A stretch of 36,309 nt of DNA from Planctomycetota bacterium (GTDB lineage Bacteria > Planctomycetota > Planctomycetia > Pirellulales > UBA1268), in assembly GCA_018970605.1 (NCBI GenBank), contig JAGWWA010000015.1, forward strand, positions 1 through 36,309, given 5' to 3'. The translations under genes were made by a program, and so were the position numbers. How positions within the stretch are numbered: position 1 is the first letter of the stretch; every line of letters begins with the position of its first letter. Positions 1 to 36,309 of the stretch are shown here, piece after piece. The notes beneath the pieces are model-generated. The model was not told where the DNA came from and ran no database searches. It was given only the letters and a program-made list of their open reading frames with translations.

Positions 1-380
1 CGGGCGGCGGACGGCATCACCCGCGGCGGCATCACCGGGGCTGCAGGCGGCTGGACGGAACCGATGGTCGTCGTGCCTTCGGCCCGCTTGACCCCGACCG
101 TCGGCTGCGGAGCGGCCGACGAGCCCGCAGCGGCCCCCACGGCGGCCGGCTCCATGTAGCCGATCACTTCGCCGACCACCGCCTTCTCACCGCTCCCCTT
201 GAGAACCTTCGTGATGGTGCCGGCAGTCGGGGCGGGCAGTTCGACGGTCGCCTTGTCGCTCTCGATCTCGACGACTGAGTCGTCGGCGGCGACGGCATCC
301 CCCTCCCGCTTCTTCCACGTGCCGACCATCACCTCGGTGATCGACTCGCCAACCTCGGGAACCTTCAGCTCGATGGGCAT
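1..380 (-). CDS. sucB: Dihydrolipoamide succinyltransferase (2-oxoglutarate dehydrogenase E2), N-terminal part
   Basis: Only the first 126 residues lie in the window; the gene runs off the left edge. The N-terminus is a lipoyl domain of about 75 residues, with the lipoylation lysine at K43 in ESDKATVE, followed by the start of an Ala/Pro-rich flexible linker. The opening IELKVPEVGESITE is typical of SucB-type E2 rather than PDH E2. The ATG at 380 lies 39 nt after the sucA stop, so E1o and E2o are almost certainly co-transcribed. The E3-binding and catalytic domains cannot be seen. By family, the product would form the E2 core that transfers succinyl groups to CoA. A branched-chain E2 is possible but unlikely next to sucA. 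Confidence 0.88.
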   Translation of the reverse strand, partial: MPIELKVPEVGESITEVMVGTWKKREGDAVAADDSVVEIESDKATVELPAPTAGTITKVLKGSGEKAVVGEVIGYMEPAAVGAAAGSSAAPQPTVGVKRAEGTTTIGSVQPPAAPVMPPRVMPSAA

Positions 381-419
381 GGTTGTCCGCCGCCGACCGG
401 CGGCCTCGCGGGGGATACG

Positions 420-3356
<2,937 letters not shown>

Positions 3357-3368
3357 GGATGGATCCAG

Positions 3369-3389
3369 GCCCGCCGCAGTTTGGCGGGC
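3369..3389 (-). other. GC-rich hairpin in the aceF-sucA spacer
   Basis: A perfect 7-bp inverted repeat, GCCCGCC / GGCGGGC with a 7-nt loop, lies 12 nt upstream of the proposed sucA GTG. On the transcribed strand a run of seven T (3393-3399) and a long C-rich tract come before the hairpin rather than after it, so it does not look like an intrinsic terminator for aceF. It could limit access to the SD-poor sucA start. If sucA really starts at GTG 3437, it lies inside the coding region. A regulatory role is inference. Confidence 0.4.
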
Positions 3390-3433
3390 ACGAAAAAAAG
3401 GCGGGGGGTGGGGAGGGGGATTTTGACGTGCGA

Positions 3434-4750
3434 TCACATGGCCAGCAGCAGCCGGCCCGGACTCTCCAGGTATCCGATGATCTCGTTCAGGAACCGCGCG
3501 GCCATGGCGCCGTCGATGACCCGGTGGTCGTACGAGAGCGACAGCGGCATCATCAGCCGAGGCTCGATCTTGTCGTCGTGGACGACCGGCATTTTTCGGG
3601 ACCGTCCCAGCAACAGAATAGCCACCTCGGGCCAATTGATGATGGGGGTCGAATAGGCGCCGCCGACGGCCCCCAGGTTGCTGATCGTGAACGTGCCGCC
3701 GCGAAGATCCTCGATCCCGTACTGGGCGTTCTTGGCCTTTTCCGCCGTGTCGGCCACCGCCTGGGCAACCTGCGGAATCGACAGCTGGTCACAATCGCGA
3801 AGAACCGGCACCACGAGACCCCGCGGTGTGTCGACGGCGAGGCCGACGTTCACGTAATCCCGGTAGATGATCTCACCCTTCTCCATGTCGATCGTGGCGT
3901 TGATCGCGGGATGTTGACGGAGCGACAGGCTGACCGCCTTGATCACGAACGACAGGGCGGTCAGCTTGAGGTTGTTCTTGGCGTATTCCGCCGCACTCGC
4001 CTTCCGCAGCGCTTCGAGCTCGGTGACGTCGGCGTCGTCGAAGTTCGTGAGGTGCGGAATCGTCTGCACACTGCGGACCATGTTGGCCGCGATCGTCTTC
4101 CGCATCCGCGACATCTGCTCGCGACGGATCGGCCCCCAGTCATCCCGCTCGGTCGAGGTCGATTCCGACCGTGCCCGGCCAGCCGGTGCTGCGCTGGCGT
4201 GGCGCACGGCCGCAATCACGTCCTCACGAACGATCCGCCCCGCCGGGCCTGTCCCCCTGACGCGGGCGAGATCGACGCCGAGTTCGCGAGCGAGCCGGCG
4301 AACGGCCGGACCGGCAGGCTCCACGGCGGCGACCGCGGCGACGGCCGGCGGCTCCTCGATGGCGACGGGAGCGGCCTTGGGCGTTTTGGGAGGCGCGGGA
4401 GTGGGAACGGCGGGTGCAGGAGCGGCGACCGCGGGCTTGGCCGCAGCAGCCGGCGGAGGCGTTGGTTCAACCGGCTTCGGCGGCGGAGCCGCCGGCTTGG
4501 CGGCCGCGGCACCGGCCGCGTCGAGCATCACGAGCGGCTGGCCCACCTTCACGGTGTCGCCCTTTTTGACGAGCACCTTCGCCACCAGTCCGCCCGGCGG
4601 ACAGGGCACCTCGATGACCGCCTTGTCGGTCTCGACTTCGAGCAGCGCCTGCCCCGGCTTCACGACGTCGCCCTCCGAAACGAAGACGGTGACGACATCG
4701 CCGGAGGCGATGTTCTCGCCGAGGTCGGGGAGCTTGAATTCGGTGGCCAT
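3434..4750 (-). CDS. aceF: Dihydrolipoamide acetyltransferase (pyruvate dehydrogenase E2)
   Basis: E2 core of the pyruvate dehydrogenase complex, which transfers acetyl groups from lipoyl-lysine to CoA; 438 residues. One lipoyl domain (1-78) carries the lipoyl lysine K43 in [10 protein letters not shown] Pro/Ala linker (80-146) and an E3/E1-binding domain (about 148-183, [18 protein letters not shown]) follow. The C-terminal catalytic domain ends with DHRVIDG, with catalytic H409 and D413. A single lipoyl domain contrasts with three in E. coli AceF. The ATG at 4750 is preferred because the protein then opens directly with the lipoyl domain. An in-frame GTG at 4813 would add 21 residues with no resemblance to the family. 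The gene sits 72 nt after aceE, which identifies it as the PDH E2. Confidence 0.93.
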
Positions 4751-4822
4751 GGCTCGTTCCGAGGAAGGGGTTGGGGTGGTGTGGATGGTGAACGACAGGA
4801 ACTCGAAGCACACGACGTCGGA

Positions 4823-7645
4823 TCAGGCCGAAGCCGGATCGACCTTGGCTGGATCGACGCCGAGCCGCTTGATCGCCTCGGCGACGACGTGCGTGCCGAC
4901 CGCGCCCGCGGCCGCCAGCCGCGACAGCGTCCCGATTGCGATGCACTCGGCATCGACCTCGAAGTGGCGACGAAGCCGGCCGCGGAGTTCGCTGCGGCCG
5001 AAGCCGTCGGTGCCGAGCACGAACAGGCCGCCCGGGACCCACGGATCGAGTTGCTCGGCGACGGCCCGCACGTGATCGCTGGCGGCGACGTACACGCCGT
5101 CGGTGCCGGCGAGCGTGGCCTCCAGGTAGCTGACCTTGGGCGGAGCCTCGGGGTGGAGCATGCTCCAGCGGCGGCACTCCTGGGCCTCGCGACGGAGTTC
5201 CTTCCAACTGGTCACGCTCCAGACGGTGCTTGCCACGCCCCAGTGCTCGGCCAGCAGGTCGGCCGCCCGCAGCACCTCGCGGAGGATCGTGCCCGACCCC
5301 AACAGGTTGACGCGGGGAAGGTTCGCAGCGACCGGCTTGCCGGTGGCTGGCACGTCCTTCAGCCGGTACATGCCCTTGAGAATGCCCTCTTCACAGCCGG
5401 CGGGCATGTGGGGCATCTCGTAGTTCTCGTTGTAGACCGTGATGTAGTAGATCCAGTCCTCGCCCTTGGCATACATCCGGTCCATGCCATCGAGCATGAT
5501 CACCGTCGTCTCATACACGAAGGCCGGGTCGTAGGCCTTCACGGTGGGGTAGGCCATCGCGAACAGGTGGCTATGGCCGTCCTGATGCTGGAGACCCTCG
5601 CCGTTGAGCGTGGTGCGGCCCGCCGTGCCGCCGAGCAGGAACCCCTTGGCGCGGCAGTCGCAGGCGGCCCAGATCAGGTCGCCAATCCGCTGGAAACCGA
5701 ACATGGAGTAGTAGATGAAGATCGGGATCATCGGCACGCCGTGGCTGGCATAGGCCGTGCCCGCGGCGACGAAACTCGACATGCTGCCGGCTTCCGTGAT
5801 CCCCTCCTCGAGGATCTGCCCGTCCTTGGCCTCGCGGTAGTAGAGGAGTTGGTCGGAATCGACCGGCTCGTAGAGCTGGCCCGTATGGGCATAGATCCCG
5901 CACTGCTTGAAGAGCGGATCCATGCCGAACGTCCGCGACTCATCGGGCACGATCGGCACGATGTACTTGCCGACCGACTTGTCCTTGAGCAGCGAGGCCA
6001 TCAGCGTGACGGCACCCGTGGTCGTCGAGACCTCGCGGCCGGCGCTCTTCTCGATGAACGAGCGATACTCGTCGAGGGTGGGCGTCTTCAGCTTCGGCGA
6101 CTCGAGCGGACGCGTCGGCACGTAGCCGCCGAGGGCCTCCCGCCGCTCACGGAGGTAGCGAATCTCCTCGGAATCCTCCGGCGGGCGGTAGAACGGCGCC
6201 TTCGCCACCTCGTCGTCGGAAATCGGGATGCCGAACCGCGAGCGGAAGGCCCGCAGTTCCTCCTCGTTGAGTTTCTTCTGCTGGTGCGTGACGTTGCGGC
6301 CCTCGCCCACCTCGCCGAGACCGTAGCCCTTGATCGTCTTGGCGATGATCACGGTCGGCTTGCCATGGCACTTCATGGCCGCGGCGTAGGCCGCGTAGAC
6401 CTTCTCGGGGTCGTGCCCGCCACGGCGGAGCTTCTTGAGCTTCTCGTCGGAGAGGTTCGCCACCATCTCGGCCAGCTGCGGATCGGCCCCGAAGAAGTGC
6501 TCCCGGATGTAGCCGCCCGGCATCACGATGTACTTCTGGTACTGGCCGTCCACCACCTCGTTCATCCGCTTGACGAGCAGGCCCTTGTCGTCCTTGGCCA
6601 GGAGCGGATCCCATTCGTCGCCCCAGATCACCTTGATCACGTTCCAGCCGGCACCGCGGAAGCAGCCCTCGAGCTCCTGGATGATCTTGCCGTTGCCGCG
6701 AACCGGGCCGTCGAGCCGCTGGAGGTTGCAGTTGATCACGAACACGAGGTTGTCGAGCTTCTCGCGGGCCGCCAAGGAGATCGCGCCGAGCGTCTCGGGC
6801 TCGTCGGTCTCGCCGTCGCCGATGAAGCACCAGACGTGCTGCCCGCTCGTGTCCTTGATGCCGCGGTCCTGCAGGTACTTGTTGAATCGCGCCTGGTAGA
6901 TCGCCATCAGCGGCCCCAGACCCATCGACACGGTCGGGAACTCCCAGAACCCGGGCATCAGCCAGGGGTGCGGGTAGCTCGACAGGCCGCCCCCCTCGGC
7001 AAGCTCGCGGCGAAAGTTTTCCAGTTGCTTCTCGGTGATGCGGCCCTCGAGAAACGCCCGCGAATAAATGCCCGGCGAGGCGTGGCCCTGAAAATAGACC
7101 TGGTCGCCCGAGTAGTTGTCGCCGCGGCCGCGGATGAAGTGGTTCATCGCCACCTCGACGAGCGTGGCCGATGAGGCGAACGTCGAGATGTGGCCGCCGA
7201 TGCTCTTGTCCTCGCGGTTGGCGCGGACCACCATCGCCATCGCATTCCAGCGGATGATGCTCTTGATGCGCCGCTCGATCTCGCGGTTGCCGGGGAAGGC
7301 GGGCTGCTTGTCCACCGGGATCGTGTTGATGTACGGGGTGGTGGCCGAGAACGGAATCGGCACGCCAAGCCGGTAGGCCTCCTGCTCGATCGCCTGCAGC
7401 AGGTAGGCGGCTCGGTCGCCCCCGCGGCTGTTGATCACGTAGCGGAGCGAATCGAGCCACTCCCGGGTTTCGGTCGGGTCGCCGTCCACCGCCGACACCC
7501 CGTCAACCACCTCGGGCTGGCCGGTCGCGTTGTCCCCCATCTGGCCGATCGACATCGGGGCGTGGGCACCTCGGGGGAGCGGGGACCCTCCGGCGAGAAT
7601 GTCGTCGGCCGCCTCGGTGGCGGAATGATCGCTGGAGTTGGCCAT
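4823..7645 (-). CDS. aceE: Pyruvate dehydrogenase E1 component, homodimeric type
   Basis: Decarboxylates pyruvate with ThDP and acetylates the lipoyl group of E2; 940 residues (E. coli AceE 887). Family blocks include TREWLDSL (about 60-67), GHISTFASSATL (151-162), the ThDP motif from GDGETDEPE (276-284) to INCNLQR (304-310), and a C-terminal transketolase-like region. This is the large single-chain E1 of Gram-negative type, not the alpha/beta heterotetramer. About 55 N-terminal residues are extra relative to E. coli. The ATG at 7645 has GGAG at a good distance. An internal ATG at 7555 (MSIGQMGD) is the alternative. Placed between lpd and aceF on the same strand. Confidence 0.95.
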   Translation of the reverse strand: MANSSDHSATEAADDILAGGSPLPRGAHAPMSIGQMGDNATGQPEVVDGVSAVDGDPTETREWLDSLRYVINSRGGDRAAYLLQAIEQEAYRLGVPIPFSATTPYINTIPVDKQPAFPGNREIERRIKSIIRWNAMAMVVRANREDKSIGGHISTFASSATLVEVAMNHFIRGRGDNYSGDQVYFQGHASPGIYSRAFLEGRITEKQLENFRRELAEGGGLSSYPHPWLMPGFWEFPTVSMGLGPLMAIYQARFNKYLQDRGIKDTSGQHVWCFIGDGETDEPETLGAISLAAREKLDNLVFVINCNLQRLDGPVRGNGKIIQELEGCFRGAGWNVIKVIWGDEWDPLLAKDDKGLLVKRMNEVVDGQYQKYIVMPGGYIREHFFGADPQLAEMVANLSDEKLKKLRRGGHDPEKVYAAYAAAMKCHGKPTVIIAKTIKGYGLGEVGEGRNVTHQQKKLNEEELRAFRSRFGIPISDDEVAKAPFYRPPEDSEEIRYLRERREALGGYVPTRPLESPKLKTPTLDEYRSFIEKSAGREVSTTTGAVTLMASLLKDKSVGKYIVPIVPDESRTFGMDPLFKQCGIYAHTGQLYEPVDSDQLLYYREAKDGQILEEGITEAGSMSSFVAAGTAYASHGVPMIPIFIYYSMFGFQRIGDLIWAACDCRAKGFLLGGTAGRTTLNGEGLQHQDGHSHLFAMAYPTVKAYDPAFVYETTVIMLDGMDRMYAKGEDWIYYITVYNENYEMPHMPAGCEEGILKGMYRLKDVPATGKPVAANLPRVNLLGSGTILREVLRAADLLAEHWGVASTVWSVTSWKELRREAQECRRWSMLHPEAPPKVSYLEATLAGTDGVYVAASDHVRAVAEQLDPWVPGGLFVLGTDGFGRSELRGRLRRHFEVDAECIAIGTLSRLAAAGAVGTHVVAEAIKRLGVDPAKVDPASA

Positions 7646-7696
7646 GCGAGGCTCCGGGAATTTTTGGGTGACTTTTCAGATTATTCGGGTCGTAGT

Positions 7697-7726
7697 GGGG
7701 GCGTCTAGGGCGATTGCCCTGCCCCC
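7697..7726 (-). other. Two-step hairpin in the lpd-aceE spacer
   Basis: The 113-nt spacer between lpd and aceE contains a nested inverted repeat. The outer stem is GGGGGC / GCCCCC (6 bp) and the inner stem is AGGGC / GCCCT (5 bp) with loop GATT and a 4-nt one-sided bulge. There is no T-run on the 3' side of the transcribed strand, so it is not a classical terminator. It could be an attenuator, a processing site or an mRNA-stabilising element that sets E3 against E1 levels. Only the base pairing is observed. Confidence 0.4.
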
Positions 7727-7758
7727 GGAACCACGTCCATCCCCGCCGGAAAAACCGC

Positions 7759-9186
7759 TCAGCGGTCGGCCGACTCGGCCCGGGGCCTGTAGATTTCGGT
7801 AGCCAGCCCGAAATAGTTCTCGGCACTGAAGGCCATCGTCTCGCCCAGCGTCGGATGGGGGTGGATCGCCTCCATCAGGTCGCGGGCCGAACAGCCCATC
7901 TCGATGGCGAGCACCCCTTCGGCGATCAGTTCTCCGGCTCCGGGGCCGACAATGCCGACCCCCAGCACGGTGTCGGTCTCGGGATCGACCAGCATCTTGG
8001 TCAGGCCGTCGGTGCGGCCCAGCGCATGGGCCCGGCCGCTGGCGGCCCAGGGATACTTGCTGACCTCGACGACTCGGCCGGTCGCGGCAACATCGTTCTC
8101 CGTGAGGCCTGCCCAGGCGATCTCCGGATCGGTGAACACCACGGCCGGGATCGCCCGCGGTGCGAACAGGGCGGGTTCGCCGTGGATCGCCTCGACGGCC
8201 ACCTTGCCCTGGTGGCTCGCCCGATGCGCCAGCATCGGTTCTCCGCAGACATCGCCGATCGCGAGGATGTGGGGGTCGGCGGTTCGCTGCTGACCGTCCA
8301 CGTCAACGAAACCCTTTGGATTGACCACGACCTTCGTGTTCTCGAGGCCGAGACCGTCGGAGTTCGGCCTCCGCCCAACGGCGACGAGCACCCGGGAAAA
8401 CTCCTTCGTCACCGGCCCGTCAGGCCCCTCGAACGAGACGCGGACGGCCGTGCCGGCGTCTTCCAGCTTGACCACCTTCGTGCGGAGCATGATCGCCTCG
8501 AAGAGCCCCTCGAGCCGTTTCTGCAGCGGCTTGACGAGGTCGCGATCGGCCCCGGGCAGGAGCATGTCGGTGAGTTCGACGACCGAGACCTTCGATCCGA
8601 GTTCCGCGTAGACCGTTCCCATCTCGAGGCCGATGTAACCCCCGCCGACGACGAGGAGCGACTCAGGCACATCGGCCAGTTCCAGGGCGGCCGTCGAATC
8701 CATCACCCGCGGACTACCGATATCGAACGCCGGAATACGGGCAGGCCGCGACCCGCTGGCGAGTATGCAGTGGTCGAACGTGATCCGCTGACTCGCGCCT
8801 CCAGGGGCGGCCGGAGCGACCTCGAGCGTCGTGGAGTTCACGAACCGGGCGGCGCCGTGGACGATCGTCACGTTCCGCCGCTTTGCCAGCTGCGACAGGC
8901 CGCCCGTCAACGCCGAGATCACCTTGTCCTTGCGGGCCCGCAGTGCCGCCACGTCGAGCGACGGCTTCGTGAAGTGGATGCCCCATTCCTCCATCTCCCG
9001 GGCTTCGGAGAGGACCCTGCCGACGTGCAGGAGGGCCTTCGACGGAATGCAGCCACGAAGCAGGCAGGTTCCCCCGAGCCGCTCGTCCCGCTCGATCATG
9101 GCCACCTGCATGCCGAGGTCGGCTGCCAGGAATGCAGCGGCGTAGCCGCCGGGACCTCCGCCAAGCACCACCACGGGAACGTGCAT
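7759..9186 (-). CDS. lpd: Dihydrolipoamide dehydrogenase (E3)
   Basis: FAD-dependent E3 that reoxidises dihydrolipoyl groups with NAD+; 475 residues, normal family length. The FAD-binding GGGPGG is at 9-14. The redox-active disulfide is C41/C46 in GGTCLLRGCIPSK, and a second Rossmann motif (VVGGGYIGLEMG) lies mid-protein. The C-terminal His-Glu pair is in HPHPTLGE. The ATG at 9186 is set by a strong SD, GAGGAG at 9193-9198, 6 nt upstream. It is the first gene of the lpd-aceE-aceF-sucA-sucB run and the only E3 in it, so it could serve both complexes. The promoter should lie in 9187-9355, divergent from the HTTM gene, but I cannot point to clear boxes. Confidence 0.95.
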   Translation of the reverse strand: MHVPVVVLGGGPGGYAAAFLAADLGMQVAMIERDERLGGTCLLRGCIPSKALLHVGRVLSEAREMEEWGIHFTKPSLDVAALRARKDKVISALTGGLSQLAKRRNVTIVHGAARFVNSTTLEVAPAAPGGASQRITFDHCILASGSRPARIPAFDIGSPRVMDSTAALELADVPESLLVVGGGYIGLEMGTVYAELGSKVSVVELTDMLLPGADRDLVKPLQKRLEGLFEAIMLRTKVVKLEDAGTAVRVSFEGPDGPVTKEFSRVLVAVGRRPNSDGLGLENTKVVVNPKGFVDVDGQQRTADPHILAIGDVCGEPMLAHRASHQGKVAVEAIHGEPALFAPRAIPAVVFTDPEIAWAGLTENDVAATGRVVEVSKYPWAASGRAHALGRTDGLTKMLVDPETDTVLGVGIVGPGAGELIAEGVLAIEMGCSARDLMEAIHPHPTLGETMAFSAENYFGLATEIYRPRAESADR

Positions 9187-9192
9187 CTCGAT

Positions 9193-9198
9193 CTCCTC
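9193..9198 (-). promoter_or_regulatory. Ribosome binding site of lpd
   Basis: GAGGAG read on the minus strand, with 6 nt to the ATG at 9186. It is the clearest SD of the dehydrogenase cluster and rules out the longer open frame that reaches 9423. Confidence 0.7.
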
Positions 9199-9355
9199 AG
9201 TCGGGCAGGCTTGATTCGGGCGGGCCCGGCACGAACCGATCTCGGCGCGGGGCCGTCGGACGGCGATTGGGATCGTCCGGGACGGCGGGCTTGTTGTAGT
9301 TTCGGGGGCGGAATCGTTCAAGAAAGCCTTGCAACCGCGTGCGGCCCCCTCGCCC

Positions 9356-10858
9356 ATGGATCGACCACCGCTGCTCCATCGAGCCGGCGACCTTGCCCGC
9401 GCGTGGTGGCGGGCAGCGTTCACGCTCGACGCCCGCGGACTCGCCGCCTTCCGGATCGGGCTGGGATTGATTCTGGTCGCCGACTGCCTGCTGCGGTTCC
9501 GGACGTTTCACCTGATGTTCGCCGCCGACGGGGTCTTCCCGCCGGACGTGCTCCGCAGCTTCCAGGGAACGCCGGCCAAGTGGTCGCTCGCCCTGCTATC
9601 CGACGCCACGTGGTGGGGGGCCGCCATCCTCGCTGCGGAGGGACTCGCCGGGGCGTGGCTCGCCAGCGGCTTTCGCAGCCGCGAGGCGTCCGTCGCGGCG
9701 TGGCTCGTGACGGTGAGCGTCGTGCGACGAACCGAGCCGGCCACCAACGCCGGAGACTCGCTGCTGCTATGCCTGCTCTTCTGGTCGATGTTTCTTCCGC
9801 TGAACACCGCCTGGTCGCTGCGGGCCCGCGGCCGAACACGCCCCGCCTCGGCGGTGCTGTCGGTTGCGTCGGCGGCCCTGGTGCTCCAGGTCGCGGCCGT
9901 TTATTTCGGGGCAGGACTCGCGAAGTGCAATGCCACGTGGTTCTCTGGGGACGCCGTGTCCTACGCGCTGTCGGTCCACGACCACGGCAACTCGCTCGGC
10001 ATGCTCCTGTCACGAGTCCACTGGCTGTCGCGTGCCATTACCTGGCTGATCCTGTCGAGCGAACTGCTTGGACCACTCGTCCTTGTGCTCGTGCCGACGG
10101 CCACAGCGAGAGCGACGGTGGCAACGGCCTTCATCCTCTTCCACCTCGCCGTGTGGGCGACCATGTGGGTGGGGCTCTTCGCTCCCGTCGGCATCGTCGC
10201 GTGGCTTCCCATGCTGCCCACCGGAGCCTGGAACGCCATGACTGGTCTCCGCAAGCACACCGCGGCACCGCCTCTGGGCCGCCTGGCGTCGCTCGCCTGC
10301 AGCGTCGCGTTCGGACTCGCCGTCGTCAGTTTTCTCCATGGGCTGGGCTGCCTTGGCCCCTCGCCCCTTCCGGCCGCGCTGCGACAGGCGATTCTCGCGG
10401 CCGGGCTCGAGCAGGACTGGCCGATGTTCGGCACGATCCCACGACAGGAACAGTGGGCTTACGGCGCCGCGACGCTGGCGGATGGACGGGTGGTTGATCT
10501 GTTGCGACAGGGCAGACCGCTGCAGCGGGAACGTCCGGACGGTGGATTCACGGCGATGGGCACGCATCGCTGGCACAAACTGTTCTGGGTGCTGCCGCGG
10601 GCGGATTGCCGCGTGTTCGCCGCTCCAACGGCAGCCGCCCTCGCGCGGGACTGGAACGCCCGACACGCCCCGCGGGACGAGGTCCGATCGCTGCAGCTCC
10701 GCTTCGCCATGCGGCGCGTGGAGCACGGCCAGGAGGCCCTGCACGACATGCTGCTCGCGGCCTGGCCGTCGCGGGGCGACGGGGGTCGCGGCAACCTCGA
10801 AAGGCTGCTCGATTCGGCGGACCACATCGCCGACGAGACTGTCGCTCCGCGGCGGTGA
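9356..10858 (+). CDS. HTTM-domain integral membrane protein (VKD-carboxylase-like membrane domain)
   Basis: A polytopic membrane protein of 500 residues. After a short Arg-rich N-terminus comes RGLAAFRIGLGLILVADCLLR, the opening typical of the HTTM (horizontally transferred transmembrane) family, related to the membrane part of vitamin K-dependent gamma-carboxylase. About six to eight hydrophobic segments follow up to about residue 350. A soluble C-terminal part of about 140 residues is rich in Trp and Arg. I see no evidence that it performs gamma-carboxylation. An in-frame TTG at 9329 is an alternative start. It is divergent from lpd and followed 37 nt later by tRNA-Leu. Function is unknown; the family call is from motif recall. 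Confidence 0.75.
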   Translation: MDRPPLLHRAGDLARAWWRAAFTLDARGLAAFRIGLGLILVADCLLRFRTFHLMFAADGVFPPDVLRSFQGTPAKWSLALLSDATWWGAAILAAEGLAGAWLASGFRSREASVAAWLVTVSVVRRTEPATNAGDSLLLCLLFWSMFLPLNTAWSLRARGRTRPASAVLSVASAALVLQVAAVYFGAGLAKCNATWFSGDAVSYALSVHDHGNSLGMLLSRVHWLSRAITWLILSSELLGPLVLVLVPTATARATVATAFILFHLAVWATMWVGLFAPVGIVAWLPMLPTGAWNAMTGLRKHTAAPPLGRLASLACSVAFGLAVVSFLHGLGCLGPSPLPAALRQAILAAGLEQDWPMFGTIPRQEQWAYGAATLADGRVVDLLRQGRPLQRERPDGGFTAMGTHRWHKLFWVLPRADCRVFAAPTAAALARDWNARHAPRDEVRSLQLRFAMRRVEHGQEALHDMLLAAWPSRGDGGRGNLERLLDSADHIADETVAPRR

Positions 10859-10895
10859 ATCCGGAGCGGATAGACTAAGCCCTGTCGGCACCCAT

Positions 10896-10977
10896 GCGAG
10901 AGTGGCGAAACTGGCAGACGCGCTGGATTTAGGTTCCAGTGCCGCAAGGCGTGCGGGTTCGACTCCCGCCTCTCGCA
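10896..10977 (+). tRNA. tRNA-Leu (anticodon TAG)
   Basis: A complete class II tRNA cloverleaf. The acceptor stem is GCGAGAG / CTCTCGC with discriminator A. There is a D arm, an anticodon stem CTGGA/TCCAG with loop TTTAGGT (anticodon TAG), a long variable arm (GCCGCAAGGC), and a T arm GCGGG-TTCGACT-CCCGC. The long variable arm and the TAG anticodon both indicate leucine. The 3' CCA is not encoded, since CTC follows the discriminator base. Confidence 0.96.
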
Positions 10978-10989
10978 CTCGGTCGCATG

Positions 10990-11010
10990 CCCGCTTGGCC
11001 GCTCAGCGGG
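10990..11010. terminator. Possible bidirectional hairpin between tRNA-Leu and the converging secreted-protein gene
   Basis: Inverted repeat CCCGCT / AGCGGG (6 bp, 9-nt loop), 12 nt after the tRNA and overlapping the stop codon of the converging gene at 11003. The position suits transcription termination in both directions. There is no T-run on either side, so the call is weak. Confidence 0.3.
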
Positions 11011-11941
11011 CCTGCTGCCGGATCCGCTCCGCTTCCTTCCGCGGATCGAAGGCGACTCGTGGTACCGGCTTCGACACCGGACGGCGGGCGGCCGCGGCTG
11101 CATCGCGAGGATCGGCTTCCTGATGAGCAGCCGGTTGCACGCGGCTCGCTGCGGGCCGCTGACCGATCGGCCGCTGCGCCAGCGGCCGCTGCGCGGGGAT
11201 TTGGCCGGCGGTGACGGGAATCTTGCGGCGAACCTTCGTGGCCGCCGATTCGTCGAAGAGGTTTTCGTCTTGAGGCCGCGGCTTCGCCGGAGCCGCTTCG
11301 GGCTGAACTGGCTTGGCATCCGCCTCGGGCACCGGAGCCGGAGCGGCGGGCTCCACCCGTGCGGCGGCAGGGTCGGCGGCTTCGGTCGCGGGAGCCTGAG
11401 GCTCCGGAGCCTCAGGCTCCGGCGGCAGTGCCGCCCGTGGTTCCTGCGTCGCCGAGTCGCCCGCCGGATAATCGGGCTCCGGCAACTCCGATGCCTTCGG
11501 CCCCAGCGACTCCTCGTCAGGGCCGGGCACCGATGACTTCGGCGGCTTCACAGGCGTTGCCGCCTGCTCGTTCGACACCGGCACGACACCAGCACCCGGC
11601 CAGCGACGCCACTGGGTCCCATAGAAGCCGAACGTGCTCGGACGCACCGGACAGTAGGGCACGCAGGCACCGTCGCGGCAGTCGCGATGGTGGCCGTGCT
11701 TGCAGCCGGCGGGACCGCACTGACGACAGGCTCCTCCGGCTGGCTGGACGGAGTGATCCACGATCGTGCGCGCCGCTTGAGTTTGCTGAGCAGCCGCGGC
11801 CCGTCGCTGGCTGGCCGTGAGCGTCGGCGATGCCGCCTGCGCCGTCACGGCGAGCAGGGCGAGCAGCGGAAGAGCCTGCACGGCCTTGCGAACCACCATG
11901 GACGGAAGGGGCCTGCTTGCCGGCGGGATGAAGGTGGTCAT
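11003..11941 (-). CDS. Secreted Cys-rich/Pro-rich protein of unknown function
   Basis: 312 residues, function not recognised. It begins with a signal peptide: positive and hydrophobic VVRKAVQALPLLALLAV ending in TAQA, about residues 16-35. A Gln/Ala-rich segment follows, then a compact Cys/His cluster (CRQCGPAGCKHGHHRDC) running on to DGACVPYCP, which could bind metal or form disulfides. Next is an aromatic patch FGFYGTQWRRWPG, which I associate with planctomycetal exported proteins (recollection, not checked). The rest is a low-complexity Pro/Glu/Ala region and a basic C-terminus. The ATG at 11941 has GAGGA upstream; an internal ATG at 11899 would still keep the signal peptide. It is transcribed away from the large TPR gene, and the 279-nt spacer should hold both promoters. 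Confidence 0.75.
   Translation of the reverse strand: MTTFIPPASRPLPSMVVRKAVQALPLLALLAVTAQAASPTLTASQRRAAAAQQTQAARTIVDHSVQPAGGACRQCGPAGCKHGHHRDCRDGACVPYCPVRPSTFGFYGTQWRRWPGAGVVPVSNEQAATPVKPPKSSVPGPDEESLGPKASELPEPDYPAGDSATQEPRAALPPEPEAPEPQAPATEAADPAAARVEPAAPAPVPEADAKPVQPEAAPAKPRPQDENLFDESAATKVRRKIPVTAGQIPAQRPLAQRPIGQRPAASRVQPAAHQEADPRDAAAAARRPVSKPVPRVAFDPRKEAERIRQQAR
11391..11420. repeat. Perfect 30-bp palindrome inside the secreted-protein gene
   Basis: The sequence equals its own reverse complement over 30 bases. It is two 15-bp blocks (GGAGCCTGAGGCTCC and GGAGCCTCAGGCTCC). On the coding strand it encodes a duplicated PEPEA/PEPQA pentapeptide, so it most likely arose from slippage in a Pro-Glu-Ala codon run. 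Confidence 0.8.
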
Positions 11942-12220
11942 CGGAACGGTCCTCGAGGCTGTGAACCGGGCCTCTCGCAGCCCGGGAGCCCGATCGGCCG
12001 CAGGGTCATCCCAGCCGGCACGATCAGCACCGTCGTTGCTATCGTCACAACCGGACCTGAATCTTTGGTGATTTCCGTGCCGCGACGAGTCGGGGGAAGC
12101 ACGCTCTCTGCCAGCCCGTGCGGTTCGTGGAATCCGCCCCCCGGCGGCTGTTAGACTCTGGACTTCTTCCACCCCAGCCCGGCACCGCCGGCTTCTGCCG
12201 CCTTTTTGAGTCCCGCTCCC

Positions 12221-15200
12221 GTGAAACGGATCAACCTCAAGTTTCTGCTCATTCTCCTCGCCGCCTTGGTGGTGGGCACCGCCGGTCTCTTTTTCCTGAG
12301 GCGGTTTCAGGTTCTGCGCAACTCCGGCAACCTGGCCAGTCTGGCGAAGCAACGACTCGATGAGGGCAAGCCGGCCGAGGCGATCACGCTCTACGCCCGC
12401 TACATCGGCCTCCGTCCTGAAGACGACGCGGCGTTTGCCGAATACGCGAAACTCATTCTCGCCCGGGCCGACGCGCCTGACGCCACCCGCAACGACCTCG
12501 CCCGCGCCTACAACACGCTCGAAACGGCGGTTCGGCGAAATCCGGACAACGACGATCTCCGCCGACGGCTCGCCGAGTTTCAACTGCGAATCGGCCGGTC
12601 GACCGATGCCCGCGAACACCTCGAGGTCCTGAAGGAACGGCTCGAGTCCGGCGAACTGAAGGACGTGCCCGCCTCACCCGACGAGGAAGGTCGCAAGCCG
12701 CTCGACGCAGACCTCATCGCCATCCTCACCGCCAGGTCGTTGCTGGGGACGAGCGACTTCGAGGAGGCCGCGAAACTCGTCTCCGGGATGGTCGGCTTTG
12801 ACATGGAAACGCGGACGTTCTCCGCCGAGGCTTCGACGACTGCGGCGACGGAGGCGTATCTGATGCTGGGTGCGATCCTCGAGGATCGGCTCAACGACAA
12901 GGATGCGGCAAGCAAGGTGCTCGATCGACTGGTCGAGGATCAGGCCAAGGACGTGCAGGCGTGGCTGGCCCGCAGCAGCTGGCACCGCCAGCACGGCAAC
13001 CTCGATGCCGCGGAGGCCGACATCAATCAGGCGATTCAACTCGAACCCGACAACGTCAACAGCGTCTTCGCGGGGTTCGAACTCGCCCTGGCCAGGAAGG
13101 ATTTCGAGGCCGCCGGGGCCCTTGCCGAGAGGGGCCGGGAGCTGTCGCCGCGGGATGAGCGGGCCTATCGCGGCCTCGCGGCCGTGGCACTTCAGCGCGG
13201 CGACCTTGCCACCGCGGAACAGGTGCTCCTCGACGGGATCGAACAACTCCCGACCAAGGCTTCGCTGCTGCTGATGCTCTGCGACACCCTGCTCCAGCAG
13301 AACAAGCTCGAGGAGGTCGCCCAGTCGATCGCCCGCATCAAGGAACTCTACGGCGCCTCGAGCCCGGCCGTGGGCCTGCTCGAAGGCCGGCTGCTGGTGG
13401 CACAGCGAAAGTGGGCCGACGCCAAGGCGAAGCTGGAACTGGTCCGGCCGCTGGTCATCGGCGCGCCCGACCTGGTGCGGCAGGTCGATCTCTACCTCGG
13501 CCAGTGCCACGCCAACCTCGACGAGTTCGATGCTCAACTGGACGTCAACCGTCGCGTGCTCAGCGAGGACCCGAGTTCGCTGGCTGCCCGTGCCGGCACC
13601 GCCGCGGCGTTGGCGGCGGCTGGCAAGCCGGATGAGGCCCTCGCCGAGTTCGAGGCGATCGCGGCAGCGCTGCCAGCCGAGCGGCTCGCCACGGTTCCCC
13701 AGGTCTGGTATCCGCTCCTCCAGCTCCGCATGCAGCAGCAGGCGAAGCAGCCGGTGGCGCAGCGAGACTGGAGTAGCGTCGACCAGCTGATCGATTCCCT
13801 CGAGCAGTCGGCCGCGATGACGTCGACCCAACTGGCCCTGCTGCGGGCAGACGTGCTCGTCCGCAAGGGGGAGATCGAGTCGGCGCGGGAGATCCTCGAG
13901 CAGGCGGCTCGCGAAGACGGCGGGCCGCAGGTCTGGGCAGCCCTCACGATGCTCGTGCTCCGCACGGAGGGCAGCGAAGCGGCCGCAGCCGTGCTCGATC
14001 GCGTGCCCGCAGATGTCGCGGCATCCGCGGCCCTGCTCACCGTCCGAGCGCAGGTGTCGGCCGGCCGCGATCCTGAAACCCGCGCCCAGGATCTGGCCGC
14101 GATCGAGAAGCAGGCGGAGAGCCTCGAGACCAGCGACGAGGTCGCGAACGTGCTCTCGACGATCGCCGCCATCTACCTGTCGAACGGCGACTTGGCGCCG
14201 GCCGAGCGGCTGTGGCGAGACATCGCCAAGCGGCAGCCGGACAACATCCGGGCCCGCGAGGCGGTGCTCGAACTCGTCATCAACCAAAACGACATCGAAG
14301 GTGCCAAAGTGGCGGCGGCCGACGTCGCCGAGACGGCAGGCGGCACCTCGGCCCGGGCCCGTGTCGCCGAAGCCAGCGTGAAGATCTTCGAGGTGCGTGA
14401 GTCGCAGAAGAAGCGGCTGAAGTCGGGCGACTCCGACACCGCATTGACGCCCGAGGAACAGCGACTGGTGGACGAGGCCCGCAACATGCTCATCGAGGCG
14501 GAGAACGACCGCCCTGGCTGGGGCCAGATCCAGACGCTGTTCGCGGAAATCGACTCGCTCCGCGGCAACACGCTCGGCGCCATCGATCGACTCAAGAAGG
14601 CGGTGGCCCTCGGGCCTTCCAACCCCGCGGTGGTTCGACGTCTGGTGGCCCTGCTCTATACGGTGAACCGGCTGGAGGAGGCGCAGGCGATGCTGGCCAC
14701 GCTGGGCGCCGAAGGAGAGGTCGGTTCCGACCGACTCACCGCCGAGAGGGAACTCCAGGCCGGCAAGGTCGATGAGGCGATCGCCATGGCGGAACGAAGC
14801 GTGGCGAAGGACTCCACCAACGCCGACGACCTCCTCTGGCTCGGCCAGCTGCTCGACCGATCCGGCAAGAAGGAACGCGCCGGCGAGGTGCTGCTCCAGG
14901 CCACGCAGGCCGCGCCCGAACGCTCCGACGTGCAACTGGCCCTGTTCTCGCATCAGGCCGCCACGGGCAAGAAGCAGGCGGCGGAGCGGACGCTGGAGCG
15001 GGCGACCGAACTGATGGAGCCGCCGCAGAAGCAACTCGCCCTCGGTCAGGGGCTCGAGATGCTCGGGCGGCTCGACGACAGCGAGGCTTCATTCCGCGAG
15101 GCCGTGAAGGTCGCGCCGGACAACCTCGAAACGCATCGGGCCCTCGCCTCGTTCCTGGTCCGCTGCGGCCGCCTCGCGCCGGCACAGGAATCGCTGCAGG

Positions 15201-16597
15201 TCATTCTCGACTCCAAGGACGACTCGAAGGTGGCCAACGCGACGAAGGCGTGGGCGCGGCGACTGAGCGCCGAACTGATCGCCGAGCGCGGAAGTTTCCG
15301 AGAGATGCAGCGGGCGATGGACCTGCTCAAACTCAACGTGGACGACAAGGGAGAGGTGGCCCTCGACGACGCCCTGCTGCAGGTCAAACTCCTCACGAAC
15401 CGCCCCGAGCCCGCCAGTTGGAAGCGGGCCATCACCATCCTGGAGGATCTCGCCCGCCGCCAGCCGCTCGTCATGGGACAGCGGATCATGCTCGCCCAGT
15501 TGCAGGAAAAGGTGGGACGCTGGGATGAATGCCGCAACGAACTGATCGCCGTCACGGCCGCCCCCAACGTGCCCCCGGCCTATGTGGCGATGCTGATCGA
15601 GAAGATGATCGACCACGGGGAGATCGTCCCCGGCCGCCAGTGGCTCTCACGGCTACAGAAGTCGACTCCCGATTCGGCCATCACCATCGCCCTCGAGGCC
15701 AAGCTCGCCATCGCCGAAAACGACCGGAAACTCGCCGCCGAAGCGGCCCGCAAGCTCATGCCTGGCGGCGTGGTGTCGGGCAGCGAACCGGGCCAGCTCA
15801 ACGCCGTGGCGAGACTCATGGAGCAGCTCGGCTTTCCCAAGGCCGCGGACAAGGTTTTCACGCAGTTCGCCGAACTCTCGCCAGAGGGCGCCGTGGCCCG
15901 CGCCGAGTTCCTTGGCAGGCAGAAGCGGGCCGAGGAGGCCCTCGACATCCTCGAGGCCCGTTGGGACGACCTGTCGCTGGAACGCGTGCTCGCCACCGCC
16001 GTGCAGGTGGCCCGCGTCCAGGACGACCCCAAGGCATGGACCTCCAGGATCGAGCCGTGGTTCGCCAAGGCCAAGAGGGTTGACCCCGGCTCCGTCGTGA
16101 TCGAACTGCTGGAGGCGGAACTCCTCTCCCTCGACGCGAAACTCGAGGATGCGGAAAAGATCTACCGCAATCTGCTCAGCAAGACCGACATGGACACGAC
16201 TCAGAAGGCGATCATTTCGAACAATCTCGCCTTCCACCTCGCGAAGCCGGGGTCGACCGCCGAGGCGCGAAAGCTGATCGACGCGGCCATCGACGAACTC
16301 GGCCCGCTTCCCGACCTGCTCGACACCCGCGGCATGATCCACATGGCGGCAGGCGAGAGCCAGGAGGCGGTGGCCGACTTCTCCGAGGCGGTCCTCCAGC
16401 CGACCGATGTGAAGTTTCTCCATCTGGCCTGGGCGCAGTTCGAAACGGGCGACAAGCCGGCAGCGAAGGCGTCGCTCGAAGCCGGCCGCCGCCGTGGACT
16501 GACCGCATCGCGATTGTCGCCGGAGGATCGCGATCGGCTGGCCAAACTCGAGGCTGCATTCGGCCAGCAGGCCGAAACCGTTGCCCCGCAGGGCTGA
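12221..16597 (+). CDS. Large membrane-anchored tetratricopeptide-repeat protein
   Basis: 1458 residues. A short basic N-terminus (VKRINLK) precedes one transmembrane segment, about residues 7-27 (FLLILLAALVVGTAGLFFL). Nearly all the rest is alpha-helical TPR-like repeats, with recurring patterns such as A..LY.RYI.L.P.D, A...I..AI.L.P.N and LEEAQAML. The topology suggests a small cytoplasmic tail and a very long periplasmic protein-binding solenoid. No enzymatic domain is seen. The GTG at 12221 gives a clean signal-anchor; a TTG at 12206 would add MSPAP. It resembles the large TPR scaffolds of envelope assembly or exopolysaccharide systems, but no such partner genes are adjacent, so no function is assigned. 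The stop codon lies inside a 19-bp tandem duplication. Confidence 0.85.
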   Translation: MKRINLKFLLILLAALVVGTAGLFFLRRFQVLRNSGNLASLAKQRLDEGKPAEAITLYARYIGLRPEDDAAFAEYAKLILARADAPDATRNDLARAYNTLETAVRRNPDNDDLRRRLAEFQLRIGRSTDAREHLEVLKERLESGELKDVPASPDEEGRKPLDADLIAILTARSLLGTSDFEEAAKLVSGMVGFDMETRTFSAEASTTAATEAYLMLGAILEDRLNDKDAASKVLDRLVEDQAKDVQAWLARSSWHRQHGNLDAAEADINQAIQLEPDNVNSVFAGFELALARKDFEAAGALAERGRELSPRDERAYRGLAAVALQRGDLATAEQVLLDGIEQLPTKASLLLMLCDTLLQQNKLEEVAQSIARIKELYGASSPAVGLLEGRLLVAQRKWADAKAKLELVRPLVIGAPDLVRQVDLYLGQCHANLDEFDAQLDVNRRVLSEDPSSLAARAGTAAALAAAGKPDEALAEFEAIAAALPAERLATVPQVWYPLLQLRMQQQAKQPVAQRDWSSVDQLIDSLEQSAAMTSTQLALLRADVLVRKGEIESAREILEQAAREDGGPQVWAALTMLVLRTEGSEAAAAVLDRVPADVAASAALLTVRAQVSAGRDPETRAQDLAAIEKQAESLETSDEVANVLSTIAAIYLSNGDLAPAERLWRDIAKRQPDNIRAREAVLELVINQNDIEGAKVAAADVAETAGGTSARARVAEASVKIFEVRESQKKRLKSGDSDTALTPEEQRLVDEARNMLIEAENDRPGWGQIQTLFAEIDSLRGNTLGAIDRLKKAVALGPSNPAVVRRLVALLYTVNRLEEAQAMLATLGAEGEVGSDRLTAERELQAGKVDEAIAMAERSVAKDSTNADDLLWLGQLLDRSGKKERAGEVLLQATQAAPERSDVQLALFSHQAATGKKQAAERTLERATELMEPPQKQLALGQGLEMLGRLDDSEASFREAVKVAPDNLETHRALASFLVRCGRLAPAQESLQVILDSKDDSKVANATKAWARRLSAELIAERGSFREMQRAMDLLKLNVDDKGEVALDDALLQVKLLTNRPEPASWKRAITILEDLARRQPLVMGQRIMLAQLQEKVGRWDECRNELIAVTAAPNVPPAYVAMLIEKMIDHGEIVPGRQWLSRLQKSTPDSAITIALEAKLAIAENDRKLAAEAARKLMPGGVVSGSEPGQLNAVARLMEQLGFPKAADKVFTQFAELSPEGAVARAEFLGRQKRAEEALDILEARWDDLSLERVLATAVQVARVQDDPKAWTSRIEPWFAKAKRVDPGSVVIELLEAELLSLDAKLEDAEKIYRNLLSKTDMDTTQKAIISNNLAFHLAKPGSTAEARKLIDAAIDELGPLPDLLDTRGMIHMAAGESQEAVADFSEAVLQPTDVKFLHLAWAQFETGDKPAAKASLEAGRRRGLTASRLSPEDRDRLAKLEAAFGQQAETVAPQG

Positions 16598-16619
16598 TGG
16601 TGCCCCGCAGGGCTGATGA
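16582..16619 (+). repeat. 19-bp tandem duplication across the TPR gene stop codon
   Basis: Two adjacent copies (16582-16600 and 16601-16619) of TGCCCCGCAGGGCTGATGG, differing only at the last base. The first copy contains the TGA stop of the large TPR gene, so the second is untranslated. It looks like a recent slippage duplication. The remaining bases to 16702 show nothing I can identify. Confidence 0.8.
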
Positions 16620-16702
16620 TGGCCCGCATTGGCAACCGAATCACCGATGGGCCGACGCCCGTCGGGCGATGGCGTCAGCCAGTCACGTCATCCCCGGTCG
16701 CG

Positions 16703-17014
16703 TCATCCTTGCAGCATCCTCGATCGGGCGAGGGCGTCTTCGGCTTCGGGAATCATCCCTGCCCGCATACAGGCGACGCTGAGTGCCGTGAAGCTAAACG
16801 GATCCTTCGGTTCCAGTTCCACCACCCGCCGCGCGTGCCGTACCGCATCCTGATGCCGCTCCAGCCTGGTGCACCACGCGGCCAGGGCGGAATGGGCGAG
16901 GGCGAAGTCCGGGTCGTCCGCCACCACCGCCTCGAGCATGGCCACCGCTCCGGCGAGGTCGCCCGCGTCCTTGCAGCGCTCCGCGGCAGCGTATCGTTCG
17001 TCGCGAGAATCCAT
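16703..17014 (-). CDS. Small TPR protein
   Basis: 103 residues forming about two to three TPR units with little else: ERYAAAERCKDAGDLAGAVAML, then ALAHSALAAWCTRLERHQDAVRH, then FSFTALSVACMRAGMIPEAEDAL. No signal peptide or membrane segment, so probably a cytoplasmic adaptor. The ATG at 17014 has GAGGTG about 7 nt upstream; an ATG at 17056 would add 14 residues that do not extend the repeat. It converges with the large TPR gene and is divergent from lpxA. The partner is unknown. Confidence 0.75.
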   Translation of the reverse strand: MDSRDERYAAAERCKDAGDLAGAVAMLEAVVADDPDFALAHSALAAWCTRLERHQDAVRHARRVVELEPKDPFSFTALSVACMRAGMIPEAEDALARSRMLQG

Positions 17015-17242
17015 GGTCAGCACCTCGGGTCGGCAGGGTAGCCGGCTGGCAGTCATGCCGTCCGACCTCGCGAGTATAGGGCCACGGCGGAGCCTGGGGA
17101 GACTGGGAGGGCGAACCCGCTACGGACGACGGGGGGAGCCGGGAAGGGTGTCCGCCCGGTGTGAAACTGGCATTGAATCCAGCCGCCCGTCGAGCCGATA
17201 AACCCACGGTTTCCCACGCCATGCTGCATTGAAAGGGGCCCC

Positions 17243-18091
17243 GTGAGCATCCACCCGATGGCCGTTGTGAGCCCGGATGCACGACTTGGGGTCGGCGTGA
17301 AGATCGGGGCCTTCGCCACCGTCGAAGACGACGTCGAACTCGGCGACTTCTGCACCGTCGCCAGCGGGGCGGTGATCAAGGCGGGCGTGAGCGCCGGATG
17401 CCACAATGAGTTTCTCGAGCATGCGGTGATCGGCGGCGCACCGCAGCATGTCGCACGACCGCAGCAGATCGGCCGCGTGCGGATCGGCGACCACAACGTC
17501 TTTCGGGAGCACGTCACCATCCACCGCGCCCTGAAGACCGGCACGTTCACGCTCGTCGGCGATCACAACTACGTGATGGCAGGGACACACTTCGGCCACG
17601 ATGTCGTCGTCGGCAGCAACTCCATCTTCGCGAACGGGGCCCTGCTGGGCGGCCACGTGACGATCGAGGACCGGGCGTTCGTGTCGGGCGCCGTCGCCGT
17701 GCACCAGTTCTGCAGGGTCGGAAGGCTGGCCATGGTCGGTGGCCACGCCCGCATCGTGCAGGATGTGCCTCCGTACATGCTCGTCGATGGCCAGACCGGT
17801 TGCATCGTCGGCCTGAACGTCGTCGGCCTGCGGCGGAGCGGGCACGCCGCCGAGGACATCGCCGAACTGAAGGCGGCCTATCGGGTGGTCTATCGCCGCG
17901 GACTCCCGTGGAAGGAAGTGCTCGACGTGCTCGATCAGGAGTTCGCGAGCGGCCCGGTGCGGCACCTGCGGCAGTTCCTCTCGGGCGGCAGCCGCGGCTT
18001 CGCCCAGGAGCGGCGGGTGCCTCCATCCACGACCCTGCGGCTGCGTGTGCCCGAGGAAGAGGCTGCCATCATCCGGGCCCGCGCCGGCTGA
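17243..18091 (+). CDS. lpxA: LpxA-like acyl-[ACP]-UDP-N-acetylglucosamine O-acyltransferase
   Basis: Left-handed beta-helix acyltransferase of 282 residues that, by family, adds the first 3-hydroxyacyl chain to UDP-GlcNAc in lipid A synthesis. Hexapeptide repeats start at residue 1 (IHPMAVVSPDARLGVGVKIG). The active-site strip THFGHD has H116 and H119, matching E. coli H122 and H125. The block AVAVHQFCRVGRLAMVGG and QDVPPY are also conserved. The C-terminal helical part is longer and more divergent than in E. coli (262 aa). The GTG start is fixed by AAAGGGG at 17232-17238. No lpxD, fabZ or lpxC lies nearby, so a related acyltransferase role cannot be excluded. Its 3' end is 3 nt from the converging sigma-54 activator gene. 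Confidence 0.85.
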   Translation: MSIHPMAVVSPDARLGVGVKIGAFATVEDDVELGDFCTVASGAVIKAGVSAGCHNEFLEHAVIGGAPQHVARPQQIGRVRIGDHNVFREHVTIHRALKTGTFTLVGDHNYVMAGTHFGHDVVVGSNSIFANGALLGGHVTIEDRAFVSGAVAVHQFCRVGRLAMVGGHARIVQDVPPYMLVDGQTGCIVGLNVVGLRRSGHAAEDIAELKAAYRVVYRRGLPWKEVLDVLDQEFASGPVRHLRQFLSGGSRGFAQERRVPPSTTLRLRVPEEEAAIIRARAG

Positions 18092-18094
18092 TCG

Positions 18095-19258
18095 TCACTC
18101 CGCGGCCTCTTCAGACCCGCTGACTTCGTCGAGGCCATACCGCTCCAGTTTGCGGCGAAGCACCGAACGGTCGATGCCCAGCAACTTGGCCGCGAGCGAC
18201 TTGTTTTGCATGGTGGCGGCGAGCGTCTTTTCGAGGTGCATCCGCTCGACGTCCGCAAGCGTCGGCCAGGAGTCAGCCGTCGAAGCCTCGGCAGTAGCCG
18301 CCGGCTGGCCCTGAGGCTTGGCGGTTTCGGGGGCGACTTTCGGCTCCACCCGGTAGACACCCGGCAGCGGCGTCGCTGAGACGATACCGCGGGTCGCGGC
18401 CATCGCCATCTGGGCGGTGCTGCCCTGCGTCGGCGGCTCACCCGGGACGCCGCCCACCATCAGCCCCGACAGGGCATCGGGGTCGATGTGGTCGCCCGAG
18501 GAAAACATCACCGCCCGCTCGAGCACATTCTCGAGTTCGCGGACGTTGCCCGGCCACGAATACTGCTGGAGGATTTTGGTGGATTCCGGCGACAGGGCGC
18601 ACATCGGCATCCCGTGACGGGCGGAAAGTTCGGCCAGGTAGCGGGTGGCGAGCACCGGCACGTCCTCGATCCGCTCCCGGAGCGGGATCGTGCGAATGGC
18701 GACCACGTTCAGCCGGTAAAAGAGATCCTCGCGAAAGCGGCCGGCCTGCACCTCGGATGCGAGATCGCGATTGGTGGCCGCCAGCACCCGCACATCGACC
18801 GGAAGTTCCGCGTGGCTGCCAACAGGAACGACCACCCGCTGCTGCAGCACCCGCAGCAGTTTCGCCTGCAGTTCGAGTTCCATTTCCCCGATTTCGTCGA
18901 GGAAGATGGTGCCCGAGTCGGCGGCGCGGAAGCAGCCCAGCGTCGACGACGTGGCGCCCGTGAACGACCCCTTCACGTGCCCGAACATGTGGCTGGCGAA
19001 CAGCGTGCCGGTCGTCACCGCGCAGTCGACGGGAATGAAGGCCTTTTTCGAACGCATGCTGCAGGCGTGAATGGCCCGCGCGATCAACTCCTTGCCCGTC
19101 CCGCTGGGGCCGAGGATCAGCACGCTCGACTGGTGCACCGCCACCAGTTCGATCGACCGCCGAACCTGCTCGGCCCACGGCGATATCCCGACGATCCGCT
19201 GGATGGCGTCGTTCCCTGGCGACGTGCTGGCAACCGTCTCCATGGGAATGTCCGACAT
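18095..19258 (-). CDS. Sigma-54-dependent transcriptional activator without a receiver domain
   Basis: 387 residues. A leader of only about 20 residues precedes the AAA+ sigma-54 interaction domain. Visible motifs are Walker A GPSGTGKE (50-57), the sigma-54-contacting loop as GSFTGA (97-102, usually GAFTGA), and Walker B GTIFLDE (116-122). An arginine-finger region (FREDLFYRLN) and WPGNVRELEN follow. The C-terminal 45 residues form a Fis-type helix-turn-helix (KSLAAKLLGIDRSVLRRKL). An Ala/Pro-rich linker of about 90 residues separates the two. No receiver, PAS, GAF or V4R sensor is present, so control must come from expression level, a partner protein or the linker. It is divergent from the chemosensory operon, which suggests but does not prove that the operon is its target. 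Confidence 0.92.
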   Translation of the reverse strand: MSDIPMETVASTSPGNDAIQRIVGISPWAEQVRRSIELVAVHQSSVLILGPSGTGKELIARAIHACSMRSKKAFIPVDCAVTTGTLFASHMFGHVKGSFTGATSSTLGCFRAADSGTIFLDEIGEMELELQAKLLRVLQQRVVVPVGSHAELPVDVRVLAATNRDLASEVQAGRFREDLFYRLNVVAIRTIPLRERIEDVPVLATRYLAELSARHGMPMCALSPESTKILQQYSWPGNVRELENVLERAVMFSSGDHIDPDALSGLMVGGVPGEPPTQGSTAQMAMAATRGIVSATPLPGVYRVEPKVAPETAKPQGQPAATAEASTADSWPTLADVERMHLEKTLAATMQNKSLAAKLLGIDRSVLRRKLERYGLDEVSGSEEAAE

Positions 19259-19454
19259 CGTCGAACCAAGGGCGAGGGGGCATGGCGATCGGCACGACGA
19301 CAGCCGCGCCGTGCACCACCGTTTCTATACCCCATTGGGGATGGGCGGGCCAGCGACTGTACCGCCGGGACGTCCGCCTGGGCGGATTCTGAGGGTTGCA
19401 CCGTCGGGATGCGTCGTGAAAACGGGGCTGAAACTCGGGGCAAACACGGTTTTC

Positions 19455-19470
19455 TGGCCCGCGTGTCGCC
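19455..19470 (+). promoter_or_regulatory. Candidate sigma-54 promoter upstream of the chemosensory operon
   Basis: TGGCCCG-CGTG-TCGCC has the strict GG-N10-GC spacing and matches the -24/-12 consensus TGGCACG-N4-TTGCW at 9 of 12 defined positions. Transcription would begin near 19481, leaving a leader of about 65 nt before the ATG at 19546. The divergent neighbour is a sigma-54 activator, which supports the idea. In DNA this GC-rich a match of this quality can occur by chance. The 287-nt intergenic region holds no other gene. Confidence 0.3.
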
Positions 19471-19545
19471 CGGTCAGGAAAGATGGACAAAGATTGCAGG
19501 AGGTCCGCGGGCCATCCGCGACCCCTCCTTCCACCGCAGCGCATC

Positions 19546-20847
19546 ATGCCGCCCTCCCCAGCCGCCCGCCACATCGCCCGCTGGCTCGCGATCATCGCGT
19601 GCCTGGCCGCGCTTGGGGTGGCTTGGCTGCTCCTGGACCGTTTCCTCGTGAACCGTCGGCCCATCCTCGTCGGCCTGCTCCACTCGCAGACCGGGGCGAT
19701 GGCGGTCAGCGAACGGTCGATGATCGACGCGGAGCTGCTGGCCATCGACGAGATCAACCGCCGCGGGGGGCTGCTGGGGCGTCCGGTCAAGGCGGTGATC
19801 GCCGACGGCGAATCGAACTGGCCGACGTTCGCCCTGCGGGCCGAGGAACTGATCCGCGAACAGCACGTGGACGTGATCTTCGGCTGTTGGACCAGCGCCT
19901 CCCGAAAGAACGTGCTGCCGGTCGTCGAGGCCCACGATCACCTGCTCGTCTACCCGATGGCCTACGAGGGGCTGGAGCAGTCGCCGAACATCATCTACAC
20001 GGGGGCCGCCCCCAACCAGCAGATCACCCCGGCGGTCCAGTGGTGTCACGACACGCTCCGGGCCCGACGCTTCTTCCTGGCGGGCTCCGACTACATCTGG
20101 CCGCACTGCGTCAATGCCATCATCACCGACCAGCTCAAGGGGCTCGACGCGGAACTCGTCGGTGAGGCGTACCTCGATTTCGGCAGCACCGACGTGGACG
20201 AACTGGTGGCGCGGATCGTGGCCACGAAGCCCGACGTGATCCTCAGCACGGTGGTGGGTGATTCGGCCCTGCCATTCGCCCGAGCCGTGCGCGCCGCCGG
20301 GATGACGCCCGAGACCACGCCGATCGTGACCTTCGCCGTGGGCGAGCACGAACTGCGACAGCAGGCCGCCGACATGGCCGGCAACTACGCCGCCTGGAAC
20401 TATTTCCAGAGCATCGACCGGCCCGAGAACCTGGCCTTCGTGCGGGCCTTCAAGGCCCGCTACGGCGTGGAGCGCACGACGTCCGACGTCATGGTGGCCG
20501 CCTACAACAGCGTGATGCTCTGGGCGCAGGCGGTCCGCGAGGCGGAGACGCCCGACGTCCGCCCGGTTCGCAACGCCATGCGGCACCAGAGCATGAACGC
20601 CCCCGAGGGGATCATCGCCGTCGATCCCGAGACGCAGCACACCTGGCGGCCGGTGTTCATCGGACAGGTTCGCAGCGACGGCCAGTTCGACATCCGTTGG
20701 CAGAGCCGAACGGCGGTCCGTCCGGTGCCCTTCCCGATCTCGCGTTCCCGGCCGGAGTGGGAGGCGTTCGTGAACGACCTGCAGCGGTCGTGGGGCGGCC
20801 AGTGGGGCAAGCCGGTCGGCGCGGCGGCGCGGGGGACGACTCCATGA
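19546..20847 (+). CDS. Membrane-anchored UrtA-like (urea/short-chain amide) substrate-binding protein
   Basis: 433 residues. A signal-anchor (residues 11-30, ARWLAIIACLAALGVAWLLL) precedes a type I periplasmic binding fold of the urea/amide group (UrtA, FmdD, AmiC). Characteristic blocks are VGLLHSQTGAMAVSE, AIDEINRRGG, DGESNWPTFA, FGCWTSASRKNVLPV, YPMAYEGLEQSPNI and TGAAPNQQ. There is no lipobox, and no permease or ATPase genes lie nearby, so it is probably a sensor rather than a transporter component. Its TGA overlaps the ATG of the MCP (ATGA), implying translational coupling and paired function. An in-frame ATG at 19483 is the alternative start; 19546 is preferred because it places the anchor at the N-terminus. 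The ligand is not established; a urea- or amide-like molecule is the family-based guess. Confidence 0.85.
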   Translation: MPPSPAARHIARWLAIIACLAALGVAWLLLDRFLVNRRPILVGLLHSQTGAMAVSERSMIDAELLAIDEINRRGGLLGRPVKAVIADGESNWPTFALRAEELIREQHVDVIFGCWTSASRKNVLPVVEAHDHLLVYPMAYEGLEQSPNIIYTGAAPNQQITPAVQWCHDTLRARRFFLAGSDYIWPHCVNAIITDQLKGLDAELVGEAYLDFGSTDVDELVARIVATKPDVILSTVVGDSALPFARAVRAAGMTPETTPIVTFAVGEHELRQQAADMAGNYAAWNYFQSIDRPENLAFVRAFKARYGVERTTSDVMVAAYNSVMLWAQAVREAETPDVRPVRNAMRHQSMNAPEGIIAVDPETQHTWRPVFIGQVRSDGQFDIRWQSRTAVRPVPFPISRSRPEWEAFVNDLQRSWGGQWGKPVGAAARGTTP

Positions 20848-22853
20848 CGACGGGCGATGGCGGAAGCGTTCTGCGGCGGTCGATCGCCGGGCGGCTGCTG
20901 TTCTGGTTTCTGGTGATCGCCCTGATCCCGTGCGCGATCCTCACGGCGATCACGGCGCGGATCGCGGCCTCGGCGCTTCAGAAAGCCGTCCGCGACAACC
21001 TCGTGCAGATCGCCGCCGGCAAGGCCAACGAACTCGAAGCCTACGCCTCGGAGCGGGTCCGCGACTGCGCCGCCTTCGCCCGCGGCCCCACCTTCACCGC
21101 CGCCGTCAGCGACCTCACGAAGGTCGCCGCGGCCGGGGGCGATCTCCACCAGGCCGGAGGCGGACTCCGCGACTACTTCCTCTACGTGGCGAAGGCTTTC
21201 GACTATGCCGACTTGCTGCTGATCGACCTCGACGGACGCGTGATCTTCTCGCTCGCCGAGTCGATCCCCTGCGGATCATCCGTGACCGGCGGGGCGTTGG
21301 CATCGTCGGAACTCGCCATCGGCTACGACCGCGCCCGCACGCTCCTGCAGTCGGATCTCTGCGGATTCCAGGCCTATGGAAAGTCGGCCGACCCCCTGGC
21401 GTTCGTCACCTGTCCGGTGTTCGACGAGGGCCGGGTGACGGGCGTGCTCGCGCTGGGCATCGGTCCCCACCGCATCTGGAAAATCCTCTCCGACCTGACC
21501 GGGCTGGGTGACACCGGCGAAATCGTCACCGGTGAACTCTCGGGCAACGCCGTGATGATCACCACCCCGCTGCGGCATGCGACCAACGCGGCGTTCCGCA
21601 TGAAGATTCCGCTGGCCTCGGCACAGGCCACGGCAACCCAGAAGGCGGCCGCCGGCGACCGCGGCTACGGCGAGGCGGTCGACTACCGCGGAAAGGACGT
21701 GGCCGCGGCCTGGTGCTATGTGCCGAGTTTCCGCTGGGGCCTGGTGGTCAAGCAGGACGCCGACGAGGCGTACGGGCTGGTGCGGTTCCAACGGCTCGCG
21801 GTGATCGGCCTGTCGCTGGCCACCATCCTCGGCGTGACCGCCGCGGCCCTCGCGGTGGCCCGGTCGATCTCCACGCCGATCCGCACCGCGGTCGCCGTGG
21901 CGAATCAGGTGGCCGGTGGCGACCTGAGGGCGGATGTCGGCGACACGGCGGACGACGAGACGGGCGCGCTCCTCGGCGCGATCCAGACCATGACCAACGA
22001 CCTGCGCGGCCTGATCGGCAGGATCCAGCACTCCTCCGTCGCCCTGATCTCCACGGCGACCGCGATCCAGGCGACGGCCAGCGAGCAGCAGCAGGTGATC
22101 GCCGACTATGGCGCCTCGACGAGCCAGGCGGTTGCCGCGGTCAAGGAGATCTCGGTGACCAGCCAGGAACTCCTCCGGACCATGACCGAGGTCAACGACA
22201 TGGCGGGCCACACCGGCAGGATGGCCGCCGACGGCCGCGTGGGCTTGGCGGGCATGGATGGCACCATGCGGCAACTGGCCGAGAGCACGTCGTCATTCGG
22301 CTCGAAGCTCGCCGTGATCAGCGAGCGGGCCGCCAACATCAACCTCGCCGTGACCACCATCACCAAGGTGGCCGACCAGACCAACCTGCTCTCGATCAAC
22401 GCCGCGATCGAGGCCGAGAAGGCGGGCGAGTACGGGCTCGGCTTCCTGGTGGTGGCCCGCGAGATCCGCCGCCTGGCCGACCAGACGGCGGTCGCCTCGC
22501 TCGACATCGAGCGGATGGTCAAGGAGATGCAGTACAGCGTCTCGGCCGGCGTGATGGAGATGGACAAGTTCGCCGAACAGGTGCGGACGGGTGTCCGCGA
22601 GATTGGCGACGTCTCGGCGAAGCTCACCGAGATCATCACCGCCGTGCAGGGCATCTCCGGTCGATTCGGCCAGGTGACGGAGGGCATGCGGGCCCAGTCG
22701 CAGGGCGCCGAGCAGATCCGCGAGGCGATGATCCGCCTCGCCGAGGGCGCGGCCCGCACCGCCTCGTCGCTCAACGACTTCAACGGCGCCACGGTCCACC
22801 TCCGCGAAGCCGTCGGTGATCTCAAGGAGGAGGTCTCCCGCTTCACCATCTGA
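20844..22853 (+). CDS. Methyl-accepting chemotaxis protein, WspA-like signalling domain with Cache-like sensor
   Basis: 669 residues. TM1 is at about 18-38 and an extracytoplasmic region of about 280 residues follows. In it, DYADLLLIDLDGRVIFS (120-136) and GVLALGIGP (200-208) look like a double-Cache fold. TM2 is at about 318-338, then HAMP (338-392) and a long coiled-coil signalling domain. The hairpin tip region is KVADQTNLLSINAAIEAEKAG, then GLGFLVVAREIRRLADQT and IERMVKEMQ. That tip wording closely resembles WspA. Pseudomonas WspA, by contrast, has a four-helix-bundle sensor, so the input domain differs here. There is no C-terminal CheR-docking pentapeptide. The ATG overlaps the stop of the substrate-binding protein gene, making direct sensing of the ligand-bound binding protein plausible. 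Confidence 0.92.
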   Translation: MTTGDGGSVLRRSIAGRLLFWFLVIALIPCAILTAITARIAASALQKAVRDNLVQIAAGKANELEAYASERVRDCAAFARGPTFTAAVSDLTKVAAAGGDLHQAGGGLRDYFLYVAKAFDYADLLLIDLDGRVIFSLAESIPCGSSVTGGALASSELAIGYDRARTLLQSDLCGFQAYGKSADPLAFVTCPVFDEGRVTGVLALGIGPHRIWKILSDLTGLGDTGEIVTGELSGNAVMITTPLRHATNAAFRMKIPLASAQATATQKAAAGDRGYGEAVDYRGKDVAAAWCYVPSFRWGLVVKQDADEAYGLVRFQRLAVIGLSLATILGVTAAALAVARSISTPIRTAVAVANQVAGGDLRADVGDTADDETGALLGAIQTMTNDLRGLIGRIQHSSVALISTATAIQATASEQQQVIADYGASTSQAVAAVKEISVTSQELLRTMTEVNDMAGHTGRMAADGRVGLAGMDGTMRQLAESTSSFGSKLAVISERAANINLAVTTITKVADQTNLLSINAAIEAEKAGEYGLGFLVVAREIRRLADQTAVASLDIERMVKEMQYSVSAGVMEMDKFAEQVRTGVREIGDVSAKLTEIITAVQGISGRFGQVTEGMRAQSQGAEQIREAMIRLAEGAARTASSLNDFNGATVHLREAVGDLKEEVSRFTI

Positions 22854-22866
22854 CCATCACCCCACC

Positions 22867-23334
22867 TTGCAACTCCTCACCTTCACCGTCGCCCAGCAGA
22901 CGTACGCGATCGAATCGCGGCGGGTGATCGAGGTCTTGCCTCTCGTGCCGGCGCGGCTGATCCCGCACGCCCCCGATTACGTTCGCGGAATCTTCACCTA
23001 CCGCGGCCGGCTCGTGCCGCTGGTGGATCTCGCCCTCCGGCTGGCGGTGGGACGGATCCAGGAGCGGCTCAGCACCCGGGTGATCGTCGTCGAATACGCC
23101 GCGCCGGGTCGCGAGCCGCAGCAGCTCGGCCTCGTCGCGGAAAACGTGATCTCGGTCTGCTCCGCCGAGGAGGCCGACGCCTCGCTGCCCTCGCTCGAGT
23201 TTCACGACGCCCCGTTTCTCGGCCGCATCCTCCGCATCGGGGGCCGCACGATCCAGCTGCTCGAGGTCGAGCGACTGCTTCCCCCCGACGTGGCGTCCGG
23301 GATGTTTCCCGCCAGCCCGACGGTGCCCACATGA
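22867..23334 (+). CDS. CheW-like adaptor (WspB-like)
   Basis: A single CheW domain of about 155 residues: QLLTFTVAQQTYAIESRRVIEVLPL opens the fold, RGIFTYRGRLVPLVDLALRL is the core, and IQLLEVERLLPPD closes it. It would link the MCP to CheA. The start is uncertain: TTG 22867 begins exactly where CheW homology begins and lies 13 nt after the MCP stop. GTG 22816 would overlap the MCP gene and add 17 Ser/Pro/Arg residues. Its stop overlaps the next ATG as ATGA. Position two after the MCP matches wspB. Confidence 0.85.
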   Translation: MQLLTFTVAQQTYAIESRRVIEVLPLVPARLIPHAPDYVRGIFTYRGRLVPLVDLALRLAVGRIQERLSTRVIVVEYAAPGREPQQLGLVAENVISVCSAEEADASLPSLEFHDAPFLGRILRIGGRTIQLLEVERLLPPDVASGMFPASPTVPT

Positions 23335-24590
23335 ACGTCGAGGCCGCCGTCAGCCTGCTGCGGGACTGGATCGGCCTGGATGCCGCCACGATCGGCACCC
23401 CGGCGCTCGCCCGTGCGATCCGGGGCCGCATGGACGCGCGAGGAATCAGCGACCCCGAGGCCTACGCGGCCGCGGTGCGGTCTGATCCAGCCGAGCGGGA
23501 CCGGCTGGTCGAGGACGTCATCGTCGCGGAAAGCTGGTTCTTTCGCGACCGGCAGGTCTTCGACTTCGTGGCCGACGTCGCCGTCACGCTCGCGCCGCTT
23601 CCAGGGCGGTCGCCGGTGCGGATCCTCTGTGCGCCGTGCGCATCGGGCGAAGAGCCCTATTCGGTCGCCATGGCGCTGCTCGACGCGGGCCTGCAGCCGG
23701 CGCAGTTCGCCATCGACGCCGTCGACGTGAGCCGGGCCGCGCTCGAGCGAGCCCACCGCGGGCGGTACTCCGCCAACGCCTTCCGCAACGCCGACGTCTC
23801 CTTTCGCGACCGCTGGTTCCGCACCGAGGGCTCGACGGCCGCCCTCGACGACCGGGTCCGCGGCTGCGTGCGGTTCGAGTGGGCGAACCTGCTGGACGAG
23901 CGATCGATGGCCGATCGCGGTCCGTACGACGTGGTCTTCTGCCGCAACCTGCTGATCTACCTCACCACGGAGGCCCGGGGACGGATGGAGCAGACCCTCG
24001 ATCGTCTGCTCCGTGCCGATGGCATCCTCGTGCTCGGCGCGGCCGAGCCACCGATCCTCAGGGGCGACTGGATCCCCGCCGGTGCGGCATCCCTGTTCGC
24101 GCTCCGCCGTGGCGTCCACCTGCATCCCGCCGCCGTTCCGGCAGCCACGCCCCCGACGCCCCCCACGAAGCCTGCCATGCCGGCACGACCCCCGGCATCG
24201 CCCGCGATGACGCCCCGGGCGCTCGCGCCAGCCCCCTCCGCCCCGGGGCGTCCGATCGACCAGCCGCCGACGCTCCGCGACGTGCTCGAGCAGGCCGGTG
24301 CGTTGGCAAACGCCCGACGGCACCTCGAAGCCCTCGAACTCTGCGAGCGAAACCGCGCGGCGCTGCCCCCGTCGCCGGAGTTGTTTTTCCTGATGGGCAT
24401 GCTGCACCAGTCACTCGGCGACCTCGATCGCGCGGAGGGCTGCCTCCACAAGACGCTCTACCTCGACGCCGCCCACGAGGAGGCCCTGCTGGCCCTCGCC
24501 CTCCTCGCCCGCCAACGCGGTGACCTCCGCATGGCCGAGACCTACCGACAGTCGGCCGCCCGCGTGTTCGCCAGAAAGGCGTCGTCATGA
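23331..24590 (+). CDS. CheR methyltransferase with C-terminal TPR (WspC-like)
   Basis: 419 residues. The CheR N-terminal helical domain (1-75, with ESWFFRD at 67-73) and SAM-dependent methyltransferase domain are present. The SAM-binding block is ILCAPCASGEEPYSVAMAL (98-116), and DVVFCRNLLIYLT is the later signature. A Pro/Ala linker (about 245-305) leads to TPR units (about 310-412). It should methylate glutamates on the neighbouring MCP. A CheR with C-terminal TPR is the architecture of WspC and of other CheR proteins of non-flagellar pathways. It overlaps the preceding gene by 4 nt and the next gene by 4 nt, so translation is tightly coupled. Confidence 0.93.
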   Translation: MNVEAAVSLLRDWIGLDAATIGTPALARAIRGRMDARGISDPEAYAAAVRSDPAERDRLVEDVIVAESWFFRDRQVFDFVADVAVTLAPLPGRSPVRILCAPCASGEEPYSVAMALLDAGLQPAQFAIDAVDVSRAALERAHRGRYSANAFRNADVSFRDRWFRTEGSTAALDDRVRGCVRFEWANLLDERSMADRGPYDVVFCRNLLIYLTTEARGRMEQTLDRLLRADGILVLGAAEPPILRGDWIPAGAASLFALRRGVHLHPAAVPAATPPTPPTKPAMPARPPASPAMTPRALAPAPSAPGRPIDQPPTLRDVLEQAGALANARRHLEALELCERNRAALPPSPELFFLMGMLHQSLGDLDRAEGCLHKTLYLDAAHEEALLALALLARQRGDLRMAETYRQSAARVFARKASS

Positions 24591-25309
24591 TCGACCGCAC
24601 ACGCCACGACGTTCCGGTGGTGACGGCACCGATGCCCGAGTGCTGGCGGGTGATCGGGGTGGCCGGCGACCGCAGCTGCCCCGAACTGCAGGCCTTCGTG
24701 CACTGCCGAAACTGCCCGGTGCTCGCGGAGGCGGCGCGGTCGTTCTTCGACCGGCCTGCTCCGGAGGGCTACCTCGACGCCTGGCAGGCGATCCTGGAGG
24801 AGCCGACGGAGACGGCGGAGGGCGCGGACACCAGCGTGCTCGTGTTCCGCGTCGATCACGAGTGGCTGTCGCTGCCGACGGGGGCGCTCGTGGAAGTGAC
24901 GCCATCTCGCACGCTTCATTCGGTACCGCACCGGCAGGGGACCGCCCTGGCCGGCATCGTCAACGTCCGCGGCCAGTTGCAGCTCTGCGTGTCGCTGCAC
25001 GCGGTGCTCGGGCTGCCGGGCGGGCCGCAGGCAACCGCGGCGCACCCCGGTAGCCCCGCGGACGGCGCTGGCAGGCTGATCGTGCTCGAGCGGGCCCAGG
25101 GACCGGCGGCGGAGCGATGGGTGGTCGGCGTCGACGAGGTCGCAGGCGTGCATCGCGTCGGCAGGGCCGATCTCCGGCCGGTGCCCTCGACGGTGAGCCA
25201 GGCCGCGGCCCGCTGCTCGTCGGCGCTCTTCGAGTGGCAGGAGCGGACGGTCGCCCTGCTCGACGAAGTCCGCCTCTTCGAGGCGCTGCGCGAAGCGGTG
25301 TCGTCATGA
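24587..25309 (+). CDS. CheW-like adaptor with N-terminal four-cysteine motif (WspD-like)
   Basis: 240 residues. The first 55 residues are not CheW-like. They carry CWRVIGVAGDRSCPEL and HCRNCPVL, with cysteines at 19, 31, 40 and 43 (C-x11-C-x8-C-x2-C). A CheW domain (about 83-235) follows, including VLVFRVDHEWLSLP, GIVNVRGQLQLCVSL and a final VALLDEVRLFEAL. The Cys-bearing N-terminus, as I recall it, is a hallmark of WspD. The cysteines could bind a metal or respond to redox state, which is inference. The second CheW between CheR and CheA matches the wsp order exactly. Confidence 0.9.
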   Translation: MIDRTRHDVPVVTAPMPECWRVIGVAGDRSCPELQAFVHCRNCPVLAEAARSFFDRPAPEGYLDAWQAILEEPTETAEGADTSVLVFRVDHEWLSLPTGALVEVTPSRTLHSVPHRQGTALAGIVNVRGQLQLCVSLHAVLGLPGGPQATAAHPGSPADGAGRLIVLERAQGPAAERWVVGVDEVAGVHRVGRADLRPVPSTVSQAAARCSSALFEWQERTVALLDEVRLFEALREAVSS

Positions 25310-25321
25310 GCGGAGGCTGCC

Positions 25322-27646
25322 GTGGCTGACGATCTGAGCGGATTCTCGATGCTCGAGCTGTTTCGGCTCGAGGCGGAGAGCCAGACGGCCGTGCTCGCGG
25401 CCGGCGTGCTTGCCATCGAGGAGTTGGAACGGTCGCCCGAGACCGTCGAGTCGATGATGCGGGCGGCGCACTCCCTCAAGGGCGCGGCTCGGATCGTGGG
25501 GCTCGATCCCGCCGTCCGTGTCGCCCACGCACTCGAAGACGTCTTCGTGGCCGCGGGGAAGGGGAGCTTCCGCGTGAAGCCGGAGCATGGCGACCGGATT
25601 CTGGCGGGCATCGACTTCCTGTCGGCGATCGCCACGTCCGAAGATGCCCTCGCCCCGACGAGCGACTGGCCGGCCCGTGCCGAGCGGCTCGTCGGTGACC
25701 TGGCGACGATGGTCACCGCCCAAGCCACGCTCGCCCAGCCGGCGTCCGCCGCCGAAGGCACGGCCTCGCGCCCGCCGGACGGCTCGGCGGCGGCCTCCAC
25801 CGCCCCCTCAAAGCCGCCAGCCACCCCGCCAGCCACCCTGCCTGTCGAGCCACCTGCCGAGCTGCCTGCCGCGGCACCGCGAGCCACGGAGCAGGCCGAC
25901 CGCGTCGTCCGAGTCTCCGCCGACAGCCTGACGCGGCTCGTGGGGCTCGCCGGCGAATCCCTGGTGGAGACGCGCCAGCTGCGACCGTTCGTCGACTCGC
26001 TGCTGCAGCTCCGCTCGACCGAAGTCGACATCTGCGACGCCATCGCCGCCCTCGACGAGAAGCTCAAGGGGGGCGACATCGCCGTCCCCGGGACGGTCAC
26101 CGCGATGCTGACCACCATCCGCGAACGCTCCGAAGCACGCCTCGCGGCGCTCACGCGGCACGTCGAGGACTTCGAGAGCTTCGCCCGCCGCAACGAAGAC
26201 CTTTCCAACCGCCTGCACCATGAGGTGATCGTCAGCCGCATGCGGCCGCTCGCCGACGGCATTCGCGGATTTCCCCGGCTCGTTCGCGACGTGGCCCGCA
26301 CGCTCGGCAAGCAGGTGAAGTTCGAGGTCCGCGGCGAACAGACGGGTGTCGATCGCGACATCCTCGACAAGCTCGAGGCGCCGCTCTCGCACCTGATCCG
26401 CAACTCGCTCGACCACGGCATCGAACTGCCGGCCGACCGCGAGGCGGCGGGCAAGTCCCCGGCCGGGACGATCCGGCTCGAGGCCCGCCACCGGGCCGGC
26501 ATGCTCCAGATCACGCTCACCGACGACGGGCGGGGCATCGACGTGGAGCATCTCCGCGTCAAGGCGGTGGCCCGCGGCCTCGTCGCCCGCCAGGTGGCCG
26601 ATCACCTGACCGAACTCGAACTGCTCGAGTTCCTTTTCCTGCCCGGTTTCTCCACCAAGGACCAGGTCACGGAGATCTCCGGCCGCGGCGTCGGGCTCGA
26701 CGTCGTGCAGAGCATGGTGAAGAGCGTGGGGGGCAGCGTTCGCGTGGCCACGCAGACTGGTCGCCAGACCACGTTCACCCTCCAGCTCCCGATCACGATG
26801 TCGGTGATCCGGGCACTCCTCGTGCAGGTGGGGGGCGAGCCCTATGCCTTCCCGCTGACGCGAATCGACCAGATCCTGTTCTGCCCGGCCTCCAGCATCC
26901 GCACGGTCGAGGGGCGGCAGTACTTCGACCGCGACGGCGTCTCGATCGGGCTGGTGATGGCCTCCCAGATCCTCGAGACGACGGGGCAGCCTCCGGCCGA
27001 TCCGATGCCCGTCGTGGTGATCAGCGACCGCGGGCAGCAGTTCGGCATGATCGTCGACTCCTTCCTGGGCGAGCGGGATCTCGAAGTGCGGCCCCTCGAC
27101 CTGAGGCTCGGCAAGGTTCCCGACGTCAACAGCGCGTCGCTCCTGGAAAATGGCGATCCGGTTCTGATCGTCGACGTCGAGGACCTCGTCCGATCGATCG
27201 ACAACGTGCTCATGGGCCGCCGGCTCTCGCGCGTGGAGTTCGAGCGGATGGCGGAACAGGCCCGGCAACGGAAGCGGATCCTCGTCGTCGACGACTCGAT
27301 CACCGTCCGCGAGCTCGAGCGGCAGCTCCTCCAGGCCCGTGGCTTCGCGGTCGATGTCGCCGTTGACGGCATGGACGGCTGGAACGCGATCCGCGGCACC
27401 CATTACGACCTCGTCGTGACCGACGTCGACATGCCGCGAATGGACGGCATCGGCCTGGTCTCGCTCATCAAGGCCGACCCGGCCCGCCGGGAGACGCCGG
27501 TCGTGATCGTCTCCTACAAAGACCGCGAGGAGGACCGGCTCCGCGGCCTCGATGCGGGGGCGAACCGCTACCTCACGAAAAGCAGTTTCCACGACGAGAC
27601 CTTCGTCGATACGATCATCGATCTGGTCGGCGAGGCGACGACGTAG
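25322..27646 (+). CDS. Hybrid CheA histidine kinase with C-terminal receiver (WspE-like)
   Basis: 774 residues. The HPt domain has the phosphorylatable His50 in RAAHSLKGAAR. An Ala/Pro linker (about 135-190) follows, then the dimerisation and kinase domains (HEVIVSRMRPL, N-box HLIRNSLDHGIE, TDDGRGID, GRGVGLDVV). A CheW-like regulatory domain comes next (SVIRALLVQVGGEPYAFPL), then a receiver (650-774) with acceptor D701 in VVTDVDMPRMDG. There is no P2 CheY-binding domain, in line with CheA proteins of alternative-function pathways. GTG 25322 has GGAGG at 25312-25316. The C-terminal receiver may be a phosphate sink or relay, since no separate CheY is encoded here. Confidence 0.95.
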   Translation: MADDLSGFSMLELFRLEAESQTAVLAAGVLAIEELERSPETVESMMRAAHSLKGAARIVGLDPAVRVAHALEDVFVAAGKGSFRVKPEHGDRILAGIDFLSAIATSEDALAPTSDWPARAERLVGDLATMVTAQATLAQPASAAEGTASRPPDGSAAASTAPSKPPATPPATLPVEPPAELPAAAPRATEQADRVVRVSADSLTRLVGLAGESLVETRQLRPFVDSLLQLRSTEVDICDAIAALDEKLKGGDIAVPGTVTAMLTTIRERSEARLAALTRHVEDFESFARRNEDLSNRLHHEVIVSRMRPLADGIRGFPRLVRDVARTLGKQVKFEVRGEQTGVDRDILDKLEAPLSHLIRNSLDHGIELPADREAAGKSPAGTIRLEARHRAGMLQITLTDDGRGIDVEHLRVKAVARGLVARQVADHLTELELLEFLFLPGFSTKDQVTEISGRGVGLDVVQSMVKSVGGSVRVATQTGRQTTFTLQLPITMSVIRALLVQVGGEPYAFPLTRIDQILFCPASSIRTVEGRQYFDRDGVSIGLVMASQILETTGQPPADPMPVVVISDRGQQFGMIVDSFLGERDLEVRPLDLRLGKVPDVNSASLLENGDPVLIVDVEDLVRSIDNVLMGRRLSRVEFERMAEQARQRKRILVVDDSITVRELERQLLQARGFAVDVAVDGMDGWNAIRGTHYDLVVTDVDMPRMDGIGLVSLIKADPARRETPVVIVSYKDREEDRLRGLDAGANRYLTKSSFHDETFVDTIIDLVGEATT

Positions 27647-27666
27647 CAACGACGTAGGAAAGACCC

Positions 27667-28671
27667 ATGCGAATCGGGATCGTGAACGACCTGAAGGCGG
27701 CGTGCGAGGCGCTGCGGCGCGTGGTCGACAGCGTGCCCGACCACGAGGTGGCCTGGACGGCGAGCGACGGCGTCGAGGCGATCGCGATGGCGAAGCGCGA
27801 CCGCCCGGACCTGATCCTGATGGATCTGCTGATGCCGCACATGGACGGCGCGCAGGCGACCCGGCAGATCATGGCCACCGCCCCGTGCGCGATCCTGGTG
27901 GTGACCGCGACCGTGAGCGGCAACATCTCGCTCGTCTACGACGCCATGGGCTACGGGGCCCTCGACGCGGTCGACACGCCGATGCTCGGCCCGGGGGGGG
28001 AGGTGACCGGAGCCGGCGCCCTCGTCGAGAAGATCGGCACGATCGCGAAGCTTGTCGGGGCGACCGCCGACCCGCGGCGGGCCCGACGGGCCGTGGCGTC
28101 CTCGACTCCGCCACGGCTGCTCGTCGTGGGGGCTTCGACCGGCGGCCCCAAGGCGATCTCCGACCTCCTCTTCCCGCTGCCCCACGACTGGAACGCCGCG
28201 GTGATCATCGTGCAGCACGTCGATGTCGCGTTCGCCCCCGGGCTCGCGAAGTGGCTCGGTGACCGCACCGGCCGCGCCGTCCGCGTGGCAGAGCACGGGC
28301 AGCAACCGCTCGCCGGCGACGTGCTGCTCGCCGGCACCAACGACCATCTCGTGCTCACCAAGGCACGTACGCTCGAATACCGCCAGGAGCCCCGGGACGT
28401 CTTCTTCCGGCCCAGCGTCGACGTCTTCTTCGAGAGCGTCGCCGACCACTGGCCCCAGACCGGGACGGCCGCGCTGCTCACGGGCATGGGCCGCGACGGG
28501 GCCAGGGGGCTGATGAAACTCCGTACGCGGGGCTGGCACACGGTCGCCCAGAACGAGGCGACGAGCATCGTGTTCAGCATGCCGAAGGCGGCGATCGACG
28601 CGGGGGCGGCCTGCGAGGTGCTCGGCATCGACCGGATGTCGAGCGTGATCGCGGCCCGCATGAACGCGTAG
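27667..28671 (+). CDS. CheB-type protein-glutamate methylesterase (WspF-like)
   Basis: 334 residues. The receiver domain (1-120) has phospho-acceptor D53 in LILMDLLMP. The acidic pocket reads ND (IVND, 5-8) instead of the usual DD, a feature I also associate with WspF. The C-terminal methylesterase has the catalytic serine in VVGASTGGPK (S157), H184 in QHVD, and the aspartate in GMGRDGARG. It should reverse MCP methylation and, by analogy with WspF, restrain kinase output. The ATG has AGGAAAG upstream and lies 20 nt after the cheA stop. It is the last gene of the operon; no wspR-like GGDEF gene follows. It ends 15 nt from the converging amidase. Confidence 0.93.
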   Translation: MRIGIVNDLKAACEALRRVVDSVPDHEVAWTASDGVEAIAMAKRDRPDLILMDLLMPHMDGAQATRQIMATAPCAILVVTATVSGNISLVYDAMGYGALDAVDTPMLGPGGEVTGAGALVEKIGTIAKLVGATADPRRARRAVASSTPPRLLVVGASTGGPKAISDLLFPLPHDWNAAVIIVQHVDVAFAPGLAKWLGDRTGRAVRVAEHGQQPLAGDVLLAGTNDHLVLTKARTLEYRQEPRDVFFRPSVDVFFESVADHWPQTGTAALLTGMGRDGARGLMKLRTRGWHTVAQNEATSIVFSMPKAAIDAGAACEVLGIDRMSSVIAARMNA

Positions 28672-28686
28672 GCTGCTGGCGTTTCC

Positions 28687-30195
28687 TCACGACGTCGTTG
28701 GCTGCGGCCCCCCCATGGCCTCGATCAGCCGCATGACGTGCAGCACGGTGGCCTCGTTGCGGCCGGGGCAGGCGATCACCTGGACGCCCACCGGCAGGCC
28801 GGCACTGCCGCGATCGGTGGCGGCGGCGGCACGGACCACCGGGTCGAGGCTCCACGGCCGGCAGCCTTGCTCCGCGGGCCCGACCGTCGTGACCGGGACC
28901 GCCCCCGCAGGCAGGTCGAGCAGATTGGCCAGCAGGCACGGCGCGGCGGCGAGCACAAGCCGCGACGCACTCCCCTGCCGCAGCGCCGGCAGGGCCGACA
29001 CGGGGCAGACCACCGCATCGCATCCCGCGACGGCGGCGCCGAATCTGGTCGCCAGGGCGTCGCGGGCGGTGATCAGGGTGGCGAGTTCCGCCGGCGTTCG
29101 TCGGCCAGTCCGCAGCACGCCCTCAGCCTCGCTCCAGCGGCCCGTGAGCCGAAGCAGGGCGGCCACGAGCGGTCGCCACCGGCGGGGCAGGCGGGCGATC
29201 GCCAGCAGGTGTCGCACGCCCCGCATCGGGCGGCTCCCGGCAAATAGTCGCCGCACGTCGTCTCCGCCGTCGGCGGCCACGATCCCGAGCAGCAGCCAGG
29301 CCGCTTCGGATGCCATCTCGCCGGGCACCCGCACGACCTCGACGCCGCGGGCGGCCAGACGCCCCACGGCGTCGCTCACCGCGCGGCGGACGGCGGGCGA
29401 AGCAGGAATGGGGCCGGCCTCGTCCCACCACGCCACCCGACGCGGTTCCGCGGAACCTGCGGACTCCGCACGGCCAACCCCGATCGCGGCGAGGGCAAGG
29501 TCGAGGTCGTTCACCGTGCGGGCGAGAAAGCCGGCGCGGGCGCGCACGGCGACGAGGTGGGGCATCGTGTTGAATCCGCCCCCGTCACCGAGGATGGCGG
29601 TTCTGGGCATGATCGTGGCGATGCCGCAGGCATGGGCGGGCTGCCGCAGGCTGCCGGCGAGGTCGTTCCCGATGGCGAGCGGCACCACCCCGGCCGCGAC
29701 GAGGGCGGCATCGCCGCCACTCGAGCCGCCGGGACCTCGGGATGCATCGAGCGGGTGGCGTGTCAGCCCCCACACGGGATTATCGGTCTCGTGGAGATAC
29801 ATCGCCTGCGGCACATTGGCCTTGCCGATCACGACGGCGCCGGCAGCCCGCACGCGGCGGACGATCTCGGCATCGTCGCTGTCGATGAGTTGGCGGCGGC
29901 TCGGAATGCCCAGCGTGGTGGAGAGCCCTCGGACGGCAAAGCACTCCTTCACGCTCACCGGCACCCCGGCCAGCAGCCCGGCGGGAGCATCCTTCGCGAT
30001 CGCTGCATCGATCGCGGCCGCCTCCGCCTCGGCTTCACGCCGCCGCAGCTGCACGAGGCCGTTGATCCGCGGCGCGAGGTCCGCGTGCCGCCGCAGACAC
30101 TCCTGCAGCACCTGGACCGCCAGCGACCGGCCCGCCGTCACCGCCCGCACGATGTCGGCGGCAGAACCGGCTGACGGCGCGCCCCGCGGCGTCAC
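28687..30195 (-). CDS. Amidase-signature-family hydrolase
   Basis: 502 residues from the chosen GTG. The Ser-cisSer-Lys triad is visible: K83 in VSVKECF, cis-Ser S158 in GGSSGG, and nucleophile S182 in NDLAGSLRQPA. The 24-residue spacing between the two serines matches the family. The usual GSDxGGS motif reads GNDLAGS. There is no N-terminal signal peptide. Family members hydrolyse amides, acyl-amides or Gln-tRNA intermediates; nothing marks it as GatA and no gatB/gatC is adjacent, so the substrate is unknown. GTG 30195 overlaps the upstream gene's TGA (GTGA), implying translational coupling and excluding the longer frame reaching 30411. Confidence 0.87.
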   Translation of the reverse strand: MTPRGAPSAGSAADIVRAVTAGRSLAVQVLQECLRRHADLAPRINGLVQLRRREAEAEAAAIDAAIAKDAPAGLLAGVPVSVKECFAVRGLSTTLGIPSRRQLIDSDDAEIVRRVRAAGAVVIGKANVPQAMYLHETDNPVWGLTRHPLDASRGPGGSSGGDAALVAAGVVPLAIGNDLAGSLRQPAHACGIATIMPRTAILGDGGGFNTMPHLVAVRARAGFLARTVNDLDLALAAIGVGRAESAGSAEPRRVAWWDEAGPIPASPAVRRAVSDAVGRLAARGVEVVRVPGEMASEAAWLLLGIVAADGGDDVRRLFAGSRPMRGVRHLLAIARLPRRWRPLVAALLRLTGRWSEAEGVLRTGRRTPAELATLITARDALATRFGAAVAGCDAVVCPVSALPALRQGSASRLVLAAAPCLLANLLDLPAGAVPVTTVGPAEQGCRPWSLDPVVRAAAATDRGSAGLPVGVQVIACPGRNEATVLHVMRLIEAMGGPQPTTS

Positions 30196-32168
30196 AGCCC
30201 GGGCTGGCCGAACACGTCGGCCTCGACGGCAGCCGCCGGCTCGCCGCCTACCGCTGCCGACCGCAGGTCCGATGCCCACAGCACACCGCCGTCCATCACC
30301 AGCCCCATGATGACGACCGCGTCGCCCGGCGCTGCTGCCGGCTCGACCCGCGAGATCACGGAGAGTTCGCGGGTCGCGCCTCCCGCCTCCGCGATCGACA
30401 CGCGGGAACACCAGTAGGGCCCGACTCGCCGCACCCCGGTAAACGTGGCCGGCATCACGACGCCGTCACCCTCGCGGCGGGAGTAGGTGAGCCAGTTCCT
30501 CGCCAGGCGGGCGAGGTCGTCGGCAAGCTCAGGCGTGGCGAGAATCCTCCCTCCGAGATCAGCCACCGCGGCTGGTGTCTCACCAAGCGGCCGCCCCGAA
30601 TCCGCGGCGACATGCTCGAGCGTGGCGAGTTCCTGCGCCGTCCGTGCGAGCTGCTTGTACCAGTCGACGAGCAGCGTCTTGCGAGTCGGGTCGGACGGAT
30701 CGGACACCGCCTGAACCGCATCGAGCGCCGAGGCGGCGTCCGCGACGGCGGCCTCGAGGCTGCCTTGGTCGAGCGGCTCCGGTTCGGGGATCACTGGAGC
30801 GATGGTCTCGAGGGCCGCGGGCTGAGCGGGCTCGAACGCCGGCTCCAGCGGTGGCTGTGGCGGGGCGATCGCAGCCAGATCATCGAGCGGCGCCGGGGCA
30901 GGCGCCGTGGCAAGGGGATCGGCACCAGCCACGGCGGCAGAATTTGTCGGTCCGTCCTCCATCGGCACTGCGGCGGCATCCTCAAGCGCCGGCTCGGCCG
31001 ACTCGGCGGTCGGGTCCATCGATGCCACCGTCTCCGGTGACACCGTCTCCGTCGACGCTGTCTCAATCTGGGCCGTGTCCGTCAGGGCTGGTTCATCGGT
31101 GGCGACCACCTGCTCAGACTCGTCGGCCGAGGGGACGGGGTCAGCGACGGGTGCCGCCGCGGCTGCATCGACCGCAGGAAGGGCGTCGAGCGACGGTGCC
31201 GTCTCGGCGAGGGGCGCCACGGGGGCGACCGCCACGGCGGAACTCCGCGGCTGCGGCAGGAGAAACGCGAGTTGGTCGGGCATCCACTTTCGGATCCCGA
31301 CCGTATCCTGCCATCCCATCCACATCAGGCCGATCAGCATGCCAAGCACGACCGGGATCGCCAGCAAACCACCAAACACGACGCCGAGCAGACCGCCAAG
31401 CAGACCCCGTTTCCGCGGCTTCCCCTTGCCCGTCGAATCGGGCGTCACGGCCACGGCCGCAGAGGCTCCGTCACCAGCCAGCGCGACCGCCCCCACGGCG
31501 GCCCCCGCGGCAGCCGCGCCAAAGTCGATGACGTCGGCCGCAGGATGCTCTCCGTCGCCTTCCGCTTCCACGGCCTCGAAGGCGGCGATCGATTCGGCCG
31601 CCTCGTCCGCCGCGTCATCCGTGTGCACGGTGCCGAACATCGGTTCCGCGGCAGGGGCAAACTCGTCGTCATTTCCATGGCCGAGTGCGTCGATGTCACT
31701 CGCCACGCTCACACCCGACTGCCCGGTACCGATCTCGATCGCTGACGAATCGTCGGTCCAGACCGAGTCGGCAGCCACGCCGGCTGTCTCGCTCATGTCG
31801 GACTGGTCGGACGGGTCGTCGGGAGCGAACACGGAGAGCGGTGTCACCGGGGCCTGCTCATCGCTCGACCCTGGCGACTCTTCAGCCGCATCGTTGAGCC
31901 AGGCGTCCACGAAGGCGTCGTCCTCCGGCGACTCGAAGCCGAGTCGATCCGGAGCTCCGTCGTCCGAACCGTCGGGGCCAGTCGCAGGATCAGCCCCCGG
32001 CTCGCTCGCCGGCAGGTCGAGTCCCGCATCGAGCGAAACGTCGTCGACCGAAAACGAGAAGCCCTCCCCCAGGTCCGCCGTCCCCTCCGACTCGAGATCC
32101 GCCCAGGGATCAAAGCCTTCGTCCTTCGCGTCGAGATCGTCGTCGTGGTTCTTGCCGTCGTCAGCCAT
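30192..32168 (-). CDS. Acidic single-TM protein of unknown function
   Basis: 658 residues. Residues 1-215 are strongly acidic (Asp/Glu/Ser/Ala), giving a disordered N-terminal tail. An Ala/Val stretch and a basic patch KGKPRKRG (248-255) precede one transmembrane segment, about 257-285 (LLGGLLGVVFGGLLAIPVVLGMLIGLMW). A Pro/Ala/Glu-rich linker follows, then a C-terminal domain (about 500-640) with TRKTLLVDWYKQL and VGPYWCSRVSIAEAGG, which looks folded. By the positive-inside rule the N-terminal half should be cytoplasmic and the C-terminal domain periplasmic. I recognise the style from planctomycetes but cannot name a family. The ATG at 32168 has a weak GGAG. It overlaps the amidase start by 4 nt. 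Confidence 0.75.
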   Translation of the reverse strand: MADDGKNHDDDLDAKDEGFDPWADLESEGTADLGEGFSFSVDDVSLDAGLDLPASEPGADPATGPDGSDDGAPDRLGFESPEDDAFVDAWLNDAAEESPGSSDEQAPVTPLSVFAPDDPSDQSDMSETAGVAADSVWTDDSSAIEIGTGQSGVSVASDIDALGHGNDDEFAPAAEPMFGTVHTDDAADEAAESIAAFEAVEAEGDGEHPAADVIDFGAAAAGAAVGAVALAGDGASAAVAVTPDSTGKGKPRKRGLLGGLLGVVFGGLLAIPVVLGMLIGLMWMGWQDTVGIRKWMPDQLAFLLPQPRSSAVAVAPVAPLAETAPSLDALPAVDAAAAAPVADPVPSADESEQVVATDEPALTDTAQIETASTETVSPETVASMDPTAESAEPALEDAAAVPMEDGPTNSAAVAGADPLATAPAPAPLDDLAAIAPPQPPLEPAFEPAQPAALETIAPVIPEPEPLDQGSLEAAVADAASALDAVQAVSDPSDPTRKTLLVDWYKQLARTAQELATLEHVAADSGRPLGETPAAVADLGGRILATPELADDLARLARNWLTYSRREGDGVVMPATFTGVRRVGPYWCSRVSIAEAGGATRELSVISRVEPAAAPGDAVVIMGLVMDGGVLWASDLRSAAVGGEPAAAVEADVFGQPGL

Positions 32169-32291
32169 CGCTCTCGCTCCGGGAACTCACTTCAGAGGAA
32201 TCGCACGCCGGGAAGGTGAGGCCTCCCACTCCGCGCCGCCGATTGTACCAGCGGGATTTCCGCAGGGCGCCGCCCGCGACGGGCGGGGAAA

Positions 32292-33839
32292 TCAGAGGCC
32301 GTAGGCCGGACCGTAGCGATCCCGGAGGCTCTTCACGAGCCAGTCTCCCGAAACACCGCTCCCGGTCGCCCGCTCCACCAACGGCTCGGATTCCAGGGTG
32401 CGGCCAGCGGCGTGAACCTCCCGCCTGAGCCATGCCAGCAGGTCGGTGAATCGGCCGGAGGCCACCTGGACATCGAGGTCGGGAACGGCGCGGTGCGCCG
32501 CCTCCATGAGCTGTGCCGCGAACACGTTGCCGAGGGTGTACGTCGGGAAGTAGCCGATCAGACCGGCGCTCCAGTGGATGTCCTGGAGCACGCCGCGGGC
32601 GTCATCCGGCGGCCGCATGCCGAAGTCCCGCTCAAACCGTTCGTTCCACGCGGCAGGCAGATCGTCCACCGCGAGGTCGCCGTGCACGAGGGCGCGTTCG
32701 AGATCGAACCGCAGCATCACGTGCAGGTTGTAGGTCAGCTCGTCGGCCTCGACCCGGATGAACGACGGCCTCACGGCCAGGAGCGCCCCATGGAACCGTT
32801 CTGCATCGACGTCGGCGAGCGCGGCGGGAAATGCCTGCCGCGCGAGCGGGAAGCACCATTCCCAGAAAGGCTGCGACCGGCCCACGAGGTTCTCCCAGAG
32901 GCGCGACTGCGATTCATGGATCCCGAGCGAAGCCGCCTCGCCGGGAGGCAATCCGTACCACTCTCGGGGCAGGCCCTGCTCGTAGAGCCCATGCCCGGCC
33001 TCGTGGAGCACGCCGAACAGGGCGGTCGGCAGTGACCGTTCGTTCCATCGCGTGGTGATCCGGCAGTCGTCGGGGCCGAGCGTGGTGCAGAACGGATGTT
33101 CGGTCGTGTCGAGCCGCCCACGGTCAAAGTCAAACCCGATCCGACTGGCCACCTCGCGGACAAACCGACGTTGGGCTTCCACCGGATAGGGCCGCTCCGT
33201 GAGGATCGAATCGTCCGGCCGGCGACTCGCGTTGCCACACGCCCGCACGAGGTCCACGATGGCCGCGCGGAGCGGCCCGAATCGATCCGCAAGCCGCCGC
33301 CAGCGGGCCCCGGGCTCATAGTCGTCGAGCAGGGCGTCGTAGGGATCGAGGTCGGGCCGCTGGCAGGACGCCTGCTCCCGCTTGAGGGCGAACATCCGCA
33401 CCAGATGCGGCCGCAGGGCCGCCCAGTCCGAGGACGCCCGAGCCTCGACCCAGGCCTGCTGGGCCTCGACGGCGGCCCTGGCCAACTCCTCGACGAGCCT
33501 CACAGGCAGCCGCGCCTGCTTGTCGGCGTCGTGCTTGAGCAGCCGAATCGTGGTCCGCTCCAGCGGCGTGCCCGCGGTCGCCAGCGACGAATCGGCGAGG
33601 GCCACGAGCCGCTCGGCCTGGGCAGGATCGGTCCGCAGCCCATGGACGATCGCGGCCATGGCAGTTGCCTGATCGGCGCGGTGGGGACCGCCGGCCCTGG
33701 GAAGCATGGTCTGCTCGTCCCAGCCGAGCAGCGACTCGACGCTGGCAAGCACGGCTGCTCGCCGCGCATGCCCGCAGGCGGCCGCGAAGAGTTCGGCCGA
33801 CGACGCGGGAGCGGAAGATGGCGGGTGTGAGGCAGACAT
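32292..33839 (-). CDS. M32-family metallocarboxypeptidase (carboxypeptidase Taq type)
   Basis: 515 residues, the normal length for M32 carboxypeptidases. The zinc site HEAGH (279-283) sits in VLHEAGHGLYEQGLPREW, and the downstream Glu ligand is E309 in GIHESQSRLWEN. Other family blocks are LLGWDEQTMLP near the N-terminus, TLGPDDCRITTRW, LTYNLHVMLRFDLE and GYFPTYTLGNVFAAQL. It is a cytosolic zinc enzyme removing C-terminal residues from peptides. The ATG at 33839 begins where homology begins; the open frame extends to 34214 but would overlap the divergent deacetylase gene. The 123-nt gap to the acidic TM protein downstream makes co-transcription uncertain. Confidence 0.93.
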   Translation of the reverse strand: MSASHPPSSAPASSAELFAAACGHARRAAVLASVESLLGWDEQTMLPRAGGPHRADQATAMAAIVHGLRTDPAQAERLVALADSSLATAGTPLERTTIRLLKHDADKQARLPVRLVEELARAAVEAQQAWVEARASSDWAALRPHLVRMFALKREQASCQRPDLDPYDALLDDYEPGARWRRLADRFGPLRAAIVDLVRACGNASRRPDDSILTERPYPVEAQRRFVREVASRIGFDFDRGRLDTTEHPFCTTLGPDDCRITTRWNERSLPTALFGVLHEAGHGLYEQGLPREWYGLPPGEAASLGIHESQSRLWENLVGRSQPFWEWCFPLARQAFPAALADVDAERFHGALLAVRPSFIRVEADELTYNLHVMLRFDLERALVHGDLAVDDLPAAWNERFERDFGMRPPDDARGVLQDIHWSAGLIGYFPTYTLGNVFAAQLMEAAHRAVPDLDVQVASGRFTDLLAWLRREVHAAGRTLESEPLVERATGSGVSGDWLVKSLRDRYGPAYGL

Positions 33840-33931
33840 GGCAACTGCGGGCCGGATATGGACTTCGAAAGTATGATCGTGCGTGCGATCCGCTCGCAAG
33901 GATCGCGGCCCCATCGCCGCGGAGCCCCGCC

Positions 33932-34615
33932 ATGCTCGATGCCCTCGTGATCGCCCCGCATCCCGACGACGCCGAACTCGGCATGGGAGGCTCCATCGCC
34001 CTGATGCTCCGAGCGGGCATGGCGGTGGGCATCCTCGACCTGACCGATGGCGAGCCGACGCCCCGGGGATCGATCGAAACGCGTGCCCGCGAGACGGCTG
34101 CGGCCTCGGCTGCCCTTGGAGTGACGTGGCGGCAGAACCTCGGGCTGCCCAACCGCAGACTACGGGCCACCCTCGCCGCCCGCGAACGACTGGCGGGGGC
34201 AATCCGTCTGGCACGGCCGCGTTGGCTGTTCGCGCCGCACTGGGTCGATGCCCACCCCGATCACGTGGCCGCCACCAGGCTGGTGGAGGCCGCGCGATTC
34301 TGGGCGAAGCTCACCAAGTGCGACCTCCCCGGAGAGCCGTGGCACCCGGAACGGATCTACCACTACGGCTGCGTGCATCTGAAGTCCGTACGGCAGCCGT
34401 CGTTCGTGGTCGATATCTCGGCCACCTGGGAGAGCAAGTGCCGGAGTCTCGACGCCTACGCCAGCCAGTTTCCTCCGCGAGGTGACGGCCTGGGCACGCT
34501 CGACCGCGTGGCAACGGCCGACGCCTGGTGGGGAAGCATGATCGGAACCCGCCACGGGGAACCCTTCTGGAGCCGTGAGCCGGTCGCGCTCCGGAACTTC
34601 TCCAGCCTGTTCTGA
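33932..34615 (+). CDS. bshB1: BshB1-like PIG-L/LmbE-family N-acetylglucosaminyl deacetylase
   Basis: 227 residues. The zinc-binding motif APHPDDAE (9-16) and the second His motif AHPDH (107-111) place it in the PIG-L/LmbE family. The pattern LDLTDGEPTPRGSIETRARE and the GLPNRRL block fit BshB1, which deacetylates GlcNAc-malate on the way to bacillithiol. No bshA or bshC is in the window, so the pathway assignment is family-based. The ATG has GGAG about 8 nt upstream. It is divergent from the M32 carboxypeptidase gene with 92 nt between them. Confidence 0.83.
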   Translation: MLDALVIAPHPDDAELGMGGSIALMLRAGMAVGILDLTDGEPTPRGSIETRARETAAASAALGVTWRQNLGLPNRRLRATLAARERLAGAIRLARPRWLFAPHWVDAHPDHVAATRLVEAARFWAKLTKCDLPGEPWHPERIYHYGCVHLKSVRQPSFVVDISATWESKCRSLDAYASQFPPRGDGLGTLDRVATADAWWGSMIGTRHGEPFWSREPVALRNFSSLF

Positions 34616-34681
34616 GTCCGAGCGCCCCGGCACTTTCTGCCGTCCGCACATTCTTCCCAGAATCGTGTGGAAAAGCCCCAC

Positions 34682-34704
34682 ACCGCCCCGCTTCCGGGGG
34701 CGGT
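34682..34704 (+). terminator. Possible terminator hairpin after the BshB1-like gene
   Basis: Perfect 8-bp inverted repeat ACCGCCCC / GGGGCGGT with a 7-nt loop, 66 nt after the deacetylase stop, in a 207-nt gap. Only TT follows the stem, so a U-tract is lacking and the call is weak. The rest of the gap shows nothing I can name. Confidence 0.35.
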
Positions 34705-34822
34705 TGGCCCGATCGCGGAAACTTGGGGAGCGCGCGGCGGAACCCTGCGGTCGCCACGATCCGCGGGCCGATAGTCAACGGGTGGCCGTTCTTCCGGTCA
34801 CGGCGTTCGCCCGGGGACTCGT

Positions 34823-35056
34823 ATGGCCTCCCGTGACATCAACGTGATCGCGCTCGTCAAGGGAGGCGAACGCTACGTCTTCCTGTATGACGACGACAGC
34901 CGCGACCAGGCCCTCGAGGCTCTGGCCCGGCATGCCGCCAATCCCGACCTGAGTTTCTCGTGGTACGACGCCGCGGTGCTCGGGCAGAAGGTGCGGCAGA
35001 GCACACCGCGTCCGACCCGGCTCCGGTTCGGCCCTCGGGCCGACCGGCACGCCTGA
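34823..35056 (+). CDS. Small protein of unknown function
   Basis: 77 residues. The first 55 look like one small alpha/beta domain: INVIALVKGGERYVFLYDD, then a helix DQALEALARHAANP, then FSWYDAAVLGQKVRQ. A basic tail (PRPTRLRFGPRADRH) follows. There is no signal peptide or TM segment. Codon use has the same strong G/C third positions as its neighbours, and GGGGA lies upstream of the ATG, both supporting a real gene. It ends 20 nt before xerC, so the two are probably co-transcribed. Function unknown. Confidence 0.7.
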   Translation: MASRDINVIALVKGGERYVFLYDDDSRDQALEALARHAANPDLSFSWYDAAVLGQKVRQSTPRPTRLRFGPRADRHA

Positions 35057-35076
35057 GCCGACGGACCTGAACCGAC

Positions 35077-35997
35077 ATGGCGAGCGCCGCACCGAACCGG
35101 ACGGCCTTCGGCGACTCGATCGAGCGGTTTCTGCGGCACATGGCGGCGGAACGCGGCGGCTCACCCCTGACGGTGAAGAGTTACCGCGAAGACCTGCTCC
35201 AACTCGAGGAGTTTCTCGCCTCGGCCGGCTGCCGGGCGCCCGGCGACGCCTCCAGCGTGCTCCTGCGGCGGTTCGCGGCCGGCTTGCATGCGGCCGGCTA
35301 CGCAGCCTCGACCGTGGCCCGCAAGCTCGCCAGCATGCGCAGCTTCTACGCGTTTGGACAGCGGGAGGGTTGGGTGCGGGGCAATCCCGCCAAGCCGCTC
35401 CGCAGCCCGCGAAAGCCACGGAAGCTCCCCAAGTTCCTCACCGGCGACGAGATTTCCAGGCTGCTGGCGGCCCCCCGCCCCGGTCAGGCCGGAGGTCTTC
35501 GGGATCGCGCGATCCTCGAGCTCATGTACTCGTCCGGATGCCGCGTTCGTGAACTCGTCGGCCTCGACGACGGGGACCTCGACCTCCGGAATGCCACCGT
35601 CCGCATTCGAGGCAAGGGGCGGCGGGAGCGGCTGGGCATCGTGGGGTCGCATGCCCAGGCGGCCCTGCGGAGTTGGCTGGCGGCGCGGCCCGCCGCCACC
35701 GGCAGCCGGACCGCCGCGCGGCCGCTGTTCACCAACAAGTTCGGCGGGCGGCTGTCCGTCCGGGGTGTGGCGAGGTTGCTTGAAAAACACCTCGCCGTCG
35801 CCGGGTTGGCCGGCAAGGCGAGCCCCCATACGCTGCGGCACAGTTTCGCGACCCACCTGCTCGACGCCGGGGCCGACATCAGGAGTGTCCAGGAACTCCT
35901 CGGCCACAAGAGCCTCGTCACCACGCAGATCTACACCCATGTGACGACCAGCCGCCTGCTCGACGCCTTCGACAAGGCGCATCCCCGCGCCCGTTGA
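35077..35997 (+). CDS. xerC: Tyrosine recombinase of the XerC/XerD type
   Basis: 306 residues, the length of XerC/D. The N-terminal SAM-like DNA-binding domain (about 10-105) is followed by the catalytic domain. All catalytic residues are present: R156 (SGCRVREL), K180 (RGKGRRER), H251 and R254 (HTLRHSFATH), H277 (LLGHKS) and Y286 (QIYTHV). It lacks the extra patch of integron integrases. By family, it resolves chromosome dimers at dif. XerC versus XerD cannot be decided without comparison. It could also be an element integrase, but no element genes are seen. A tandem repeat array starts 37 nt downstream. Confidence 0.9.
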   Translation: MASAAPNRTAFGDSIERFLRHMAAERGGSPLTVKSYREDLLQLEEFLASAGCRAPGDASSVLLRRFAAGLHAAGYAASTVARKLASMRSFYAFGQREGWVRGNPAKPLRSPRKPRKLPKFLTGDEISRLLAAPRPGQAGGLRDRAILELMYSSGCRVRELVGLDDGDLDLRNATVRIRGKGRRERLGIVGSHAQAALRSWLAARPAATGSRTAARPLFTNKFGGRLSVRGVARLLEKHLAVAGLAGKASPHTLRHSFATHLLDAGADIRSVQELLGHKSLVTTQIYTHVTTSRLLDAFDKAHPRAR

Positions 35998-36034
35998 GGC
36001 GTTTGCCGCGGGACAGGGCAACGCGAGCAGCAGG

Positions 36035-36309
36035 CTGCCCCCATCGCTCACGCGATTGGGCTTCCTGAGGCCGCAGGAAGCGTAACGCCGTAAGGCGTAC
36101 GGCCGAATCGACATCGCTCACCACCTCGCGCTGCCCCCATCGCTCACGCGATTGGGCTTCCTGAGGCCACAGGAAGCGTAACGCCGTAAGGCGTACGGCC
36201 GAATCGACATCGCTCACCACCTCGCGCTGCCCCCCATCGCTCACGCGATTGGGCTTCGTGCGGCCGCAGGAAGCGTAACGCCGTGATACGCGTCACACTT
36301 GATCCTCAT
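36035..36309. repeat. 96-bp tandem repeat array with three hairpins per unit
   Basis: Unit 1 (36035-36130) and unit 2 (36131-36226) are 96 bp each and differ at one base (GGCCGC versus GGCCAC). Unit 3 (36227 onward) has one extra C, changes around CTTCGTGCGGCCGC, and diverges after AACGCCGT; the window ends inside it. Each full unit has three inverted repeats: ATCGC-tcac-GCGAT, CTTCCTG-6 nt-CAGGAAG, and ACGCC-gtaa-GGCGT. The last overlaps an alternative GCCGT/ACGGC pairing. Near identity points to recent duplication or conversion. The period is divisible by three, so a spurious repetitive frame is open on the minus strand. It resembles REP/BIME-type intergenic elements; no function is shown. 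Confidence 0.85.

Follow-up and report, generated by a model that had tools for sequence, protein, structure and literature searches.

The window analysed here, the whole 36,309-nucleotide stretch of DNA, comes from a freshwater planctomycete MAG that is 76% complete. Between positions 19546 and 28671 it carries a seven-gene operon with every gene on the plus strand, and gene calls together with Pfam confirmed the genes and the order that had been predicted from the sequence alone. The operon and its surroundings comprise the following features.

18095..19258, minus strand: sigma-54 activator with AAA+ and Fis HTH domains (PF00158, PF02954), divergent from the operon
19466..19496, plus strand: conserved cis element TCGCccGG-N3-GGAAAGATGGRCAAAGATTG in front of the operon, a putative promoter or regulator site
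19546-20847, plus strand: SBP (Peripla_BP_5), a UrtA/AmiC-like solute-binding protein with a membrane anchor
20844-22853, plus strand: MCP in the WspA position, TM-dCache ectodomain-TM-HAMP-signalling domain (PF02743, PF00672, PF00015)
22816-23334, plus strand: CheW adaptor in the WspB position (PF01584)
23331-24590, plus strand: CheR-TPR in the WspC position (PF01739), with a C-terminal TPR-like region
24587-25309, plus strand: CheW2 in the WspD position (PF01584), with an N-terminal four-Cys motif
25322-27646, plus strand: CheA-REC hybrid kinase in the WspE position (Hpt, HATPase, CheW, REC)
27667-28671, plus strand: REC-CheB methylesterase in the WspF position (PF00072 and PF01339)
28687-30411, minus strand: amidase adjacent to the operon

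The description of the gene overlaps as mostly ATGA was slightly generous, because this overlap is exact at only three of the six junctions (SBP/MCP, CheW/CheR and CheR/CheW2), the first of which is the predicted overlap of the SBP stop with the MCP start; the MCP/CheW overlap is 38 bp long, and at the last two junctions the genes are separated by 12 and 20 bp. Matches of TPR models to CheR fall under the cut-off. By manual count, the full seven-gene order recurs in 31 of the 49 operon-type loci of the family and is therefore not due to chance. Fourteen of the remaining 18 end at contig or retrieved-sequence limits, and the other four (L079, L082, L085 and L086, all genus g3) consist of SBP-MCP without Che genes downstream.

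Within its own genome the cis element is the sole match at up to three mismatches (reversed control, 0), and its 20-base core occurred in none of 100 shuffles of the window. Of 63 loci scanned, some of which stop short of the upstream stretch, 38 have the element in front of the operon; among these 38 are loci of g8, which has no SBP, and of g3, which has SBP-MCP only. Two of 40 matches, both on the minus strand (L082 and L150), were judged spurious and dropped. A sigma-54 promoter was rejected: compared with the consensus, GG and GC lie one base too close together, and the C is variable. The divergent sigma-54 activator, in which a receiver domain is absent, may regulate the operon, and by synteny the two are absent together at this site in relatives. 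As an obligate regulator it was rejected, since synteny also failed to find it there in g7, g5, g8 and g3, groups that retain the cis motif at their loci.

From the MCP onwards, Pfam bears out the predicted WspA-F order, which is also that of the Mesorhizobium and Azoarcus Wsp clusters. In a CheA tree the kinase groups with proteobacterial WspE (clade support 100/100), and the other two CheAs of its own genome lie elsewhere; the flagellar (including P. aeruginosa), Pil-Chp and Tad-linked CheAs of the comparison set all fall outside, which places the core on the Wsp/ACF rather than the flagellar branch, as had been anticipated. The CheA phosphosite AHSLKG and the receiver Asp (VTDVDM) are present. 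All four N-terminal cysteines of CheW2 are common to five of five proteobacterial WspD proteins compared, in the motif C-W-x2-[IM]-G-x2-G-D-x-[ST]-C ... C-[RL]-N-C-P, so the likeness claimed for this subunit holds. CheB scores 421 bits against NF009206, above the cut-off of 342. Its loop reads NDHL; NDHL or DDHL occurs in two of three proteobacterial WspF proteins compared and ADHL in the third, with DHHL and GRHL in the other two CheBs of the genome. Judged by sequence, the Che core is Wsp-class and of Wsp ancestry. This placement bears on the view that the operon steers flagella or feeds other chemotaxis arrays, for which the FlhA family (PF00771) in 58 of 60 genomes searched, this one included, and the genome's five MCPs and two further CheA clusters could be cited; since the CheA falls in the Wsp clade, away from both the flagellar CheA of P. 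aeruginosa and the genome's own other two, and the operon contains no stand-alone CheY gene, we regard it as very unlikely.

Pseudomonas Wsp (WspABCDEFR) shares the order MCP-CheW-CheR-CheW-CheA-REC-CheB, the CheA clade and the four-Cys WspD, a likeness judged against Wsp clusters of other Proteobacteria. It is a surface-sensing system, and an excerpt of PMC8846402 describes the WspA stimulus as a mystery. In contrast, the operon studied here has a dCache receptor (dCache_1, against 4HB_MCP_1 in two proteobacterial WspA proteins), an SBP gene in front and no WspR.

The SBP scores 488 bits against PF13433 and 446 bits against TIGR03407 (UrtA), under the curated cut-off of 493. Its single hydrophobic segment (residues 9-36) corresponds to one TM and no lipobox was found in the protein, in keeping with the signal-anchor originally proposed. 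Equally, a scan of the operon and 17 flanking ORFs found no transporter genes, and urtBCDE are not adjacent. The closest solved folds to its model (pLDDT 89) are the urea-binding protein 8tg1 (46% identity), UrtA (41-43%) and AmiC (33-34%); from the last two it differs in pocket residues, and its operon has no ABC genes. By manual column mapping, the pocket reads W-S-Y-A-E-Y-W-V-A in the SBP, W-S-Y-Q-E-Y-F-N-S in UrtA and Y-S-Y-P-E-Y-Y-V-T in AmiC; V237 equals AmiC V206, A139 lies opposite AmiC P107, and W115, W185 and A264 differ. At the positions of the urea-coordinating UrtA residues Ser122, Gln144, Tyr190 and Asn246, the 80 named SBP loci keep Ser in all and Tyr in 79, replace Gln by Ala in all, and have Val for Asn in 69 and Asn in none. 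Two of the side chains that UrtA needs for urea are thus replaced, which makes urea an unlikely ligand, and on these residues the pocket appears closer to AmiC than to UrtA. Of the predicted 'urea/amide-type' specificity the urea half fails at residue level; the SBP probably binds a small amide-like molecule that is handed to the receptor. With an altered pocket and no transporter genes nearby, a role as a urea-transporter component was rejected. The adjacent amidase was likewise rejected as proof of an amide signal: a search of 13 relatives found it in all 13, also where the operon is absent from the site, so it is unspecific and uninformative.

For comparison, the 80 best SBP matches from named genomes were kept. 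Behind 78 of them comes a gene that encodes the same dCache ectodomain; the other two lie at contig ends. A script classified the 78 partners as 61 MCPs, 10 hybrid histidine kinases and seven unclassified; among these seven, Pfam identifies L214 as a hybrid histidine kinase. Planctomycetota and Pseudomonadota both have the pair, with either an MCP or a histidine kinase as output; as the Methylocystis partner is a hybrid histidine kinase with the same ectodomain, SBP and ectodomain form a unit whose output was swapped. In g3 the two genes are separated from the Che genes and still adjacent to each other. Among 30 phylum-wide control SBP loci, eight have the partner; the 22 without one within ~1.5 kb comprise 16 urea-pocket SBPs and six long fusion-sized ORFs. 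SBP and ectodomain distances correlate at 0.92 (73 loci), and on 58 loci at 0.87 compared with 0.67 for the SBP and the signalling tip that the ectodomain gene also encodes, with a partial correlation of 0.76; all were computed without tree correction. On these comparisons the pair is conserved and co-varying.

The linkage is not universal. At the same site, five g8 genomes carry the Che operon (MCP-W-R-W-A-B; one visible only partly) without the SBP, and a search there returned only UrtA-like matches of ~41% and, where a contig of G028 ends, one fragment of 53%. The expected conservation of the SBP gene beside the MCP thus holds for the 78 loci and fails in g8. The MCP itself, with two TM segments, has an ectodomain model (pLDDT 93.9) of well-formed dCache fold, with PctA, McpH and Tlp3 as neighbours, and resembles receptors that bind ligands directly. 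Together with the SBP-less g8 systems, this leaves some room for an MCP that binds its own ligand, the SBP being an accessory scavenger or a second, optional input. We consider this rather improbable, given that the pairing persists across phyla and across MCP and histidine-kinase outputs, and that co-variation with the ectodomain exceeds that with the signalling tip. We propose instead that the SBP gates the MCP. The original prediction had been staked on the SBP gene staying beside the MCP in relatives and on the Che proteins grouping with the Wsp/ACF branch; since the CheA is Wsp-class and the SBP-receptor linkage conserved, it stands on both as worded.

Comparable arrangements are known. 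Vibrio LuxP, a soluble periplasmic AI-2 binder, is an SBP that works with LuxQ, a receptor of tandem PAS/dCache type, and the Methylocystis pairs of SBP and dCache hybrid histidine kinase resemble this layout by description, not sequence. Likened on the same descriptive basis, Halobacterium BasB-BasT and CosB-CosT also have a binding protein working with a transducer; they are archaeal and differ in anchoring, gene neighbourhood and flagellar output as well. According to part of PMC3579733, BasB and CosB were co-purified with taxis transducers.

Regarding the output, the operon holds no WspR (REC-GGDEF), and since the MAG is incomplete, one may lie elsewhere in the genome. WspR is not universal in Wsp systems, because Burkholderia uses WspH (WspHRR), which likewise joins a Wsp core to a WspR-type receiver on a non-GGDEF output (L133); the portion of PMC8552884 that treats these systems states that all Wsp systems in its beta- and gammaproteobacterial survey appear to use WspR or WspH. 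There the receiver sits on a histidine kinase, whereas here a WspR-type receiver is found on an unlinked SpoIIE phosphatase. Such receivers are present in 22 of 22 genus genomes and fused to SpoIIE in 12 of 12 examined; the receiver of this genome carries SpoIIE, and the gene lies beside translation genes. REC-SpoIIE occurs inside the Wsp clusters of L230 and L233 (both SBP-linked) and G077 (without SBP), and adjoins SBP-MCP-CheR-CheB in L228. A receiver tree, which omits row L097, unites REC-SpoIIE, WspR and a Burkholderia WspH-like protein in one clade (100/99). Across 60 family genomes REC-SpoIIE co-occurs with Wsp CheA (Fisher p = 0.008, or 0.017 if G001 is scored CheA-less; phylogeny not corrected). 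In G001 the LpxA-amidase site is empty, although contig C74 carries a partial Wsp CheA; this contig is taken for a contaminant. The association has exceptions: five relatives lack the operon at its site and two of these keep REC-SpoIIE (it is retained in G001 and G007, both without the operon there), its close type was not found in g3, although g3 has Wsp CheA, and G072 has it next to a che cluster that is not of Wsp type.

An ordinary Wsp system with scattered genes, in which SBP and MCP act as proposed and an unlinked REC-GGDEF makes c-di-GMP, would fit the GGDEF proteins in 19 of 22 genus genomes (exactly one in 17 of these), of which seven of 12 inspected by eye have an N-terminal REC. It would also fit the relevant part of PMC6461901, where WspR is among the Wsp genes annotated, as WspE-WspRF, in all freshwater Planctomycetes groups surveyed. 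However, the GGDEF-linked receiver matches that of WspR at 17 bits (L097; L103 and L104 gave no usable row), compared with 152-282 bits for REC-SpoIIE and WspR receivers, and by eye the GGDEF genes of G000, G005 and G016 have no in-frame REC. We therefore hold this c-di-GMP output to be unlikely, and a WspR-type REC-SpoIIE phosphatase, in place of a c-di-GMP enzyme, to be the likely output.

The explanation that we favour, and judge reasonably probable, is a Wsp-class chemosensory system gated by a tethered SBP, with REC-SpoIIE as probable output. The anchored SBP would capture a small amide-like solute, close and dock on the dCache ectodomain of the neighbouring MCP, and docking would make the MCP-CheW/CheW-CheA array (WspA/B/D/E positions) more or less active, with CheR and CheB (WspC/F) adapting it by methylation. 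The CheA receiver and CheB would take up phosphoryl groups, as most likely would the unlinked WspR-type receiver. Rather than make c-di-GMP, the SpoIIE-family PP2C phosphatase fused to that receiver would switch a partner protein of the anti-sigma or anti-anti-sigma kind. The idea of a surface-sensing pathway rewired to a soluble ligand accords with the Wsp core and the SBP-receptor linkage; the rewiring is not peculiar to this operon, and the output differs too, with REC-SpoIIE as the likely partner.

A more far-reaching proposal, which taken as a whole we advance tentatively and at somewhat less than even likelihood, is a c-di-GMP-independent Wsp branch: a portable front end of tethered SBP and dCache would plug different small-molecule ligands into Wsp arrays or hybrid kinases, and the WspR-type receiver-SpoIIE protein, driving partner-switching sigma-factor control, would form a third class of terminal output. 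The system described here is Wsp-class, the protein that would capture its ligand can be physically identified, and its output is probably a third kind beside WspR and WspH; both ends are accessible with purified proteins. If this is true, the Wsp array would be a general core for signalling, to which evolution fits different inputs and outputs.

The seven-gene operon at 19546-28671 (forward strand) was recovered by gene calls and Pfam as originally predicted: a UrtA/AmiC-like binding protein (SBP), an MCP, CheW, CheR-TPR, the Cys-CheW CheW2, CheA-REC and CheB. The predicted ATGA overlaps were found at three of the six junctions and are absent from the other three. A tree built from 34 CheA cores places the window CheA in a 27-row clade (100/100, stem 2.3) with Wsp proteins of Mesorhizobium, Azoarcus, Cupriavidus, Novosphingobium and Burkholderia, whereas the CheAs of the genome's own clusters on contigs C31 and C38, the P. 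aeruginosa chemotaxis CheA, and the Pil-Chp and Tad-linked CheAs fall outside, the placement of these outsiders being unsure owing to long branches. Over its full length it is 46.5-48.8% identical to CheAs from proteobacterial megaplasmids (five best rows). The Mesorhizobium and Azoarcus Wsp clusters follow the canonical order and close with WspR, annotated as PleD-family or diguanylate cyclase, and the four-Cys motif of proteobacterial WspD is shared by the window CheW2. Tree, gene order and motif thus bear out the predicted Wsp-like core, grouped apart from flagellar chemotaxis. As the SBP has one N-terminal hydrophobic segment and lacks a lipobox, it is probably membrane-tethered, in line with the predicted signal-anchor. 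In sum, this is a Wsp-class operon whose front end is a tethered binding protein.

The same genome carries a further cluster (L125, G000:C38:5000-24999, 6825-16559) of a CheA with a long CheW-like tail, CheW, MCP, REC-REC-CheB and CheR, adjoined on the opposite strand by a different REC-phosphatase-like gene. A lone MCP (L126, G000:C60, 2428-4524) resembles the window MCP in its signalling part (253 bits) and may be a second receptor of the operon's array.

The source MAG measures 2.86 Mb and is 76% complete; among named genomes its nearest relatives are MAGs of planctomycetes, several of them from lakes to judge by isolate names, which are labelled Pirellulales or Planctomycetaceae among others and bear some taxon labels that look wrong. 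Across the family loci examined, the operon has a single location, flanked by LpxA-like and amidase genes. The order SBP-MCP-W-R-W-A-B occurs there with a divergent sigma-54 activator in the window genus and others, and without it in genera g7 and g5. The SBP is missing in genus g8 (MCP-W-R-W-A-B; 5 of 13 genomes examined, one cut), while in g3 W-R-W-A stands alone and the SBP-MCP pair lies elsewhere in the genome (3 of 13). In the remaining five (G001, G007, G022, G029, G038) the site is empty and LpxA directly adjoins the amidase; a genome search (E <= 1e-120) found no Wsp-type CheA anywhere in the latter four, and a partial one in G001 on a contig other than that of the empty site. Among 49 operon-type SBP loci of relatives, 48 have the MCP adjoining, the other (L093) stopping at a contig end, and 31 hold the complete seven-gene set. 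The flanks in the family loci examined, an amidase-signature protein, an LpxA-like acyltransferase and a TPR protein (window 28687-30411, 16703-18091), are there whether or not the operon is. Upstream of the SBP lies one further feature:

19466-19496: conserved 31-bp element with an AAAGAT repeat at 10-bp spacing, single copy in the genome

Genus g8 retains this element despite the loss of the SBP. In four g8 loci (L141, L143, L144, L153) a protein that looks FHA-like by eye, about 290-310 residues long, is encoded between CheB and the amidase, on the amidase's strand.

With 10 operon SBPs as queries, named genomes yielded 295 relatives. Among the best 80 of these, the next gene encodes a homologue of the dCache ectodomain in 78; the two exceptions (L174, L229) stop at contig ends. 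The predicted conservation of the SBP beside its receptor is seen across phyla at these loci. By script the partners are 61 MCPs, 10 histidine kinases and 7 unassigned; Pfam identified that of L214 as a hybrid kinase and confirmed that of L208 as an MCP. A CheA scoring >500 bits to that of the window lies inside the fetched flank in 26/80. Besides other Planctomycetota (Pan216, L206; Isosphaeraceae, L231), the pair is found in Hyphomicrobiales, Methylocystis among them, where it comes with hybrid kinases, and in Methylococcaceae that have Wsp clusters (L230, L233). Across 73 loci the pairwise distances of the SBP follow those of the ectodomain with a correlation of 0.92; in a set of 58 loci this figure is 0.87, compared with 0.67 when the SBP is set against the same gene's signalling tip (partial correlation 0.76), all being plain values without permutation or tree correction. 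There is good support for the pairing of SBP and receptor. Modelled with a pLDDT of 93.9, the ectodomain adopts a dCache fold whose closest matches are direct ligand-binding receptors, among them PctA, McpH and Tlp3, and LuxQ is not among the 50 structural matches listed; the SBP model (pLDDT 89.0) is nearest to 8tg1, UrtA and AmiC.

Urea binding by P. marinus UrtA is reported to be lost or strongly impaired when Ser122, Gln144, Tyr190 or Asn246 is mutated, and the W120A variant to be non-binding (PMC10392092). The window equivalents are S117, A139, Y183, V237 and W115. Gln144 is replaced by Ala in 80/80, Asn246 by Val in 69/80 and Phe192 by Trp in 79/80 of the best 80 of 295 loci. Of the predicted urea/amide-type specificity, the urea residues Gln144 and Asn246 are thus not retained. 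Since AmiC aligns Val with Asn246 and Pro with Gln144, our best guess, held with low confidence, would be a short amide or substituted urea, and the pocket indicates the ligand class weakly. The exact urea pattern is present in an UrtA-like paralogue (G000:C91), near which no ABC genes were found in the ORFs scanned. In a second SBP lineage (g7 and g11), Arg takes the Gln144 position and Asp that of Tyr190, and the g5 pattern differs again, implying other ligands for these SBPs.

No WspR was found within the operon. A receiver matching that of Azoarcus WspR is present in 22/22 genus genomes (166.7 to 192.6 bits, frames of 389-1628 residues), and in all 12 from which the gene was fetched (G000, G001, G007, G008, G009, G011, G012, G013, G014, G016, G017, G018) it is joined to SpoIIE; G028, a g8 genome, has the same fusion. 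Four REC-SpoIIE proteins inspected by eye have phosphatase and receiver motifs that look intact. In the receiver tree, those of WspR, a Burkholderia WspH-like protein and REC-SpoIIE form one clade (100/99, stem 3.35). REC-SpoIIE adjoins the Wsp genes of L230, L233 and G077, of which G077 has no SBP, and SBP-MCP-CheR-CheB in L228; in L234 a receiver follows CheB, the remainder of the protein lying beyond the sequence end. A Wsp CheA is accompanied by the close REC-SpoIIE type (a cut at about 216 bits chosen here, with G041 added as a partial match) in 47 of 60 family genomes; 7 have CheA alone, 2 the receiver alone and 4 neither (Fisher p = 0.008, or 0.017 once G001 is reclassified; the genomes are not independent). 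Against an exclusive Wsp link, REC-SpoIIE adjoins a non-Wsp che cluster in G072, G001 and G007 keep it with no operon at the site, and the close type is missing from g3. We favour a phosphatase output with moderate confidence. An output through c-di-GMP is possible, as 19/22 genus genomes encode GGDEF proteins. In the own genome a single GGDEF gene was found (L096, G000:C42, 1483-2589), and it shows no in-frame receiver, several congeners having REC-GGDEF; its receiver is possibly lost or broken. Reports that appear to rest on annotation place WspE-WspRF in all freshwater Planctomycetes groups studied (PMC6461901) and list wspR for a Phycisphaerales MAG (PMC9119077), so WspR would not be generally missing from the phylum. 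Among the matches listed of open-licence titles and abstract openings on Wsp, chemoreceptors and binding proteins, neither SBP-receptor pairing nor a SpoIIE output is described, a weak indication of novelty within open-licence papers.

In Pan216 and L234 the SBP-ectodomain pair precedes a second MCP and the Wsp core, which suggests an evolutionary order in which the pair first joined a conventional WspA on its upstream side and took its place afterwards. Of 392 genomes drawn from across the phylum, 39 have an SBP at E <= 1e-100; among the 30 loci given, an ectodomain partner is present in 8 and was not seen in the first 1.5 kb or so in 22. The Ala pocket occurs in two of the partnered eight, the own locus and L253; five others match the urea pattern exactly, and in L263 the sole departure is at the non-essential Phe192. 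The six with urea or near-urea pockets include four with kinases (L282, L283, L285, L287), L286 with an MCP and L284 with a dCache fragment only; pocket and output have thus been exchanged independently. Fusions also occur in this SBP family, Pfam assigning a protein kinase domain plus Peripla_BP_5 to nine of ten long proteins scanned:

L036, L037, L040-L043, L258, L259, L268: SBP fused to a protein kinase
L275: SBP fused to a hybrid histidine kinase

Among the kinase-fused SBPs of other families in L036-L043, the exact urea pattern occurs in 5/8 and not in 3/8; across the ten enzyme-fused SBPs it is exact in six and differs at one site in two more. Fusion to kinases argues for a signalling role of this SBP family, some enzyme-fused members of which may be urea-sensing kinases.
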